Positions 1-64,000 of a stretch of DNA of 64,000 nt are shown here, in pieces. This DNA is from Novosphingobium sp. HII-3 (GTDB taxonomy: Bacteria; Pseudomonadota; Alphaproteobacteria; Sphingomonadales; Sphingomonadaceae). The position numbers and the translations under genes are program-made. The DNA lies in the NCBI RefSeq assembly GCF_002916655.1, contig NZ_PPSM01000014.1, positions 248,001 through 312,000 on the forward strand. Direction: 5' to 3'. The stretch's first letter is position 1. Each line of letters opens with the position of its first letter. The notes below the pieces were generated by a model that was given only the letters and a program-made list of their open reading frames with translations, made no database searches and was not told the DNA's origin.

Positions 1-1
1 G

Positions 2-622
2 GTTCTCTTCGGCATAGGCGAACCCTCGCATGATCCCGGCAGCTTCGGCGAACAGGCCAGAGTTGCGGAGATCCGCACGCCGTCCGGCGCGCCGGTGAAG
101 ATGGGCATTTTCACCAATGATTCTTTTAAGGAGATCAGCGCAGTGATCTTCTCGACGGTGGGGACGTTCGGAAAAGCCGTTGTCGAGAGCGGTGTCAACA
201 GGATCATCCGGTCGAACCGGTACCGGTGTATTGAAAAGAGCGCCGTCGGGCATGACGCCGCCGCCTGGGCGCTGGGAGACCGCTATTCCGTTTCCCAAAA
301 AAAGCTGGCTTATCTGAAGACGCGCCGATGGGATTTCGGTCGCGAGATCGCAGGGTCGGATATACGCATCTGCGCGACGGCGCTGCACTCCGAGACGCAC
401 CTCGACGGTCTGCATATCTACTACAATCCCTATGCCCAGTGCCCGCTGCGCCCCGATGTCTTCCAGTCAGGTGAGATCACGCACAATTTCTACGACACAG
501 TTAAGAACGAGCCTGCGCAGTTCCATCCCGATGGCGCTTTGGTATCGCGGCTCTTATTCGATCCGGATTTGCAGAGCCTCGAACATCTTCTTCGTACGGA
601 TGGCTTTTTGGGGCAACGATAG
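2..622 (+). CDS. Hypothetical protein, 5' end outside the window
   Basis: The frame is open from base 2 and runs through to a stop at 620-622, so the gene starts to the left of the window. The visible 206 residues begin VLFGIGEPSHDP. I recognise no family. The C-terminal half is rich in aromatic residues, Cys and His around HIYYNPYAQCPLRPDVF, which looks like a folded, possibly enzymatic, domain. It lies at the edge of the defence block and is separated from the next gene, which is convergent, by about 310 bases. An internal ATG at 95 is also possible as a start, but the upstream residues read as ordinary protein. Confidence 0.55.
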   Translation, partial: VLFGIGEPSHDPGSFGEQARVAEIRTPSGAPVKMGIFTNDSFKEISAVIFSTVGTFGKAVVESGVNRIIRSNRYRCIEKSAVGHDAAAWALGDRYSVSQKKLAYLKTRRWDFGREIAGSDIRICATALHSETHLDGLHIYYNPYAQCPLRPDVFQSGEITHNFYDTVKNEPAQFHPDGALVSRLLFDPDLQSLEHLLRTDGFLGQR

Positions 623-932
623 CCGCTGCTGTCGGGCCCAGTGCGTTTCGCCGAAGGACCAGATATGGGTCTTGCGATCACTGCTTTCCCACCCATCCGA
701 AAGAAAAAATTTGAGCGTTGCGGTCTGCCATGTGGTCGCGCGAGAGAAAATCTCGCCCACGCCTACTAAACTTAGAGCCTGAAATCGCTAAATAGAGCCA
801 TTCAGGCACTTGTTGTTGTAGGCGTCTAAAGAAATGATTTGCACATTTGTGTCCAGCAAGAACGGATTTTGGATTACGATCAGGTTTATATTCATGGTTT
901 ACTGCATTCGATTTCCGGCATGGGTCGTGCGG
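623..932. other. Intergenic, AT-richer, no gene seen
   Basis: About 310 bases lie between the left-edge gene and the 3' end of the DruA-like gene, which converge on it. The short reading frames here (for example 432-782) overlap the left-edge gene and have no recognisable product. The segment around 780-910 is noticeably AT-rich compared with the rest of the window. I see no clear terminator hairpin. Confidence 0.5.
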
Positions 933-2993
933 TCAATCGTTATCGATAGGTAGCCGAAATTGTCCGTCCTGATCAGCATGGAGGCTGGCACGAACGCTCA
1001 CTGGTCCCAGTCGTGCGAGCGCGGCTCGAGTTTCCTCACGTTGGACGCGTTTGACCAGCCAGCGCCGTCGCCATGCCGCAGCGATCACTGCGACGCCTGG
1101 CGCTGCACTATCCTCCTCGTCAAGGCCGAGTAATGCGTCACGTGCGTTGCCGACAAGTTCGCAACCGTAGAAAATCCGCGGGGTTGCATGGTGGAGAATG
1201 GCGTCGCTCTTGATCCCCAGAGCGTCCAATCCCTCACGAATTTGCCGTAGACGTGGACTCGTGCCTTCGCCAAATCGATTATTTACCCGTCGAGCGTCGT
1301 GGCGTGCAAATGCTATCGTTCTGAGCGCCTGGGCGGTTTCCTGCCCGAGATGCAGAGTGCCAAAGCCGCCGGTCAGGCTTTTGCCGATTGCCCCCCAACG
1401 AACATCGTGTTCAAGACCCTCATGTTCGGTCGCGCGCAGAACCAAGCGGTTATACTGGCTCGATCCGACGCCATAGAGGCTGGTGGTGGTGATCAGTTTT
1501 AGATTGGCGGATTTGATTATTGGCCGACCTGCCATCTGCGACGCAATGATGCTGATCTGGCCGCCATAGCGTCGGGCATATGCGTCGCGTACCTCTTGTG
1601 AAGCGAGGACAAGCGCGACCAGTTTGCCTGCTAGCAGTTCATTGTACGGATGGACCGCACCACAGATGCTGACATCGGCAACTTCACTGGAGAGGCCGGC
1701 CTTGCGGAATTCGGCTAGCACCGTGTCTAGAGCACGCTTACCGTCCCGAGTCTCAAACATCGTTTTGAGAGCCCGTGCAGGTGCCCGCCTTAACTTTACC
1801 GAATGAAATACGTGCTTGGCAAAAAGGAGCTTTGCGAGGCCCTCCGCGCGTTTGCGTACGAACAGAAGATCTTTAGAGGCTGCGAGCCAGTCAGCGCCGT
1901 CCGTCGAGGATTTCACACCCCCACGGTGCGGACGGATCTCATCTCCCTGCTCGCGCTCACTTTCGAAGTGCAACTTCAATTCGGCTTCGCGCTCAACTGC
2001 CGCACCCGCAGCGCGCTGCTCAAGCCGAAAAATGACAGCCTCGCTAGGTGACCGTATCTCGGCATCTGTAGCGAGATCGTCCCAGCGAATTTCGCTGATC
2101 GATGTCTGTACCCTCTTCCATAGCGCCGTGGCGAAGGCGGTCGCCGACCAACAGCCTTGTTCAAAAAGGTACTTAGCGCTGTCTGGGAGCCAGCCGATCC
2201 ACTGATCGCGGGTGGTAAGGCGCATAACTGGACTGGCAAGCATCGCGATGCCCATGACCGGTCGGTTAGGCCGCGCAGCGTTGCGGATGAGAATCAGCAT
2301 CTGCCGCCCTGGGATCGAGCGATATTCGTGCGCCCACGTGTGTCGGAAGTAGCGCCAAATATCGATGAGCGGCAACCCGGTATCGAAGCAGCGCCTGCCA
2401 GCTTCGCACACCTCGATCACCGGATCCACGAGCGCCGCCAACTCATTCTCTTGCACGTCCAGAGGCAAGTCGCTGATCGTTGCCAATTTGCGAGAGAGCG
2501 CTGCGCCATCATCGATCAAATCTAGGACCGATCCCTCAATGCCGTCGCGGATCCGCCTCTTCTCAGTGCGTTCGAGGAAATTGCGGACCGAGGGCTCGGC
2601 CAATTGACGGAGCCGCGCTGTCTGCATTGTTTGGCGGACGCGGGCCTTGATGTCATCTACCGTCTCGGTGGCACCGCGATGGAGGCCTGGTGGCTGAAAC
2701 TCGAAGCCGCCATCATCACCGGTGCTGACTGACCAACCCTGCTCAAACAAATCTGCAAGGAGCAGGCAGATAGCGCGCAGCTTCAGGCTTTCGCCATCAT
2801 CGACAAAACGTCGTGCTAGCGCGCGCAACTCATCGGCAAAACCGGGAACTGGCGTCCCAGTGAAGTCGATAACCTGTTGAAGCCGTTGATGTTCCTGCGG
2901 CGCCAGGAAGGGAGAAAAGGCCCGCGACCGCCCAGGTTCATTTAATTTGCTACTCGCGGACACCCGGCCTCCAGAATCAGATTGGGGCCGCAT
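933..2993 (-). CDS. DruA-family (DUF4338) protein, Druantia-like
   Basis: The product is about 686 residues from the chosen ATG at 2993, with a possible AAGGAG ribosome site about a dozen bases upstream. Longer starts would overlap the GHKL gene stop at 3035. Residues near 262-268 read RDQWIGW after a RPVMGIA block. The C-terminal third (roughly 455-620) has the GKLVAL, IIASQMAGRP, TTSLYGVGSSQYNR, GFGTLHL and FGEGTSPRLR blocks that I associate with the large DUF4338/DruA subfamily. DruA is a component of Druantia type I anti-phage systems; its biochemical role is not known to me. It is the last gene of a leftward unit with the GHKL ATPase, consistent with the two acting together. Confidence 0.8.
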   Translation of the reverse strand: MRPQSDSGGRVSASSKLNEPGRSRAFSPFLAPQEHQRLQQVIDFTGTPVPGFADELRALARRFVDDGESLKLRAICLLLADLFEQGWSVSTGDDGGFEFQPPGLHRGATETVDDIKARVRQTMQTARLRQLAEPSVRNFLERTEKRRIRDGIEGSVLDLIDDGAALSRKLATISDLPLDVQENELAALVDPVIEVCEAGRRCFDTGLPLIDIWRYFRHTWAHEYRSIPGRQMLILIRNAARPNRPVMGIAMLASPVMRLTTRDQWIGWLPDSAKYLFEQGCWSATAFATALWKRVQTSISEIRWDDLATDAEIRSPSEAVIFRLEQRAAGAAVEREAELKLHFESEREQGDEIRPHRGGVKSSTDGADWLAASKDLLFVRKRAEGLAKLLFAKHVFHSVKLRRAPARALKTMFETRDGKRALDTVLAEFRKAGLSSEVADVSICGAVHPYNELLAGKLVALVLASQEVRDAYARRYGGQISIIASQMAGRPIIKSANLKLITTTSLYGVGSSQYNRLVLRATEHEGLEHDVRWGAIGKSLTGGFGTLHLGQETAQALRTIAFARHDARRVNNRFGEGTSPRLRQIREGLDALGIKSDAILHHATPRIFYGCELVGNARDALLGLDEEDSAAPGVAVIAAAWRRRWLVKRVQREETRAALARLGPVSVRASLHADQDGQFRLPIDND

Positions 2994-3034
2994 CGGCAGC
3001 CCCTGCTCCTTATCGCAAATTGTGCAGCGCGAGA

Positions 3035-4723
3035 CTAGACCGCATCGCTCCAGGAAATCGGACCGACATCGATATCGTCGCTCTCGGTCAGATGCTGGGC
3101 CATCATCCCCAGCGCTTGCTCTAGTCGCCGTGACCACAACTCGACTTGGATCGCGCCACGCTCACCCTCACCAAAAAGCACGTCACCGAAGCTGAAAAGC
3201 AAGATTTCTAAGGCCGTCCGAACTTCCTGGGTTGATGTCGGCCCATCATAGATATCCTCGTAGAAGCGGTGCGCTGTGTTCAGGTGCAGTGTCCGGGCAC
3301 CGCTCGCGCGATCGATCCGGAAAAAGGCCTGACCGGGCAGATTTTCAAAGCGCAAGCGGTATGGCGATGCCCGCAGACCAAGATCGAACTGTCGCTGATG
3401 ACCATGAGCGAGTTCGGCAGTCCGGCCCATGGCTCTTTCGGACAGATTCTCTTCGCCCGGGCGGGGCGCGAGGGCCGCAAGGCGCCGGACAAGCTTCGCG
3501 TCCTTGACCTTACCGCGCAGTTGCTCGATCGCCTTCGGCAGGCCGGCTTGCTGGAGCAAGTCCCAGATACGGGGCGAGACCGTTACCTGCTGCTTCGATG
3601 TCGTCACGCCGAACATCTCGTCCAGGGTCGCAGAAAACTCGATTTCGACCTTGATGTAGCGATCGTTATTGATGAAGCTGGTCCAAGGCGTGCGCGTCTG
3701 GACATCGATCAAGCGGCCGTTGCGGCTGAAGATGATCCCGTGGAAATCCTTCAATATAGCGAAACGCGGGTTGGCATTGAGGCCAACCGCGTCGCGGGTC
3801 TTGTCGACCGACCCGAAACTCGGCGGCAGCCAGGCGTAGCGCAGCGTCATCGCGCCGCAGAAGGTACCATCGTCGGGATTACGCACTTCGACTCGGATCG
3901 GATCGAGTGCCACCGCCCGGTCATCATCATGACCGAAAAGGCGGAAGTCTGGGGTCAGGAACAAGGGATCGATCGGCTCGACGAAATCATTATCGACGAA
4001 GATCGCCGCCTCACGCCTCAGTTTGTGATAGGTAACGCCGAACTGGCGGCACAGATTTTCACGCAGACCTTGGGCGGTCGACCATTCCAGCCGGTCGAGT
4101 TTGTCGATCAGAATGACAGTCCCCGAGCGCCAGCCGGCCGGATGAGCCTGCGCGATCTGTTCGGCGACAAAGGGTGGGAGGGTGGCGGTCTTCGCCGGCG
4201 GTACAACGATATCGCCGTGCCCATCAGTGTAGGCGCCTTCGGCGAGCGCATCGAGGTCGAGTGTGACGCAATGCCATGCGCCGCCGAGCGTCGCGGAGAA
4301 GACGGTGAAGCGACGACCAAGGCTTACCGACGCGCATGGCAAGCCATAGCCATAGCGGCCAAGACCCCCGCGATCATTCTCGCGGTGCGTGCCACCCCAC
4401 ATGACTGCCATGCGGATCATGTCGGGCTCCATGCCGTGCCCATTATCGATCACTGCGACCTGTGTGGGCTTCTTGACCGACGTCGTACCATCATAGCCAA
4501 AGCTGACGTCGATGCGGTCAGCATAGGCCTGCAGCGCATTGTCGATTAATTCGGCAATCGCATCACCATTGCTACGATAGCCGAGATCCCGGATGCCTCG
4601 AACAAAGGCTTCCGGCACCATCAAGCCGAACTTGGACTTCTCGCGGCTTGCCGCAGCGTATGCCCGCTGGGCGGCGAGCACCGCACCGATGCCCCCCCCC
4701 CTCATACCATTGTCCTCGGCCAT
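3035..4723 (-). CDS. GHKL (Hsp90/MORC-like) ATPase of the defence block
   Basis: The product is 562 residues from the ATG at 4723. The Bergerat fold motifs are clear in this numbering: N-box ELIDNA (58-63), G1 box DNGHGM (93-98), and G2-like GGLGRYGYGLP (120-130). GHKL ATPases of this kind dimerise on ATP and often act as clamps or remodellers in DNA repair, silencing or defence. A longer frame exists upstream, but its first 53 residues are the out-of-frame reading of a DUF736-type gene, so I reject that start. The ATG follows the stop of the DUF736 frame by one base, suggesting coupled translation. Codons 8-10 contain a run of ten G on the coding strand, a possible slippage site. The target DNA or protein is unknown. 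Confidence 0.85.
   Translation of the reverse strand: MAEDNGMRGGGIGAVLAAQRAYAAASREKSKFGLMVPEAFVRGIRDLGYRSNGDAIAELIDNALQAYADRIDVSFGYDGTTSVKKPTQVAVIDNGHGMEPDMIRMAVMWGGTHRENDRGGLGRYGYGLPCASVSLGRRFTVFSATLGGAWHCVTLDLDALAEGAYTDGHGDIVVPPAKTATLPPFVAEQIAQAHPAGWRSGTVILIDKLDRLEWSTAQGLRENLCRQFGVTYHKLRREAAIFVDNDFVEPIDPLFLTPDFRLFGHDDDRAVALDPIRVEVRNPDDGTFCGAMTLRYAWLPPSFGSVDKTRDAVGLNANPRFAILKDFHGIIFSRNGRLIDVQTRTPWTSFINNDRYIKVEIEFSATLDEMFGVTTSKQQVTVSPRIWDLLQQAGLPKAIEQLRGKVKDAKLVRRLAALAPRPGEENLSERAMGRTAELAHGHQRQFDLGLRASPYRLRFENLPGQAFFRIDRASGARTLHLNTAHRFYEDIYDGPTSTQEVRTALEILLFSFGDVLFGEGERGAIQVELWSRRLEQALGMMAQHLTESDDIDVGPISWSDAV
4692..4701 (-). repeat. Ten-base G homopolymer in the start of the GHKL gene
   Basis: Ten consecutive C on the plus strand read as ten G on the coding strand, directly after the second ATG of the GHKL ATPase frame (M-R-G-G-G-I). 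Gain or loss of one base would shift the frame within the first ten codons. Whether slippage occurs is not shown by this single sequence. Confidence 0.9.
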
Positions 4724-4724
4724 C

Positions 4725-4916
4725 TCAGGCAGCCACAGCCCAGACTGCCTGGAAGGCGCCGATGCGGCGGTGGAGTTGGAAGCGGCTCGGTGTTTGGTCG
4801 CCGAGTTGTTTTTCGATGGCGGCGATTCGGACGTTTGTCGCCTGGACGGTGAGGGTAACGATTTCTCCGGTATACGAGCCATCGCTGTTTTTAGTGAAAA
4901 CGCCGATTTTAGCCAT
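4725..4916 (-). pseudogene. Truncated DUF736-family gene
   Basis: The frame starts MAKIGVFTKNSDGSYTGEI at 4916, with a good ribosome site (AGGAAG, about nine bases before the ATG), and ends after 63 residues. The first 35-40 residues match the N-terminal strand pattern of DUF736 proteins (IGxFTK...GxIxTLxxxA). The usual C-terminal half, with its GAAW and YLSVKLDDPxF blocks, is missing, and the tail FQLHRRIGAFQAVWAVAA does not fit the family. DUF736 genes are common on conjugative elements and plasmids of alphaproteobacteria. It now serves as the first, perhaps only translation-initiating, frame of the GHKL-DruA unit. Confidence 0.6.
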
Positions 4917-5079
4917 GTCAGTGCTTCCTAGTTTCACCGAACGACGCCCCGCAACACTTGCGATGCTCGCTCAGATAGATGGTGTCACCTATTTAGATGG
5001 TGGCAACTATCCCGTCAATAGATGGTGGCAACAAAACAGAGGCTCGACATTTTTTGTGGTGGCACGTACGCACGGTCAT
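4917..5079. promoter_or_regulatory. Divergent promoter region with 14-base direct repeats
   Basis: This is the only spacer between the leftward DUF736/GHKL/DruA unit and the rightward RHH/unknown/SNF2 unit, so both promoters must lie here. Three copies of a 14-base word occur at 4976 (TAGATGGTGTCACC), 4994 and 5019 (both TAGATGGTGGCAAC). The start-to-start spacings are 18 and 25 bases. Short tandem direct repeats beside a ribbon-helix-helix gene are typical of RHH operators. The binding partner is inferred from position. Confidence 0.6.
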
Positions 5080-5250
5080 ATGGGACGGCGGAGGATCAAC
5101 GCCCCGGAAGGCGACAAACTGACAGCTCGATTTCGCGAGGGCACACTCGATCGTGTTCGCGCGGTGCTTGGCGAAAAAGAGAAGCTTTCGGATTTCATCC
5201 GTGAAGCAGTCGAAGATGCGGTAGACCGACGGGAGGGGCGTACCAAATGA
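5080..5250 (+). CDS. Small ribbon-helix-helix DNA-binding protein
   Basis: The product is 56 residues from the ATG at 5080; GTG codons at 5056 and 5059 in the same frame are alternative starts. The pattern KLTARFREGTLDRV followed by two amphipathic helices ending KLSDFIREAVEDAVDRRE fits the CopG/Arc/MetJ-type RHH fold, in which an N-terminal strand dimerises and sits in the major groove. It stands just downstream of three TAGATGG-type direct repeats in the divergent promoter, so autoregulation and control of the whole defence block is the likely role. The next large frame starts 46 bases after its stop. An antitoxin-like role is possible, but I see no adjacent small toxin. Confidence 0.65.
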   Translation: MGRRRINAPEGDKLTARFREGTLDRVRAVLGEKEKLSDFIREAVEDAVDRREGRTK

Positions 5251-5295
5251 CTGAAAGATTTTGCTTCCTCAGTTTTTGCTTTCCCACTCGCTGAC

Positions 5296-8200
5296 GTGTC
5301 GATCGTCGCTGAAGATGCTGGCATTGACGCAGAAATAGAGCGACTGCACGCGAGGCTAGCTGCGCATTTTATTGAATTGCGTGCGTCGAGATCTAATACG
5401 CCACTATATCTCTTTGAACATGACGTCGAAGGTGCTCATCTCGCGCAATTGATTGCGACGGTTCGCGCGAGCCTAGCACGCCACCGTATCGAGAGTGGCT
5501 GGTGGGGAAGGCAGCCACTACCCCTGTTGGTTGCCGCCACTGAAATTGGCTACGCCTATCTTGGCACCGGAACCGACTTCTGGCCGATATTCGCGGAGCA
5601 GTTAGGCGAAGCGAGCTTTGCCGATCGCGCAGCGCTTTCGAACCTGTTTCAGCGCTCGTCCGCCAAACTCGGTCTCGCACAGCCGCCTGATACCCCGTGG
5701 AACTTGGCCTTCTGTCACATTGCTTGGCCTGTGATGCACGCGATCCTGCCGATCGAACTGCATCGGCCGCTCGCCCGGACTTTGCGTGAAGTTCGTGCCC
5801 ATCTTGACGTTTCGGGCAGCGACGCTGGCCTGATCGCGCCCATTCGCAACCGAGCGCAATTGACCGGTGGCGTCCGGCTGATCGCTTGGCTTGACGATCA
5901 TTACACGGCCGCAGCCGTAATCCGGCGGTTCCTGCAGCCGAACGGCACCCATGGCATCGCTAGTTCAGCGTTGAACCGTATCGCCGCGGATCTCGCCTCT
6001 GACGAGAGTGCCAACACCGCGCTGCGTGAAGCGCGCAAGCGGCAAAAGGCGCTGGAGGCGCAGCCCAGGCAGCGGCCGCGCCGGCGCGCTGAGATAGAGC
6101 CGAAATTCGCGCCACTGATCCTTCGGACGGTCGAGCAGCGGCTCTCTTTCGCATTGAAGATACCCCAAATGCAGCAGGCAGCGCGCGACAGCGCGCGAAG
6201 CGCGCTCGACGCGATGCGGTGGCGCGCCTTCCTTTGGGGTGATGGCCGCCCAGTGCCGGGCCGGAATATCTTCAGTGATTTCCCGCTGCAGTTGCAAGTG
6301 GAGGCGCTGCCGGGCACCGACGTCCCGCTGATTGCCGATGTGGCTGACCTTCCGATTGCCCAGGAGGCCAAGGATTTTCTCGGGAGTCTGCGCGTCGCGA
6401 CCGCCGCGCCGATCCTGTTCTCCGATTTCAGCGACGAGGGCGATGCTCTGCAACGCAGCGGCGCAGCGATCGCCGACAGTGGGCATTGTATCCTGTTGGC
6501 CGACCCCGCGCAGATTGCGCCGCCTAGCGCTGAACAACTTGGCCGCGTCGCGGGACTGCGTGGCTATAGACTGGATGCGGCCGACCCAGCCAACCAAGTC
6601 TGGCTCGCTGCGCTTGGGTTCGCAGTGCGCCAGACCACGCGCTTCTCGTGGATCGGCGATGTCGAGATCGAGCAGCATCGCCCGGTCCCGCGTTTTCATG
6701 TCGGCAACTTCATCGCGTTCGAATTGAACGCCCCATGTGGCAATTGCGAGGCCCGGTTGACCACCCCGGATGGCAAACAGTCTGCCCTGGCTGGCGTGGG
6801 CACGCTGATGGCTGGGTTCACAGCGTCCGATCTCGGCCTCTACCGCCTCCGCTACGGCGCCGGTGAGGAGCAACTATTCGAGGTGATCGCAGCCGAGGAT
6901 GACCCCAACCTACTAACCGTCGACATCGATGCGGGCACAGCCTCCACCGCCGACCTCGCCGATCGTCAAATCACTCTGCGCTTCGACAGCGCTGCCCCGG
7001 TGCAGGAAGCCGAACTTGAACTGACGCTCTGCTGCGACGGCCGTGCAGTGAAGACCGTGCGGGAAATCCTACCCGACACGCCGTGTCGGCTCGGTGGCGA
7101 TCACATCATTTGGGAGCGCCTTCTCGACACCGACACGGTCGAGCGATTGCTGAGCGCGCGCCGCGCCGAACTCTGTGTCATCGTGACTGGGCTGCTTGAA
7201 GCATCGTTCGCCTTTGAGCAGGTCACTGCGCCGTTTGCATGGTCCAAGCAAGCCGATGGGCAACTCGTCGCGAGCGATGAGAGCGGCGAGTTGTCGATCT
7301 TCGCGGCTCAGCCCCAGCAACCGCTCTTGCTGGCGGCGACAACCAATTCAACGACCGTTGACGATATAAGGCTGTTTCGTGCCGGCCATGATAGACCGTT
7401 GCAGGCGGGAGGCTATTGCGTCGGTCCGCGCATCTGGCGTGGGGGCGACGTCCCGCGGGCGCGCAAACCAGACCGTCTTGTGCGTCAGTTCGCAAGCGAT
7501 CGCGACCAGGCCGCCGATGGTCGCGCTACAGTCGATGCGCTAATTGGTTGGTCAGCCGCTGCCGTTGATCATCCGGTCACCCAATTTCGGCGCGGCCAGA
7601 TTGTGCGGCAACTCGAAGCCTGGGTGGTCCAGCAACTCTGCGGTGAGGCTTGGGAGGAGCAGGAAGCCGCGCTCGCCGAGCGCCGGGGTAGAAGTTTTGT
7701 CAGCGCGTTTCTCGCCGCCTGCGCTCGCTTGCAGGTCGGTTATTGCGACGTCCAGATGTCGCGGGCGCAGCGGGCGCTGCTCGACCGCATCTTGATTCGC
7801 CTGATCGACGCACGAGCGCTGCCGATCACGCTGGAAGCAAGCCGTGAACCGATCGAAGAAGAGCTTGGCATCGTGCTCGACGAGGTGTTTTACGACGCCT
7901 ATGTCGCGCTCGCCGACGACATCGAATCGGTCGGCGATACGTGCCCCTTCAATCTCGATGAGGATGTCGACGTCGGAGAGGTCAGCGAAAATTGGGACAA
8001 GGCGCTGCGCGCGGCAGCAAGAGAGGCGGCGCTTATTGAAATGGTCGACTTGCTTCGACCGTTGGATGCTGGCGATACGTTGAGCCTAGCCGATTTCGAA
8101 TCGATGTTACCCGACGATATCGTTGATCTGCTGTACGGCTGGATCATCAAGAACCGACCGGCCCACCATGCGCGGCAATGGAACCGCGATCTGGTCGAAT

Positions 8201-8346
8201 CAGCATACTGGCTGTTCGTGCGGCCAGCCGTTGCGGCGCGACTGTCATGGAAAGCGGCGACTGAGCGCCTGCTTGCGGATAGCTTTTCCGCGCGGGCGAT
8301 CCGCTATGCAGCGCTCCGCACTCGCACCTCGATGGGGGGCAAATGA
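5296..8346 (+). CDS. Large protein of unknown family (1016 aa) paired with SNF2 helicase
   Basis: The frame starts with GTG at 5296 because an in-frame stop precedes it. I do not recognise the family as a whole. Residues about 38-180 form a distinct block (LYLFEHDVEGAHLAQLI, WWGRQPLPLLVAATEIGYAYLGTGTDFWPIF, then HIAWPVMHAILP) that looks like a conserved N-terminal module. The middle is basic and Ala/Arg-rich near 250-265, then a long region with beta-sandwich-like character (about 450-640) follows. The C-terminus is acidic around 890-910 (FNLDEDVDVGEV). It contains no obvious helicase or nuclease motif. Its ATGA overlap with the SNF2 gene implies strict co-expression, and it may be a DNA- or substrate-recognition subunit for that helicase. 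Confidence 0.8.
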   Translation: MSIVAEDAGIDAEIERLHARLAAHFIELRASRSNTPLYLFEHDVEGAHLAQLIATVRASLARHRIESGWWGRQPLPLLVAATEIGYAYLGTGTDFWPIFAEQLGEASFADRAALSNLFQRSSAKLGLAQPPDTPWNLAFCHIAWPVMHAILPIELHRPLARTLREVRAHLDVSGSDAGLIAPIRNRAQLTGGVRLIAWLDDHYTAAAVIRRFLQPNGTHGIASSALNRIAADLASDESANTALREARKRQKALEAQPRQRPRRRAEIEPKFAPLILRTVEQRLSFALKIPQMQQAARDSARSALDAMRWRAFLWGDGRPVPGRNIFSDFPLQLQVEALPGTDVPLIADVADLPIAQEAKDFLGSLRVATAAPILFSDFSDEGDALQRSGAAIADSGHCILLADPAQIAPPSAEQLGRVAGLRGYRLDAADPANQVWLAALGFAVRQTTRFSWIGDVEIEQHRPVPRFHVGNFIAFELNAPCGNCEARLTTPDGKQSALAGVGTLMAGFTASDLGLYRLRYGAGEEQLFEVIAAEDDPNLLTVDIDAGTASTADLADRQITLRFDSAAPVQEAELELTLCCDGRAVKTVREILPDTPCRLGGDHIIWERLLDTDTVERLLSARRAELCVIVTGLLEASFAFEQVTAPFAWSKQADGQLVASDESGELSIFAAQPQQPLLLAATTNSTTVDDIRLFRAGHDRPLQAGGYCVGPRIWRGGDVPRARKPDRLVRQFASDRDQAADGRATVDALIGWSAAAVDHPVTQFRRGQIVRQLEAWVVQQLCGEAWEEQEAALAERRGRSFVSAFLAACARLQVGYCDVQMSRAQRALLDRILIRLIDARALPITLEASREPIEEELGIVLDEVFYDAYVALADDIESVGDTCPFNLDEDVDVGEVSENWDKALRAAAREAALIEMVDLLRPLDAGDTLSLADFESMLPDDIVDLLYGWIIKNRPAHHARQWNRDLVESAYWLFVRPAVAARLSWKAATERLLADSFSARAIRYAALRTRTSMGGK

Positions 8347-11315
8347 GCGATTCCTATATCGATCTATGTCTTGGCGTTCAGGCGGTTCGCCGCAGGGTCG
8401 AGCGCGAAGTAGCGGGGCTTGGCGGCGCGACTGGCGTGGCCGCAGCGCCCTATCCCCACCAACTCGCCAATGTGCAGCGGATCTTGTCCGACAGCCGAAT
8501 TCGTCATCTCATCGCCGATGAGGTCGGGCTCGGCAAAACCGTCCAGACACTGATGATCCTGAATGCGCTGCGCCTTCAGAACCCTCGACACCGGGCACTC
8601 ATCCTCGTTCCCGACAATATCGCGCCCCAGTGGCTGCTCGAATGCCAGACGCGCGGCCATTTCACTCCGCTGGGCCGCGCGCCCGAGGAAGAGGAAAGCG
8701 GCGCTCACGTCAGATTGGCCTATTATGACCAACTGAACTCCATCACCGAAATCGATCCCAACGTCTATGATCTGCTCGTGGTCGATGAGTTGCAGCGGCT
8801 CCAGGCCAATGCGCGCCAGCGCATAACCGATGTCGCCGGCGACTTTCGTCAGTTACTGCTCCTCTCAGCGACGCCCAAGCTCGAAGACGCCGAGGCGTTC
8901 CGTCAGTTGCTCGCCATTCTCGAGCCTGAACGCATGGCAGTCGCAGCGCGAACCTCCGACACGCCCGAGGCGAGCCTGCGGGCGCGGGAAGCCGAGGCCG
9001 CCGCTCTAATGGGCGCTGGCGGTCCCGATGCTTGGACAGCCGTCGGCTTGATGACGCCACCCGACCGCGCCCAGGCGTCGACCGTCGCCATGACGCACAG
9101 CATCTTGCGACGGGTCACGCATACCAATCGCCGCGACTACCCCGACTTGCTACCCCAGCGCGTGCTCCACCGCATCGCGATCGAACCAACCTATGACGAA
9201 GTAGCGCGCCAGAAGCAGGTCTGGCAATTCATCGGACATGCTGGTCGTGGGGCTGCCGCGACCGACCTTGCGCGGCTCGGCCAGGTCGCGTTGCGTTCGC
9301 CGCGCGCCTTGAGCGAACGCATCAACATTTTGCGCGGCCGCGATCAGCGCGACCCGCAAGGCTTTCTGGCGGCGGCGGCCAAGCACTTGGAAACGGCCAA
9401 CGGAGACAGCCGGATTGAGGCAACGATCGACCTGCTGGTCGATATTTGGAACGAGGATCCAGATGAGGCAGTGCTGATCGTCGCCGAGGATAATCCTACG
9501 GTCGATTATCTCGAGCGCATGATCCCGCAATTCTTGCCGACAATCGGCCCGCGCGGAAGGCGGCGCCCCTTGTCGCTCGCAGTCAACCGCAATCGCGATG
9601 CTTCGGCGACCGACGATTTGGTCGATCTGTTCGAGGAATATGACGACGGCATTGGCGGGTTCATCGATGGCGACGATCAGTTGCTGATCGCCGCGGACGT
9701 CGCGCAGGTCGGTCTAAATCTCCAGCACGCCCGCAAGCTCATTTTCTTTAGTATGCCGTGGTCGCCGGTCGCCGTCGAACAATGGATTGGCCGTCTCGAT
9801 CGATTAGGCAGCGCCGCGCTGGCGGATCAGCCCGGCGAACGCACGATCGATATCTACGCGATTTATCAGCGCGGTCAGGTCGACGAGCGTGTCGTCTCGG
9901 TGCTCGACGATTTCGCCATCTTCAAACGCAGCATCCGTCTCGACGGCGATGAGATCAACGTGGTCGGCCAGCATATCGTCGATGCCGCGCTCACACCGCA
10001 CACGGTCAACTGGCAGGCGCTATCCCAAGAGGCGCGCGACATCGCCAAAGACAATGGCGATGCGCTAGTCACGCCGCTCTCCAACGCGTTGCCATGGACG
10101 CCGGAACGCGCGCGCGCACTGGCAGATCATTTCGATCGGGCGGGCGCATTAGGGCCGCTGCTTGAACGCTCGACCGCACGGCGGGCCATCGTCCGGATCG
10201 AGACGGGGCTTCGTGGATGGATGCGGCTGATCGGGCGCGCCGACGGTCTCAGACTATGGAAAGGCGAGGATCCCGACGAGCCCGCCCGGACTTTCCGGAT
10301 GTTGCATTATTATCGATCGCCCTATGCGACCGGTCCTGCCGAACCGCGCTTTCCGCTTCCTGGCCTCGATCCGCGTGACGGTCAGCGCTACGCCTATCTT
10401 GATAGCCGCCGGTCGCTTGAATCCCCACCAGTGCCGACGGTCTACCTTGATGAAAATTCGGCGACCCCGCTCAACTTCCTCGATCACGGCGACCCCGTCC
10501 ATGACACCTTAGTCAATGAATGGGTCAAGATCGGCCAAAAGTGTCCGAGTTGTCTGCGGGTAAAGCTCCCAGACGGCCATGCCCTGGCCAGCGAAGAAGG
10601 TCGCGGCACCTATCTGGTTGCGGTTCTGAGTTGGGTACCGGGCGAGCGCTATTTCGACCAGTTCGATCGCGGTCATATTGTCCAACTCTTGCAGGACTCG
10701 CGAACGCGTCAGGAGCAGAAGCCCTTTTGGGACGCGATCCAATCGATAGAAGAGGCTCTACGGGCCGATCGGCGCTGGCTCAACAGCCAGTTCACGTCCC
10801 GCCTCGACGTGTTGGCCGCCAAGTTCGATCGTGGAACTTGGACGCTGGCCGCGCCCGACCATGCCGAGGCCCTGTTCACCCCATGGGACGTAAGCGCTCG
10901 CGGCGAAAAGATCGTGCTTGCGACGGGACAACGCGCGCCGGTCAGCCCCGACATCAAGGCCGCTCAAAGCGCAGGCAGCGCGCTGCTGCTGCAGGAACAC
11001 GCTAAGCGGCACCAAGCATCGCTCGCTGAATGCCCTGACCTTCAGGAGCGTATCGCCAGCCGCCGCTATCTGATCATGTGCGAGGCGGAAGACCTGATAG
11101 CGACGCGACAAGCATTTCTCGATGATGCGACCGCCCAAGGCATGGAGACCAGTGAGCAGGGGTTCGCGCGGAGTCGTTTCAGAACCATCCGCAACGCGCG
11201 GGACATGGCGATCCTTGCCCGCGACGTTCGCCTTGCCCGGCTCGATGGCCTGATCGATGCCTTAACTGAGCCCCGCTTTGACGAGTATAAGTTCATGGTT
11301 ATGACAATCGATTAG
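8343..11315 (+). CDS. SNF2/RapA-like superfamily 2 helicase
   Basis: The product is 990 residues and its start overlaps the previous stop (ATGA). Motif I is DEVGLGKT (59-66), motif II is VDELQ (147-151, with Leu-Gln where DEAH/DEAQ is usual), and motif III is LSATPKL (174-180). Near 455-500, ADVAQVGLNLQ and EQWIGRLDRLG give motifs V and VI. The layout matches SNF2-type DNA translocases of the RapA/HepA branch, as seen in DpdE, DrmD and ZorD of other defence systems. The C-terminal 450 residues match nothing I know. It probably translocates on double-stranded DNA together with the 1016-residue partner. Its stop lies only three bases from that of the convergent 349-residue gene. Confidence 0.88.
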   Translation: MSDSYIDLCLGVQAVRRRVEREVAGLGGATGVAAAPYPHQLANVQRILSDSRIRHLIADEVGLGKTVQTLMILNALRLQNPRHRALILVPDNIAPQWLLECQTRGHFTPLGRAPEEEESGAHVRLAYYDQLNSITEIDPNVYDLLVVDELQRLQANARQRITDVAGDFRQLLLLSATPKLEDAEAFRQLLAILEPERMAVAARTSDTPEASLRAREAEAAALMGAGGPDAWTAVGLMTPPDRAQASTVAMTHSILRRVTHTNRRDYPDLLPQRVLHRIAIEPTYDEVARQKQVWQFIGHAGRGAAATDLARLGQVALRSPRALSERINILRGRDQRDPQGFLAAAAKHLETANGDSRIEATIDLLVDIWNEDPDEAVLIVAEDNPTVDYLERMIPQFLPTIGPRGRRRPLSLAVNRNRDASATDDLVDLFEEYDDGIGGFIDGDDQLLIAADVAQVGLNLQHARKLIFFSMPWSPVAVEQWIGRLDRLGSAALADQPGERTIDIYAIYQRGQVDERVVSVLDDFAIFKRSIRLDGDEINVVGQHIVDAALTPHTVNWQALSQEARDIAKDNGDALVTPLSNALPWTPERARALADHFDRAGALGPLLERSTARRAIVRIETGLRGWMRLIGRADGLRLWKGEDPDEPARTFRMLHYYRSPYATGPAEPRFPLPGLDPRDGQRYAYLDSRRSLESPPVPTVYLDENSATPLNFLDHGDPVHDTLVNEWVKIGQKCPSCLRVKLPDGHALASEEGRGTYLVAVLSWVPGERYFDQFDRGHIVQLLQDSRTRQEQKPFWDAIQSIEEALRADRRWLNSQFTSRLDVLAAKFDRGTWTLAAPDHAEALFTPWDVSARGEKIVLATGQRAPVSPDIKAAQSAGSALLLQEHAKRHQASLAECPDLQERIASRRYLIMCEAEDLIATRQAFLDDATAQGMETSEQGFARSRFRTIRNARDMAILARDVRLARLDGLIDALTEPRFDEYKFMVMTID

Positions 11316-11318
11316 CGG

Positions 11319-12314
11319 TCAGAGAGCGGCTTCTCGCCATCGCGAAAACGCCGCATGGGCGCCATCATTGATGGTCCATGTCCAACGCTTGTCGCCTGGC
11401 CTCGCGATGAGGCGTAGCGCGCGAAGATATTGTGCCGGGATCGGGTACTGGAACGATAAGGTGCCAGACTTCCATTCTGATCTCTCTGGAGCGCCGAGCG
11501 CGGCCCCGCGCGCGAGCAACGCCCAGGTCCACTCATCCCAGTCGAACAGATCGAGCGATTGAACCTCGCTTCCTGACACGCCAATCAGGATCGGATGCCA
11601 TTCGTTATGGTTGCGCCCCGGCCGCACGCCACACCAGATTCCGTCAGGTGCGTTGACTTTCCATCTGCCAGATACGGTCGGCTGATTGTGCTGACCGAAA
11701 TAGCCATCATGTGCCCCCGGCGGATCGACCACGGCGCGCATTTGGGCTGCGTCGAGCGGCAGGCCATCATGGCGCAGTGAAGAGGTCAGTGTCGCCCAGA
11801 AATCCCCGAGTACGCCATCGCCGCTGCCTCTTGTTCGACGGGCAAGATGGCGGCGATAGCCAGACGCCCCCATGAACGACACAAAGTCTTCAGCACTGGC
11901 ATAGCCCGCAAGCGCCGTGGACCGGCGCACGTATCCATCCATAATGCCGGCCACCGGCGTCTCCCCATCGGCCTTGCCAAGGAAGGCATAGTCTTCGGGC
12001 GCGACGGCGATCCAGCGCGGTCTGGACAAAACCAGGCTCGCCTTTCCGCTCAGACGTACCGGCGTCACATCTCCGACGTCGATGAGGGCGTCGACTACAT
12101 CTCCGACGCGCGCACGTACCAGATGCTCGGCGAAGCCGGCCGCGATGAATTGCCGATGCAGATAGGCCGTGACCCGTGCCCGCGCTGGCGACCGCCATGC
12201 CCTCACGCAGGCTCGGGCAGCGTCGGCGACCGAGCCGACGGATGGGCTGCCATCGGGATCGCTCGAGAACCGCAGCCTTGAACGCAGTGTATCGGGTGTC
12301 AGCGTTTCAAGCAT
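11319..12314 (-). CDS. Hypothetical protein (331 aa) of the defence block
   Basis: I chose the ATG at 12314 (MLETLTPDTLRSRLRF). It overlaps the end of the NERD-helicase gene by eight bases (ATGCTTGA), indicating translational coupling; an in-frame start at 12368 would add 18 residues. The N-terminal 90 residues (DAARACVRAWRSPARARVTAYLHRQFIAAG) are helical and basic, resembling a winged-helix or HTH region. The C-terminal half is rich in Trp and has the WCGVRPGRNHNEWHPILIG block. I recognise no family. It is the third gene of the DruE-like operon and converges on the SNF2 gene with a three-base gap, so it is probably an accessory or specificity subunit. Confidence 0.75.
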   Translation of the reverse strand: MLETLTPDTLRSRLRFSSDPDGSPSVGSVADAARACVRAWRSPARARVTAYLHRQFIAAGFAEHLVRARVGDVVDALIDVGDVTPVRLSGKASLVLSRPRWIAVAPEDYAFLGKADGETPVAGIMDGYVRRSTALAGYASAEDFVSFMGASGYRRHLARRTRGSGDGVLGDFWATLTSSLRHDGLPLDAAQMRAVVDPPGAHDGYFGQHNQPTVSGRWKVNAPDGIWCGVRPGRNHNEWHPILIGVSGSEVQSLDLFDWDEWTWALLARGAALGAPERSEWKSGTLSFQYPIPAQYLRALRLIARPGDKRWTWTINDGAHAAFSRWREAAL

Positions 12315-14046
12315 CGCTGCGGCTAGCGACCTCTGCTTGTTCGAGCACGCCGCGAATGCGCTCATCATGCGTGATCAGGATGAGCACATGGCGGGCGCGG
12401 CTGCAGGCGACATATAGGTCTGCAGCGGTGAAGCCGGGACTTAGTGCGGCCAGGTCATAGGCAATGACGACATCCGCCTCGAGCCCCTTGAACGAGCGCG
12501 CGGTGGAGCAGAGCACGCCTTTCCCGGCGCGCCAGTCGGCGGCGGACGTAACGATACGCGTGTCGGCGACGTCATTCATGCCCTTCAAACTGCCTCGATC
12601 CTTGGCGGCCGGGCCGATCAGCACGATCTGTCCCGGCGTGAGTTTCTCGGTGTCGAGTAGGCGACGAAGCTCGTTCGCGACAAGCCCGGCCTGCTGGGTC
12701 GGCGCTGCGGCGCGGAGCATTCGCACATCGATCCCGGTTGGAGCGCCCGCGGGCGATAGCGTCTCGAGGGCGGCCAAGTTGGCGCTCATGCGGGCGATGC
12801 GCTTGGTGTTGCGGCAATTGACGTTGAGAGAGAACCGCGCGGGAAAATCGAAGGGCGGCGGGCTGGCCTGCTCGCGCAGCGACTGGGCGAGGTCCATAAA
12901 AACGAAGATCAGCCCCTCGTCGCCGTTCTGGATCAGCGGAAACAGCGCGTACCACCAGAGTTCCGCGAAATCCTGAGCTTCATCGACGACGAGCGCGCCG
13001 TAGCGCGGTTCATCCATTGCGAACAGGCTGGCACTCGCCGCCTCAAGGATTGTCGCAGCGTCTTCATCCCAGAACTGGCGCTGCTCGGCAGAACTTGCAG
13101 GGATATCGAATGGCAGGCCGGCCTCCTTCGCCAATTCCGCCGCCAGCGCATGGAAGTGATAGACATCAATCAAGTTGGCGATCTCAGCCCGATCGGGATC
13201 GGCCGCGAGTTGCTCACGGACCCATTGCGCCAGTTCCCTATTGTAGCAGACCAGCAGGCATCGGATCCCTTGGCGCGCGAATGCGAGCGCTCGTTCGACG
13301 GCTAGCAAGGTCTTGCCCGAGCCGGCGACTCCTTCGATGAGCAATTGCGGGTTGGAGAATAGGCCGCGAAAGGCGAGTGCCTGATTATCGGTCAGTTCGA
13401 GCAGCTTTTCGCGGCCAGCCTCGATCTGCGGCAACAGCGGACGCATGATCTGGAACTTCGGTAACAGCACGTCGAGCATCTCAATGAACTCAGACCGCTG
13501 CAACTTCCCGACCTTCTGCGGGAAGGCATTGAATGCCTTCTCGATCATCCGCTCGAGTTCCGGCATGCGATCAACATCTATAAGGATCTGATCGGCCACA
13601 TCGAGTGGAAGCGTGCCGGTGGCTCGGCCGTGCGGAAAGACCACAGCGTAGCCATAGACATAGCGGTTCGACTTGAGCCGACCCCCGGTCCGCTCTTCAA
13701 CAGCATTGGTGAGCGCGTGCATGTTGCGGCGCGCCTGATCGAATGGATTGGTGATTGGCTTGTCGCGATTGGGCAGTTTGCGAAACCATTGCTGACCGCG
13801 CGCGAACATCTCCTCGCCGCCCTTCACCTCGAGCACAAGCAACCCATAATCCGGGTGGAAGATGACGAAGTCTGCCTCGCCCTCGCGCAGCGGCGCATCG
13901 ATGTAGTCGCGATTGGGGCGCAGCCAGGGCAGTGAATGGACGACGCGATAGACGTCCGGCAACTGATCGCGAAGCGCGATATACACATCGCGCTCTGACC
14001 CATGGATGATTTGGTCGGGCGCGACGTCGGGTATCATGATCGCCAT
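12307..14046 (-). CDS. NERD-nuclease / UvrD-like superfamily 1 helicase
   Basis: The product is 579 residues. The N-terminal NERD domain shows SERDVY (17-22), GEADFVIF (56-63) and LEVKGG (72-77), the acidic and Lys residues expected of this restriction-endonuclease-like fold. Then come Walker A GVAGSGKT (239-246), Walker B VVDEAQD (353-359), an SFKGLEADVVI block, and YVACSRARHVLILI near the C-terminus. NERD-helicase fusions are predicted to cleave and unwind DNA and recur in defence islands. It begins three bases after the DUF1998 helicase stop (TGA AGC ATG), so it is co-translated with it. The nuclease chemistry is inferred from the motifs. Confidence 0.88.
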   Translation of the reverse strand: MAIMIPDVAPDQIIHGSERDVYIALRDQLPDVYRVVHSLPWLRPNRDYIDAPLREGEADFVIFHPDYGLLVLEVKGGEEMFARGQQWFRKLPNRDKPITNPFDQARRNMHALTNAVEERTGGRLKSNRYVYGYAVVFPHGRATGTLPLDVADQILIDVDRMPELERMIEKAFNAFPQKVGKLQRSEFIEMLDVLLPKFQIMRPLLPQIEAGREKLLELTDNQALAFRGLFSNPQLLIEGVAGSGKTLLAVERALAFARQGIRCLLVCYNRELAQWVREQLAADPDRAEIANLIDVYHFHALAAELAKEAGLPFDIPASSAEQRQFWDEDAATILEAASASLFAMDEPRYGALVVDEAQDFAELWWYALFPLIQNGDEGLIFVFMDLAQSLREQASPPPFDFPARFSLNVNCRNTKRIARMSANLAALETLSPAGAPTGIDVRMLRAAAPTQQAGLVANELRRLLDTEKLTPGQIVLIGPAAKDRGSLKGMNDVADTRIVTSAADWRAGKGVLCSTARSFKGLEADVVIAYDLAALSPGFTAADLYVACSRARHVLILITHDERIRGVLEQAEVASRSDA

Positions 14047-14049
14047 GCT

Positions 14050-17000
14050 TCAGGCTCCCAACACTTTATGAAAGGCGCCAAGAAGTTCGACCGCATCCAC
14101 ATTGATCTGTTCGGCGCGGGCGGTTGGACGCAGTGAGCCATAAACGATACGATATCGCTCCATGCCGCTGTCTTTCATGCTGGTGCCCACGCGTCCAAAG
14201 GTAACTGCGCTTGACGATGCCTGAAAAGATTTTCCATCGGTCCGCCGGACGAGCATCGGCATTTTGTCGGGCACGCGCGCTCGCGAGAACAGATGCCAGG
14301 TGCCGCGCGTAAATGGTCGCGCTTCGCCAAGCTTGGTGTTCTCCATCGTTTCCACGTCGAGTTGGACGATGAAGCTGCCCTCTGGCGCTCCCGGGATATT
14401 GGCAAATTCGGCGGTGACCGGCAATTCCGCCCCCGACCCGGCCAGCGCGGCAAGCGACCTATAGACAGGCACGCCGGTCTCGCTCCACGCGAATGGTGGA
14501 TCGTCCTCGATCGACGTGGACGACGCATCAAGCGCCTGGATAATGGCCGCCGGCAAGGCGCGGTCCACCAATAGCTGGTCAAGATAGCGATCCGATGCGC
14601 TGCTACCACGAGCGTGAGCGCGTTTCGATCCGGGCTTCTCGCGGATCAGCGGATGGCTTATTATGAGGCTACGATTGCCGTAGTCGGGTAAAAGCAGTTC
14701 ACCAGGTTGGGGCCTTTCGATCGTTTCCCCCTTGTCCTTGAGATCGGTTGCCAGCAGATCGAGCAAACGATCTTCGACCTCGGTTGGCACCCATGGCCGC
14801 TCGCCATAAAGAACGTGGCGCAAGAAGGTCGCACCGAGATGTCGATCAAGATCGGCATGATCCCAGCGGTTCTTGTGCGAGCGCAGACAATTGTAGCAGG
14901 AGGATGAGCAGGTGCAGCCTTCGAGCAGGTCCAGCGCGAGTTGGAGGAGGGCGGCAGGATCGCGGGCGGCTGCACGGACGAACCCGGCGCCGCCGGGCGC
15001 CGTGTCGTAGAGAAATACCTCCACCTCGCTGCCGCGCGCGCCACCTTCATTGAGGGCTGCCCGGTGACCACCGCCAATGTCGGCGGCATCGACGTCAAGC
15101 AAGCCAGCGGCGGCAATGCTCAGCGCCTCGGCGATCGTGGTGAGCACGATGCGTCCCGCGGTCGATCCGGCTGGCACATGAAGTTCGGGCGCCAGCTTGA
15201 ACGAAAATAGCGCGATATCGGTCAGGAATTCGTGACCGAGCACCAAAGCACGGCCGCGCCCATCGCAAAACTCGGGTTGCTTGCGATGATCGGGATATGG
15301 CCGTGGATGCGGTTTGCTACTCGCCAACTTGCCCTCGGACCAACTCGTCGGCTCGGTACGGCCGCAGGCGGGACAATAGAGGAATCCGGTCTCGGCCGCA
15401 CCGGGCTTACGCACGCCAAGGTTGGTCACCATCAGCGTCTGCTTGGACGCCCAGGCGGCGAAGCCGCTGCCATCGGGTCGGTCGAGCTTGCCGAGTTCAT
15501 GCTGCTGCTCGAACTGTGGCGCGCTAAGCTTCGCCCGCGTCGGACGGGTCGGCAGCGGATTTTCGTCGCCCGCTAACTCGAACGCTTCGTCATGCGGATG
15601 CGCGAATCCGACCGGAACCACCCAGCGCTCGGCTGGCCCCATGCCCGCCTTCTTCTTGCAGGCAGGGCAGTCCTCGGTGTCGCCGCGCCGGTGCGTATCG
15701 TCGATGTCCTCGAGTTTGGCGTAGCCGCACTTCCCGCACTCGTAATAGAGCCGCTGGGCGCGATAGGCATTGATCCGATCTTTCTGGAAACCGGAGTAGA
15801 TCGCCATCGACCGAAACTTGCGGCCATCGACCCACACTTCGCGCCCCGGCGCATATTGGCTGAGCGCCTGGGTCAGGCCCGCCTGCGGAGAATAGGCGAT
15901 CTCGGCGCGATAGGCGGTGCTCGACGGATCGAACACCGTGAACGACACCACGTCGGTCGGAAAGGCGTAGCGTGGTAGAACAGCTTTGGTGAACAGCCGA
16001 TCGAGCAGGTTCTGCGGCTTGAGCGGCGCTTCCGGATTGACCTCGCCGGTCTCGTGGGCCTCTTCGGCGGGCATTTCGTCCGCCGGGGTATCGAACATGT
16101 CGGCATCGCCACCATAATCCTCGATGCCAAAGTCGAACGCCGGACCTTCCTCGGCGGTGATCACCGGGTCGGCCGCCACCAAATCCACTTCCCCAGTGCC
16201 AGCGCCAACGGTTTCGAGCGACACAAGCAACTTCTGGGGTACGTTTGCGAAAAAAGCATCGGGATCGCCTTCGATCGCGGACGATGGAATCACGTCGCGC
16301 AAGGCGGAATCGATCAGCGCGGTATTGGACGCGAGCCAGACCTTGAGGCCGGCGAATGTAAATCCCTTGGGGTCTGGATCACGGAACTCGGCCAGTTTGC
16401 CCAGCGACTCGAAGATATTGGATGCCTGGGCATCGCCATCGGTAGGCGGCGTTTCAATCCGCTCTTGCTGAAACAGGGATAGGATTAGCGCGAATGCGTG
16501 GCGCTGGACGATCTCACGATTGTCAAGGTTGAGCACCGGGTCGGGGACCGGTCCGCCAACCATGGTCTGGGGATCGGCGAAGAAGCGCTGATCATGGCTG
16601 TCCGAACCAGCGAAGGTCAGGACGGTGGAAAGCGATGAGCCTCGGCGACCGGCGCGACCCGCGCGTTGCTGATAGTTGGCGCGACCCGGCGGCACGTTGC
16701 GCAGCGCGACCGCCGTGAGGCTACCGATGTCGATGCCGACCTCCATCGTGGTCGTGCAGCTAAGCACATCGACCGCGCCGGCGCGCTCACCGCGTGGGCC
16801 GGGCACATCGAGATCTTGGAAGCGCAGTTCGTACCATTCGGCGCGCGAGAAAGCCTGGTCCTGACCCGCATCGTTGAGTTGGGCGGTGTGTTCCTCAGCG
16901 ACGAACGGATAAGGCACATAGCCTTGATCGCCTTCGGCCTCGAGCCGCTCGACCAGTTTGCGGTAGAGATATTTGCGAGTGCGGAAGACCGTGTCCTGTC

Positions 17001-20000
17001 TCGGATCGAGCGGATCAGTATCCTTCCCGCATTTCACGCACATCGCGCCCATCAACAGGTTGACCGGCTGCGCTAGTGTGCAGTGCCCGCACCGGCGCCA
17101 GTCGACCTCGCTCTCGGGTCGCAGCCGGACCTTCGCAGCGTTGATGAAAAAGCCCTTGGCATTGTGGTTCTGTGCGAACGTCGTCGTCAGAAAGTCGATC
17201 CAACTCGCATCAGGCTTGGCGTTCGCGCCGAACTGCGCTCGGTGCCATCGGCCCGTCAGCAATTTCTCCAGCAACGCAGTGTGGCGACCGCTGCTGCGCT
17301 TGAGGGCCGGCCCGTCAGTCGAATCGATCCATTCGCTCGGCGTTCCCTCGACGAGAACGGAGCCCGCGGCGAGCGACTGGGTCAGCCAGAGGTCGAGCAG
17401 TGCCTGACGCTTATCATCGTCGGTCCCTGTGCCGACCGGCGGGACGGGTAGCGCGCCCATTCGACGCTTCTGATTGTCGGTCAGCATCGCCTCGGGGGCA
17501 GCCAGCGCCAGCGGCAGCAAGCCCGTGTGGCGATTGGCGAGAACCCGCGCCAGCGGCGCCCGGACCGATTTCACATGGGTCTTATTCAGAGTGTCGGCCA
17601 GATCACGGAATTCGGCGTAATCGCCCTCGTCGCGGATAAATCCGTGGACTTTGCGCAGGTCGCGGGCAAACTCCTCATGTTCGGCCCCAGGCAGGCGGAA
17701 GTTCACGTCAAACTTGGCACATGCATAAAGGATGGCGGGGTAGGCATAGCCGAGCGGAACCGGCTGGCCGAACCGCTCTTCCAGCATGCGCAGTCCCGCC
17801 AGAAGCAGCGGGCGAATGCTATCCTGCAGCGAGAAATTCTTGAGTTTGCCCGACAGCCGTGATGCCGCCTGCCGCCCGTCAGAGAAGATCAGCGATTTGC
17901 GCCCCTTGAGCGGTGAGGTCGCTTCAACCCGCGCAGGCTGGTCGAGCAACTGAACGCTGATCAGTTCCTGGAATGGCTCATCCCCCTTGGTTTGGTGATC
18001 CATGATCTGCGAGCCATTGGCCTCGCAATGGGGGCATTTCTCGAAATGACCCGGCTCGACATCTTTCTTGGGGCGCGGGAGCCAGATTTCGCGAGCGTCG
18101 GGAGATTTCGACCCGACGCGACCGGTGAGCGGATCGAGAAAGCTGCTAGTGCAATATTTGTCGGCGTCGAAACCGGGATCTTCGAGCAAAATCTGGACCG
18201 GACGGACGACGCCGTCCACATCGTCGATATCGCCGATGTCCTCTGCCCACAGAAAGTCGGGCTGGCTCGGGTTCAGTGCGAAGGCGTTAAAATAGGCGAC
18301 GCCACAGTCGCGACAGGTATGGATCTCGAACACGCGCGCGCGACACCCACATTCGCGCGTGGACTGAGCGTACAGCATCCCCGTTGGGCCAGGCCCGATA
18401 CCGCTCGGTACGACCACGCACGCCTCGTCCGCACAGCCCCATAGGCCGGGCAGGCCACGGAACAGGGCATGGACGCGTGCGGCGAGCAACGGCTGCCCGT
18501 CGGGCTCGGCTTTGGCGTAGGATGCGAGTTCGAGCAGCGCATCGGTCGCCGCCGAGCGCACCGCATCGGAAATATCACCGTCGAACAGTAGGTCGCCCAT
18601 GGCATCCAGCGCGATTGGCGCCTGAGGCTCTTCGGTTGCTGGATCGCTCGAAGTCGTCGCTCCACCCGTAAGATTCACCAGGCGGCCGATTACAGGAAGT
18701 TCCTCCAGAGCGGCATGGATCGCCCGCTGTAGTCCATCGCGGACAACCAGCGTCTGCCCGTCGGCGATGCTGATGTCGGGTCGATCCGCCGACCTTCCGA
18801 CATGGATACCGTCTGCGCCTGCTACTTCCGTTAGCGCGAGATAGGCATTGCTGGTCTGCGCGGAGCCGTGAGGGCTGATCGACAGGGTTTCACTTATGGT
18901 CTTGAGTGATGCATCGACGCCAACCAATGTCACTTCGACCGCTTTCGGTGTCGATGATGCCACCATCAGCCGATCTGCCGAAAGCGCGTCACGCCGGAAG
19001 GTAAGCAGTGGCGCCAAGGCGGCAATGCGCTGGACGGGATCGACATCCTTCAATTGTTCGGTTCGGCAGGCTGCGAGCGCAGTGGCAAGCGGTGCGTTGC
19101 CGCTCGCGGAGGGCTGGCGCGCATGTTTCTTTCCACGCAGCACCTCAATCATATCCTCATCGCGGCCGACCAGGCCGCCGATGAACGTCTTTGCTGCTTC
19201 GCCATCCGAGAAAGATGCGCTGGTCGCGATGACCTGCATCCGATCTGGGGTGAGGCCGAGTCGATTACGCAGGCGGCGGATCAGCAGTGCGACCTCGGTG
19301 CCACTTGCGCCGCGGTAGAGATGTGCTTCGTCTAGCACGAAAAGAAGCCGCTCGTCCGGATTGGCCTCGAAGAATGCCCGCGTCCGCTCGAATATCGAGC
19401 GCTCGATCGGCCGCAGCAGCATATACTCGAGCATGGAGTAGTTGGTGATCAACAGGTCGGGCGCTTGATCTTGCACCTCATGCCGCAGCAGCAACTCGGG
19501 ATCCTCGACGCGCTCGATGGCGCGTTGGAATTTCTGATCTGGCCCGATCCAACGCTTCCCACTGCCGAGCCATTTGGTCATGCCGTTCTCACCATCGGCA
19601 TCGGCTGGCTTGGCAGGCCAGCGGCCCAGGGATCGCAATTGGTCAATCTGCGCAGCGACCGTTTCGTCGGTCTGAGCATCGCGTTCGAGGTCCCGATAGA
19701 AGTTCAGGCTTTTCAAGCGCCGCTTGTTTCGGTCCTCTGTCCGTTGGCCAGGATAGAGTGATCGGCCTGTGTATCGCGCGAACTTGGCAGGGCGCCCCGC
19801 CTGCTCTGTGAACCACTCTCGAACAGACGACGCGCCGAGCAAGCGACGCAACCGGCCTAGTTGGTCGTTTACGAGCGCGTTCATCGGATAGAGGATGATT
19901 GATCGAACTGCGCGCTCCGCAAACTGCTCTGGCCGTGTGGCCGCCTCATTCGCGAGTTTCATGAGGATCGGAAGGAGGAATGTTTCCGTCTTTCCCGAAC

Positions 20001-20340
20001 CGGTGCCAGTGGTAGCCAGTAGGCAGCGGCCTGCACTATCGGCGATGATTTCTAGCGCATCGGATTGATGCGGGTAGGGCGGGTTGAAGACCAGGCGGCC
20101 GCCAGCTTCGGAGCCAAGATGGGTCAGAAAGTCGCGCGCTACTTGCGGGATTGCGAGGTCTGCGAACTTCCGATCGCCCTGATAGATGGGCGTACTTTCA
20201 ATATAGGCGCGTTGGGAGATCGTTCCGGGCTGGTCGAGGATCAATCGCCGCAGATCGACGAGATTTGGGTTGGAGATATGATAAGTCGCTTCGATGTACG
20301 CACTTAGAGCACGATGCAAATTCGACAGTTCGCTGAACAT
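14050..20340 (-). CDS. DruE/DrmB-like giant DUF1998 helicase
   Basis: The product is 2096 residues from the ATG at 20340, preceded by a GGGGGCGGA ribosome site; a frame start at 20394 is less likely. Walker A is TGTGSGKT (111-118), the DEAH box lies at 337-340 (VLDEAHLYRGASG), then SATS-like ATSASF. Motifs V/VI read TTTMEVGIDIGSL and YQQRAGRAGRRG. Cys pairs form putative zinc ribbons (CGKCGYAKLE...CPACKK; YCPACGRTEP). The DUF1998/MZB cluster is GCTCSSSCYNCLRSHKNRWDH near residue 1810. Length and layout fit DruE of Druantia (about 2100 residues) better than the shorter DrmB of DISARM. It heads a three-gene leftward operon with the NERD helicase and a 331-residue protein. Confidence 0.88.
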   Translation of the reverse strand: MFSELSNLHRALSAYIEATYHISNPNLVDLRRLILDQPGTISQRAYIESTPIYQGDRKFADLAIPQVARDFLTHLGSEAGGRLVFNPPYPHQSDALEIIADSAGRCLLATTGTGSGKTETFLLPILMKLANEAATRPEQFAERAVRSIILYPMNALVNDQLGRLRRLLGASSVREWFTEQAGRPAKFARYTGRSLYPGQRTEDRNKRRLKSLNFYRDLERDAQTDETVAAQIDQLRSLGRWPAKPADADGENGMTKWLGSGKRWIGPDQKFQRAIERVEDPELLLRHEVQDQAPDLLITNYSMLEYMLLRPIERSIFERTRAFFEANPDERLLFVLDEAHLYRGASGTEVALLIRRLRNRLGLTPDRMQVIATSASFSDGEAAKTFIGGLVGRDEDMIEVLRGKKHARQPSASGNAPLATALAACRTEQLKDVDPVQRIAALAPLLTFRRDALSADRLMVASSTPKAVEVTLVGVDASLKTISETLSISPHGSAQTSNAYLALTEVAGADGIHVGRSADRPDISIADGQTLVVRDGLQRAIHAALEELPVIGRLVNLTGGATTSSDPATEEPQAPIALDAMGDLLFDGDISDAVRSAATDALLELASYAKAEPDGQPLLAARVHALFRGLPGLWGCADEACVVVPSGIGPGPTGMLYAQSTRECGCRARVFEIHTCRDCGVAYFNAFALNPSQPDFLWAEDIGDIDDVDGVVRPVQILLEDPGFDADKYCTSSFLDPLTGRVGSKSPDAREIWLPRPKKDVEPGHFEKCPHCEANGSQIMDHQTKGDEPFQELISVQLLDQPARVEATSPLKGRKSLIFSDGRQAASRLSGKLKNFSLQDSIRPLLLAGLRMLEERFGQPVPLGYAYPAILYACAKFDVNFRLPGAEHEEFARDLRKVHGFIRDEGDYAEFRDLADTLNKTHVKSVRAPLARVLANRHTGLLPLALAAPEAMLTDNQKRRMGALPVPPVGTGTDDDKRQALLDLWLTQSLAAGSVLVEGTPSEWIDSTDGPALKRSSGRHTALLEKLLTGRWHRAQFGANAKPDASWIDFLTTTFAQNHNAKGFFINAAKVRLRPESEVDWRRCGHCTLAQPVNLLMGAMCVKCGKDTDPLDPRQDTVFRTRKYLYRKLVERLEAEGDQGYVPYPFVAEEHTAQLNDAGQDQAFSRAEWYELRFQDLDVPGPRGERAGAVDVLSCTTTMEVGIDIGSLTAVALRNVPPGRANYQQRAGRAGRRGSSLSTVLTFAGSDSHDQRFFADPQTMVGGPVPDPVLNLDNREIVQRHAFALILSLFQQERIETPPTDGDAQASNIFESLGKLAEFRDPDPKGFTFAGLKVWLASNTALIDSALRDVIPSSAIEGDPDAFFANVPQKLLVSLETVGAGTGEVDLVAADPVITAEEGPAFDFGIEDYGGDADMFDTPADEMPAEEAHETGEVNPEAPLKPQNLLDRLFTKAVLPRYAFPTDVVSFTVFDPSSTAYRAEIAYSPQAGLTQALSQYAPGREVWVDGRKFRSMAIYSGFQKDRINAYRAQRLYYECGKCGYAKLEDIDDTHRRGDTEDCPACKKKAGMGPAERWVVPVGFAHPHDEAFELAGDENPLPTRPTRAKLSAPQFEQQHELGKLDRPDGSGFAAWASKQTLMVTNLGVRKPGAAETGFLYCPACGRTEPTSWSEGKLASSKPHPRPYPDHRKQPEFCDGRGRALVLGHEFLTDIALFSFKLAPELHVPAGSTAGRIVLTTIAEALSIAAAGLLDVDAADIGGGHRAALNEGGARGSEVEVFLYDTAPGGAGFVRAAARDPAALLQLALDLLEGCTCSSSCYNCLRSHKNRWDHADLDRHLGATFLRHVLYGERPWVPTEVEDRLLDLLATDLKDKGETIERPQPGELLLPDYGNRSLIISHPLIREKPGSKRAHARGSSASDRYLDQLLVDRALPAAIIQALDASSTSIEDDPPFAWSETGVPVYRSLAALAGSGAELPVTAEFANIPGAPEGSFIVQLDVETMENTKLGEARPFTRGTWHLFSRARVPDKMPMLVRRTDGKSFQASSSAVTFGRVGTSMKDSGMERYRIVYGSLRPTARAEQINVDAVELLGAFHKVLGA

Positions 20341-20913
20341 TCCGCCCCCAAAAACAGACAACTCTAGCCTGCCGCTAAGTAATGGCCATAACAAGAGAAT
20401 TCATGCAAGCATGACCCCGCTTCCGCCCCCATCCGGGCGCGCATCAGCAGGGGATGGGCTCCAAGCCGTTGGAATGCTCATCAGCGCTTGAGCGTCTGCA
20501 GTCGTTCGCAATTTTGGGTGGCAATGACCTCGTCAGCGGAACGTCGGCATCGTTCTTCGGATCGCCATTGTCTGCTCTGCTTATTTGTACCGAGTCCGCG
20601 ATAATGGTTGTTGAGGCCGAGTATGCCTGAACTGATGCGGTGAAGGGAGGCATCCACGTTGGAAAGTTCCGTCATCGAGAACCCATCATGCGGCGGCCTA
20701 TGCCGACCGCGAAGACGCCCCTGAACCCGGTATACGGTCAGCTCAAAATCTGCTTGCCAATGGTGCTGCGATTAGATGACCGCATCAGTTCAGATCGTCC
20801 TTCTGCTATGATGAATGGGCGATGTGTTCGTGCCCCCCCTTTATAGCTGTTTGAGGTTGGGCTACCCTCAAAGCCTGATCGGTTCTGGCAGAAAATCTCG
20901 TGAAGGAAATGAG
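20341..20913. other. Divergent intergenic region between DruE-like gene and island dut
   Basis: These 573 bases hold the promoters for the leftward DruE-like operon and rightward island dut. I see no convincing gene; short frames on both strands (for example 20481-20675 minus and 20640-20846 plus) resemble no family. The region contains a 15-base inverted repeat spanning 20627-20793 and a 7-base hairpin (TTTGAGG...CCTCAAA, 20850-20872) about 40 bases before dut. Confidence 0.55.
20627..20793. repeat. 15-base perfect inverted repeat enclosing 137 bases
   Basis: CTGAACTGATGCGGT at 20627-20641 is the exact reverse complement of ACCGCATCAGTTCAG at 20779-20793. The 137 bases between them carry no recognised gene. 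The arrangement could be the stem of a structured RNA or the ends of a small non-autonomous element. No target-site duplication is obvious beside the arms. Confidence 0.7.
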
Positions 20914-21384
20914 TTGAGCATCCCCGAATTTGAGTTACGTGTCCTTGATGAGCGAATCCAGGAATGGGGCCTTCCCTCGTTTCAGACGGACATGTCGGCG
21001 GGCATCGATATGTACGCCTGCCTTGATGCACCTTTAGAACTCCGTCCCCAAGCCGATGCCGTACTGATCCCGACAGGCGTTGCGATATTGATGAACAACC
21101 CTAATGTCGTTGCGTTCCTGTTGGCGAGATCGGGGCTTGGCCACAAAAAAGGGGTTATTCTCGGTCAATCTGTCGGCACCATCGACGCTGACTATGCGAA
21201 TCAGATTTTTATCAGCACATGGTTACGCACGCCCCCCGGTAGCGACCCGGTGATAATCAATCCTGGCGATCGTATCGCACAACTGGTCTTCCTGCCGATC
21301 CTTCGGCCCACTTTTCGTGTCGTAGAGAATTTCTCTGCGACCACCTCCCGCGGGATGGGCGGGTTTGGCTCAACCGGCGTTTGA
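20914..21384 (+). CDS. dut: dUTP diphosphatase carried by the island
   Basis: The product is 156 residues from a TTG start at 20914, chosen because AAGGA lies six bases upstream and the homology begins at once (SIPEFELRVLDERIQEWG). All five trimeric dUTPase motifs are visible: SAGIDMYA, ARSGLGHKKG, GTIDADYANQI, PGDRIAQLV and the P-loop-like RGMGGFGSTG. It hydrolyses dUTP to dUMP, feeding dTMP synthesis and keeping uracil out of DNA. Motif 3 is divergent (DADYAN rather than D-DYRG), precisely the part at which the host gene is broken. It lies directly upstream of the host dut remnant and presumably restores the activity lost by insertion. Confidence 0.85.
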   Translation: MSIPEFELRVLDERIQEWGLPSFQTDMSAGIDMYACLDAPLELRPQADAVLIPTGVAILMNNPNVVAFLLARSGLGHKKGVILGQSVGTIDADYANQIFISTWLRTPPGSDPVIINPGDRIAQLVFLPILRPTFRVVENFSATTSRGMGGFGSTGV

Positions 21385-21639
21385 GATGGTAGTTCCAGCA
21401 GTTCGTTTCCAAGCGCATACGGCGTTCGCCGGCGTCAAAGCAGACGGAAGTGAATTGAAAGGAACTGAAGGAAAGCATTGAAGTGACAATCGCAACTTCT
21501 AGACGGCAATCGGGCATGCGGCGCGCAAGTAGCGGAAGACCTGGCTTCAGCCCGGTCAGCCGCCCCTCGCAATCCGCCCGTAGGGGCTTCTTTACTGAGG
21601 CACCTGTGCGGGGCGAGCGGGTCACCGCCTTCGGCGGTT

Positions 21640-21684
21640 ACGATCGGTTGACTTCGAAAATAAATTTCGAAGTCAACCGATCGT
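21640..21684. repeat. 20-base perfect palindrome with 5-base loop
   Basis: The arm at 21640-21659 (ACGATCGGTTGACTTCGAAA) is the exact reverse complement of 21665-21684, with ATAAA between. It is not followed by a T-run on either strand, so it is not a typical intrinsic terminator. Its position 125 bases from the inferred island-host junction suggests a recombinase, transposase or replication-protein site. Confidence 0.85.
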
Positions 21685-21731
21685 CCAGAATGGGCGTCGG
21701 TCTTACCAACAACCCTCGCGAATCGGGGGAC

Positions 21732-21793
21732 GGGTTCACCCAAAGAAAATGGGTGAACCCTAAAACACCCCTATTCCATCTAGGGTTCACCCA
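21732..21793. repeat. Three copies of GGGTTCACCCA at the island end
   Basis: GGGTTCACCCA occurs at 21732-21742 and 21783-21793, and inverted at 21750-21760. The first two copies form a hairpin with a seven-base loop. The third lies about 17 bases before the first host dut codons that align with dUTPase. Clusters of one short word in mixed orientation beside a junction are typical of transposase or integrase binding sites at element ends. Confidence 0.75.
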
Positions 21794-21809
21794 AACCGGT
21801 GACCTGAAG

Positions 21810-22013
21810 GCCGATTACCGCGGCGAGTTGAAGGTCATCCTGATCAACCATGGGGCGGAAGCCTTCGACATCCGTCGCGGCGACCGGGTTGCCCAACTCG
21901 TGCTCGCGCCCGTGACGCGGGCGTCGTGGGTGGAGGTCGACGAGCTTGACACCACCATGCGCGGCGAAGGCGGCTTCGGCTCCACGGGGGGCGTGGCCGC
22001 GCTCGGCAACTGA
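21810..22013 (+). pseudogene. dut: 3' remnant of host dut
   Basis: From about 21,810 the frame reads [15 protein letters not shown], then [15 protein letters not shown] and [11 protein letters not shown]: dUTPase motifs 3 (second half), 4 and 5, ending at 22,013. Motifs 1 and 2 and the start codon are absent upstream in this window. The remnant is close in style to ordinary alphaproteobacterial Dut, and its motif 3 is the usual DYRGE, unlike the island copy. About 67 codons survive. The missing 5' part should lie at the other, unseen end of the island. Confidence 0.8.
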
Positions 22014-22027
22014 GCCGGCGTGGCGGG

Positions 22028-22222
22028 TCAGGAATGCCTGTCGGCGTCCTGCGAACGGATCCGCATGCGGCGGTTCCTGCGCCAGCGCAGGCCGTACCAG
22101 CCCGCGCCGCCCAGGCCGCACAGCATCATCGCGCCCTTCGCCAGCGTTTCGAAAGCAGCGCTGAGGGCGCCGATCGTGACGCCCCAGAAAAGCTGCGAGA
22201 GGATGGCCATGAAATTGTGCAT
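22028..22222 (-). CDS. Small putative membrane protein (64 aa)
   Basis: The ATG at 22222 follows a GGTGGA ribosome site. The first 45 residues are hydrophobic (MHNFMAILSQLFWGVTIGAL, then LAKGAMMLCGLGGAGWYGL), giving one or two membrane segments, followed by a basic Arg-rich tail (RWRRNRRMRIRSQ) that would stay in the cytoplasm. I recognise no family. It lies downstream of the DUF4136 gene, beyond a terminator-like hairpin, so it is probably transcribed from its own promoter. Confidence 0.45.
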   Translation of the reverse strand: MHNFMAILSQLFWGVTIGALSAAFETLAKGAMMLCGLGGAGWYGLRWRRNRRMRIRSQDADRHS

Positions 22223-22268
22223 CGTGAGTCCACCGTGGCTGCCTGGAAGCGATCCGGCAACACAGAAA

Positions 22269-22301
22269 GGACGGGCCCGCACTGTTTCAGCGGACCCGCC
22301 C
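22269..22301 (-). terminator. Intrinsic terminator after the DUF4136 gene
   Basis: On the minus strand, a 12-pair stem (GGGCGGGTCCGC against GCGGGCCCGTCC, two G-U pairs) with a nine-base loop is followed by TTTCTGT. It lies 50 bases after the stop of the leftward DUF4136 gene. Confidence 0.65.
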
Positions 22302-22350
22302 CTCGGTGTCTCCCACTCTTTGCAGGGGGGAGCCTGTCAGAATACAAGCG

Positions 22351-23028
22351 TCACTTATTCTCGGGCGCGACTGTAATGCGCACGGTCTCCCCGGAGTTCC
22401 CAGGGAAGTTCGTGAACATCGCCTCGATGAGATTGGGAACGAGATACTGCAGGCGATTGGATGTGGACACGGCTTCTGCCTTGCCTTCGAACAGCCGCTG
22501 GCCGTCGACCGCGCGATCGATCTTCAGGCCGATGCCGCTGGTGTAGATGGTGTAGGACTGGATGCTGTTGTCGAAGAACGGATCATACCAGCCGTAGCGC
22601 CAGGGGCCACCCCAGCTGCCACCCCAGCCACCCCAGCTGCGTCCGTAGAAGCCGCCGTAACCCCACGGGCCCCACGGTCCGGCCGGCCCGATGTTGGTGC
22701 TACGCACCCGCTCGCGACCGTTGTCGACGCCGTAGTCGAAGCGGACGATGAGCGTCGCCTGGGCAGGATCGTCGACGGCGGTGTAGCCGAGCTTCACCAT
22801 GCGATCGCGCACCAGCGAAGCGTACTGGTTGAACTCCAGTCCACCCGACAGCTTGGGATCGTCGGCGACGACCGCGAAGCTCTGGCCGGTCGGCGCCGGA
22901 AGCTGCGTCGTGAAACGGGAAACGTCGGCCTTGAAGGGCGTTGCGCAAGCGGCAAGCGCCAGCAGCAGCAGCGCGGCGGCGGCCATCCTCAGCCTGCCGA
23001 GCTGCGATCCGGAATGATACGTCATCAT
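22351..23028 (-). CDS. DUF4136 family lipoprotein
   Basis: The start is one of two adjacent ATGs (23028 or 23025) behind GGAGC. A signal peptide with lipobox LALAAC precedes Cys at about residue 26, so the mature protein should be lipid-anchored. The body has the DUF4136 pattern: FVVADDPK-like strand, LEFNQYASLVRDRMVKLGY, then ATLIVRFDYGVD, and a C-terminal IGLKIDRAVDGQRLFEGKAE strand. A Gly/Trp/Tyr-rich insert (roughly residues 115-150) interrupts the domain. The function is unknown; related proteins are envelope lipoproteins. It is divergent from the MOSC gene. Confidence 0.8.
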   Translation of the reverse strand: MMTYHSGSQLGRLRMAAAALLLLALAACATPFKADVSRFTTQLPAPTGQSFAVVADDPKLSGGLEFNQYASLVRDRMVKLGYTAVDDPAQATLIVRFDYGVDNGRERVRSTNIGPAGPWGPWGYGGFYGRSWGGWGGSWGGPWRYGWYDPFFDNSIQSYTIYTSGIGLKIDRAVDGQRLFEGKAEAVSTSNRLQYLVPNLIEAMFTNFPGNSGETVRITVAPENK

Positions 23029-23240
23029 TTTTGCTCCACCAAGGCGAAGAGCGCTGACGCCCCACTCCGGCGCGGCCTTCGTTTTTGAAACCATCTTTTC
23101 GTCTATCAACAGCCCTGAACAGCGGTTGAACAGACGCAAGCGCGCGACGGACCGTTCTGCCGCGTCCTCGCGAACATCCACCGCCCGGGCGGGCAACACG
23201 GGTTGATCGCCTGCAGGTCATGTAGGTAGGAAGCTGCCCG

Positions 23241-23897
23241 ATGACGAGTCCGTTCCCAATATTATCCGTGCTTTGCGGAAAGGTTGCCCCGTTTCGCGGC
23301 GACGGGCAGCCCAGCGCGATAGCCAAGTCTCCCGCCGTCGGGCACGTCGCGGTGGGCCGGCTTGGGCTGGAAGGCGACGAGCAGGCCGATAGCGCCGTTC
23401 ACGGCGGACCGGACAAGGCGATTCATCACTACCCGCACGATCATTACGGCTTTTGGGCCGAGACGATCGGACAGCATCCGCTGCTGGCAAACTTTGGAGC
23501 CTTCGGAGAGAATATCGCCACGCTCGGCCTCACCGAAGGGGAAGTCTGCATCGGCGATCGCTGGCGGCTCGGCACCGCACTGGTGGAGGTGAGCCAGGGT
23601 CGCCAGCCCTGCTGGAAGCTCGATCATCGCTTTGATGGCGCGCGGGTGAATGCGGGCGTCGTGCGATCGCGGCGCGCTGGCTGGTACTATCGCGTTCTGG
23701 AAGAGGGCTCTGTCGGAGCAGGCGACCATCTCGCGCTCGTCGAGCGGCCGTACCCGGGATGGAGCGTGCTGCGCGTGTTCGGGCTGCTGATCGCCGGGGA
23801 GCACAGGCATGACCGGCCCGGGCTCGAGGCGCTTGGCTCCGTTGTCGCCCTGGCCGAGCCGTGGATGCGGCGCCGGGAGAAACTGCTCGCCGGCTGA
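23241..23897 (+). CDS. MOSC domain protein (YiiM-like)
   Basis: The product is 218 residues. The MOSC core is clear: GRLGLEGDEQADSAVHGGPDKAIHHYPHDHY (about 33-63), FGENIATLGL, and the conserved Cys in SQGRQPCWKLDHRF (near 120). A C-terminal helical extension (3-alpha type) follows. MOSC proteins carry or transfer sulfur to molybdenum cofactor-dependent enzymes. YiiM of E. coli is part of a Moco-dependent detoxification of N-hydroxylated bases. The exact substrate here is not set by the sequence. It stands alone, between divergent and convergent neighbours. Confidence 0.82.
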   Translation: MTSPFPILSVLCGKVAPFRGDGQPSAIAKSPAVGHVAVGRLGLEGDEQADSAVHGGPDKAIHHYPHDHYGFWAETIGQHPLLANFGAFGENIATLGLTEGEVCIGDRWRLGTALVEVSQGRQPCWKLDHRFDGARVNAGVVRSRRAGWYYRVLEEGSVGAGDHLALVERPYPGWSVLRVFGLLIAGEHRHDRPGLEALGSVVALAEPWMRRREKLLAG

Positions 23898-23930
23898 CGC
23901 GGGTGCCGGCCGCACCCGCGCCGCCTGTGA

Positions 23931-24950
23931 TCAGCCGCGAACGAGGCCCAGCGCCTCGTAGGTCTTGTCAAGCGTCGGCACCGCCAGCGCGCGCGCCTTT
24001 TCGGCACCCTTGCGCAGGATCGCATCGAGCCCGGCCTTGTCTTCCCGCAGTTGCAGGAAACGGGCGTTGATGGGCGCAAGCGTCTCAACCAGCAATTCGC
24101 CCAGTGCCGGCTTGAACTTGCCGAAGCCTTCGCCCCCAAACTCCGCCAGCACCGCGTCGACGGTGGTGCCGGCCATGACCGCGTAGATCGCGACGAGGTT
24201 CCGGGCCTCGGCGCGTCCTTCCAGGCCGGCGGCCTCAGCTGGCAGCGGCTCGGGATCGGTCTTGGCCTTCTTGACCTTCTGCATGATGGTGTCGGCGCTG
24301 TCCGTCATGTTGATGCGGCTCATGTCGGAGGGGTCGGACTTGCTCATCTTCGAGGAGCCGTCGCGCAGGGACATGATGCGGGCCGCTTCGGGCGGAATGA
24401 ACGCATCGGGCAGCGTGAACAGCGGCGCGTCCTCGGGGCAGAAGTCGTTGTTGAACTTCTGCGCGATGTCGCGGGCAAGCTCCAGGTGCTGCTTCTGATC
24501 CTCGCCCACCGGAACGTGCGTGGCCTGGTAAAGGAGGACGTCGGCAGCCTGAAGCACGGGGTAGGTAAAGAGCGCAACGCTGGCGCCTTCGCGGTTCTTG
24601 CCGGCCTTGTCCTTCCACTGGGTCATGCGGTTCAGCCAGCCCATGCGCGCGGTGCCGTTCAGCAGCCACTGCAACTCGGCGTGCTGCGGAACCTGCGCCT
24701 GGTTGAACAGGATCGAACGATCCGGGTCGATGCCGCAGGCGACCAGCGCCGCCACCATCTCGCGGGTGTTGGCCGCGAGCTCCGCGGGCGTGTGCGGCAT
24801 CGAGATCGCGTGAAGATCGGCAAGGAAGTAGAGGCACTGCCCGCCGCTTGCGGTGACCTCGTCCTGCATCTTCACCCAGTTGCGGATCGCGCCCAGGTAG
24901 TTGCCGAGGTGCAGGTTGCCGGTGGGCTGGATGCCGGAGACGATACGCAT
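23931..24950 (-). CDS. trpS: Tryptophanyl-tRNA synthetase
   Basis: The product is 339 residues, the normal length for bacterial TrpRS. The HIGH-type signature is [11 protein letters not shown] (10-20) and the KMSKS loop is [11 protein letters not shown] (near 204). It charges tRNA-Trp with tryptophan in the cytoplasm. It is the second gene behind murJ on the same strand with about 180 bases between them, so they may be co-transcribed, an order often seen in sphingomonads. Confidence 0.97.
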
Positions 24951-25132
24951 GGTCGCGTCCTTAGTCAGTTGTCAGGGGTTTTGAGAAAGGCGCCGTGGGG
25001 CGCGATGCAAAGGTGCGTTCAGCGAGTCACGGGCGCGCGCTATCGCCAGGCCTGGCGGGCGATGCGCGTGTTCAGGGGCGAACGAGTCTGCATGCCGAGG
25101 GCTCATAGCACAGTCGATCGCGGATGGAAGCC

Positions 25133-26713
25133 TTAGGCTGAAGGGCCGCTCGAGCGCCGCCGACGCAGGAGCGCAAGGTCCGCGCGGGTGAATGCTCCGG
25201 ATACGAACGTGGCTGCCGCATAGACGAGGCCACCTGCCGAGACGAGCGCGGTCAATGCCAGCCCTCGCACCAGCCAGGTGCCGCTCACGTAGGGCAGTAT
25301 CAGCCCCTGTCCGAACCAAAGAGCGAGCCCCATGGCGACAGCGGCCAGCGCGAGCCGGGGCGCTCGTCGCTTGAGACGCGCGTCCATGCGGAAGTGCCCT
25401 CGCTTGACCAGCGTGCCGTAGAGCATCGCCACATTGAGCGTGGAGGCGAGCGCTGTCGCCAGCGGCGGACCCATGTGCTGCAGCGGCACGATGAGGATGA
25501 GGTTGCCCACAAGGTTCGCCCCCATGGAAATCATGGCATAGCGCACTGGCGTTTTCGTGTCCTGCCGGGCGTAGTAGCCGGGCGTCAGCACTTTGACGAG
25601 GATGTAGCTGGGCAGGCCGATCGAGAACGCCGCCAGCGCCTCTGCCGTGCGCGCCACGTCGTTGGCGTCGAACTTGCCGTAGCCGAACAGCGCGGCCGCG
25701 ATCGGCTCGCCGCAGACGATGAGAGCGACGGCTGCCGGAAGCGTCAGCAGGAGCGCCAGCTCGAGCCCGCGGTTCTGGGTATCCATCGCGGCCGCTTCCT
25801 CGCCGCCGCCGAGCTGGCGCGAGATCGTGGGCAGCAGGACGGTGCCCAGACCGATGCCGATGAGGCCAAGCGGCAGCTGGTTCAGCCGGTCCGCCATGTA
25901 GATGTACGTGACGGAGCCATGCGCCAGGAGCGACGCGGCCAGAGCGGTCGAGATGACGAGGTTGATCTGCACGGCACCCGCGCCGGCGGCGGCGGGCAGG
26001 ATGAGCTTGAGCAACCGCTTAACGTCGGCGTTCCAAACCGGCATGCGCAGCCGCATCGAAACACCGTTCGTACGGCAGGCGGCGATGAGCCAGGCGAGCT
26101 GGAGGGCGCCGGAAACGGAAACGCCGATGGCCTGGTTGCGCGCCGTCATCAGCGGATCGTCCGAGTGGAAGCCCAGCAGCGCGACGATCAGCGTCAGGTT
26201 CAGCAGGATCGGCGCGGCGGCATTCACCCAGAACTTGTTGAGCGAATTGAGGATGCCGCCCAGCAAGGACACCAGGCTGATGAGGGCGAGGTATGGGATG
26301 GTGAAGCGGCTGAGCGTCACCGCGTAGGCGAACTGCTCGGGGGAGACGCCGTTGAAGCTGCCGGAAAGCAGCAGGGTCAACGGCCAGGCGAAGATCTCCA
26401 GCAGGACCGTCATGATGATGAGGACAGGCAGGAGAACCGAAAGGGCCTGCTCGGCGAAGGTGATCCCGGCGGGGAGGCCAGGACCGTCCGGGTCGGCCAC
26501 CTTCTTGTTGAACATCGGAATGAAGGCCGATGCGAAGGCGCCTTCCGCGAACAGCGCGCGGAACATGTTGGGCAGCCGGAAGGCGATCAGGAACGCGTCG
26601 GACGCGAAGCCCGCGCCGACGAAGCGGGCGAACAGGCTGTCGCGCACGAGACCGAGGATACGGCTGGCGAGCGTCAGCCCGCCGACACTGGCAAGCGCCT
26701 TTGCGAGGTTCAT
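25133..26713 (-). CDS. murJ: Lipid II flippase MurJ (MviN)
   Basis: The product is 526 residues with many hydrophobic segments (about 13-14 predicted by eye). The typical N-terminus is SVGGLTLASRILGLVRDSLFARFVGAG, followed by FRLPNMFRALFAEGAFASAFIPMF. MurJ flips lipid II across the inner membrane for peptidoglycan synthesis and belongs to the MOP superfamily. The conserved Arg/Asp residues of the central cavity (RxxGLxRD, RLPN) are present. It is upstream of trpS on the same strand. Confidence 0.96.
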   Translation of the reverse strand: MNLAKALASVGGLTLASRILGLVRDSLFARFVGAGFASDAFLIAFRLPNMFRALFAEGAFASAFIPMFNKKVADPDGPGLPAGITFAEQALSVLLPVLIIMTVLLEIFAWPLTLLLSGSFNGVSPEQFAYAVTLSRFTIPYLALISLVSLLGGILNSLNKFWVNAAAPILLNLTLIVALLGFHSDDPLMTARNQAIGVSVSGALQLAWLIAACRTNGVSMRLRMPVWNADVKRLLKLILPAAAGAGAVQINLVISTALAASLLAHGSVTYIYMADRLNQLPLGLIGIGLGTVLLPTISRQLGGGEEAAAMDTQNRGLELALLLTLPAAVALIVCGEPIAAALFGYGKFDANDVARTAEALAAFSIGLPSYILVKVLTPGYYARQDTKTPVRYAMISMGANLVGNLILIVPLQHMGPPLATALASTLNVAMLYGTLVKRGHFRMDARLKRRAPRLALAAVAMGLALWFGQGLILPYVSGTWLVRGLALTALVSAGGLVYAAATFVSGAFTRADLALLRRRRSSGPSA

Positions 26714-26903
26714 GTCACGCCTTTCTGGCTGCCGGCACCCGGCGTCCCGCGCTTCGCTCCGGCGATGAGCCGATCGCTGGCGTCACGTGGGGCCGCGTCA
26801 GGTCGGGCGGCGAGGGGCGCGAGCACACGGACCCGCCACCCCGCCTCGCCCAGGGAAGAAGCCCCGATGCGTTTCCGCATGAGGCTTGCGGCCCGGTCGT
26901 GGA

Positions 26904-27437
26904 TCAGGCGTGGCCGGCGGGCTCGCCGATGCCGGCTTCGGCCTGCTGCGCCTGCGCCTGAAGCTGCTGCAGGTAGAGGCCGTTGAAGTCGATGGGCTCG
27001 AGCATCAGCGGCGCGAAGCCTGCATCGCGCACCGCGTCCGAGATCACGCGGCGAGCATAGGGGAAGAGGATGCGGGGGGCTTCGGCGAACAGGAACGCGT
27101 GGGCCTGCCCCTCTTCGAGGTTGCGCATGCCGACGAGCCCGCAGTAGCTCAGTTCCACGGCCCAGGCGGTGCCGGCGCCAGTCGTGGACGAGCACATGAT
27201 CTTGAGCTCGACTTCGTGGACCTCGCCTTCGATCGCGCGCGCGCCGATGTTGAACTGGACGTCGATCTGCGGCTGTTCCTGCCAGGAGAAGCTTTCCGGA
27301 GAGTTGGGACTCTCGACCGAAAGGTCCTTCACGTACTGCGAGATGATGCCTGCAGCAGGCGCGGCATCTTCGCCGTTGTCAAGGTTGAGGTCGGAAATGA
27401 CGTTGCCTTCGTCGGCCATCTGGTCTGTGTCCCGCAA
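26904..27437 (-). CDS. secB: Protein-export chaperone SecB
   Basis: The product is 177 residues with the SecB core: QYVKDLSVESPNSP (near 31-44), FNIGARAIEGEVHEVELKI, LSYCGLV, LFPYARRVISDAVRDAGF, and LEPIDFNGLYLQQ. SecB tetramers hold precursor proteins unfolded and hand them to SecA. The N-terminal acidic extension and C-terminal Ala/Gln/Glu tail are usual for alphaproteobacteria. It is divergent from the Tim44-like gene, the classic secB-timA arrangement of this class. Confidence 0.96.
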   Translation of the reverse strand: MRDTDQMADEGNVISDLNLDNGEDAAPAAGIISQYVKDLSVESPNSPESFSWQEQPQIDVQFNIGARAIEGEVHEVELKIMCSSTTGAGTAWAVELSYCGLVGMRNLEEGQAHAFLFAEAPRILFPYARRVISDAVRDAGFAPLMLEPIDFNGLYLQQLQAQAQQAEAGIGEPAGHA

Positions 27438-27759
27438 TGGAAATTTGAAAGAGGTCAGGGGGCGCGCCTAAAGCATTTTGAGCCTGCGTGGAACACCCGA
27501 GCTTCCGGAAAATGCAGAGGCCTTCGTCTCGATAAGGAGTAGCGGATTCGAAGAGCCCCTCCGCCCGGCGAAAAAATGCCCCGGACGAACGGGTCATTCG
27601 TTGTTCATTTGTAAAGCGTACCTATCTCAGGCTATGTTCGGGCGCTGAGGCCGGTCGAAGCGCGAGAGTCTTCAGGACTCCCTGCCATCGAAGCCGGTCC
27701 GCCGTTCCGATGATCGGGAACGATCGCCGGATGGTGCTTAGAAGGATGGATTTAGGGAC
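27438..27759. promoter_or_regulatory. Divergent promoter region between secB and Tim44-like gene
   Basis: These 322 bases separate two divergent genes and must hold both promoters. The part around 27590-27650 is relatively AT-rich and is the likeliest promoter core for the rightward gene. I see no convincing gene or strong operator here. Confidence 0.5.
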
Positions 27760-28449
27760 GTGACACCGGAAATAGTGATCCTGGCCATGATTGCAGCCTT
27801 CCTGGGCTTGCGGCTCTACTCGGTGCTTGGCCGCAGGGCCGAGCATGAGGAGGAGCCGATCCAGGGGCGCTTCGATGGCCGTCCGGGTCAGAAGCCGGGT
27901 GCTCCGCGGGTGGCAGCGCAGCCGCGCCCGGATCAGCGGAGCGATGACCGCGCCCGTGGCGAGCAGCCCCGGCAGCGCACCATTCCGCTTGCTCCTCCGG
28001 CTGTGGAGCGGGGGCTTGCGGAAATTGCGCAGGCTGACCGGCGCTTCGATCCCGCAACTTTCGTGGAGGGCGCGCGCGGCGCCTATCGCATGATCCTCGA
28101 AGCCTTCTGGAAGGGCGACAAGGCAGAACTGCGCCATCTTTGCGACAATGACGTTTATGCCAGCTTCGCCAGCGCGGTGGACGCGCGCCTTGAAGCGGGG
28201 GAGATGCTGGATAACCGGTTGATCCGCATCGAAGAAGTCGCCTTCGTCGCGGCTGGCGTGGAGAACGGTCACGCCCGCATCACGCTGCGCTTCCGCTCCG
28301 ATATCGCTGCGGTGACTCGCAACGCAGAAGGTTTGGTCGTGGCCGGATCGCTCGACGACGCCATCGAGGCGATCGACGTGTGGACCTTCGGTCGCTCCGT
28401 CAACTCGGCTGATCCGGATTGGCTGCTGGAAGAAACCGACGAAGGTTGA
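27760..28449 (+). CDS. Tim44-like domain protein
   Basis: The product is 229 residues with a GTG start at 27760. An N-terminal membrane anchor (IVILAMIAAFLGLRLYSVLG) is followed by a Pro/Arg/Gln-rich linker (about 35-85). The Tim44/MBA1-type domain comes next (FVEGARGAYRMILEAFWKGDKAELRHL...). Bacterial Tim44-like proteins are inner-membrane proteins of unclear function, with a fold related to the mitochondrial import motor subunit. The gene sits divergent to secB and upstream of mltA and smr, a conserved alphaproteobacterial order. A strong hairpin follows it. Confidence 0.9.
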   Translation: MTPEIVILAMIAAFLGLRLYSVLGRRAEHEEEPIQGRFDGRPGQKPGAPRVAAQPRPDQRSDDRARGEQPRQRTIPLAPPAVERGLAEIAQADRRFDPATFVEGARGAYRMILEAFWKGDKAELRHLCDNDVYASFASAVDARLEAGEMLDNRLIRIEEVAFVAAGVENGHARITLRFRSDIAAVTRNAEGLVVAGSLDDAIEAIDVWTFGRSVNSADPDWLLEETDEG

Positions 28450-28489
28450 TCCGCTTGCGCGACACCTGCTAACCGAACGATCCTTGTTC

Positions 28490-28512
28490 GCCCCGCGCCC
28501 CTGGCGCGGGGC
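28490..28512 (+). terminator. Hairpin terminator after the Tim44-like gene
   Basis: A perfect ten-pair stem (GCCCCGCGCC, loop CCT, GGCGCGGGGC) followed by TTCTGCTTTCT lies 40 bases after the Tim44-like stop and just before the mltA start at 28530. It may attenuate rather than fully separate the two genes. Confidence 0.65.
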
Positions 28513-28529
28513 TTCTGCTTTCTGAAGGG

Positions 28530-29777
28530 GTGATCGTGCGGGAAGGATCCGGGGTGAGGCGGCTCGTTGGCCGAGGGCTTCAGGCATTTTCCACCGGCCT
28601 CCTGTCTGCCGCTCTGGCCGCCTGCGGGGGCATTGTCCCCTCCACAGGAGGGCCTCGGCCGCCGCAGCCCTCGGTGGAACAGCCGCAGCTTCCGCCCCCG
28701 CCGCAAAACGCCCTGCTTGCGGGAGTCCGGCGCGGGCCGCCTGTCACCTCGCTGCAGATGGCCACGAGCGATGCCGCCGGCGCGCTCTCGTCCTTTCGCG
28801 AAAGCTGTCCCCGCCTCATCCGTCGTGCCGATGTCAGCGCGCTGACGAAGCCGGACGACTGGCGGCAGGCGTGCACTGCGGCGGCCAATTGGGGTGCCGG
28901 CTCTCCGGCGGCCTTCTTCGTCACATTCTTCGAGACGGCGCAAGTGAGTGACGGAGTGGCGTTTGCCACCGGATACTACGAGCCCGAAATCGCCGGATCG
29001 CGCACGCGACGGACGGGCCACGATGTGCCCGTCTACGCGCTGCCGCGCGACCTTGTCCGAGCGCGCCCGGGGGATGCGCCGCCCCTTACGGACGGGCGCA
29101 TGCCTCTGGGGCGCTATGCTCCGGACGGAACCTTCACCGCTTACTACGATCGGGCGCAGATCAACGCCGGGGCGCTCGCGGGCAAGGGGTTGGAGATTGC
29201 CTGGGTGGCGGATCCGGTGGAATTCTTTTTCCTGCAGGTGCAGGGGTCGGGCCGCCTTGTCGCTCCCGACGGGACGGTGACACGGATCGGCTACGCCGGT
29301 CAGAACGGGCTGCCTTACATCGGCATCGGCGGGGTAATGCGTGACCGGGGCCTCGTGGGATCGGGGCCGGGCCACTATCCCGCCTCCATGCAGGGCATCA
29401 TGCGCTACCTGCGGGAGCATCCGGCCGAAGGGCGTGCGTTGATGGACCTCAATCGCTCCTGGGTGTTCTTCCGCGTACTGACCGGCGACGGTCCGCTGGG
29501 CGCCCTGAACGTGCCGGTGCGAGCCGGCAATTCGGTGGCGGCCGACCCCCGCTTCGTGCCTCTCGGGGCGCCCGTATGGCTTGACCTCGACAGGCGCGAG
29601 GCGAGCGGCCTGTGGATCGCGCAGGACACTGGCGGCGCCATCAAAGGTGCCAACCGCTTCGACACCTTCTGGGGTGCAGGTGATCAGGCGAGGGTCACCG
29701 CCGGCGGCATGAGCGGGCGGGGAAGCGCACTCGTGCTGCTGCCCAAGGGCGTCCTCAGCCGGCTCGGTGCGCGATGA
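28530..29777 (+). CDS. mltA: Membrane-bound lytic murein transglycosylase A
   Basis: The product is 415 residues from a GTG at 28530, with a signal peptide and lipobox LAAC near residue 31. The MltA barrel shows FATGYYEPEIAGSRTR, PLGRYAPDGTFTAYYDRAQI, EFFFLQVQGSGRL, and the C-terminal 3D domain WIAQDTGGAIKGANRFDTFWGAG with its conserved Asp residues. MltA cleaves peptidoglycan glycan strands to 1,6-anhydro-muropeptides at the outer membrane. The stop overlaps the smr start (ATGA). Confidence 0.95.
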   Translation: MIVREGSGVRRLVGRGLQAFSTGLLSAALAACGGIVPSTGGPRPPQPSVEQPQLPPPPQNALLAGVRRGPPVTSLQMATSDAAGALSSFRESCPRLIRRADVSALTKPDDWRQACTAAANWGAGSPAAFFVTFFETAQVSDGVAFATGYYEPEIAGSRTRRTGHDVPVYALPRDLVRARPGDAPPLTDGRMPLGRYAPDGTFTAYYDRAQINAGALAGKGLEIAWVADPVEFFFLQVQGSGRLVAPDGTVTRIGYAGQNGLPYIGIGGVMRDRGLVGSGPGHYPASMQGIMRYLREHPAEGRALMDLNRSWVFFRVLTGDGPLGALNVPVRAGNSVAADPRFVPLGAPVWLDLDRREASGLWIAQDTGGAIKGANRFDTFWGAGDQARVTAGGMSGRGSALVLLPKGVLSRLGAR

Positions 29778-30379
29778 CAAGCCGGGGAACGCGGCAGGGG
29801 CGGCGCCTGACACCGGAGGAGCAGGCCGTGTGGGCGCAGGTCGTTCGGACCGTGAAGCCGCTCCCCTCCGAGGCCCGGCGCACAAGGACGGAGGCCCAAG
29901 GAGGCGAAGCGCACGGGGCGCCGACATCCGGCGATGTGATGCCGCCGGCTCCGCCCGCCAAGGTCAAGGGCCGAGTGCCGCCGCCGCTACCTCCCAAGCC
30001 CGTACCGCCGAAGCCGCTGGGGGCGACAGGTCCGGTGAACCTCGATGGCTCATGGGAAAAGCGCATCTCCAAAGGCACGCTGGTCCCCGATTTCAGTCTC
30101 GATCTTCATGGAGCCAGTCTTGATCAGGCGTACCTGCGCCTGATGCACGGTCTGGTCCAGGCAAAGGCGATGGGCGCGCGCGTCGTGCTGCTCGTGACCG
30201 GAAAAGCACGGCCTGTGGATGCCGCCGATCGCGGCTCTGCGCGAGGGGCGATCCGTGCCAAAGTGGCCGATTGGCTGGGGGCGAGCGAACATGCATCGGA
30301 CATCGTCGCCATCCGCGCCGCGCACCGCAGACACGGCGGGCCGGGTGCGCTTTACCTGGTGCTCAGGAAGCGCCGCTGA
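29774..30379 (+). CDS. Smr domain protein
   Basis: The product is 201 residues; its start overlaps the mltA stop. A disordered Pro-rich stretch (about 35-85, repeated PPKP) leads to the Smr domain: LVPDFSLDLHGASLDQAYLRLMHGLVQAKAMGARVVLLVTGK, then a variable loop and GALYLVLRKRR. Smr domains (MutS2 C-terminus type) can nick or cleave nucleic acid. The standard LDLHG is present, as is the VTGK strand end, where the canonical motif is TGxG. The cellular role in alphaproteobacteria is not established. Confidence 0.9.
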   Translation: MTSRGTRQGRRLTPEEQAVWAQVVRTVKPLPSEARRTRTEAQGGEAHGAPTSGDVMPPAPPAKVKGRVPPPLPPKPVPPKPLGATGPVNLDGSWEKRISKGTLVPDFSLDLHGASLDQAYLRLMHGLVQAKAMGARVVLLVTGKARPVDAADRGSARGAIRAKVADWLGASEHASDIVAIRAAHRRHGGPGALYLVLRKRR

Positions 30380-30429
30380 CACCGGGGCGGGAAGCTCTGG
30401 AAAACCGTCGCTCTCAAGAACGGGAAAGA

Positions 30430-30503
30430 TGGAGGCCCGAGCCGGAATCGAACCGGCGTGCAAGGATTTGCAGTCCTCTGCGTCACCACTCCGCCATCGG
30501 GCC
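30430..30503 (-). tRNA. tRNA-Cys (GCA)
   Basis: On the minus strand the sequence begins GGCCCGA and ends TCGGGCC, U discriminator, then encoded CCA (30430-30432). The acceptor arms pair over seven bases (30497-30503 with 30434-30440). The anticodon GCA is at 30469-30471 inside the loop CTGCAAA, and the T-arm reads GCCGG-TTCGATT-CCGGC. The U discriminator base is the tRNA-Cys identity element. Confidence 0.96.
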
Positions 30504-30694
30504 ATCCGTGTGGAGGAATGCGCGCCTAGCAACCGATCACGGGGAGCGCAATGGCATTTTGGCTAATCCGCCGTATTTTTGTTGAGCGTGCGCGTGAGCC
30601 GCGCGGAACCCGTGGCGCCAGCGTTCGCTTCTTGTCACGTCCCGGCTGCATCTGAAGCGGCAGTTTTGTTCTGTCTGTCCGAAAGGTCTTCGCA

Positions 30695-31225
30695 ATGATC
30701 CTTGGAGCGGTTCTGGCCGGCGGGCAATCAACCCGCTTCGGCAGTGACAAGGCTCTGGCCGAGATCGGCGGCCGCACGCTGCTCTCGCTGGCGGTGGACA
30801 TGCTCTCCGGGTGGTGCGAACTTGTGGTGGTGACCGGCCGCGAAACGGCCCCGGCGCGCACGGTTCCGGACTGGCCGCGCGCTGGCATGGGGCCGCTCGG
30901 GGGCCTGGCCGCCGCAATGCGGCTGGCGGCGGACGAAGGCTATGAGGCCGTGCTGAGTTGCAGTGTCGATGCCGCCCTGCTTCCCGAGGATTTGCCGGTT
31001 CTGCTCGGGAAGGCCCCGGCCTGTCTGTCGGCACAGCCGGTTGTCGGGCTCTGGCCGACCGCAGCCCTTCCGCAATTGGAGGCCCTGCTTTCGAGCCCCG
31101 TAGTTCATTCGCTGAAGCGGTTCGCCACGATGATCGGGGCGAGGCAGGTGGAGACCGCCTCGCCCATAGCCAACATCAATACGCCCGCCGATCTCGCCGC
31201 TCTGTTGCCCAACGAGGAGCGCTGA
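30695..31225 (+). CDS. mobA: Molybdenum cofactor guanylyltransferase
   Basis: The product is 176 residues, slightly short for the family. The nucleotide-binding signature is AVLAGGQSTRFGSDKALAEIGG (5-26). Then GPLGGLAAAMRLA and SCSVDAALLPEDLP supply the metal-binding Asp region, and INTPADLA ends the protein. MobA links GMP to molybdopterin to make the bis-MGD cofactor of DMSO-reductase-family enzymes. It lies alone beside tRNA-Cys and is convergent with the winged-helix regulator, the two stops separated by three bases. Confidence 0.9.
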   Translation: MILGAVLAGGQSTRFGSDKALAEIGGRTLLSLAVDMLSGWCELVVVTGRETAPARTVPDWPRAGMGPLGGLAAAMRLAADEGYEAVLSCSVDAALLPEDLPVLLGKAPACLSAQPVVGLWPTAALPQLEALLSSPVVHSLKRFATMIGARQVETASPIANINTPADLAALLPNEER

Positions 31226-31228
31226 GCG

Positions 31229-31966
31229 TCAAAGCATGGCCTGTGCAGGAGCGATGCGGGCAGGCTGAACGGCAGTGAACGCAATGTCTGCCGCGGGAGG
31301 AACGTCGTCGGCCCGCATCAGGCAGTAGCCACCGTTGGGTGAAGTTGCGATTATGCCCGACAGGCCTACGAAGCCGAGCTTGCGGCGCAGGCGGGACATG
31401 TGGACAGCGATGCTGTTCGTCTCCGGCACGAACCCCATGCGCCAGACATCGTGGATGAGGTCCTGCTTGCTCACGGTTTCGCCTGGCGCGTCGGCAAGGC
31501 GCCAGATCAGGGCGAACTCGCGCGGGTTCAGGTTGAGCGATTTGCCATGACCATACGCTTCGCGCGCGACGAGATCGAGCTCAAGATCACCGAGGCGCCG
31601 GTGCCGGGGGACCCACCCGGTCAGTTCCGCCAGGCGTCCCGCACGCGCCGCGAATTCTCCGCCCTCGATCGCCTCAGCCACGGCCTCTCCGAAGCCGACG
31701 CGAAGGAGTTCCGCACGCTCATGCGCCGTGGAAGGGGTGATGACGAGGATGAACCGGCGGTCCTCTTCGCGTACCGCCAGAAGGCGCTCCCACGCGGTGT
31801 CTTCGAGAGGACCGGCGGGAAGGATGCCGATGCAGCCGCTCGACGCTTCTCCTCTGACGTCGAGCGTCCATCCGCATGAGGTGAGATCAAATTGGGCCGG
31901 GATCCGTCCCGAGCCAAGCCATACAAAGCTATGAGGCGTTTCCCGCCTCATGAAAGTGTCCGTCAT
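31229..31966 (-). CDS. Winged-helix (OmpR-type) regulator with degenerate receiver
   Basis: The product is 245 residues. The C-terminal OmpR/PhoB DNA-binding domain is clear: LNLNPREFALIWRLADAPGETVSKQDLIHDVW, then SIAVHMSRLRRKLG and ATSPNGGYCL. The N-terminal 120 residues have receiver-like strands (CIGILPAG, RFILVITPS) but no phospho-acceptor Asp in the expected VDxxLP context, so it is probably not a normal phosphorylated response regulator. No histidine kinase is adjacent. The upstream region holds paired TATTTTTACA repeats suitable for a dimeric winged-helix protein. Confidence 0.82.
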   Translation of the reverse strand: MTDTFMRRETPHSFVWLGSGRIPAQFDLTSCGWTLDVRGEASSGCIGILPAGPLEDTAWERLLAVREEDRRFILVITPSTAHERAELLRVGFGEAVAEAIEGGEFAARAGRLAELTGWVPRHRRLGDLELDLVAREAYGHGKSLNLNPREFALIWRLADAPGETVSKQDLIHDVWRMGFVPETNSIAVHMSRLRRKLGFVGLSGIIATSPNGGYCLMRADDVPPAADIAFTAVQPARIAPAQAML

Positions 31967-32016
31967 CTGCCCCCCAGATTTCTTGACATGACAAAAAACT
32001 AGGTGGGCAGATGACG

Positions 32017-32053
32017 TATTTTTACACTTTGTAACAACACCTATATTTTTACA
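32017..32053. promoter_or_regulatory. Direct repeats TATTTTTACA upstream of the winged-helix regulator
   Basis: TATTTTTACA occurs at 32017-32026 and again at 32044-32053, 27 bases start to start, in an AT-rich stretch 50-90 bases upstream of the regulator start at 31966. OmpR-type dimers bind direct repeats. On the coding strand the words read TGTAAAAATA. The binding factor is inferred from position only. Confidence 0.45.
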
Positions 32054-32112
32054 GCCTTACTCCGGCGGTAACCATAAATCCGCAGAACTCCTGAACTTTC
32101 AGTTGGGATTTT

Positions 32113-33312
32113 TCAGGATGAAGGAATGTTAACGCCCATGGAAGTGAGATAGCGCTTCACGTTGCGGGCCGCCTGCCGGAGACGCTGTTCGTTCTCTACC
32201 ATAGCGATTCTGACGAAACCCTCGCCGTCCTCACCGTATCCGACGCCGGGCGCGACCGCGACTTCGGCGTGCGTGAGCAACTGCTTGGAGAATTCGAGGC
32301 TGCCCATCTCCCGCAGGGCGGGGGGCAGCGGGGCCCAGGCGAACATCGAGGCCTTGGGCGGGGGAATGTCCCACCCTGCGCGACCGAACGCTTCCACCAT
32401 GACGTCGCGGCGCTTCTGGTAGAGGTTACGGTTCCGCTCGACGATGTCCTGGGGGCCGTTGAGTGCCGCGCAGGCTGCGGCCTGAATGGGCGTGAAAGCG
32501 CCATAGTCGAGATAAGACTTCACCCGGGTGAGTGCGGCAATCAGCTTCTGATTGCCCACCGCAAAACCGATGCGCCAGCCCGCCATCGAGTAGGTCTTGC
32601 TCATCGAGGTGAATTCCACGGCCACCTCCTTCGCGCCGGGCACTTCCAGGATCGAGCGCGTAGGGTTGCCGTCGTAGTACAGCTCCGAATAGGCGAGATC
32701 CGAAAGGATCCAGACCTTGTTTTCCTTCGCCCAGGCCACGAGCCGCTCGTAAAAGGCGAGGTCGACGGTCTCCGCAGTCGGGTTGGACGGGTAGTTGACG
32801 ATCAGGATCGACGGCCGCGGCACTGTGAAGGCCATGGCGCGGTCGAGAGAGCGCCAGTAATGCTCGTCGGGCGTGGTCGGCACGGAACGAATCGTCGCGC
32901 CGGCGATGATGAAGCCGAAGGTGTGGATCGGATAGCTGGGGTTGGGGGCCAGCACCACGTCGCCCGGTGCGGTGATCGCGGTTGCCAAACTGGCGAGGCC
33001 CTCCTTGGAGCCCATGGTCACCACGACTTCGTTTTCCGGGTCGAGTTCCACGTTGAAGCGGTTGGCGTAGTAGTTCGCCTGTGCGCGCCGCAAGCCCGGG
33101 ATGCCTTTCGACTGCGAATAGCCATGCGCGCTCGGCTTCTGGGCGACTTCGCACAGCTTGTCTAGCACGTGCTGGGGCGGCGGCAGATCCGGATTGCCCA
33201 TGCCAAGGTCGATGATGTCCTTACCCGCCTGACGCGCCGCGTGCCTCATCGCGTTTACTTCGGCGATGACATAGGGCGGCAGTCGCTTGATGCGGTAGAA
33301 CTCGTCTTCCAT
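32113..33312 (-). CDS. alaC: Alanine transaminase-type PLP aminotransferase
   Basis: The product is 399 residues, a fold-type I class I/II aminotransferase. Substrate and cofactor motifs: IDLGMGNPDLP (35-45), NPSYPIHTFG, NYPSNPTAETV, DLAYSELYYDG and the PLP lysine in EFTSMSKTYSMAGWRIGFAVG. The full-length match of the N-terminus (RIKRLPPYVIAEVNAMRHAARQAGKDI) is characteristic of the AlaC/LL-diaminopimelate aminotransferase-like subgroup. AlaC makes alanine from pyruvate and glutamate. A related specificity such as methionine or valine cannot be excluded by sequence alone. Confidence 0.88.
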   Translation of the reverse strand: MEDEFYRIKRLPPYVIAEVNAMRHAARQAGKDIIDLGMGNPDLPPPQHVLDKLCEVAQKPSAHGYSQSKGIPGLRRAQANYYANRFNVELDPENEVVVTMGSKEGLASLATAITAPGDVVLAPNPSYPIHTFGFIIAGATIRSVPTTPDEHYWRSLDRAMAFTVPRPSILIVNYPSNPTAETVDLAFYERLVAWAKENKVWILSDLAYSELYYDGNPTRSILEVPGAKEVAVEFTSMSKTYSMAGWRIGFAVGNQKLIAALTRVKSYLDYGAFTPIQAAACAALNGPQDIVERNRNLYQKRRDVMVEAFGRAGWDIPPPKASMFAWAPLPPALREMGSLEFSKQLLTHAEVAVAPGVGYGEDGEGFVRIAMVENEQRLRQAARNVKRYLTSMGVNIPSS

Positions 33313-33503
33313 GACCTCTGATATCCAGTAGCGTTGGCGGCAGGAGCGCCGCCCCGTCCCTGTAGGGGATTACGCCGTTCGCGCAAATGGGGTCTGGCGA
33401 AAGATAATTGCCCGATTTCGTGCTGACGGATGCGCAAGAAGGGTCGACAGGGGCGTTCCCGCTCGCCAAAATCAGAAGCTATTCCCAGGAGAGCGAAGTG
33501 CCC

Positions 33504-35363
33504 ATGTCCAGCGACGCCGATCTTTTCAGCGACGTGATGAAGGCGCGGATGCAGGGGCTGGCGACGCTCGTCGGGCCGCTCGTGCCGGCGGAAGGGTCTG
33601 CGGGGACAGAGATGTCGGCTCGGTGGACCGAAATCGCAGGGCGAATCCAGTCGCTCTGGACCGATTACCAGATCGAGCAGATCGGCAAGCTTGCCACGCA
33701 GCGCCCTCCGGCTTTCGCTGACCCCGTTGCGTGGATCGGCACGGCGGAGGCGCTGATGCGCCAGTTGCCGCTGACCGATCCGGAAATCCAGAACAGGCTC
33801 TGGAACGAAGGGGTGGCGCTTGCCAATGCCGTCTTCGGACAATACGGCCTCGGTCCTCGCAGTGCGGAGAAGCAGGACGAGCCGGCGCTGCCGCGAGAGG
33901 ACCGCCGCTTCACCGATCCCGAATGGCGCCGTCAGCCGTTCTTTGCCGTCCTGCACCAGCTTTACCTCCTGCTGAGCGAGCAGGTCACGGGGCTGGCCGA
34001 AGGGGTCGAAGGGCTGGATGAACAGCGCAAGGCGCAACTGGTCTTCTCCACCCGGGCGATGATGGATGCGCTCAGTCCCGCCAATTTCCCGCTCACGAAC
34101 CCCGTTGCGCTGGCCAAGGCGGTGGAAACCGGCGGCGAAAGCCTGGTGCGCGGCTTCGAGAACTTTCTGGCGGACATGCGGCGCGGGCAGCTGACGCATA
34201 CCCGATCGGATGCCTTCGTTCTGGGCGAAAACATCGCCGCGACGCCGGGCAGGGTGGTTTTCGAGACGCCCTTGTACCAGCTGATTCAGTATACGCCGAC
34301 GACGGAAAAGGTGCTGAAGACGCCGCTCCTGATCTTCCCGCCCTGGATCAACCGCTTCTACATCCTCGATCTCAACGCAAAGAAGAGCTTCGTGCGCTGG
34401 GCGGTCGACCAGGGGGTCACCGTCTTCATGGTCTCCTGGAAGTCCGCAGACGCGACGATGGCAAACCTTGTGTGGGACGATTACATCGCCGCGCAGATGG
34501 AAGCGGTGGACACCGTGCGGGAGCGGCTGAAAGTGCCGTCCGTGCATACCATCGGCTACTGCGTGGCGGGAACTACGCTGGCTGCGACGCTCGCCATCCT
34601 TGCGCGGAACGGCGAGGGCGAGAAGATTGCAAGCGCGACCTTCTTCACCGCGCAGATCGACTTCGAGGAAGCCGGCGATCTCAAGCATTTCATCGACGAC
34701 AAACAGATCGAGGCTCTCGGGCATCTGTCGCCGGAAGGCTATCTCGACGGCCGTTATCTCGCGGCGACCTTCAATCTTCTGCGCGGCAATGACCTCATCT
34801 GGAGCTATGTCGAAAAGAACTATCTGAAGGGGGAGGACTACCCCGCCTTCGACCTGCTCCACTGGAACGGAGACGTGACCAACCTGCCTGCGCGCTGGCA
34901 TCGGGACTACCTGCGTGATCTCTATCGCGACAACAGGCTTGCCGTGCCGGATGCGCTCGAAGCGTGCGGCACTCCGATCGATCTCCACCGCATCGCCACG
35001 CCGGTGTATATCCAGGCAGGGCGGGAGGACCACATCGCACCGCCCTGCAGCGTCTGGAAGCTGACGCGCTATGTCGCGGGACCATGGACCTTCGTCCTGG
35101 CGGGCTCCGGTCACATCGCCGGTGTCGTGAACCCGCCGTCCGCTGGCAAGTACCAGTATTGGACGAACGACCGTGCGCCCGCTTCGCTTGACGAATTCGT
35201 GCAGGGCGCAATCGAACATCCCGGCAGCTGGTGGCCGCACTGGATGGATTGGCTGCGCGAACGGGACACGGCGCAGGTTCCGGCCACCGGAAAGCGGCGT
35301 CCGGGTGGGCGTGGAGACAAGGTCCTCGAGCAAGCGCCCGGTCGGTACGTAGCGCTGCGCTGA
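33504..35363 (+). CDS. phaC: Class I poly(3-hydroxyalkanoate) synthase
   Basis: The product is 619 residues from the ATG at 33504, ten bases after AGGAGAG; a GTG at 33498 is equally possible. The lipase-like box is GYCVAG with the catalytic Cys, and the other catalytic residues are in AGREDHIAPPCSVW (Asp) and GSGHIAGVVNPP (His). The N-terminal domain contains NPVALAKAVETGGESLVRG, and then IFPPWINRFYILDLN. It polymerises hydroxyacyl-CoA to storage polyester on granule surfaces. A phasin gene follows 180 bases downstream, and a PHA depolymerase lies at 57-58 kb. Confidence 0.96.
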   Translation: MSSDADLFSDVMKARMQGLATLVGPLVPAEGSAGTEMSARWTEIAGRIQSLWTDYQIEQIGKLATQRPPAFADPVAWIGTAEALMRQLPLTDPEIQNRLWNEGVALANAVFGQYGLGPRSAEKQDEPALPREDRRFTDPEWRRQPFFAVLHQLYLLLSEQVTGLAEGVEGLDEQRKAQLVFSTRAMMDALSPANFPLTNPVALAKAVETGGESLVRGFENFLADMRRGQLTHTRSDAFVLGENIAATPGRVVFETPLYQLIQYTPTTEKVLKTPLLIFPPWINRFYILDLNAKKSFVRWAVDQGVTVFMVSWKSADATMANLVWDDYIAAQMEAVDTVRERLKVPSVHTIGYCVAGTTLAATLAILARNGEGEKIASATFFTAQIDFEEAGDLKHFIDDKQIEALGHLSPEGYLDGRYLAATFNLLRGNDLIWSYVEKNYLKGEDYPAFDLLHWNGDVTNLPARWHRDYLRDLYRDNRLAVPDALEACGTPIDLHRIATPVYIQAGREDHIAPPCSVWKLTRYVAGPWTFVLAGSGHIAGVVNPPSAGKYQYWTNDRAPASLDEFVQGAIEHPGSWWPHWMDWLRERDTAQVPATGKRRPGGRGDKVLEQAPGRYVALR

Positions 35364-35401
35364 GTCGCTCCGGCCTCGTGCGGAAGCGCTATCGCGCCGC
35401 A

Positions 35402-35465
35402 TTGTGCAGTGCAGCAATCGCCAATTGACTTCGCGCCTGCAAAAATCTATTTTGCAATGCAACAA
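35402..35465. promoter_or_regulatory. Paired TGC-rich boxes upstream of the phasin gene
   Basis: TTGTGCAGTGCAGCAA (35402-35417) and TTTTGCAATGCAACAA (35450-35465) match at 13 of 16 positions and start 48 bases apart, about 80-140 bases before the phasin start. PhaR, the PHA-responsive repressor of phasin genes in several alphaproteobacteria, binds TGC-rich sites, so these are candidate PhaR operators. No phaR gene is in the window. Confidence 0.5.
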
Positions 35466-35542
35466 GGCGGTTCGCGAATCGTTTTGACTGGCATGGGTGC
35501 GCTACGCAGCACCTGACGTTTTCAACGAGGCTGGATCATCCA

Positions 35543-36418
35543 ATGGCCGACAATGAAGACCCAAAGAACGCTCGCTCTCCCGTACCGGCCGAGATGCGCG
35601 AACTTCGTGCCGCACCCAAGGCTTCGGTACGCCCCCCGAGGGCGGCTGCGAAGCCGGAGGAGACTCTGCCCGGCCTGCCGGTCGGCAAGGTCCAGTCAGA
35701 TGAGTCACAGGCCGGCAAGGTCGTGAAACCGGCTGGTCCTTCGGGTGACGTCATGCCGGATCTGGAGCAGGTAGCGGCTGCGGTGGCCTCCGTGCCTCTG
35801 GCGGCAAGCGTGCTCCAGGTCGCGTCCGGAGAGGCTCTTTCGAAGGACGAAAAGGAGGAGGCTGCGGAAGCTGCTCCGCCCGCCGCCCCTGCCGGGGGCA
35901 AGCCGACGATGCATGCGGCCGCTCCGAACCCGCCAGTCCGCAAGGGACTGTTTTCGAATTTCATGCTCGAGGAAACGACAATGGACATGAGCGCAAACTT
36001 CAGCGGCTTCCAGGAAGCCATCACCGAAGCGCAGGCGAAGGCCAAGGCTGCTTTCGACAAGAGCACGAGCGTGCTTGGCGAAGTCAGCGACTTTGCCAAG
36101 GGCAATGTCGAAGCCGCTGTCGAATCGGGCAAGATCTTCGCGGAAGGCGTTCAGGGCCTCGGTACGGAGTTCGTGAGCGAGAGCCGTGCTGCCTTCGAGG
36201 TGATGACGGGCGACATCAAGGAGCTTGCCGCTGTTAAGTCCCCCACGGACTTCTTCAAACTGCAGAGCGATCTCGTCCGCAAGAACTTCGACACGGCCGT
36301 GGCCTACAGTTCGAAGAACAGCGAGGCCATGCTCAAGCTGTTCAGCGACGCCTTCGCCCCCCTTTCCGGCCGCATGAGCATCGCGGTTGAAAAGGCGCGG
36401 TCCGCGTCGACCTTCTGA
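35543..36418 (+). CDS. Phasin family protein with long disordered N-terminus
   Basis: The product is 291 residues. The C-terminal half from about residue 145 (MDMSANFSGFQEAITEAQAKAKAAFDKSTSVLGEVSDFAKGN...) is a helical phasin_2 domain that coats PHA granules. The N-terminal 145 residues are rich in Pro, Ala, Lys and Glu with no fold visible, recalling the PhaF-like low-complexity tails that can bind DNA. Here the basic character is mixed with acidic stretches. An internal ATG near 35981 would give a normal-length phasin alone. It lies downstream of phaC, with TGC-rich candidate operators before it and a very strong hairpin after it. Confidence 0.88.
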   Translation: MADNEDPKNARSPVPAEMRELRAAPKASVRPPRAAAKPEETLPGLPVGKVQSDESQAGKVVKPAGPSGDVMPDLEQVAAAVASVPLAASVLQVASGEALSKDEKEEAAEAAPPAAPAGGKPTMHAAAPNPPVRKGLFSNFMLEETTMDMSANFSGFQEAITEAQAKAKAAFDKSTSVLGEVSDFAKGNVEAAVESGKIFAEGVQGLGTEFVSESRAAFEVMTGDIKELAAVKSPTDFFKLQSDLVRKNFDTAVAYSSKNSEAMLKLFSDAFAPLSGRMSIAVEKARSASTF

Positions 36419-36430
36419 TTTTCCGGATGA

Positions 36431-36467
36431 ACACCCCGGCCGGTGAGCACCTCACCGGCCGGGGTGT
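36431..36467 (+). terminator. 17-pair perfect hairpin after the phasin gene
   Basis: ACACCCCGGCCGGTGAG (36431-36447) is the exact reverse complement of 36451-36467, with loop CAC, 12 bases after the phasin stop. It lacks a T-run, so it may act as a transcript-stabilising stem or a Rho-assisted end rather than a classical intrinsic terminator. Confidence 0.65.
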
Positions 36468-36487
36468 ACCATCCAACGAGAATATGA

Positions 36488-36518
36488 ACCGACGCATCTT
36501 GTTATCAGGTGCGTCGGT
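36488..36518 (+). promoter_or_regulatory. Hairpin immediately upstream of clpS
   Basis: ACCGACGCA (36488-36496) pairs exactly with TGCGTCGGT (36510-36518) around a 13-base loop, ending about 17 bases before the preferred clpS ATG. The GTG alternative start at 36509 would lie inside the right arm. It could be an operator or a translation-affecting stem. Confidence 0.4.
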
Positions 36519-36535
36519 ACGATATTCTGGGCACC

Positions 36536-36934
36536 ATGATTCCCCCGATCGCTGATTCCGACACGACCCCACTCCTGCACGCGCTCATTCGCGCGGCAGA
36601 GGCGAGCGACGGCGATTCCGATCAGGGCACGGGCGACGATCATCAGATCGGCATTGCGACTAAGACCCGTGCCAAACCCAAGAAGCCGAGCCAGTTCAAG
36701 GTGCTCATGCTGAATGACGACTACACCCCGATGGAGTTCGTCGTCCTCGTGCTGAAGCGCTTCTTCCACATGGATCTGGAGCAGGCGACGCGGGTCATGC
36801 TGCACGTCCACCAGAAGGGCGTCGGCGTATGCGGCATCTTCCCTTACGAGATCGCGGAAACGAAGGTGAACCAGGTGATGGACTTCGCACGGCAGAACCA
36901 GCACCCCCTTCAATGCACCCTCGAAAAGGCCTGA
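36536..36934 (+). CDS. clpS: ATP-dependent Clp protease adaptor ClpS
   Basis: I prefer the ATG at 36536 (132 residues) over the GTG at 36509, which lies in a hairpin without a ribosome site. The ClpS core is [27 protein letters not shown] with the N-end-rule binding Asn-Asp-Asp, followed by [24 protein letters not shown]. ClpS delivers N-degron proteins to ClpAP. An acidic disordered N-terminal tail of about 50 residues precedes the core. clpA is not in the window. Confidence 0.93.
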
Positions 36935-37122
36935 AAGCCCTCTGCGCGTGAGCCGATCGGCCGCCGCGATTTTTCCCCCAAGGCTGAAACCTTCCCACTT
37001 CCTTCACGTTGAACCGCTCACCGGACGTGCGCCGCATCGTGGTGCGACGTGCGACAAATCGCTTTGCCCTCCCGGCGCAAGCCGTTAAGGGCGGGGGAGA
37101 ACGGTTGAGTGACGACGCCTAA

Positions 37123-38349
37123 GTGAAGTTCATCAGCGCCCTGGACCGCTACATCTTTCGCCTCGTGCTGATGCCGATGCTGGGCATATTCCTGCTGGCT
37201 GCATCGCTCCTCGTGCTCGACAAGATGCTGCGCCTTTTCGATTTCGTTGCGACGGAAGGCGGGCCGGTGGGCGTCGTCTTCAAGATGCTTGCGAACATGC
37301 TGCCTGAGTATGCCAGCCTGGCCATTCCGCTGGGGCTGATGCTCGGCATCCTGCTGGCCTTCCGCAAACTGGCGACGAGCAGCGAACTCGACGTCATGCG
37401 GGCGGTGGGGCTCAGCTACACCCGCATGCTGCGTGTGCCTTACATCATCACCTTCGTCCTGGTGGTCTGCAACTTCGCGATCGTCGGCTATCTGCAGCCG
37501 CTTGCCCGGTACTACTACGAAGAGCTCAACTACGAACTGAAGTCCGGTGCCCTGGGCGCTTCCATCAAGGTGGGCGAGTTCACGGCGCTGAAGGACCGTA
37601 TTGCCCTTCGGATTGACGAAAGTCAGGATGACGGCCGCAAGCTGATGGGCATCTTCGCCCGTCTCGCGAACGACAAGGGGCAGGTGCTCTCGATCTCGGC
37701 ACGCGAAGGTCGGTTCCTGGCGTTGAAGGACAATCCGGATACCATCATCTTCCGGCTGGAGAAGGGGCAGATCATCCAGGATCAGCCCGGCTCGCCTTCG
37801 CGCGTGCTCACCTTCACCCGCCATGATCTGCCCATCGAACTCCCCGCGATCGAGAAGTTCCGCGAGCGGGGAGGCCAGGAGCGCGAGTACCTGCTGCCCG
37901 AACTGCTCAAGCTGGGCTGGAACAAGGACGCGCCAACCGCGGAACGCGCGTCGAGCCAGGCCAACTTCAACTACCGTATGGTCGAGGTCGTAATGATGCT
38001 GCTGCTGCCGCTGCTTGGCGTGGCGCTTGCCATCCCGCCCAAGAGGTCGACGTCGGCGCTGGGGCTGTTCGTGTCCATCGTGATGGTTGTCGCCTACCAC
38101 AAGGTGAACCAGTACGCGAACGACGTCGCCTCGCTCGGTCGGATCAACCCCATCCTCGGCCTTTGGGGCCCTTTCTTCGTGTTCGGCGCGATCATCCTGT
38201 GGATGTACTGGAGGGTGGCCTACGTTCCGGGCGGGCAGGCGATCGGGTGGCTGGAAACCGCTTCGGACAAGATCGTGAAGCGGATCAAGTCGCTGCTGCG
38301 CCGCAACCGGCGCGGACCGATCCTGCCGACGCCTGCGGACCAGACCTGA
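37123..38349 (+). CDS. lptF: LPS export ABC transporter permease LptF
   Basis: The product is 408 residues from a GTG at 37123 (KFISALDRYIFRLVLMPMLGIFLLAASLLVLDKMLRL), the YjgP family. Six membrane segments, three at each end, flank a large periplasmic beta-jellyroll domain. It forms the LptB2FG transporter that extracts LPS from the inner membrane. lptG starts two bases after the lptF stop. Confidence 0.95.
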   Translation: MKFISALDRYIFRLVLMPMLGIFLLAASLLVLDKMLRLFDFVATEGGPVGVVFKMLANMLPEYASLAIPLGLMLGILLAFRKLATSSELDVMRAVGLSYTRMLRVPYIITFVLVVCNFAIVGYLQPLARYYYEELNYELKSGALGASIKVGEFTALKDRIALRIDESQDDGRKLMGIFARLANDKGQVLSISAREGRFLALKDNPDTIIFRLEKGQIIQDQPGSPSRVLTFTRHDLPIELPAIEKFRERGGQEREYLLPELLKLGWNKDAPTAERASSQANFNYRMVEVVMMLLLPLLGVALAIPPKRSTSALGLFVSIVMVVAYHKVNQYANDVASLGRINPILGLWGPFFVFGAIILWMYWRVAYVPGGQAIGWLETASDKIVKRIKSLLRRNRRGPILPTPADQT

Positions 38350-38350
38350 G

Positions 38351-39448
38351 ATGAACCTAGAATTCTTTCCCTCCCGCACTTTGACGCTTTATCTGGCGCG
38401 CCTCTTCGTGATTCGCATCTTTGCGGTGCTGATCATGCTTGTGCTGGTGCTTCAGGTCCTCGATCTTCTCGGAGAGAGCGGGGATATCCTGGCCTATCCG
38501 GGCAACGGGCAGATGCAACTCCTACAATACGTCAGTTTGCGCGTGCCGCAGCTCGTGGCGCGGTTCCTGCCCTATTCCGTGCTTCTGGCGACGATCATCA
38601 CGCTGGCGACACTGAACCAGAACAGCGAAGTGATCTCGATGAAGGCTGCGGGCCTCTCCGCGCATCAGGTGCTTGCTCCGCTGATCCTGACGGCGCTGAT
38701 CATCTCGGCGTTGAGCTTCGCCTTCAATGAGCGCGTGGTCACGCGAGCCGCCCGTACGCTGAGCGCGTGGGAGGCGGTGGATTACGGACCCATTCCAAGG
38801 AACGCGAGTCCGAAGGCGAACCTCTATCTCGCGGACGGGCGGGATCTCCTGCTGGCGCAGTCTCTGTCCGGCGAAGGCAGTTCGATGACCCTGCACGGCG
38901 TCACCTATTATCGCCGCGATGCCGAGGACATGATCGTCGAGCAGATGCGCGCCGCGACGGCGACGTTCGCCGATCCGGGTTGGAAGCTGCACCAGCCTAC
39001 CCGTTTCGACGTCGCAACGACCACCACGACCACGGCACCATCGGCAACCGTGGCGCCGGGCATCACGCCGGCCAAGATCTTCCTGTCGAAGGTCGATCCG
39101 GACGCGGAAGACCTTTTCACGCTTTCGCATTCGATCGAGGCGGTGGAGGGCGCTGGGCGCCGCACCAGCGAACTTGAGGCCGCCTGGTGGCACAAGCTGT
39201 CCGGCCCGCTGTCCTCTGCGCTCATGCCCCTGCTCGGCGCAGTTGCGGCCTTTGGTCTCGCGCGTTCCGGCGCGCTCCTCATTCGCGCCGTAATCGGGAT
39301 GGCCTTGGGCTTCGCCTACTTCGTCTTCGACAATGCGGCGCTTGCCATGGGCAACTTCGGCGGATATCCGCCGTTTCTTGCCGCTTGGGCACCCTTCGTG
39401 CTTTTCGCGTTCATCGGTGAGACGGTCCTGATACGGACCGAGGAGTAA
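38351..39448 (+). CDS. lptG: LPS export ABC transporter permease LptG
   Basis: The product is 365 residues, a YjgQ family permease with N-terminal TLTLYLARLFVIRIFAVLIMLVLVLQVLDLLGE and the same three-plus-three membrane topology as LptF. A Thr/Ala-rich loop (ATTTTTTAPSATVAP) interrupts the periplasmic domain near 225-240. It pairs with LptF in the LptB2FG complex. It is convergent with the fatty acid desaturase gene, the stops eight bases apart. Confidence 0.95.
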   Translation: MNLEFFPSRTLTLYLARLFVIRIFAVLIMLVLVLQVLDLLGESGDILAYPGNGQMQLLQYVSLRVPQLVARFLPYSVLLATIITLATLNQNSEVISMKAAGLSAHQVLAPLILTALIISALSFAFNERVVTRAARTLSAWEAVDYGPIPRNASPKANLYLADGRDLLLAQSLSGEGSSMTLHGVTYYRRDAEDMIVEQMRAATATFADPGWKLHQPTRFDVATTTTTTAPSATVAPGITPAKIFLSKVDPDAEDLFTLSHSIEAVEGAGRRTSELEAAWWHKLSGPLSSALMPLLGAVAAFGLARSGALLIRAVIGMALGFAYFVFDNAALAMGNFGGYPPFLAAWAPFVLFAFIGETVLIRTEE

Positions 39449-39455
39449 CGCTCCC

Positions 39456-40559
39456 TCAGCGCCTGCGCCCGGCGGTCATGGTGCTGCGCGCCAGCCGGGC
39501 GAGGAGCGGAGCAAGCCCGGAGTAGCTGGCCCTGCCATACGTGGAGCCGGGGGCGAGATGCCCCATCAGGCGGCGGTGAGCCTCGGCAAGGGAGTGATAG
39601 GGCATCGAGGGAAGGAGATGGTGCAGGGCGTGGTAGCGCAGCCCCACAGGTGCCCACATCGCGGCGACGAAGCCCGGCGGCGGCACGTTCACCGAATCGA
39701 GGTACTGCGCCGTGACCGTCATCGCCTCGCCGTCATTCTCCCACAGGTGTGCCACCAGCGTGCGGACCTGGTTGAGCAAGGCGGTGAGCGCAACCACGCC
39801 CAGGGCGATGGCAAGCGGGCGCCAGCCCCAGGCAAAGCTGGCGGCAAGAATGCCGATGGCCCAGGCCGAGCAGCCCAGTTCCTGCCAGAACACCATGCGG
39901 GCAAAATCCCCTTCCGGCTTGCGGCGGCGGTACTGCGGATTGATCGCCAGGGCCGAGGCGCGTTCCCACACCAGCGTGCGCAGGGGCGGAATGAGAAGGC
40001 CGAGCGGCACGAGGATCGCGGAACGGATCAGCAGCGCCGGCGGCAGCAGTATCGCGGTCAGGGCGAAGACGGGCAGGCTCCACGGCTTCATCAGCGCCAG
40101 CGGCAGGTATTCGGGATCCTCGATTGTGCCGTAGCGCGTGCGTGCGTGGTGCTGGGTGTGGACCCCTTCGTACATGAAGGAGGGAATCAGCATCGGAATG
40201 CCCACCAGCAGGTTCCAGCCGAAGCGGAAGCCGGGAAGGGCATCCTTGTGCATGTGAGTCAGCTCGTGAATGAACAGCAGCGCCCGGTAGAGCGCGAGCG
40301 ACGAGACCACGCCCAGCAACACGGCCGCAGCCGTGTTGTCGACCAGAATGGCGGCTGCCAGCGCCGCATAGCCGAGCAGCGCGCTTGCGATCATGTCCGG
40401 CCAGTAAATGCCGGGACGGGCCACGGCGATGTCGCGCGTCAGCTCGACGGCTGCGCGCAGCATCGCCTTGTCGTCCGGTATCTGGGAATGCCACGTCGAC
40501 CCCTGCGCCGAGTCGCGCAGCAGGGCAGTGGGCAGTTCGATCGTCTTATGGGCATTCAT
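39456..40559 (-). CDS. Membrane fatty acid desaturase family protein
   Basis: The product is 367 residues from the ATG at 40559 (MNAHKTIELPTALLRD). The histidine boxes of a membrane di-iron desaturase or hydroxylase are present: HELTHMH, HTQHH and, near the C-terminus, HALHHLLP. Four or more hydrophobic segments alternate with them. The substrate may be a fatty acyl lipid or a carotenoid-type molecule; the sequence does not decide this. It is divergent from the GNAT-like gene, about 145 bases apart. Confidence 0.85.
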   Translation of the reverse strand: MNAHKTIELPTALLRDSAQGSTWHSQIPDDKAMLRAAVELTRDIAVARPGIYWPDMIASALLGYAALAAAILVDNTAAAVLLGVVSSLALYRALLFIHELTHMHKDALPGFRFGWNLLVGIPMLIPSFMYEGVHTQHHARTRYGTIEDPEYLPLALMKPWSLPVFALTAILLPPALLIRSAILVPLGLLIPPLRTLVWERASALAINPQYRRRKPEGDFARMVFWQELGCSAWAIGILAASFAWGWRPLAIALGVVALTALLNQVRTLVAHLWENDGEAMTVTAQYLDSVNVPPPGFVAAMWAPVGLRYHALHHLLPSMPYHSLAEAHRRLMGHLAPGSTYGRASYSGLAPLLARLARSTMTAGRRR

Positions 40560-40705
40560 CTTACGAGATTTCCAAAGTGTTTCCGGGCATAAGCCCGCGC
40601 GACGAGCGGCTCCACCACGAGTCGCCACCGGGTCCGGCTTGACAACGGACCGCCAGCGGCAGCACGTCGCGCTTCATCGTCCTACGCCAGAACAAAGGCA
40701 GCATC

Positions 40706-41866
40706 GTGGCCGAACTAGTCATCACTCCCGTCTCCAGCAAGGCCGACATCGCCGCTTTTGTCGATCTCGCTTATCGCCTCAATGCGTCAGATCAAAACTG
40801 GGTACCGAATCTTCGCTCAGAGGAGCTGGCGAAGTTCACCCCCAGCAAAAACCCGTTCTTCGACCATGCCCGGGTCCAGATGTACCTGGCGCGGCGGGGG
40901 GACCGGGTGGTCGGTCGTATTTCGGCTCACATCGATGAACTGGCGCTGAAACAGCCGCCGGAGCAGGGGATGGGGCCGGGTACCGGCAACTGGGGCGCGA
41001 TCGAGGCCGAAGACGAGGAAACGGCGCGCGCGCTGATCGCGACGGCGGAAGAGTGGCTGCGCAGTCAGGGCATGACGCGCGCTCTTGGGCCAATGAACCT
41101 TTCGGTCTGGGAAGAGCCGGGCATTCAGGTCCTGGGTCACGACCATGCGCCGATGGTCATGATGGCCCATCACAACGCGGCCTATCAGGGCTGGATCGAA
41201 CGCGCGGGTTACAGCCGCGTGAAAATCCTTTCGACCTACGAACTCGACGTTACCAAGTCCTTCCCGCCCCTGATCCAGCGGATCGTCGCGTCAGGGGAGA
41301 AGAACGCGAAGATCGTGGTGCGGGGCGCGGACCTCAAGCATTTCAAGCGCGATGCCGCCATTATCTGCGACATCCTCAATGACGCCTGGGCTGACAACTG
41401 GGGCTTCGTTCCCTTCACTGACAAGGAGATCGAGCACATCGGCAAGGCGCTCAAGCCGCTGGTGCATCCCGAACTCATCCTGATCGCCGAGTACGAGGGC
41501 GAGCCTGTTGCCTTCATGATGACGCTGCCGGACCTGAACGGCGTCCAGATGCGGGTGAACAGGCGGAACGGGAAACCCTCGCTCCTTGGTCTTCTCAAGC
41601 TGCTGCTGTGGCTGCGCAAGCCGAAGAGGGCGGACATGCGGGTGCCTCTGATGGGCGTTCGCAAGAAGCTGCAGTCCTCACGTCTGGCAAGCCAGCTCGC
41701 CTTCATGATGATCGAGTATATCCGCCGCGCGGCGGTCGCCAAGTTCGGCGCGAGCCGGGGGGAGATCGGCTGGATTCTGGAGGACAACCAGGGCATGGTG
41801 GCCATCGCGGACGCCATCCAGAGCCGCGTGAACCGCGAATACGCGATTTACGACAAGGCGCTCTGA
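40706..41866 (+). CDS. GNAT-like N-acetyltransferase family protein
   Basis: The product is 386 residues from a GTG at 40706. The N-terminal half has acetyltransferase-like features (RGDRVVGRISAHIDEL, WGAIEAEDEETARALIATAEEWLRSQGMTRALGPMN), and the C-terminal part repeats a GNAT-like strand-helix pattern (LILIAEYEGEPVAFMMTLPDLN). The family is widespread in proteobacteria as YghO-type proteins of unknown substrate. A link with lipid metabolism is suggested only by the neighbouring desaturase. Confidence 0.75.
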   Translation: MAELVITPVSSKADIAAFVDLAYRLNASDQNWVPNLRSEELAKFTPSKNPFFDHARVQMYLARRGDRVVGRISAHIDELALKQPPEQGMGPGTGNWGAIEAEDEETARALIATAEEWLRSQGMTRALGPMNLSVWEEPGIQVLGHDHAPMVMMAHHNAAYQGWIERAGYSRVKILSTYELDVTKSFPPLIQRIVASGEKNAKIVVRGADLKHFKRDAAIICDILNDAWADNWGFVPFTDKEIEHIGKALKPLVHPELILIAEYEGEPVAFMMTLPDLNGVQMRVNRRNGKPSLLGLLKLLLWLRKPKRADMRVPLMGVRKKLQSSRLASQLAFMMIEYIRRAAVAKFGASRGEIGWILEDNQGMVAIADAIQSRVNREYAIYDKAL

Positions 41867-41900
41867 CAGCTGCAAGGGCGGGCCGCCCCGGCGGCCTGCC

Positions 41901-42212
41901 TTATTGTGCGGGCGGTGGAGGGATGTCGATGACGGGCGGCGCCTCCTCGACAGGGCCGCTGTCGTCCTCATCTTCGACGACGGCAGTGGCGGACACCCGC
42001 GGACCGCCGACTTCCGGTATGCCAAGGCCGCCGTCCGGATCTGACAGCGACGGCTGGGAACGAACGGTGTCATAGGGGAGCATGTCGTCGCTGACCGAAC
42101 GCGGCAGCAGTTCGCCGCCCGCCGCCGCCTTGGGTTGGTCATCCTTCTTGCAGGCGGTCGCGCCGAGGGCGCAGAGCGCAAGCGGCAGGATCAGGCGGTA
42201 TGCCGTCTTCAT
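41901..42212 (-). CDS. Small putative lipoprotein (103 aa)
   Basis: The start is the ATG at 42212, which overlaps the lipB stop by four bases. A signal peptide ([21 protein letters not shown]) ends in a lipobox with Cys at 21. The mature part is acidic and Pro-rich ([21 protein letters not shown]) with no fold visible. It appears to be translated with lipB. I recognise no family. Confidence 0.7.
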
Positions 42213-42916
42213 GCGTCCTCCTCCGGAGACGTTGTGGGCGGGCAGGGGCTTTCCAGAGAGGCAAGGAACGCGGGCGCGCGCGCCACGAGGGCCGCGTCCC
42301 ACGCCGCGAAATCCACATCCTTGCCAAGGCGCGAGAGGCTGGTGACGCCGAACTCCTCGATGCCGCAGGGAACGATGCCTGTGAAATGCGCCAGATCGGG
42401 TTTCACGTTCACGGCAAAGCCGTGCATCGTCACCCACTTGCGGATGCGCACGCCGATGGCGCCGACCTTTGCCTCGCTTCCGTCGATATCCCTGGTCCAG
42501 ATGCCGATGCGGCCCTCCGCACGGAACCCTTCCACGCCGAAGTCGCGGAGCGTCTCGATCACCCAGCCTTCAAGGCCGTGCACGAAACCACGGGCATCGC
42601 GCGCGCGCTTCTTGAGGTCGAGCAGGACGTAGCCCACGCGCTGGCCCGGCCCGTGATAAGTGTACCGACCGCCGCGCCCGGCCTCGACAACTTCGAAGCG
42701 GGGGTCGAGAAGTTCGTCGAGGACGGCGCTGGTGCCTGCGGTATAGACCGGAGGGTGTTCGAGCAGCCAGATCAGTTCGCGCGCTTCACCGGCGGCGATG
42801 GCCGCGTTGCGCAGCGTCATCTCTTCCAGAGCCTGCCGGTACGGCACCGGCTGGGTGGAGATGCGCAGTTCGATATCACCCGCCAATTCATCGGGAAGCG
42901 TGGAGGGAACACTCAT
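42209..42916 (-). CDS. lipB: Lipoyl(octanoyl) transferase
   Basis: The product is 235 residues from the ATG at 42916. LipB motifs: [36 protein letters not shown] (substrate His and Gly loop), [22 protein letters not shown] with the active-site Lys, and [17 protein letters not shown] with the catalytic Cys. It transfers octanoate from acyl carrier protein to lipoyl domains of 2-oxoacid dehydrogenases. It is followed, with a four-base overlap, by a small lipoprotein gene. Confidence 0.95.
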
Positions 42917-42999
42917 GGCGCGTTGCGTGGCGTCATTCCCTGCGGTTATCAAGTGTATTCGAGACCGCCGGCTCATTCCGGCGGTATCAGGAGCAGGTG

Positions 43000-43812
43000 A
43001 TGAAGTTCGACAGCAGCCAGGCATGGGCAAGAGCGTCCCAGGCGGTATCCGCCAATCGCGAAGTTGTGATCGCGGTGGCGGGGGTCTTCTTCCTCCTCCC
43101 ACAGCTCGTTTTCGCGATCTTTTTCCCGCCCCCGGAGACCGGAGCCGGGATGAACGAGGCGCAGATGATCGCGATGGTTCGGGAATACTATCTGTCGATC
43201 GCGCCCGTGCTCATACCGATGGCGCTGTTTCAGGCGCTGGGTACGCTGGCGCTGCTGACGCTTCTCGACACCGGGCGACGTCCAACCGTGGGAGAGGCGA
43301 TTCGCATCGGCGCGCGCGGCATCCTGCCGTACCTCGGAGCCCAGATCCTGACGGCGCTGGCACTCGTCATAGCCGTCCTGCTGGTGGCCGGCATCCTTGG
43401 AGCAGTCGGAGGCGCGGTTGGCGGCGTCATCGGCCTGGCTGTCGTCATGCTGATCGGGATGGTTGCTGCAGTGCGGCTGTCGCTGACCGCTGTGGTCGTG
43501 GCGGTCGAGCATATGAGCAACCCCTTCTCGGCGCTGGCGCGTTCCTGGCAACTGACACGAGGGCATACGGCGCGCCTGCTGGGCTTCTACGCTCTCCTGG
43601 TGATCGCCATGATCGTGCTGCTCATCTTTGCGAACGTGCTGACGCTTCCGGTCGCACTGCTGGCACCGGCAGAGGCGGCGCGCTTCGTGGCTGCGGCGCT
43701 CGAATCCGTGCTCACCAGCCTGATGGCGCTCTACTTCGTAGCGGTGATCGCGCAGGTCCATCGCCAGTTGGCGGGTGCTCCCGCTGGCACGATGGCCGAC
43801 CTGATCGACTGA
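43000..43812 (+). CDS. Integral membrane protein, glycerophosphoryl diester phosphodiesterase membrane-domain-like
   Basis: The ATG at 43000 lies six bases after AGGAG; a GTG at 42997 is the alternative. About six hydrophobic segments span 270 residues, including a Gly/Val/Ala-rich one ([22 protein letters not shown]). The [21 protein letters not shown] block is typical of this group of membrane proteins, which lack the phosphodiesterase catalytic domain. The function is unknown. It is divergent from lipB. Confidence 0.7.
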
Positions 43813-43823
43813 GCCTAGAAAAA

Positions 43824-43844
43824 AGGGCACGCGGTGCGTGCCCT
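43824..43844 (-). terminator. Intrinsic terminator of the methyltransferase gene
   Basis: A nine-pair perfect stem (AGGGCACGC, three-base loop, GCGTGCCCT) is followed on the minus strand by TTTTTT (43818-43823). It lies eight bases past the leftward methyltransferase stop. It also lies just after the rightward membrane protein gene and could serve both. Confidence 0.85.
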
Positions 43845-43851
43845 CCGATGC

Positions 43852-44484
43852 TCAATTGGCGTCCTTCCAGCCCCACCAGAGGAAGCAGGGCGGGACATTC
43901 CGGGCCTCGTACTTTTCGTCTATTCGGTGGAAGTGCCGCGCCATGTAGCTGCGCGCCTTCCGCCGGAACTGGTAGACGAGGAACGCTCCGCCTTCGCGAA
44001 TGACGCGATGCGTGGCCGCCGCGATTGCCGGGGCTACACCGTCGGGAAGAGTGGAGAAGGGAAGGCCTGACAGCACGTAGTCCGCCTGTTCGTGCCCGTG
44101 AGCGCGAACGATCTCCTCGACGTCGGCGGCCGAGCCGTGAACCGCGATGAAGCGGCTGTCGGTGATCGTGCGGCGCAGGTAGTCGATGAAGAGCGGGTTG
44201 GTGTCGATCACCAGCAGCGTGCCCTCACGCGGCAACCTGTCGAGCACAGGCTGGCAGAAGGTGCCCACGCCCGGACCGTACTCGACGAAAAGCTTGGTGT
44301 TCGCCCAATCGACGCGAGCGAGCATGCGGTTGATCGTGAAGCGCGAGGACGGGACGATCGAGCCGACCATCACCGGATTGCGGATGAAGCCTTCGAGGAA
44401 CACTCCCCAGGGACCCATCCCGTGCTTGATCTTGCGCATGATCCGCTGGGGCAGAGGCTCTCGGGCAAGCTCGGTACTGGTCAT
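43852..44484 (-). CDS. Class I SAM-dependent (phospholipid-type) methyltransferase
   Basis: The product is 210 residues. An amphipathic basic N-terminus (QRIMRKIKHGMGPWGVFLEGF) precedes the SAM motif I VEYGPGVGTFCQPVL (near 67-81), then LLVIDTNPLFIDYLRR and DYVLSGLPFSTLP. The layout is that of PmtA-like phospholipid N-methyltransferases, which make phosphatidylcholine from phosphatidylethanolamine. The substrate assignment is by resemblance only. An intrinsic terminator follows. Confidence 0.75.
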   Translation of the reverse strand: MTSTELAREPLPQRIMRKIKHGMGPWGVFLEGFIRNPVMVGSIVPSSRFTINRMLARVDWANTKLFVEYGPGVGTFCQPVLDRLPREGTLLVIDTNPLFIDYLRRTITDSRFIAVHGSAADVEEIVRAHGHEQADYVLSGLPFSTLPDGVAPAIAAATHRVIREGGAFLVYQFRRKARSYMARHFHRIDEKYEARNVPPCFLWWGWKDAN

Positions 44485-44599
44485 GCTGAGGGAAGCTCTC
44501 GCAAGTTTATCATGTCACGGACCGCCTGCGGTGGCAGATTGTCCCCGTCATTGCAAGGCGATGGAAGGGGGCATGCGGTGGGTGAATGGGGACAGCCGG

Positions 44600-44944
44600 T
44601 CAGATAATCTGATGGACCGTGTCTTGCGGTCGGCACAGCCGTACGCCCCTGGCGGTTTCGACCAAGGGCCGTTCGATGAGGATCGGCTCGGCCGCCATGG
44701 CCGCCAGCACGGTGGCATCATCGGCATCGGGCAGCCCGCGCTCGCCTGCGTCGGTGCCTTTCGTGCGGAGGCCCTGCCGGGGCGTCATGCCCGCATCGCG
44801 ATAGAGTTGGGCAAGCTTTTCGGCGCTGGGCGGGGTCTTCAGATACTCGATCACCTCGACCTCGACGCCCGGGGTTTGCTCCAGGATCTCGAGGGTCTTG
44901 CGCGACGTGCCGCACTTGGGGTTGTGCCAGATCGTGGCTTTCAT
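44600..44944 (-). CDS. arsC: Glutaredoxin-type arsenate reductase
   Basis: The product is 114 residues. The active-site signature is HNPKCGTSRKTLEIL with Cys 11 (CGTSR), and the later Arg residues (RTKG, LIERPLV) fit the ArsC fold. It reduces arsenate to arsenite with glutathione and glutaredoxin. No arsR, arsB or acr3 gene is adjacent; instead the start overlaps the stop of a 2Fe-2S protein gene by four bases, an unusual pairing. A general thioredoxin-fold role is possible. Confidence 0.88.
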   Translation of the reverse strand: MKATIWHNPKCGTSRKTLEILEQTPGVEVEVIEYLKTPPSAEKLAQLYRDAGMTPRQGLRTKGTDAGERGLPDADDATVLAAMAAEPILIERPLVETARGVRLCRPQDTVHQII

Positions 44945-45480
44945 GGCGTGTCTCCTTGGAAAGTGGTCGTCATAGCCGGGATGCGGCCCGAACCGCCAGG
45001 CGGCGGCGCGGCGTCGATCGTCTCCTCACGGCGACTGATGGAGGCGGCTCTCTGGATGGCGCGGACGAGGCGGGGCTGGACGCCGCAGCGGCACAGGTTC
45101 GGCAGCGCAGCCTTTATCTCCGCCTCGCTCGGGTTCGCATTCGCGGTCAGAAGGGCGGCTGCGTTCATGACGAGGCCGGGGGTGCAGAAGCCGCACTGGA
45201 TCGCCTGTTCGGCCACCAGCGCCTGCTGTACGGGGTGCGAGCGGTCCCGGGACAAACCCTCGATCGTGACGACCACACGGCCTTCGCACTCGGCCAGGGT
45301 TACCAGGCATGAGCGCAGCGCCGCGCCATCCACAAGCACGGTGCAGGCGCCACAATCACCGACGCCGCAGCCGTACTTGGTACCGGTCAGGTTCGCTCCG
45401 TCCCGTAGCGCCCACAGCAGAGGCGTGCGGGGATCCATGTCGAAGGCGACCGGCCGCGCGTTGATGGTAAGGCGCGTCAT
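44941..45480 (-). CDS. Orphan 2Fe-2S subunit of xanthine oxidase-family hydroxylase
   Basis: The product is 179 residues. The plant-type ferredoxin cluster is GCGVGDCGACTVLVDG (38-53), and the second cluster, from the helical domain, is QCGFCTPGLV with LCRCG near 135. These are the small subunits of isoquinoline 1-oxidoreductase or aldehyde oxidase-type molybdoenzymes. The expected large molybdenum-binding subunit is not next to it; arsC follows directly. The C-terminal 30 residues (APPPGGSGRIP) look like a disordered extra. XdhC and MocA-type maturation genes occur 9-10 kb away. Confidence 0.88.
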   Translation of the reverse strand: MTRLTINARPVAFDMDPRTPLLWALRDGANLTGTKYGCGVGDCGACTVLVDGAALRSCLVTLAECEGRVVVTIEGLSRDRSHPVQQALVAEQAIQCGFCTPGLVMNAAALLTANANPSEAEIKAALPNLCRCGVQPRLVRAIQRAASISRREETIDAAPPPGGSGRIPAMTTTFQGDTP

Positions 45481-45587
45481 CTGTCAGTCCTGCCGGGCGG
45501 TCAGGGCCGCGAAACGGACGACCGACTGCAACCGCCCGCGAATGTTCGGGAAGGATACACAGGCCATGCTGTCGCGGTGCCTCACTC

Positions 45588-47606
45588 TCATCTCCAGCGC
45601 AAGCCCAGCCTCAGCCCCGCCCACAGGGTGCGCGGCTGTCCCAGATCGAGAGAGCCCCCCGCGTTCCGCGTGACGATGGTCTCATCGGTCAGGTTTTCGG
45701 CGCGCAGGACGAGCCAGGCAAAGCCGGTGACGGGAACCTGGGCATAAAGGTCAAGCGTCGTCGCCGCCGGCAGGACATCGGTTTCCAGATCGTCCTCGAA
45801 CTGAGCCCCGGTGTGGCGCAGCGTCGCCGCAAGGCGCCAGTCCTCAACCGGAGTCCAGGCCAGTGTAGCGCTGGCGGCCAGTTTCGGCACCTGTGCAGGC
45901 CGAAGGCCGTCGAGGGCCGACTGCACTCCCCGTGCCTTCACTTCAGCGTCCGTCCAGGACAGCGAACCGGAGAGGTCGACCTGCCCCAGCCGGATTTCAG
46001 TACTGGCCTCCAGGCCCCGCGCGTGAATGGCGTCGACGTTCTGGCGCTCGCGGGTGGTGGCATCGAGCGTGACGTTCGCAACCGCATCCTTCAGCCGGTT
46101 GTCGAACGCCGTCAGCGAAAGCTGCCATTCCGGCACCGGGCGGAGATCCACGCCCGCCTCGAAGCCGCGCAGGCGCTCGGGCTTGAGGTCCGCGTTGGCG
46201 CGGGTGGTGATGGGAAAGACGACGAACGGCCGATAGAGTTCGTTGAGGGTCGGCAAACGCAGCCCAGTATATGCGGCTGCGCGCAGCGAGACCGCCGAGC
46301 TTGCATTCCACACCACGCCGCCGCGCGCGTTGCCGCTCCAGCCATCACGGTTGGCGAAGCGGGTGTCCTGCGCCACGGCGCCGGACGCGGCAAGTTCGTG
46401 GTAATAGCCGTCACGGATCGTCCACCGGTCCAGGCGGCCGCCTGCGGTGAGGACGAGGCGTCCCACGGTCCAGTCATCCTCCACGTAGATGCCAAGATCC
46501 GATTGCCGCCCGCCGGCCCGGCGGAAAGCGGTTCGCGCGCCCGTACCGGCGTTGTACGGCATCTCGACAAGGTTGCCCCTCGACAGCTTGATGTCCGTGC
46601 CGATGCGCAGGACGTGGTCCGGGCCGATGGGGGGGCGCACTTCCGCCTTGCCGCCGACCGCCAGCGTCGGTGTCTTCGCCTGATCGAGCGTCTTGCGGTA
46701 GCTGGTGGCACTGATCACCACGTTGGAGAAGTCCTGCGCCTGCACGAAGCCCAGAACGTCGAACTGCCAGTCACCCCGCCCTACCAGGCGAAGCGAACCC
46801 TGCTGTCCCGACGACGTGGAATCCGCGCCATGGAAGCGCAGGGTGCGGTGGTCATCGTAAGCGAGGCCCGATGCCTGCACTTCCACTGTATCCGTGAGAG
46901 GGGCGACGGCCCGCAGCGATGCCGACCAGCTCTCATACCGGGCGCGTGCGCTGGCGGCGACTCGCTGATCCTCGGGCGTGGTCCAGAAGCCCTTGCCTCG
47001 ATCCCACTGCACACCGGCGACCACGAAGCCCTGGCCGAGACGGGGGGCAAGCGTGGCCGACGCCTGCGTTTCGCCCCTGTCGTTCACGAGCGCCTGCCCG
47101 CCGATCACCGCGAGTTCGTCCGGGCCAGCGCTTTCCAGTTCGATCGTGCCCGAAACGGCGCCCGAACCGAACGCGCCCATGCCGCCGCCGCGCGTGACGC
47201 GCACGGCGCTCAGGCGATCGGGCGAAAGGGCGCTCAGCGGAATATAGCCGAAGAAGGGGTTGCCGACCGGCACGCCGTCCAGAAGCACCTGCGCCCGGCT
47301 CGAAGCGTTGCCTCCCAGCGCCCGGAGCGTCACGCCTTGATTGGAAGGGTTGGATGCCCGGCTGTCGGACCGGCGGAACTGCTGGAAACCTGCGACTGAC
47401 GACAGGACGTCCTCGATTCGCCCGGATGCGCTCGACACGAGCGCCTCGCGCTCGATCCTCTGGACGTCGTAGGCAGGCGTTGCCGGTCCTTCCGACAGGC
47501 CGGTACCCGTAACCACGATGGGCTCACGGGGGGGCGCATCCGCTTCGTCGGTCGCATGTGCCGCCGGCGCAAGGGCGAGGAAGGCTGTGGCTGTCAGATA
47601 TCGCAT
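45588..47606 (-). CDS. TonB-dependent outer-membrane receptor
   Basis: The product is 672 residues from the ATG at 47606; a longer frame to 47720 lacks a signal peptide. The signal peptide is MRYLTATAFLALAPAAHA. The plug has EPIVVTGTGLSEGPATPAYDV as its TonB-box-like start and DVLSSVAGFQQFRRSD, QVLLDGVPVGNPFFGYIPLSAL, then VTRGGGMGAFGSGAVSGTIEL. The 22-stranded barrel ends in an aromatic-hydrophobic C-terminus (LRLGLRWR). The ligand (iron chelate, cobalamin or other) cannot be read from the sequence. It is preceded by an FAA-hydrolase gene on the same strand. Confidence 0.92.
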   Translation of the reverse strand: MRYLTATAFLALAPAAHATDEADAPPREPIVVTGTGLSEGPATPAYDVQRIEREALVSSASGRIEDVLSSVAGFQQFRRSDSRASNPSNQGVTLRALGGNASSRAQVLLDGVPVGNPFFGYIPLSALSPDRLSAVRVTRGGGMGAFGSGAVSGTIELESAGPDELAVIGGQALVNDRGETQASATLAPRLGQGFVVAGVQWDRGKGFWTTPEDQRVAASARARYESWSASLRAVAPLTDTVEVQASGLAYDDHRTLRFHGADSTSSGQQGSLRLVGRGDWQFDVLGFVQAQDFSNVVISATSYRKTLDQAKTPTLAVGGKAEVRPPIGPDHVLRIGTDIKLSRGNLVEMPYNAGTGARTAFRRAGGRQSDLGIYVEDDWTVGRLVLTAGGRLDRWTIRDGYYHELAASGAVAQDTRFANRDGWSGNARGGVVWNASSAVSLRAAAYTGLRLPTLNELYRPFVVFPITTRANADLKPERLRGFEAGVDLRPVPEWQLSLTAFDNRLKDAVANVTLDATTRERQNVDAIHARGLEASTEIRLGQVDLSGSLSWTDAEVKARGVQSALDGLRPAQVPKLAASATLAWTPVEDWRLAATLRHTGAQFEDDLETDVLPAATTLDLYAQVPVTGFAWLVLRAENLTDETIVTRNAGGSLDLGQPRTLWAGLRLGLRWR

Positions 47607-47716
47607 CGTCGTGATCTCAAACTTGCCCGCAGGCGCAAACAGGAAAGCAGCCGCGGTGGGACCGGCCTGGGGGAGAGCTGCTGGGAGAGCCGCCGGGACA
47701 TGCCCGAGCCATACCC

Positions 47717-48409
47717 TCATTCGGCGGCGGCGATTTCCAGGCGAACCGGTTCGAGGCCCTCGACCGTTCCGACGAGCACGTCCCCGGCCTGCACAGCGCC
47801 CACACCGGCAGGGGTGCCGGTGTAGATCAGGTCACCGGGAGCGAGGTGGTAGAGCCGGGAGAGGTCCGCGATGAGTTCGGGGATCGACCAGATCATGTCC
47901 GCCAGAACACTGTCCTGCTTAATGCTGCCGTTCTGGCTGAGCGCGATTCGCTGATCCTTCAACGCGAACTGCCGGGCGGGCGTGATGGCTGCGATGATCG
48001 CGCCGTTCTCGAAGTCCTTGCCGGTATCCCAGGGGTAGCCCTTGCCCTTGGCGGCGTTTTGGAGATCGCGCCGCGTCATGTCGAGCCCGCAGGCGTAGCC
48101 GAAGACCGCCTCCATCGCCTGCTCCGGCGTCACCCGGAATGCCGGGGCGCCGATCGCTACGACCAGTTCCATTTCGTAGTGGCAGTTTTGTGTTCCGGGG
48201 GGATACGGGATGGTCGCACCCGACAGGCACAGGGCGGCGGGGGCCTTCGTGAACCAGATGGGCGCCTCGCGGTCCACTGCATTGCCAAGCTCCAGGGCAT
48301 GCGCAGCATAGTTGCGCCCCACGCAGAACACGCGGCGGACCGGATAGGCCGCCGTGTTCCCCAGCACCGGGACGGAAGGGGTGTCAGGCAGATCGAAAAG
48401 CAAGGTCAT
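47717..48409 (-). CDS. Fumarylacetoacetate hydrolase family protein
   Basis: The product is 230 residues from the ATG at 48409 (MTLLFDLPDTPSVPVLG). FAH motifs: VFCVGRNYAAHALELG, the metal ligands in NCHYEMELVVAIG (Glu-x-Glu), YACGLDMTRRDLQ, KDFENGA and the C-terminal GDLIYTGTPAGVG. Short FAH proteins are fumarylpyruvate hydrolases, acylpyruvases or oxaloacetate decarboxylases. Fumarylpyruvate hydrolysis in gentisate breakdown is one candidate, but no other gentisate gene is nearby. Confidence 0.9.
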   Translation of the reverse strand: MTLLFDLPDTPSVPVLGNTAAYPVRRVFCVGRNYAAHALELGNAVDREAPIWFTKAPAALCLSGATIPYPPGTQNCHYEMELVVAIGAPAFRVTPEQAMEAVFGYACGLDMTRRDLQNAAKGKGYPWDTGKDFENGAIIAAITPARQFALKDQRIALSQNGSIKQDSVLADMIWSIPELIADLSRLYHLAPGDLIYTGTPAGVGAVQAGDVLVGTVEGLEPVRLEIAAAE

Positions 48410-48510
48410 GAAGTGCGGGCTCCTCTTCTGGAAGGGCATAGGCTGCTATGTCGCATCGGCAAAGTGCTCTCTCCCCTCGCTCTTGCCGTGGCGGCGCATA
48501 TGCCTAGATT

Positions 48511-49077
48511 ATGAGGGTGACCACGGAACAATACCTCTCCGGACGCATCCTGCTTGCCATGCCTGGCATGTTTGACCCGCGCTTCGAGCGGTCAGTCAAC
48601 GTGATCTGCGTCCACGACGAGAACGGCGCTCTTGGGATCGGCATCGGCCATGTCCGTGAGGGCGTGCGGTTCCACGACGTGCTGGAGGAACTTGGCCTCG
48701 ATCCTGGCGTGTCCCCGAACCGGGAGATCATGAACGGTGGGCCGGTGGAGCCGGGGCGCGGCTTCATCCTCCATTCGACGGACTGGGGTGGGAGCGACAC
48801 GCTGGCCGTGCAGCCGCTTTGCGCGCTGTCCGCTTCGATGGACGTGCTGCGTGCCATCGCTGAAGGGCGTGGCCCGGCTCACTGGATCATGGCGCTTGGC
48901 TATGCCGGCTGGGGCCCGCGCCAACTGGAGGGGGAGATGCGGCACCACGGCTGGTACGCCGCCGAGGGGCATCGCAAGGTTCTCTTCGAAACGCCGCCGG
49001 AAGGCCGCTGGATGGCGACCTGGCGGGCAGAAGGCATAGACCCCGCCCTGCTTTCCAACGAGACCGGAAGAGCCTGA
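48511..49077 (+). CDS. YqgE/AlgH family protein
   Basis: The product is 188 residues from ATG at 48511. The conserved pattern is YLSGRILLAMPGMFDPRFERSVNVICVHDENGALGIGI, then NGGPVEPGRGFILHS and LGYAGWGPRQLEGEMRHHGWY. The family was called transcriptional regulator AlgH, but has no DNA-binding motif and its function is not established. It is divergent from the FAA-hydrolase gene and convergent with the dioxygenase cluster. Confidence 0.93.
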   Translation: MRVTTEQYLSGRILLAMPGMFDPRFERSVNVICVHDENGALGIGIGHVREGVRFHDVLEELGLDPGVSPNREIMNGGPVEPGRGFILHSTDWGGSDTLAVQPLCALSASMDVLRAIAEGRGPAHWIMALGYAGWGPRQLEGEMRHHGWYAAEGHRKVLFETPPEGRWMATWRAEGIDPALLSNETGRA

Positions 49078-49094
49078 GGCGGGGCAGCGGCCTG

Positions 49095-50060
49095 TCAATA
49101 GGTGCGTTCGAGGATTCTGTTGTCGTTCGATGCGCCGCCTTCGAAGTAGCCGAGGCCGTAGTCGCCCTTGATCGTGGTGCGCTGCATCCGGCGCCGATAT
49201 TGGGGATCATGTCCGCTGACGGCATGAAGCACCCGCCAGTTGTCCCAGATCAGCATGTCAGTCGGCTTCCAGCGATGCCAGTACGAAAGCTCTTTCGCAC
49301 GCTCGAAGATGGCGCGGCTCACGCGGTCGAGCAGGGCGTCGCCTTCGGGCGTTTCGTCGCCCTCGATGCCTTCGGCCATCCAGGGCGAGACATGGAGCAC
49401 CTTTTCGCCGCTGTCGCGCACCCAGACTGCGGGATGCACAGCGCGAGGCGTGTCCTTCGCCACCTCCATCACCGCCGCTGAACTGGGATTTTCCGCAAGG
49501 CAACGGTAACCCTCCGGCGCGCCGAAGTGGAAATCGTTCATGATGACGTTCATGCGGTACAGGACGTTGCGCCCTTCGATGGCATCCCGCAGGTCCGGCG
49601 AAAGGGCGCGGTAAAGCTCCACGCCGTCGACGAAGCCGGTCAGCCCGCCTTCAGGCGGGATGTCGATCGCGCGAAGGACGCCCGCGCGGTTGAGTTCGTT
49701 GTTGTAGGCATGATCGAAATGCCAGGGCAGCCACTGCGTAACCTCGCGCCCACCGATCGCGATGCGTCCCTCTGGCCAGGGTTCGCAGACCATGTCGATC
49801 ACTCCCGGCATGCCGTCCTGGTCTACCCGCGGCACGGCCTTGCTGGGGTGGTCCTTGAGCGGTCCGAAGACATTCGACAGGGCCACGTGCATGGCGGATG
49901 AAGGGTCGACGTCCTCGAACACGATCATGCCATGTCTGGTGAACAGCGCGTTGATGCCGGCACGCACCGCATCGTCTTTCGTCTGTTCAAGGGTAAGGCC
50001 GGAGATGCGGACGCCGAAATCCCGGTCGTCGATCAACGGGCGAACATTCAGTTCTGCCAT
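49095..50060 (-). CDS. TauD/TfdA family Fe(II)/2-oxoglutarate dioxygenase
   Basis: The product is 321 residues from the ATG at 50060 (MAELNVRPLIDDRDFGVRISGL). The iron facial triad is WHFDHAYNNE (His-x-Asp) and the distal His in WDNWRVLHAVSGH; RRMQRTT supplies the 2-oxoglutarate-binding Arg. These enzymes oxidise sulfonates, aryloxyalkanoates or related acids. It is the last gene of a four-gene leftward unit and overlaps the SDR gene by 13 bases. The substrate is unknown. Confidence 0.9.
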   Translation of the reverse strand: MAELNVRPLIDDRDFGVRISGLTLEQTKDDAVRAGINALFTRHGMIVFEDVDPSSAMHVALSNVFGPLKDHPSKAVPRVDQDGMPGVIDMVCEPWPEGRIAIGGREVTQWLPWHFDHAYNNELNRAGVLRAIDIPPEGGLTGFVDGVELYRALSPDLRDAIEGRNVLYRMNVIMNDFHFGAPEGYRCLAENPSSAAVMEVAKDTPRAVHPAVWVRDSGEKVLHVSPWMAEGIEGDETPEGDALLDRVSRAIFERAKELSYWHRWKPTDMLIWDNWRVLHAVSGHDPQYRRRMQRTTIKGDYGLGYFEGGASNDNRILERTY

Positions 50061-50965
50061 AGCTTCTCTCTCCCTTGCGAGTGCACCAGCCGGGCGCCTT
50101 CGGGGTTGGCCTTCGGCGTACCGTGACTCGCGTGCCACTCGTCTGCCGCATCGTAGCAGGCTTCGACAATTCCCGAATAGGTACGGCGGAAGTGCGCCCG
50201 CTGATCCGGATGATCGAACACGAAGGCGCGGTTGTGGCGCACCGCGTCGAGCACCATGGGGGCTACGGCTTCCGGTGTGTAGAAGTCGTGGGAATGCGCG
50301 ACACTGGAGGCCTCCGATACATCAAGCTGCTCCTCCCCTGGGCCGCCGAAGCGGGCAGGGCGGTAGCGGGCGTTGTTGTCCTTCATGCCGGTCGCCACGC
50401 CGCCCGGGCAGTAGCTTGTGGTATGGATCCCGTGCTCGGCCAGTTCCAGGCCGAGGTTCATCATCAGGCCGATGATGCCCGCTTTTGCTGCCGAATAGGG
50501 GGCGTGAACGGGGATCCACCCGGGCAGCAGGCCCGCCATCGAGGCGGTGGCGCAGATGTGCCCCTCCTTTGCTGCGATCATGCCGGGCAGGAAGGCGCGC
50601 GTCGTGTTCATCACGCCGTGAAGGTTGACCTGCAGGATCCAGTCCACGTCATCGTCGCTCATCTCGACCAGCGGGTCGAAAGAGGTGGCGCCCGCGTTGG
50701 CGAAAAGGAGCCGGGCAGGGCCGAATGCCACCTCCACCGCCGCTTTCATCGCTCGGATCGAGTCGCGGTCGCAGACGTCACACTCCAGCGCCAGCGCCTC
50801 GCCGCCTTCGGCGCGGATAGAAGCGGCCACCTCCTCGGCATTGGCGACCATGATGTCGGCTATGGCGACACGCGCGCCCTGGCGCGCTAATTCCCGTGCC
50901 AGACCCATGCCGATCCCGCTGCCGCCTCCGGTTATGACGGCCGTTCGCCCCGTGATTTCGGTCAT
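50048..50965 (-). CDS. Short-chain dehydrogenase/reductase
   Basis: The product is 305 residues from the ATG at 50965 (MTEITGRTAVITGGGSGIGMG). Cofactor motif TGGGSGIG (11-18), the DVCDRDSI acidic strand, NAGAT, and the catalytic YSAAK are all visible. The C-terminus beyond residue 250 is a longer-than-usual tail. It oxidises or reduces an alcohol/ketone with NAD(P). It is embedded between a flavin oxidoreductase and a TauD dioxygenase, implying a shared catabolic route. Confidence 0.93.
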   Translation of the reverse strand: MTEITGRTAVITGGGSGIGMGLARELARQGARVAIADIMVANAEEVAASIRAEGGEALALECDVCDRDSIRAMKAAVEVAFGPARLLFANAGATSFDPLVEMSDDDVDWILQVNLHGVMNTTRAFLPGMIAAKEGHICATASMAGLLPGWIPVHAPYSAAKAGIIGLMMNLGLELAEHGIHTTSYCPGGVATGMKDNNARYRPARFGGPGEEQLDVSEASSVAHSHDFYTPEAVAPMVLDAVRHNRAFVFDHPDQRAHFRRTYSGIVEACYDAADEWHASHGTPKANPEGARLVHSQGREKLWQN

Positions 50966-50990
50966 GCTCCTCTCCTCTCCGGGTGCTCTT

Positions 50991-52067
50991 TTACGCGAGG
51001 ACCGGCTCTTCTGCCTTGAGCAGCGGCATGACCCTGTCGGCAAAGACTTTCATCTGCTCGTACACATCTTCGTAAGGCATGCCGCCGAAGCTGAAGTTGG
51101 CGATGATCTCGTAGTCGCCCACCATCGCCTTGCGTTCGAGGTGCTTGTCGTAGAGCTCTTCGGGAGTCCCGATGAGATTGCCGCCGACATAGTCCTTGTA
51201 GGCCTTGTCGGGCCCGCCGCGCGCGGCGGCCATGTCGCCCATGTAGGCGTATGTCGCGTAGCTCGGCAGCTCCTTGAAGTGCGGACTCATGAATTCGTAG
51301 TGGTTCGCCACCTGCAGGAACTGCGCGGCAAAGTACTTGTCGGTATACTCCGTCACTTTGGCCCGGTCCTCGAAGCAGACCATGAAGTCGGAGATGATGA
51401 AGGGCGGCGCGGCCTTCGCGTGTTTCAGTCTGAAGGTGTCGCGATAGGCGTTGATCTCCGGCATCGCCTTCGACCAGTCACCCTGGCTGAAGCGCAGCGC
51501 CTTGAGGCCGTAGTCCGCCGCCACTTCGCAAGAGCCCGGAGACATGGAGACCATGACGCAACGGTCGCGATTCCAGCCTACGGGGCGCGGGCGGATCTCG
51601 GTCCGGGATTGCCTGTACCATTTGCCCTCCGCCTCGACGATGCCAGTCTCCAGCCCGTTCATGATGATGAGCGCGGCCTCGTCGAACATCTCTCGGCTGT
51701 CGGCGAGTTCAACGCCGAACTTCTCGAACTCCCGCCGCGCCGCGCCGCGCCCCATGCCGAGGTACAGGCGACCTTCGCAAAGGGCGTCCAGCATCGCCAC
51801 CTTCTCGACGACCCGCAGCGGGTCGTTCCAGGGCAGGATGACGGCCGCCGGCATCAGCTTGATGGTCTTGGTCTTCGCCGCGATCCAGCTCAGGGCCTGA
51901 AGTGGATCCGGGCAGGCGGCGTAGTCGGTGAAGTGGTGCTCCACCAGCGCCGCGAAGTCGAAGCCCATGGCTTCCGCCTCCACCGCCAGTCGCGTTTCGC
52001 GGCGGAAGAATTCGTAATCCGGCAGACCATGAAGGTTCTGGTAGCCCAAGTGAATGCCGACCTGCAT
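50991..52067 (-). CDS. Luciferase-like (LLM class) flavin-dependent oxidoreductase
   Basis: The product is 358 residues, an (alpha/beta)8 bacterial-luciferase-like monooxygenase. Typical strands: MQVGIHLGYQNLHGL, FDFAALVEHHF, IKLMPAAVILPWNDPLRVVEKVAMLDALCEGRLYLGMGRG. Such enzymes use reduced flavin to monooxygenate sulfonates, alkanes or aldehydes. A separate flavin reductase is not encoded nearby. It lies between a TauD dioxygenase and an SDR in a four-gene unit. Confidence 0.9.
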   Translation of the reverse strand: MQVGIHLGYQNLHGLPDYEFFRRETRLAVEAEAMGFDFAALVEHHFTDYAACPDPLQALSWIAAKTKTIKLMPAAVILPWNDPLRVVEKVAMLDALCEGRLYLGMGRGAARREFEKFGVELADSREMFDEAALIIMNGLETGIVEAEGKWYRQSRTEIRPRPVGWNRDRCVMVSMSPGSCEVAADYGLKALRFSQGDWSKAMPEINAYRDTFRLKHAKAAPPFIISDFMVCFEDRAKVTEYTDKYFAAQFLQVANHYEFMSPHFKELPSYATYAYMGDMAAARGGPDKAYKDYVGGNLIGTPEELYDKHLERKAMVGDYEIIANFSFGGMPYEDVYEQMKVFADRVMPLLKAEEPVLA

Positions 52068-52092
52068 CAGTCTCTCTCCTTCCGTCCTGCTT

Positions 52093-52977
52093 TCAGGCGG
52101 CCGCGTGCGCGAGCGGTCGCGGCGCTAAAATGGGTTCCTCGCCGTTGAGCGTGCATCGATGGAATTCACGCGCGCTGCCCGCCTCGAAGGGCATCGCGCG
52201 GTGCATGGTGCCGGTGTTGTCCCAGATCGCGAGGTCACCCAAAGACCACGTGTGTCGATAGGTGTATCGCTCCTGTGTCGCGTGCATCATGAGCCGCTGC
52301 AGCAGATCATGACTCTCCGCCGCGTGCATGCCCTCTACGTGAGAGGCGGAGGTGCTGAGGACGAGGGAACGGCGCCCTGACTTGTGCTGCCACACCAGCG
52401 GGTGCGAGCGCTGCGGGTAGGAACACCAGATGGCGAACTCTTCGGGAGTGCAGTCCCGCTTGGCCGGGAACAAGGCCGCCTGCATGGTGTGAACCACCCG
52501 CAGGGTGCTGAGGTAGTCCTGTTCGTCTCGCGGCAGGTCCTCGAACGCCGCGTAAGTGCTGGCGAACATCGTGTCGCCGCCGTCGCGGGAGAGTCGGTAG
52601 GGCGTGAACAGCGTGGCGAAGGGCGGGATCGGCTCGTACGTGCCATCCATGTGCCACAGAAGGTTGCCGAAGAGGAACCGCGCGTAATCCGGGTTCACCT
52701 TCGGGTCCAGGCTGACCTTCAGGATCCCGCCGTCCCCTTCCTTCAGGATCTTCCCGTCGGCTCCGCGCTTGGCGGACCCGAGCCTGAGATCGCCAAGGGA
52801 GCGAGCGACGGTGCGCAGCTCCTCGTCATCCAGATGCAGACCCCGCAGCACGAGAGCACCGCGCGCCGTCAGCAGCGTTCGGAGTTCCTGCGCATGCTCG
52901 CCGCTCAGCAGGGCGGCTTTGTCGACGCGGATTTCCGAGCCGATCCGCGGCGTAAGGTCAAACGTCTCAAGTGCCAC
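52093..52977 (-). CDS. TauD/TfdA family dioxygenase, first gene of the cluster
   Basis: I chose the GTG at 52977, preceded by GAGAGG six bases upstream, giving 294 residues (ALETFDLTPRIGSEIRVD); a TTG at 52992 would add five. The iron ligands are WHMDGTYE (His-x-Asp) and IWDNTGTMHRAMP (His), with FHRCTLNGE giving the 2-oxoglutarate Arg. It is the first gene of the four-gene unit and lies opposite a TetR-type regulator, with palindromes between them. The substrate is unknown. Confidence 0.9.
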   Translation of the reverse strand: MALETFDLTPRIGSEIRVDKAALLSGEHAQELRTLLTARGALVLRGLHLDDEELRTVARSLGDLRLGSAKRGADGKILKEGDGGILKVSLDPKVNPDYARFLFGNLLWHMDGTYEPIPPFATLFTPYRLSRDGGDTMFASTYAAFEDLPRDEQDYLSTLRVVHTMQAALFPAKRDCTPEEFAIWCSYPQRSHPLVWQHKSGRRSLVLSTSASHVEGMHAAESHDLLQRLMMHATQERYTYRHTWSLGDLAIWDNTGTMHRAMPFEAGSAREFHRCTLNGEEPILAPRPLAHAAA

Positions 52978-53017
52978 GGCATACCTCTCCAAAGGCAGGG
53001 CGTTCCCCTTTTCGAGG

Positions 53018-53065
53018 ATACGTCACGTATGTCACCTATGGCGTTTCAATACCCCTTCATTGAAA
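53018..53065. promoter_or_regulatory. Candidate TetR operators in the divergent spacer
   Basis: ATACGTCACGTAT (53018-53030) is a perfect 6-1-6 palindrome. A second one, TTTCAAT-N8-ATTGAAA, spans 53044-53065 (ATTGAAA at 53059). Both lie in the 204-base AT-richer spacer between the dioxygenase unit and the tetR gene. Which one the regulator binds is not known. Confidence 0.55.
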
Positions 53066-53181
53066 AGAAGTCACGTAAGAAATACAGCTTTAAATACCTG
53101 ATCCGTTTCAAAACGTGAATTGCAGGAGTGCCGCCCGCGCGCTAGGGCTTCGGCAGAGCGTCAACAAAGGGAGACACGGCG

Positions 53182-53952
53182 TTGCCAGTGCCTGACAGCG
53201 GCATCATCGAAAGCACGCCTGCAGGGGCTCGCCGTCGCCCGGGGCGGCCGTCGCTGAGCAACGAGGAATTGCTCGACAAGGCGCTCGACCTGTTTCTTGA
53301 AAAAGGCTTCGCCGGCACCAGCATCGACGCGGTCTGCGCCGCTGCCGGCATGGCCAAACGCACCGTCTATGCCCGCTACGGCGACAAGGAAACGCTGTTC
53401 AAAGCGGCGCTGAATCGCGCCATCGAGGAGTGGCTGGTCCCGGTGGAAACCCTGCGTGCGCAGGAGACCGACGACTTGGAGGACACCCTTGTCCGCATCG
53501 GAACGATTCTGGTCGAAAACGTCCTCAGTCCCGCAGGCTTGCGCCTGCTGCGGCTGACCAATGCCGAATCCGTTTCCATGCCGGAAATCGCAATGGAAAA
53601 TGTCCGTCTCGGCACGGAGCCGACGCTGTTCTACCTCGCCGATCTGTTCCGGCTGCATCTGGGCGGGGCTGAACGCGACTTTGCCGAAGCGGAAGAGGCG
53701 GCGCAGGCGTTCCTCAATCTCGTCGTGGGTGGCCCCGCCAGCAATGCTGCGTGGGGAAAGCGCTTCGAGCCTTCCACCGTAGAGCGCCACATCCGCTTCT
53801 CCGTGCGCCTGTTCCTGCATGGCGTGAGTGACCGGGCGCCACCACGGCAGGAGCGTGGCCTCACGGACCTGCTGACTCAGGCGGAGGAGAGCGTGGCGCT
53901 TGCCCGGGCGAGGCTGGAGCAGGTGCGTCGGTTGGTCGAGCTGAGGCCCTGA
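53182..53952 (+). CDS. TetR/AcrR family transcriptional regulator
   Basis: The product is 256 residues from the ATG at or near 53182. The N-terminal HTH reads GRPSLSNEELLDKALDLFLEKGFAGTSIDAVCAAAGMAKRTVYARYGDKETLF (21-73). The C-terminal ligand domain (about 85-240) is of the TetR_C AcrR-like type. It faces the dioxygenase/flavin oxidoreductase unit across a spacer with palindromes, so it most probably represses that unit until its substrate is present. Confidence 0.9.
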   Translation: MPVPDSGIIESTPAGARRRPGRPSLSNEELLDKALDLFLEKGFAGTSIDAVCAAAGMAKRTVYARYGDKETLFKAALNRAIEEWLVPVETLRAQETDDLEDTLVRIGTILVENVLSPAGLRLLRLTNAESVSMPEIAMENVRLGTEPTLFYLADLFRLHLGGAERDFAEAEEAAQAFLNLVVGGPASNAAWGKRFEPSTVERHIRFSVRLFLHGVSDRAPPRQERGLTDLLTQAEESVALARARLEQVRRLVELRP

Positions 53953-53968
53953 CTGGACCGGGTCGAGG

Positions 53969-54523
53969 TCACGCGCGGGCAAGATCGGAAGGGCGGTCCA
54001 CGTCGAAATGGATCGCAGGGCTGTCCCACTCCACGCGGACGACATCATCCCGGCCGCGCAGCAGCCGACCCGCGCCTTCGTCCCCGGCCAGCCTTGCGAT
54101 GGCGGGGAAGGCGGCGCGGGACAGTAGGACCGGGTGCCCCGGAGTGCCGTGGCGGCAGGGCAGCGCGGCGTAGGCAGATCCGATGGTGCCCGCCAGCTGA
54201 CCGGCAAGTTCGGGCGGAATGCGGGGCATGTCTCCGAGAAAGACGAAGGCGCCGTCAGCGCTGGCCTCTGCGGCAATCCCGGCCCTCAGCGTCTCCGAGA
54301 GACTGCGGCTTTCGAGCGCGAGTGTCTCCACACGTGGGCTGCCGGGCCACTCTCCCGTTTCCACACCCGGACGAGTGATGACGATCACCCGATCGACGGG
54401 TGCGGCACGCGCGGCGCGAATGGCGTGGAAGAGCAGCGGTTCGCCCTCCAGCGGCGCTGACAGCTTGTCGCCACCGAAGCGCGTGGCCAGCCCGGCGGCG
54501 AGGACGAGGGCGACGTATCTCAA
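53969..54523 (-). CDS. MobA-like/MocA-type nucleotidyltransferase
   Basis: The start is a TTG at 54523 that overlaps the xdhC stop (TTGA). The signature is YVALVLAAGLATRFGGDKLSAPLEG (3-27), then FVFLGDMPRIPPEL for metal binding and CRHGTPGHPVLLS. This is the cytidylyltransferase branch (MocA), which makes molybdopterin cytosine dinucleotide for xanthine oxidase-family enzymes. It is the third gene of a tetR-xdhC-mocA-like operon. Confidence 0.85.
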   Translation of the reverse strand: MRYVALVLAAGLATRFGGDKLSAPLEGEPLLFHAIRAARAAPVDRVIVITRPGVETGEWPGSPRVETLALESRSLSETLRAGIAAEASADGAFVFLGDMPRIPPELAGQLAGTIGSAYAALPCRHGTPGHPVLLSRAAFPAIARLAGDEGAGRLLRGRDDVVRVEWDSPAIHFDVDRPSDLARA

Positions 54524-55533
54524 GCGCGTTCGCGATCCGGGTTCAGCGCCTGCATGATCTCGGCGATGATTCCGGTCGCCACTTCCCATGGCGATTTGCC
54601 CAGGCCCGGGATCCCAGGCGACAGCTGCAGTCGCGTCAGTTCCTCCGCCGAGGCTCCCGTTGCCTGGAGGGCAGCGATACGCTGGGGCGCGCGCGATCTG
54701 GCGCCGATCATGCCCACGTAACCGGCTCCGCCGCGCAGCGCTGCCAGGCAGCCTCCGAGATCATGGTGATCCTCGTGCGTCGCGCCGAGGTAGGCGGTCC
54801 AGCGATCCACCTTCAGCCGCGCAAGAGCGTCAGCGGGTTCCTCCCGCAGGTACTGCGAAACGGGAAAGGGGGGCGCAGCGTCCGGGCCGCCGGGACGCAG
54901 CAGAATGGTCTCGAACTGCGCCATGGCCCCGAGCCGCGCGACCGCCAGCGCGCCCGGATCACCGCCGGAGACGATGAGACGACGGCGGGGATCGTGGCGA
55001 CGGGCGATCTGGAATGGCTCCTGCTTGAGATCGAGCAGCGGCCCATTGCCGTCGCCGAGGGTCTGGCGAAGGCCGTCCGTGATCCACCGGCAGGACCGCC
55101 GCTCGGCTGCGGCCTGGAGAAGGGCGGTGGCCGCAGCGCTGTCGGGCGTTATCCGCTCAACCAGTACGTGCAGCGCGCCGCCACAGCGCAGGCGCAGGTC
55201 GATCCAGGGGCTGCCCATGCCATAGTGCAGGCGCCGGGGCACGCCATCGGCAAGAACCTGCGCGGCGTGGTTGGCGACATCGCCCTCGATGCAATCGCCT
55301 GAGAAGTACCCGCTCGCCGTCAGGTTTCCGTCAGGGCCCGGCGCGAACAGCATCTGCGCGCCGGGGCCGCGCGGCGCGCTTCCCGCGACCTGGAAGAGGG
55401 TCGCCAGCGCGGCCGGTCGCTTTTGGGCGAGGGCATCCGCGAGCGCGCCGCGAACATCGTCGATCCAGCCGAATTCGGGCCACGCCGCGCCTTCGATCTC
55501 ACCGGCGGCGACCGGCTGGTCAGCGTCCGTCAT
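54520..55533 (-). CDS. XdhC family protein
   Basis: The product is 337 residues. The N-terminal XdhC/CoxI domain (LATLFQVAGSAPRGPGAQMLFAPGPDG) and a C-terminal Rossmann domain (RLIVSGGDPGALAVARLGA, then HDLGGCLAALRGGAGYVGMIGA) are present. XdhC inserts sulfurated molybdenum cofactor into xanthine dehydrogenase-type enzymes. Its start overlaps the stop of the TetR gene by one base, and its stop overlaps mocA. Confidence 0.92.
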   Translation of the reverse strand: MTDADQPVAAGEIEGAAWPEFGWIDDVRGALADALAQKRPAALATLFQVAGSAPRGPGAQMLFAPGPDGNLTASGYFSGDCIEGDVANHAAQVLADGVPRRLHYGMGSPWIDLRLRCGGALHVLVERITPDSAAATALLQAAAERRSCRWITDGLRQTLGDGNGPLLDLKQEPFQIARRHDPRRRLIVSGGDPGALAVARLGAMAQFETILLRPGGPDAAPPFPVSQYLREEPADALARLKVDRWTAYLGATHEDHHDLGGCLAALRGGAGYVGMIGARSRAPQRIAALQATGASAEELTRLQLSPGIPGLGKSPWEVATGIIAEIMQALNPDRERA

Positions 55534-56156
55534 CAGAGAGCGGCCGCGTGACGCTCTACCGTGTCGCCGATCAGCGGGGCGATCACCAGCCGATGAAGGA
55601 TCGTCGCCACTTCGTCAGGAGTGTGCTTCGACGCGGGCGCGCTGTCTCCTTGCGTCAGCCACCAGGCCAGTATGTCTATCGTAGCACCAGTGCCGTGGAT
55701 CGTGCCCAGGTCCGACGGCAGCCACTCATGAGAGGCAAGCGTAGTGGCGGCGAGGCCGAGCGCCTGGCGGATGAACTCCTTCCGGACGATTCCGGCCGCG
55801 CCGCCGGTCAGCAGTGCCGACCACAGCATTGCGTGCTCGTGGACATGCCGGCACAGCTCGAGCGTCGATTCGAAGCTGTTGGCCGCGTAGAGAGCGGGAA
55901 TTGCGCGGGCCAGCAGATCTTCGATCTCGTGAGCCGCCACGTCGGCAAGCAGCGCCTCCTTGGTCGGATAGTGGCGGAAGAACGTGGCGTAGCCTGTACC
56001 CGCGCGTGCCGTTATCTCACGGATTGTAAGCTGGTCGAACGGCTTCTCCTCCAGCAGCGCGAGCAGAGCCGAAGTGAGCGCGTTGCGCGAGCGTACCTGG
56101 CGGGCGTCGGTTGGAGCCTCGCGCTTGAGGCCGGTCAGGCTGTTGTCCATTGTCAC
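55533..56156 (-). CDS. TetR/AcrR family regulator of the xdhC operon
   Basis: The product is 207 residues; ATG at 56156 or 56150. The HTH region is SRNALTSALLALLEEKPFDQLTIREITARAGTGYATFFRHYPTKEALL (23-70). It is translationally coupled to xdhC and mocA, so it probably controls maturation of a molybdenum hydroxylase, and perhaps itself. The hydroxylase catalytic genes are not in this operon. Confidence 0.88.
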   Translation of the reverse strand: MTMDNSLTGLKREAPTDARQVRSRNALTSALLALLEEKPFDQLTIREITARAGTGYATFFRHYPTKEALLADVAAHEIEDLLARAIPALYAANSFESTLELCRHVHEHAMLWSALLTGGAAGIVRKEFIRQALGLAATTLASHEWLPSDLGTIHGTGATIDILAWWLTQGDSAPASKHTPDEVATILHRLVIAPLIGDTVERHAAAL

Positions 56157-56225
56157 CCCGTATCATCGCGGCGGGAGCCTGTCTAACGGGCACGAGCAGC
56201 ACCGATTTGCGGCGGGTGCCGGTTG

Positions 56226-56930
56226 TCAGACTTCGCCGATGCGGTCAGCGAACAGAAGTCGGCCGCCGGAAAGGTGCCAGAGGGCCTCATTGAAGTCCGC
56301 GTTGCTCATGGCGAAGCAGCCCTCGCTTCGGCCGAGCTTGCCCCATTTCTCGATCATGGTGGGGTCGACGTACCACGCCGGGTGCATCACGATCGCACGA
56401 GGGAGCGCCATCGAGTTGTCCTCGTCCAGACCGAGGAGGCGGATCGAGGTGCCGTACTTCCCCTTGTACCATTCGGCTGTCAGGTAAGCCCCGCGGGAGG
56501 TCGCTTCGGAGCCGGGGACATTGGAGAAGCTCCTGAGCCAGCCGCTGTGCGCGGGATCGGACCCGCGGCCATGCGCGACGAGGAACGAGCGGACGGTGCC
56601 GTTTTCCAGATTGGCGAAGTGGAGCCGCGGCTTCCACGACGGCTGGGCAAAGTCGACGATACCTACAAGGTCCGCTCGCCAGAGCTGATTGCGCACCCGC
56701 GCAACCTGGCGCGAGGCCACCTCGAGCAGCCGGCGCTGGTAAAGCGATTGACCCGAGGGCGACGCCGGAAGGGACGCAAATCCCGTCGAGAACTGCCCTG
56801 CAAGCCCTGCAGCGCTCTCCCCCGGAATCGACACGCCCTCCGTCGCGAAAACGCGACCCGGCAATGTTAGTCCGATACCTGCGGCGATCCCGCCCTTCAG
56901 AATTTTGCGTCTACTTTGCGCCCGATCCAT
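56226..56930 (-). CDS. L,D-transpeptidase-type (YkuD_2) protein
   Basis: The product is 234 residues from the ATG at 56930 (MDRAQSRRKILKGGIAAGIGLTL). The Arg-Arg-Lys and hydrophobic stretch form a Tat-like or Sec signal. The catalytic-like block is FLVAHGRGSDPAHSG, then FSNVPGSEATSRGAYLT and the C-terminal KLGRSEGCFAMSNADFNE with Ser-x-Gly-Cys, the usual active-site Cys context of murein L,D-transpeptidase catalytic domain proteins. It would act on peptidoglycan in the periplasm. Confidence 0.85.
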   Translation of the reverse strand: MDRAQSRRKILKGGIAAGIGLTLPGRVFATEGVSIPGESAAGLAGQFSTGFASLPASPSGQSLYQRRLLEVASRQVARVRNQLWRADLVGIVDFAQPSWKPRLHFANLENGTVRSFLVAHGRGSDPAHSGWLRSFSNVPGSEATSRGAYLTAEWYKGKYGTSIRLLGLDEDNSMALPRAIVMHPAWYVDPTMIEKWGKLGRSEGCFAMSNADFNEALWHLSGGRLLFADRIGEV

Positions 56931-57061
56931 GGCCCGCAGGTAGCACAGACAATCGTTCCAATCCATCTTCCTGTCGCAAGGCGAGCGCAAGACGGGCGCG
57001 GTTCGGCGCAGGAAAGCCGGCGCGGACCGCCTCGAAATGGCCGTCGAAAGCGCCCATGCCG

Positions 57062-58306
57062 TCAGCTCGCGGCTTGCGCCGGCGCCTTGTTATGCTGCGC
57101 TATCCAGTCCTCAAGGACAGGCGCGATGCGCGTCCGCCACTTGCTTCCGTTGAAGATGCCGTAGTGGCCGACCTCTTCGGCGAGGTAGTACTTCTTGCGC
57201 TGGTCCGGGAGCTGGCCGGCGAGGTGCAACGCGGCCCGCGTCTGCCCGATGCCGGAGATGTCGTCCTTCTCCCCCTCGATGGCGAGGAGCGCGGTATCCC
57301 TGATCCCGCCAAGATCGATCCGTTCGCCCCGGTGCACGAATTCACCTTTAGGGAGCGAATGGCGCTGGAATACGTGCTCGACGGTCTGCAGGTAGAAGTC
57401 GGCGGTCATGTCGCAGACGGAGCGGTACTCGTCGTAGAAGGCCTTGGTAGCGGCGGCGCTTTCGCCATCACCTTCCACCAGATGCTTGAACATGCCGTAG
57501 TGGCTCATCATGTGGCTGCCCAGGTTCATCGCCATGAAGCCCGCGAGCTGGAGGAAACCGGGGTAGACCCGGCGCCCGGCGCCCGGATAGGTCATGGGCA
57601 CCGTTGCGATGACATTCTGCTCGAACCAGGACAGAGGTTGCTGCATCGCCACGTCGTTGACGCTGGTGGGAGCTTCGCGCGTGTCGATCGGGCCGCCCAT
57701 CATCGTCAGCGTTGCCGGCCGGCAGGGATGGTCCTTGGCGCCCATGATGGCGGTTGCGGCGTAGGCCGGGACCGAGGGTTGGCAGACCGCAAGCACATGC
57801 GTGCCGGGGCCGATATGTTCCAGGAAGGCGACCAGATAATCGATGTAATCGTCAAGGTCGAAGCGGCCCGCCTCGGGCGGTACCATCTTCGCGTCCGCCC
57901 AGTCGGTGATGTAGACGACCGCGCTTTCGAGCATGCGGGCCAGCGTGCCCCGCAGGAGCGTGGCGTAGTGGCCGCTCATGGGTGCGACGATCAGAAGGCG
58001 AGGCGCATCAGCGCTCAGGCCCGGATGCTCGAACCGGAGGAGGTTGCCGAAGGCGCGGTGCATCACGATCGCCTCGGTGACGGGCTGCACTTTCCCGCCT
58101 GCCGTGACGGTCTCGATGCCGAAGGCTGGCTTGCCCCGGGGCGCAGCCGCATGAGCGAAGACGTCGAGGGCGGAGGCCATGACCGGGCCCACGCCCGAGT
58201 AGCCGAACGGAAGGGAAGGATTGCTGAGCAGTTCAGCCCCGACCGAGGCCCATGCGGCCGCGCTGCTCAGCATGGCGCGCTGCAGCTCGTAAGCGTTATA
58301 GAGCAA
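57062..58306 (-). CDS. phaZ: Intracellular PHA depolymerase
   Basis: The product is 414 residues. It begins MLYNAYELQRAMLSSAAAWA, typical of PhaZ. The nucleophile box is LAVCQPSVPAYAA with Cys in place of Ser, as in intracellular PHB depolymerases of the PhaZ1 type. The other catalytic region is AIEGEKDDISG and EVGHYGIFNGSKW with His. It breaks stored PHA to hydroxyacyl units. phaC and the phasin gene lie 22 kb to the left, so the PHA genes are not in one operon. Confidence 0.93.
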   Translation of the reverse strand: MLYNAYELQRAMLSSAAAWASVGAELLSNPSLPFGYSGVGPVMASALDVFAHAAAPRGKPAFGIETVTAGGKVQPVTEAIVMHRAFGNLLRFEHPGLSADAPRLLIVAPMSGHYATLLRGTLARMLESAVVYITDWADAKMVPPEAGRFDLDDYIDYLVAFLEHIGPGTHVLAVCQPSVPAYAATAIMGAKDHPCRPATLTMMGGPIDTREAPTSVNDVAMQQPLSWFEQNVIATVPMTYPGAGRRVYPGFLQLAGFMAMNLGSHMMSHYGMFKHLVEGDGESAAATKAFYDEYRSVCDMTADFYLQTVEHVFQRHSLPKGEFVHRGERIDLGGIRDTALLAIEGEKDDISGIGQTRAALHLAGQLPDQRKKYYLAEEVGHYGIFNGSKWRTRIAPVLEDWIAQHNKAPAQAAS

Positions 58307-58506
58307 GTTCGTTCTCCTGCCTCCGGCTAAGGCGTGGCCCCGCAGCCTCGGCTATGTCGGACGGCTATAGCGGATTGCTGCAATGCGGCAAACGCGTTTC
58401 GCGCGGTTGCCGGTGAGCCGGGGGCACGTGCCGTTGCCTGGCAGAGGCGCCCGGGTACTGTGAACGAGGCTTTTCCTCTGGCGCGGGAGTCTGTAAGGGC
58501 GCGCGT

Positions 58507-60327
58507 ATGGACGGGACGCAAGGCAATTCCCTCGCAGCGGGTATCACTGACGAGCCGAAGCCGCGCCGCAGCCTCGGGCCGCTGCGCATGGTCTGGCGTG
58601 AGATGCTCAAGTACCCGGGGCGCATGGCGGCGGCGGGGGTGGCGTTGACCGTCACCGCGACATCGACGCTCGCGATCCCCTACGGATTTCGCCAGATCAT
58701 CGACCAGGGGTTTGCGCAAGGGGCCGACCCGCAGGCGATCCGCTGGTGGTTTCTCATGCTCATGGCGATCGTGACGGTGCTCGCCGTGGCCACGGCCGTC
58801 CGCTTCTACTCCGTTTCCTGGCTGGGAGAACGAGTGGTAGGCGACATCCGGCTGCGGGTGCAGCGCCATCTCCTGATCCTCGCGCCGAGCTTCTTCGAAG
58901 AGAACAGCCCCAAGGAGATATCGTCGCGAATGACGGCGGACACCGCGATCATCGAGCAGATCGTGGGAACGACCGTCTCGGTCGCGCTGCGCAACGCGAT
59001 CATGGCCTTGGGCGGCGTCATCTATCTCTTCGCCCTCGAGCCCCGGCTGACGGCGGGCCTTATCGTGGCCATTCCCGTCATTATCCTGCCCATCGCGGCT
59101 TTCGGCCGCAAACTGCGGGTCGTCTCGCGCACAAGTCAGGACCGCGTAGCCGACATCGGTGCCCTGACGGCCGAGGCTCTTGGTGCTATCCGCGTGGTGC
59201 AGGCGTTCAACCAGGAACCGCGTGAGCATGAACGGTTCGCGGCGGCGGTGGAGCGCACGTTCCAGACCGGGCGGCACCGCATCCTGATCCGCTCGATCAT
59301 GACCGCCGTCATCATGTTCCTCATCTTCGGGTCGATCACGGCGATCATGTGGCAAGGCGCCATCGGCGTTGCCGAAGGTACGATCACGGGGGGCACCATC
59401 GCGGCCTTCGTCGTCACGGCGGGTATCGTGGCGGGGGCCTTCAGTTCGCTCACGGAAGTCTACGGTGACCTCGTCCGTGGAGCCGGGGCGGCCAGCCGCC
59501 TGGCGGAGCTCCTCGATGAGAGGCCGGTCATTGCCGCCCCGGCGCGGCCGATTGCCTTGCCGCGGCCGGCACGGGGCAAGCTCGCGTTCGAGCGGGTGAC
59601 GTTCCGTTACCCCGCCCGGCCCGAACTGCCTGCGCTGCACGATTTCAACCTTACGGTCGAACCCGGGGAGACGGTGGCGATCGTCGGGCCGTCCGGCGCG
59701 GGCAAGTCGACGCTGTTTCAGCTAGCGGAACGGTTCTACGATCCGCAGGCGGGCGTCGTGAAGATCGACGGCGTGCCCCTGGCCTCTGCCGATCCGGCCG
59801 AGGTCCGCGAGCGCATCGCCCTCGTGCCGCAGGAGGGCGTGCTGTTTGCCGCTTCCGCGCGCGACAACCTGCGTTACGGCAACTGGCAGGCGGATGATGC
59901 GGCGATATGGGACGCGGCGCGGGCCGCCAACGCCGAGAGCTTCCTGCGCGCCCTGCCTCAGGGCCTGGACACTTTCCTCGGAGAGGACGGGGCGCGGCTG
60001 TCCGGTGGTCAGCGCCAGCGGATCGCCATAGCTCGCGCCCTGCTGCGCGATGCGCCGATCCTTCTGCTCGACGAGGCGACCAGCGCGCTTGACGCCGAGA
60101 GCGAGCGTCTGGTGCAGGAGGCGCTCGAAACCCTGATGACGAACCGTACGACGCTGGTGATCGCTCATCGGCTCGCGACCGTTCGCCGGGCCGACCGGAT
60201 CGTCGTCATGGACGGCGGTCGCATCGTCGAGGAAGGCACGCACGAGACGCTGATCCGGGCCGCCGGTCTCTACGCTCGTCTCGCCTCGCTGCAATTCGAC
60301 AGTGAGGCGCTACCCACGCGGGGATAG
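58507..60327 (+). CDS. ABC transporter with fused membrane and ATPase domains (MsbA-like)
   Basis: The product is 606 residues. A six-segment membrane domain occupies about 30-340. The ATPase domain follows, with Walker A GPSGAGKST, signature LSGGQRQR, Walker B ILLLDEATSALD and the switch His in IAHRLATV. It is a half-size exporter working as a homodimer. The substrate, lipid or drug, is not set by the sequence, though MsbA-like lipid export is common in this layout. The preceding gene, phaZ, is divergent. Confidence 0.9.
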   Translation: MDGTQGNSLAAGITDEPKPRRSLGPLRMVWREMLKYPGRMAAAGVALTVTATSTLAIPYGFRQIIDQGFAQGADPQAIRWWFLMLMAIVTVLAVATAVRFYSVSWLGERVVGDIRLRVQRHLLILAPSFFEENSPKEISSRMTADTAIIEQIVGTTVSVALRNAIMALGGVIYLFALEPRLTAGLIVAIPVIILPIAAFGRKLRVVSRTSQDRVADIGALTAEALGAIRVVQAFNQEPREHERFAAAVERTFQTGRHRILIRSIMTAVIMFLIFGSITAIMWQGAIGVAEGTITGGTIAAFVVTAGIVAGAFSSLTEVYGDLVRGAGAASRLAELLDERPVIAAPARPIALPRPARGKLAFERVTFRYPARPELPALHDFNLTVEPGETVAIVGPSGAGKSTLFQLAERFYDPQAGVVKIDGVPLASADPAEVRERIALVPQEGVLFAASARDNLRYGNWQADDAAIWDAARAANAESFLRALPQGLDTFLGEDGARLSGGQRQRIAIARALLRDAPILLLDEATSALDAESERLVQEALETLMTNRTTLVIAHRLATVRRADRIVVMDGGRIVEEGTHETLIRAAGLYARLASLQFDSEALPTRG

Positions 60328-60474
60328 CGCCGCTTCGGGAATGCAGGTTCACTCCGAAATCAACGCAGTTTTCTCTGGCATTGCGTTTATATGCAACTAA
60401 GTTGCGCGTCAGTGTGGGGCCGCTTGGACCCAGCGAAATCTTCTTGCCGCATTTCTTTCCAAAAAGGCTACGAC

Positions 60475-62625
60475 ATGTTCCGCATCTCCGGGAAAGCGCT
60501 TCTTGCAGGCGTCGCACTCTCCGTCCTCACCGCCAATGCTCCTGCCATCGCCCAGGACACGGCCCCGGCAGCACAGGCTGCCAAGCCCGCTCTCGCGCCG
60601 ACGGCCGACTGGGGCAAGTTCGGGGTCCAGACGCAGTGGATCGACACCTCGGTGAAGCCCGGCGACAACTTCGATGCCTATGTGAATGGCGTCTGGAACA
60701 AGACCGTCGAACTTCCGGCCGACCGCACCCGCTGGGGTTCGTTCCTGGAACTGAACGACCTTTCGGAAGTGCGCGTGCGCTCCATCATGGACGAGCTGGT
60801 GGCCTCGAAGCCGGCAGCCGGGACGGACGCTGCACGCATCGCCGCAGCCTACACCGCGTTCATGGATGTGGACGCCATCAACAAGGCCGGCCTCACTCCG
60901 GCGCGTCCTTACCTCGATCGCATCAAGGCCGCGAAGAAGCCGGCTGACGTGGCGGCTCTCTTCGGCGCGCCCGGCTACGCGTCGCCGATCAGCATCTACG
61001 TTGGCGCGGATGACAAGCAGAGCGACATTTACGCCGTCTATGCCAACGTGTCCGGCATGGGCCTGCCCGACCGCGACTACTACCTGAAGACGGACGAGCG
61101 TTCGGTCGCCCTTCGGGACAAGTACAAGAGCTACCTGACCTTCCTGCTGGGCAAGGCCGGCTACGCCGATCCGCAGGCCGCCGCCCAGTCGGTGCTCGCT
61201 CTCGAAACTCAGATCGCGAAGGCCGATTGGGACCGCGCGGCCGCACGCAACCCCGACCTCACTTACAACAAGGTGCCAGTGGCCGAGTTCGAGGCGATGG
61301 GTTCGCCGGGCGTGGTGCGTGCGTTCCTGAACGCGCTGGGTGCAGGACAGGCAAGCTACTTCATCATCGGCGAGATCCCCCCTACAGCGGAGGAACTCAA
61401 GGCGGCGCGCGTCGATCCGGCCAAGGCCCAGTCCCAGTTCGGACCGGGCATGCCCGCAGTGGTCAAGCTGATCGAAAGCACTCCGGTGGCCACCTGGCAG
61501 GCTTACCTCACCGCGCACTTCCTGCGCAGCAACGCGGCGGCGCTCCCTTCGGACATCGACGCGGCGACGTTCGACTTCTACGGCAAGACGCTTTCCGGGC
61601 AGCCGGAGCAGCGCCCTCGCTGGAAGCGCGGCATCGCGGCGGTCGAAGGCATGGCGGGTGAACTCGTCGGCAAGATCTACGCCGAGCGCTACTTCCCGGC
61701 CGAGCACAAGGCGGCGATGACCGAGCTTGTCGCGAACCTGCGCAAGGCCATGGCCGCCAACCTCCAGGACCTGGCCTGGATGAGCCCCGCAACGCGTGTG
61801 GAGGCCGAGAAGAAGCTTAACGCCTTCACGCCGAAGATCGGTGCTCCGGACCAGTTCAAGACCTATGAGGGCCTTACGTTTTCGGCGACGGACCCGCTCG
61901 CCAACGGCATCGCGGCGCAGAAGTGGGACACGAACTTCAACGTCAACCGCATCGGCCAGACCGTCGACCGGTCGGAATGGGGCATGCTGCCTCAGACGGT
62001 GAACGCATACTACAACTCGACCTTGAACGAGATCGTGTTCCCTTCGGCGATCCTGCAGCCGCCCTTCTTCAACCTCTCGGCGGATCCGGCGGTGAACTAC
62101 GGCGGCATCGGCGCGGTGATCGGGCATGAAATGGGCCATGGCTTTGACGACCAGGGCGCCAAGTCGGACGGCACGGGCAACCTGCGCGACTGGTGGACTC
62201 CGGCGGACAAGGCGGCCTTCGAAAAGCTGCAGGATCGCCTGGCCGCCCAGTACGACTCCTTCTGCCCGTTCGATGAGGGCAAGACCTGCGTGAACGGTCG
62301 CCTTACCATGGGCGAGAATATCGGTGACGTCGGCGGCCTCAGCCTGGCTTATCGCGCCTACAAGCTTTCGCTCAACGGCAAGGAAGCGCCCGTGATCGAC
62401 GGCTTCACCGGCGACCAGCGTTTCTTCATGGGCTGGGCGCAGGTGTGGCGCTCCAAGGTACGCGAGGCGCAGGCTCGTCAGTACCTCGTGACCGACCCGC
62501 ACTCGCCGCCGCAGTACCGCATCAACGGCGTCGTTCGCAATTTTGACGAATGGTACAAGGCGTTCAACGTGAAGCCGGGCGACAAGCTGTACCTCCCCCC
62601 GAAGGAGCGCGTGCGCATCTGGTAA
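60475..62625 (+). CDS. M13 family (PepO/neprilysin-like) metallopeptidase
   Basis: The product is 716 residues from the ATG at 60475; a frame start at 60391 lacks a signal peptide. The signal peptide runs to about AQDTAPAAQA. The zinc ligands are VIGHEMGHGFDDQG (HExxH) and GENIGDVGGLS (ExxxD), with the NAYYNSTLNEIVFPSAILQ substrate-site block (NAYY). M13 peptidases cut peptides of limited size and act in the periplasm. A terminator hairpin follows. Confidence 0.95.
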   Translation: MFRISGKALLAGVALSVLTANAPAIAQDTAPAAQAAKPALAPTADWGKFGVQTQWIDTSVKPGDNFDAYVNGVWNKTVELPADRTRWGSFLELNDLSEVRVRSIMDELVASKPAAGTDAARIAAAYTAFMDVDAINKAGLTPARPYLDRIKAAKKPADVAALFGAPGYASPISIYVGADDKQSDIYAVYANVSGMGLPDRDYYLKTDERSVALRDKYKSYLTFLLGKAGYADPQAAAQSVLALETQIAKADWDRAAARNPDLTYNKVPVAEFEAMGSPGVVRAFLNALGAGQASYFIIGEIPPTAEELKAARVDPAKAQSQFGPGMPAVVKLIESTPVATWQAYLTAHFLRSNAAALPSDIDAATFDFYGKTLSGQPEQRPRWKRGIAAVEGMAGELVGKIYAERYFPAEHKAAMTELVANLRKAMAANLQDLAWMSPATRVEAEKKLNAFTPKIGAPDQFKTYEGLTFSATDPLANGIAAQKWDTNFNVNRIGQTVDRSEWGMLPQTVNAYYNSTLNEIVFPSAILQPPFFNLSADPAVNYGGIGAVIGHEMGHGFDDQGAKSDGTGNLRDWWTPADKAAFEKLQDRLAAQYDSFCPFDEGKTCVNGRLTMGENIGDVGGLSLAYRAYKLSLNGKEAPVIDGFTGDQRFFMGWAQVWRSKVREAQARQYLVTDPHSPPQYRINGVVRNFDEWYKAFNVKPGDKLYLPPKERVRIW

Positions 62626-62666
62626 GGGAAAGCATTCTTTCGCCGGCAGGACCGGTGAATGAACAG

Positions 62667-62696
62667 GACGGCGGCGGGCGAATGTCTGCCGCCGTC
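62667..62696 (+). terminator. Terminator after the M13 peptidase gene
   Basis: GACGGCGGC (62667-62675) pairs exactly with GCCGCCGTC (62688-62696) around a 12-base loop and is followed by TTCGTTTCC. It lies 40 bases past the peptidase stop. Confidence 0.6.
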
Positions 62697-62820
62697 TTCG
62701 TTTCCGCTGGTGACAGCGATGCCTGACGGCCCCGGTGCTCTCAGGCCATTCGCGACTTATTGCGATCCAAAGTGCGTCCGGCGTTGACTTGGCCGCTTTG
62801 GGCGTCATGACCTGCGGTCC

Positions 62821-63633
62821 ATGGATCTGACACTAACCGCAATACTCCTCGGCATCGTCGAGGGCCTCACCGAGTTCCTGCCGGTCTCCTCGACCGGGCA
62901 CCTCATCCTTGCCACCCGGCTCTTCGGGTATGACGCAAGCCAGTGGTCGACGTTCAACATCGTCATCCAGCTTGGCGCCATCCTTGCCGTCATAGTGCAG
63001 TTCTGGCGCACGTTCTGGGCGGTGGGGCAGGGGCTGCTCAAGTGGCACCCGTCGTCCCTGCGCTTCGTGCGCAACGTCCTCCTCGCCTTCATCCCTTCGG
63101 CCATCCTGGGTCTGCTGCTGAATGACTGGATCGAAGGGCTGCTGGGCGAACCGGGAGTCGTCGCCTGGGCGCTCATCATCGGCGGCATCGCCATTCTCGG
63201 GGTTGAGAAGGTGGCCCGGCAGGGGCCGCTGACGGGCGTGGCCGAACTGCCGGCGCGCCAGTGTCTTGGCGTCGGGCTTGCGCAATGCCTGGCGATGGTT
63301 CCGGGCGTCAGCCGGTCGGGCGCGACGATCATGGGAGCGCTGGCCATGGGCATCGAGCGCCGTACGGCTGCCGAATTCAGCTTCTTCCTCGCCGTTCCGA
63401 CGATGGTGGGGGCGACAACGCTTGAACTTGTGAAGCATCACGAAACCCTGATGGCCGGAGCCGGTCCCGTAGGCTGGACGGAGATCGCCATCGGCTTCGT
63501 CGTCTCGTTCATCGTGGCTCTTGTCGTCATCAAGGCCTTCATGGCCTTCGTCAGCCGCTCCGGCTTCGCACCCTTCGCCTGGTACCGTATCGTTGCGGGC
63601 GCCGTGGCGCTGATCCTTCTCGGCCGGGCCTGA
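62821..63633 (+). CDS. uppP: Undecaprenyl-diphosphatase
   Basis: The product is 270 residues of the BacA/UppP family. The two signature regions are [20 protein letters not shown] (12-31) with the Glu pair and [10 protein letters not shown] (near 161-170) with Arg and Ser. About eight hydrophobic segments span the inner membrane. It removes a phosphate from undecaprenyl diphosphate so the carrier can be reused in wall synthesis. A PPK2 gene starts five bases after its stop. Confidence 0.95.
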
Positions 63634-63638
63634 GTACG

Positions 63639-64000
63639 ATGGACGACTCGACCAGGAAGATCGGTCGCAAGGACTACCAGAAGCTGCTCGAGCCGATGGA
63701 GCGGGAGCTTGTCGGCGCCGCCCGGTGGGCGCAGGTCACGGGCGCGCGGATCGTCGTCATTTTCGAGGGCCGCGACACTGCGGGGAAAGGCGGCGCGATC
63801 AAAGCCGTCTCCGGCCAGCTAAACCCGCGCCAGTGCCGCACCGTTGCCCTTGCCGCGCCCAGCGAACGAGAACAGGGGCAGTGGTACTTCCAACGCTACA
63901 TCACGCATCTGCCTACGCGCGGCGAGATCGTGCTGTTCGACCGGTCGTGGTATAACCGTGCGGGAGTGGAGCGGGTCATGGGCTATGCGAGCGAGGCGCA
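63639..64000 (+). CDS. PPK2 family polyphosphate kinase, 3' end outside the window
   Basis: The ATG at 63639 opens a frame that leaves the window after 120 residues. The PPK2 Walker A-like block is [19 protein letters not shown] (about 37-55), followed by [49 protein letters not shown] with the lid Arg and Asp-Arg-Ser-Trp-Tyr-Asn. PPK2 enzymes transfer phosphate between polyphosphate and nucleotides. The class (I, II or III) needs the missing part. It sits five bases after the uppP stop. Confidence 0.93.

Follow-up and report, generated by a model that had tools for sequence, protein, structure and literature searches.

What supplies a bacterium with dUTPase when its own gene for the enzyme has been cut in two? 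The enzyme keeps uracil out of DNA, and its gene, dut, is normally essential. As a rule, an integrating element would be expected to leave essential genes alone, or to make good one end of the gene that it enters. The locus described here, in which a complete dUTPase gene stands before a truncated one, raises this question for Novosphingobium sp. HII-3. The window, which is the whole stretch of DNA that was analysed, comprises 64,000 nucleotides of contig C14 (positions 248,001 to 312,000). We are highly confident that the locus is a site-specific island with three recombinases, which splits dut at motif 3 and carries a complete, divergent dUTPase, dutI, as a probable replacement. The first-pass annotation had suggested a survey for other tandem divergent dut copies, and this survey yielded two more cases, Novosphingobium guangzhouense and Paracoccus alkanivorans, which are used for comparison below.

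The split dut gene and its junctions

Two dUTPase frames stand in tandem on the forward strand of the window, as had been recognized at first sight. The upstream frame, dutI (20914-21384), encodes a complete dUTPase of 156 amino acids with a TTG start and a TGA stop. It matches PF00692 over profile positions 2-129 of 129 (E=1.9e-22) and scores 139.8 bits against the NCBIfam model PRK00601 (dUTP diphosphatase), whose cut-off is 103. After a gap of 428 bp comes the 3' part of the host gene on the same strand (21813-22013, 66 codons and the stop), which covers profile positions 56-129 alone of the 129 (E=9.8e-17). This part had been described as the last third of the gene; it is in fact 66 of 156 codons (42%).

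The 5' part of the host gene had been predicted to lie at the island's left end, where it was indeed found. A profile search of the whole HII-3 genome (4.11 Mb, 88 contigs, completeness 99.99) returned exactly three PF00692 matches, all on contig C14, in the order 5' part, dutI, 3' part. An intact host-type dut elsewhere in the genome, which had been named as evidence against the insertion, did not appear in this search. The 5' part (C14:235502-235774, 91 codons, with its PF00692 match at 235562-235777) is found some 12.4 kb beyond the left edge of the window, immediately 3' of a gene that we take to be coaBC and immediately 5' of a recombinase operon. In a profile search, the dUTPase profile PF08761 had no match in any of the three split genomes.

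Alignment with 12 intact relatives placed the break at 21810-21815, close to the position near 21,810 that had first been proposed. On the left, the match to these relatives extends at best to L004:7773-7774; on the right, it begins at window positions 21811-21813. The left junction in HII-3 reads GATTCCGAT/ATTTATGAC and the right junction CTGAAGGCCGAT/TACCGC, where the slash marks the junction. The six bases that precede each slash are the Ser-Asp codons of motif 3 of the host dUTPase (IDSDYRGE): GCCGAT at the right (21810-21815, forward strand) and its counterpart TCCGAT at the left (C14:235,769-235,774). When the ends were examined for the imperfect direct repeats of about 10-17 nt that are a trait of GInts, only CCGAT was plainly common to both junctions. 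The N-terminal piece of the host dUTPase ends in a foreign tail of 15 amino acids, and the C-terminal piece lacks its own start close to the junction. Both pieces are still open frames and display no decay.

The island, its recombinase operon and dutI

The island lies between the two halves of dut (C14:235,775-269,815; 34,041 bp), and both of its ends are on a single contig of 786,902 bp. Its left 12,226 bp (C14:235,775-248,000) precede the window, and its right 21,815 bp occupy window positions 1-21815. The order of its parts is recombinase operon at the left, defence-like cargo, and dutI at the right.

The operon consists of four genes in a row that encode proteins of 431, 793, 678 and 203 amino acids (L004:7976-14307). 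Its first gene begins 201 bp inside the left junction in HII-3 and 203 bp inside it in N. guangzhouense. The third protein scores above the Phage_integrase cut-off (28.3 versus 27.1 bits) and the first falls just below it (27.0 versus 27.1 bits), with a partial XerC-like NCBIfam match (E=7.5e-18) that is below the cut-off of that model. Both retain the catalytic residues in alignments that were read by eye. The second protein has no Pfam match and seems to lack the first catalytic arginine; it aligns with the product of a Microvirga plasmid gene annotated as a tyrosine-type recombinase, and this plasmid carries the same four-gene order. On the plasmid, pMVF16-3 of Microvirga sp. VF16 (L050:11036-18792), a gene annotated as KwaB-like stands just upstream of the recombinase operon.

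The first recombinase finds generic Xer-like matches in 360 of 396 genomes of the order at E<=1e-3, with a runner-up after its own match of 5.0e-11. The second was found at E<=1e-10 in one of 385 genomes of the class, which is HII-3 itself, and had no relative in the viral contigs. Among plasmids, a single record, that of Microvirga VF16, was matched by the second recombinase and likewise by the third, and the Microvirga gene matched itself alone. An alignment of the third recombinase, used to scan genome contigs from 84,980 species, yielded 13 loci, among them one in N. guangzhouense, one in Paracoccus and one in a tmk island; the other ten, which extend at most 10 kb past the match, contained no dut at E<=1e-3. 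In a Methylococcaceae MAG (L081:3805-5102), a related recombinase operon lies beside a gene in two overlapping frames. This gene, presumably comM/yifB-like, is possibly a further target.

Several cargo genes lie in the window, among them genes for proteins that have no match. A DruA1-like gene (933-3137, reverse strand; PADLOC E=2e-283) is followed by a gene for a GHKL-type ATPase that is weakly MzaB-like (3035-4882, reverse; E=1.7e-14). On the forward strand are a gene for a 1016-aa protein with no Pfam or PADLOC match at E<=1e-3 (5296-8346) and, adjoining it, a gene for an SNF2-type helicase (8343-11315), whose best PADLOC match is DpdE (E=2e-38) and which also matches BrxH and DrmD. The reverse strand then carries a gene for a NERD nuclease/helicase (12307-14046; RTasNERD-Hel, E=9.4e-49) and one for a DruE1-like helicase of 2114 amino acids (14050-20394; PADLOC). 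The DruA1-like and DruE1-like genes are about 11 kb apart, with other genes in between.

The segment between dutI and the right junction (21385-21809) is kept in N. guangzhouense, whose locus (L072) matches window positions 20813-22013 at 78%, and we presume that it is a binding region for the recombinases. It contains an inverted repeat with perfect 19-bp arms, CGATCGGTTGACTTCGAAA, around a 5-bp loop (21641-21683), identical in sequence in N. guangzhouense, and a further inverted repeat, GGGTTCACCCA / TGGGTGAACCC (21732-21760). A third copy of GGGTTCACCCA lies close to the right junction (21783-21793), and AATGGGTGAA is common to the right ends of all three islands. The segment was also examined for a short AT-rich 3' end, another trait of GInts. 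Its G+C content is 56.0% (54% in its last 100 bp) compared with 57.6% for the whole island; thus this end, with dutI just before it, is hardly AT-rich overall but contains an AT-rich stretch.

DutI fits the trimeric dUTPase family (PF00692). Five motifs could be read by eye (AGIDM, RSGLG, GTIDADY, GDRIAQLV and RGMGGFGSTG) against what we take to be the usual dUTPase motif patterns, and the best relatives of known structure are dUTPases (3tqz, E=1.5e-43; 1dud, 5.3e-41). It had been proposed that the island copy differs most in motif 3, exactly where the host gene is broken. The break does fall in motif 3, but the divergence is not highest there. In HII-3 and Paracoccus, the two genomes in which this was measured, dutI and host dut are identical at 17 and 19, respectively, of the 30 nucleotides around the break, compared with 196 of 438 and 219 of 441 over the whole gene; we therefore rejected motif 3 as the most divergent part. 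The 6-nt core is identical at 3 of 6 positions in both and has changed about as much as the rest. Nor is the change from serine to alanine at the core confined to islands, because DADY also occurs in several ordinary dut genes of Alphaproteobacteria.

In dUTPase trees built from a selection of fetched dut loci, dutI branches on the side of E. coli and well away from the host type. Its group (100/98) also contains several alphaproteobacterial genes and a dUTPase from a large Serratia phage (278,767-bp record). A clade of the three dutI genes by themselves received no support (54/86) and was not rejected either (p-AU 0.305). DutI had no relative in the scan of viral contigs, and its best identity was below 60% in all 1131 phage and 250 plasmid records that matched. 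Two other genes may be mentioned here. In L106 (G601:C1:931240-931653) a dutI-type gene adjoins a frame that we take to be a ribonucleotide reductase beta subunit. L074 (G855:C16:25547-25954), which the second tree does not include, encodes another complete and divergent dUTPase (38.6% identity with DutI across 145 amino acids) in a genome that has an intact host dut elsewhere.

Split dut genes and dutI-type genes in other genomes

Insertion of an island into dut is a rare event. Among 61 genomes (HII-3, 36 of the same genus and 24 of the same order) 58 had a dUTPase match, and all 57 besides HII-3 had one full match each. We then considered 195 genomes of the genus, recording match number and E-value for every genome and positions among the matches listed. 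A dut match was present in 191; in 189 of these the best E-value was 6.0e-26 or lower, in agreement with the expectation of an intact dut in relatives without the island. The two genomes with a best match near 1e-22 were HII-3 (G000) and N. guangzhouense SA925 (G815), and these alone have dut in three pieces. No genus member without the island displayed the split and tandem arrangement, which had been named as a finding that would speak against insertion.

Nine genomes were searched again, namely HII-3 and eight with multiple or odd matches. As further split-dut islands, G849, G191, G826, G855, G843, G879 and G917 were rejected: G855 and G843 have extra whole copies of dut, and the remaining second matches are weak or partial. 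The sole match in G849 (L073, G849:C1:1470421-1470732) looks frame-shifted near codon 45, perhaps through a sequencing error and possibly in reality, and G554 likewise looks like a frame break rather than an island split. An even sample of 385 genomes of the class had a dut match in 343, and no further split-dut island was found among the 384 other than HII-3. None of the 24 genomes searched again in that sample had an island-split dut; these were 23 with at least two matches and one with an odd single match. Several further genomes of the class (such as G455, G532, G647, G663, G711, G767, G774 and G785) had a single weak match.

The dut locus of N. guangzhouense likewise has a complete copy along with separate 5' and 3' parts. 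Its dutI is 92.9% identical to that of HII-3, and the four operon proteins are 85.8, 74.9, 77.7 and 69.3% identical. We compared the 20 proteins of the HII-3 locus with 60 kb from contigs C47 and C54, a comparison that lacks the middle of the island and in which the query for the host dut 3' part was out of frame. Ten were matched: the operon, three small neighbours, dutI and the host dut pieces. The other ten, including all of the defence-like cargo, had no match in these 60 kb. The three small proteins beside the operon are 54-67% identical; thus the cargo is not wholly different.

Analysis of selection and INDEPENDENCE between HII-3 and N. guangzhouense revealed strong constraint on dutI. 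Its dN/dS is 0.023, compared with 0.052-0.090 for recombinases 1-3 and 0.085 for coaBC, and is the lowest among the four element genes that could be measured (the fourth operon gene was not computable). For the host dut pieces the ratio is 0.075-0.081. For recombinases 1-3 and for dutI, dS is near saturation (1.5-2.8) and exceeds the values for coaBC and the dut pieces (1.04-1.19).

Are the insertions in HII-3 and N. guangzhouense one event or two? A single insertion in an ancestor within the genus, passed down vertically to both, would account for the same site, the related operons and the three small proteins in common. However, in a tree of the coaBC and dut flanks (20 rows, one of them an outgroup, with L054 and L059 left out, and with 1,565 rather than 1,568 nt in the joined N. 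guangzhouense row) N. guangzhouense is sister to a genome with intact dut, G029, at 100/100, and HII-3 falls outside this pair. A tree of this shape could also be explained by losses through precise excision. The higher dS of the element genes also argues against a single insertion, as do the undecayed dut pieces, which in N. guangzhouense carry 49 synonymous and 5 non-synonymous changes relative to intact G029 (dN/dS 0.027). We consider a single ancestral insertion very unlikely. Because of the flank tree and the undecayed dut pieces, the two insertions are most simply read as independent.

The third case, P. alkanivorans, belongs to another order. Its operon proteins are 29-37% identical to those of HII-3, and its dutI, 55.8% identical, lies about 190 bp behind the operon and precedes a 3' part from an ordinary dut. 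The 5' part is on a different contig and ends GACAGCGAC/ATTTATGAC, with codons and element end as in HII-3. Unlike the left-end operons of the two Novosphingobium islands, the Paracoccus operon stands beside dutI at the right end, and a transposase-like frame, presumably IS1182-like, lies about 240 bp from the left end. Because of this frame and the position of the operon, the island may have been rearranged or may be laid out differently. When its ends are joined as a circle, a 6-nt core stands between perfect 9-bp inverted arms, GTCATAAAT-AGCGAY-ATTTATGAC, an arrangement like that of a tyrosine-recombinase core site; the right arm is imperfect in HII-3 and N. guangzhouense.

Genes of the dutI type also occur without an operon at their side. 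In the Paracoccus family 198 of 394 genomes match the Paracoccus dutI at E<=1e-20, and among these seven besides P. alkanivorans itself stand apart, at 55-66% identity and E<=3.8e-56 (next best, 6.1e-27). In these seven of the 393 other family genomes the dutI-type gene is the only PF00692 match. The usual downstream neighbour of dut, which we take to be moeB, lies 3' of it in all seven, within about 350 bp, and coaBC is upstream in three (within a flank of 1.5 kb); two ordinary dut genes checked alongside had both neighbours. In Pseudorhodobacter turbinis, coaBC, the dutI-type gene and moeB stand in a row. With one more locus, the genomes of this family or its order that have a dutI-type gene by the usual downstream neighbour, and flanks that contain no operon, number eight (L131-L137 and L051); no second PF00692 match was present in the seven of them searched. 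Such stand-alone genes may be the remains of former islands or the source of the island dutI; both readings agree with the tree. As they have no adjoining operon, the element need not have invented dutI itself.

A model for the island and its relation to known elements

Based on these results, we propose a model that addresses how the island enters dut and how the cell would survive the insertion. The recombinases would join the circular form of the island to the 6-nt core in motif 3 of dut. This would cut the host gene after codon 91 and leave pieces that presumably give no active enzyme. As a complete dutI stands at the right end, dUTPase activity would be present once the island is in. DutI would then take over dUTP hydrolysis as the working dUTPase of the cell, and the host would come to depend on the island; precise excision would restore dut. 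Since the dutI core differs from the host core at three of six positions, re-insertion should drop, and the changed core would make dutI a poor target for another copy of the island, an argument drawn from sequence. We infer that the element is mobile.

Could the broken gene still function? Both host pieces are open frames with low dN/dS, and because they are undecayed we leave a small probability for a working split dUTPase, with dutI as cargo for another role such as interplay with phages; regulatory roles have been reported for phage dUTPases. The low dN/dS, however, equally fits a recent break, given that N. guangzhouense is next to intact G029. The two pieces lie 34 kb apart, one with a foreign tail and the other with no start near the junction, and dutI is under stronger constraint than the three recombinases. 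In Pseudomonas putida KT2440, moreover, the pieces of a split tmk gene were shown to be inactive (PMC10653934). For these reasons we find a functional split enzyme highly improbable. We give almost no weight to the notion that the tandem is ordinary, in which a laterally acquired dut happened to arrive close to a dut that a defence island had broken. Other extra dut copies do exist, as in G855 and G843, but the operon, the right-end dutI and the same break codons occur together in three genomes of two orders. We conclude that DutI very likely replaces the broken host dUTPase.

The closest precedent is the 65-kb island of KT2440, in which an essential gene of nucleotide metabolism, tmk, is split and a divergent replacement is the last gene of the island (PMC10653934). 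Experiments there demonstrated that this gene, PP_1964 (dNMPK), provides the activity that the split tmk pieces have lost, and homologous tmk islands and stand-alone dNMPK genes were reported elsewhere (PMC10653934). In both cases recombinases lie beside the replacement and stand-alone replacements occur in other genomes. The two differ in the target, tmk in KT2440 and dut here, and in the origin of the substitute: the tmk replacement is a T4-related dNMPK, whereas that of the dut islands belongs to the same family as the broken enzyme but to a different clade. They also differ in that replacement was proven experimentally in KT2440 and is deduced for dut.

One end of a tmk-splitting island was found on a contig of Pseudomonas sp. 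MAG RYN_598 (L087:4681-10903, NZ_JAQGNX010000081.1), which carries genes for DNA polymerase III delta' (holB), the C-terminal half of Tmk (PF02223, 91-184 of 185), dNMPK (PF21448, E=7.3e-20) and recombinases. The large recombinase is related to the product of the third operon gene (hhalign probability 97.9, E=5e-13, 365 columns), and the other recombinase-like gene weakly resembles the second (probability 72.4, E=3.3e-5, 91 columns). From this comparison with L087, the dut and tmk strategies seem to use related machinery.

The layout of the dut island also recalls two described groups of elements. GInts, described in 2017, have three tyrosine-recombinase-like proteins and a small protein at one end, variable cargo and site-specific insertion, with imperfect junction repeats and inferred 6-nt staggered cuts; they insert intergenically or at gene ends and probably do not fully inactivate their targets (PMC5385486). 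HII-3 has the three tyrosine-recombinase-like genes and the small fourth gene, and in HII-3 and N. guangzhouense the operon is at the 5' end by attL with the cargo behind it. Unlike GInts as described there, the dut island cuts its target in the middle of the gene and carries a replacement, and the first catalytic arginine is seemingly absent from the second protein rather than from the third, GinC (PMC5385486). GInts in E. coli carry defence genes (PMC10121019). The second group, SEs (strand-biased circularizing integrative elements), resembles GInts and shares with the dut island the order catalytic, non-catalytic, large catalytic and small protein (intA, tfp, intB, srap); they are reported mainly from Gammaproteobacteria, whereas the dut islands are in Alphaproteobacteria (PMC10214605). 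We describe the dut island as GInt/SE-like rather than as a proven member of either group. Among the matches listed in a search of open-licence full-text literature, none named an island that targets dUTPase.

In sum, the island cuts a normally essential gene in a catalytic motif and brings a whole substitute with it, in at least three genomes of two orders and at one site. A catalytic motif that is conserved offers a dependable place to land, and a host that relies on the island's enzyme could not readily lose the end of the island that encodes it. Seen alongside the tmk island, these findings turn 'target an essential gene and bring a spare' into a testable strategy rather than a single oddity. 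Tentatively, and with a belief that falls a little short of even, we propose a general class of three-recombinase islands that land in essential genes of nucleotide metabolism (dut in Alphaproteobacteria, tmk in Pseudomonas and relatives) and have a diverged, non-targetable replacement as their core module. Such islands may drive the replacement of core genes in place, with the replacement left alone after the island decays; core genes can in this way be swapped for foreign ones.
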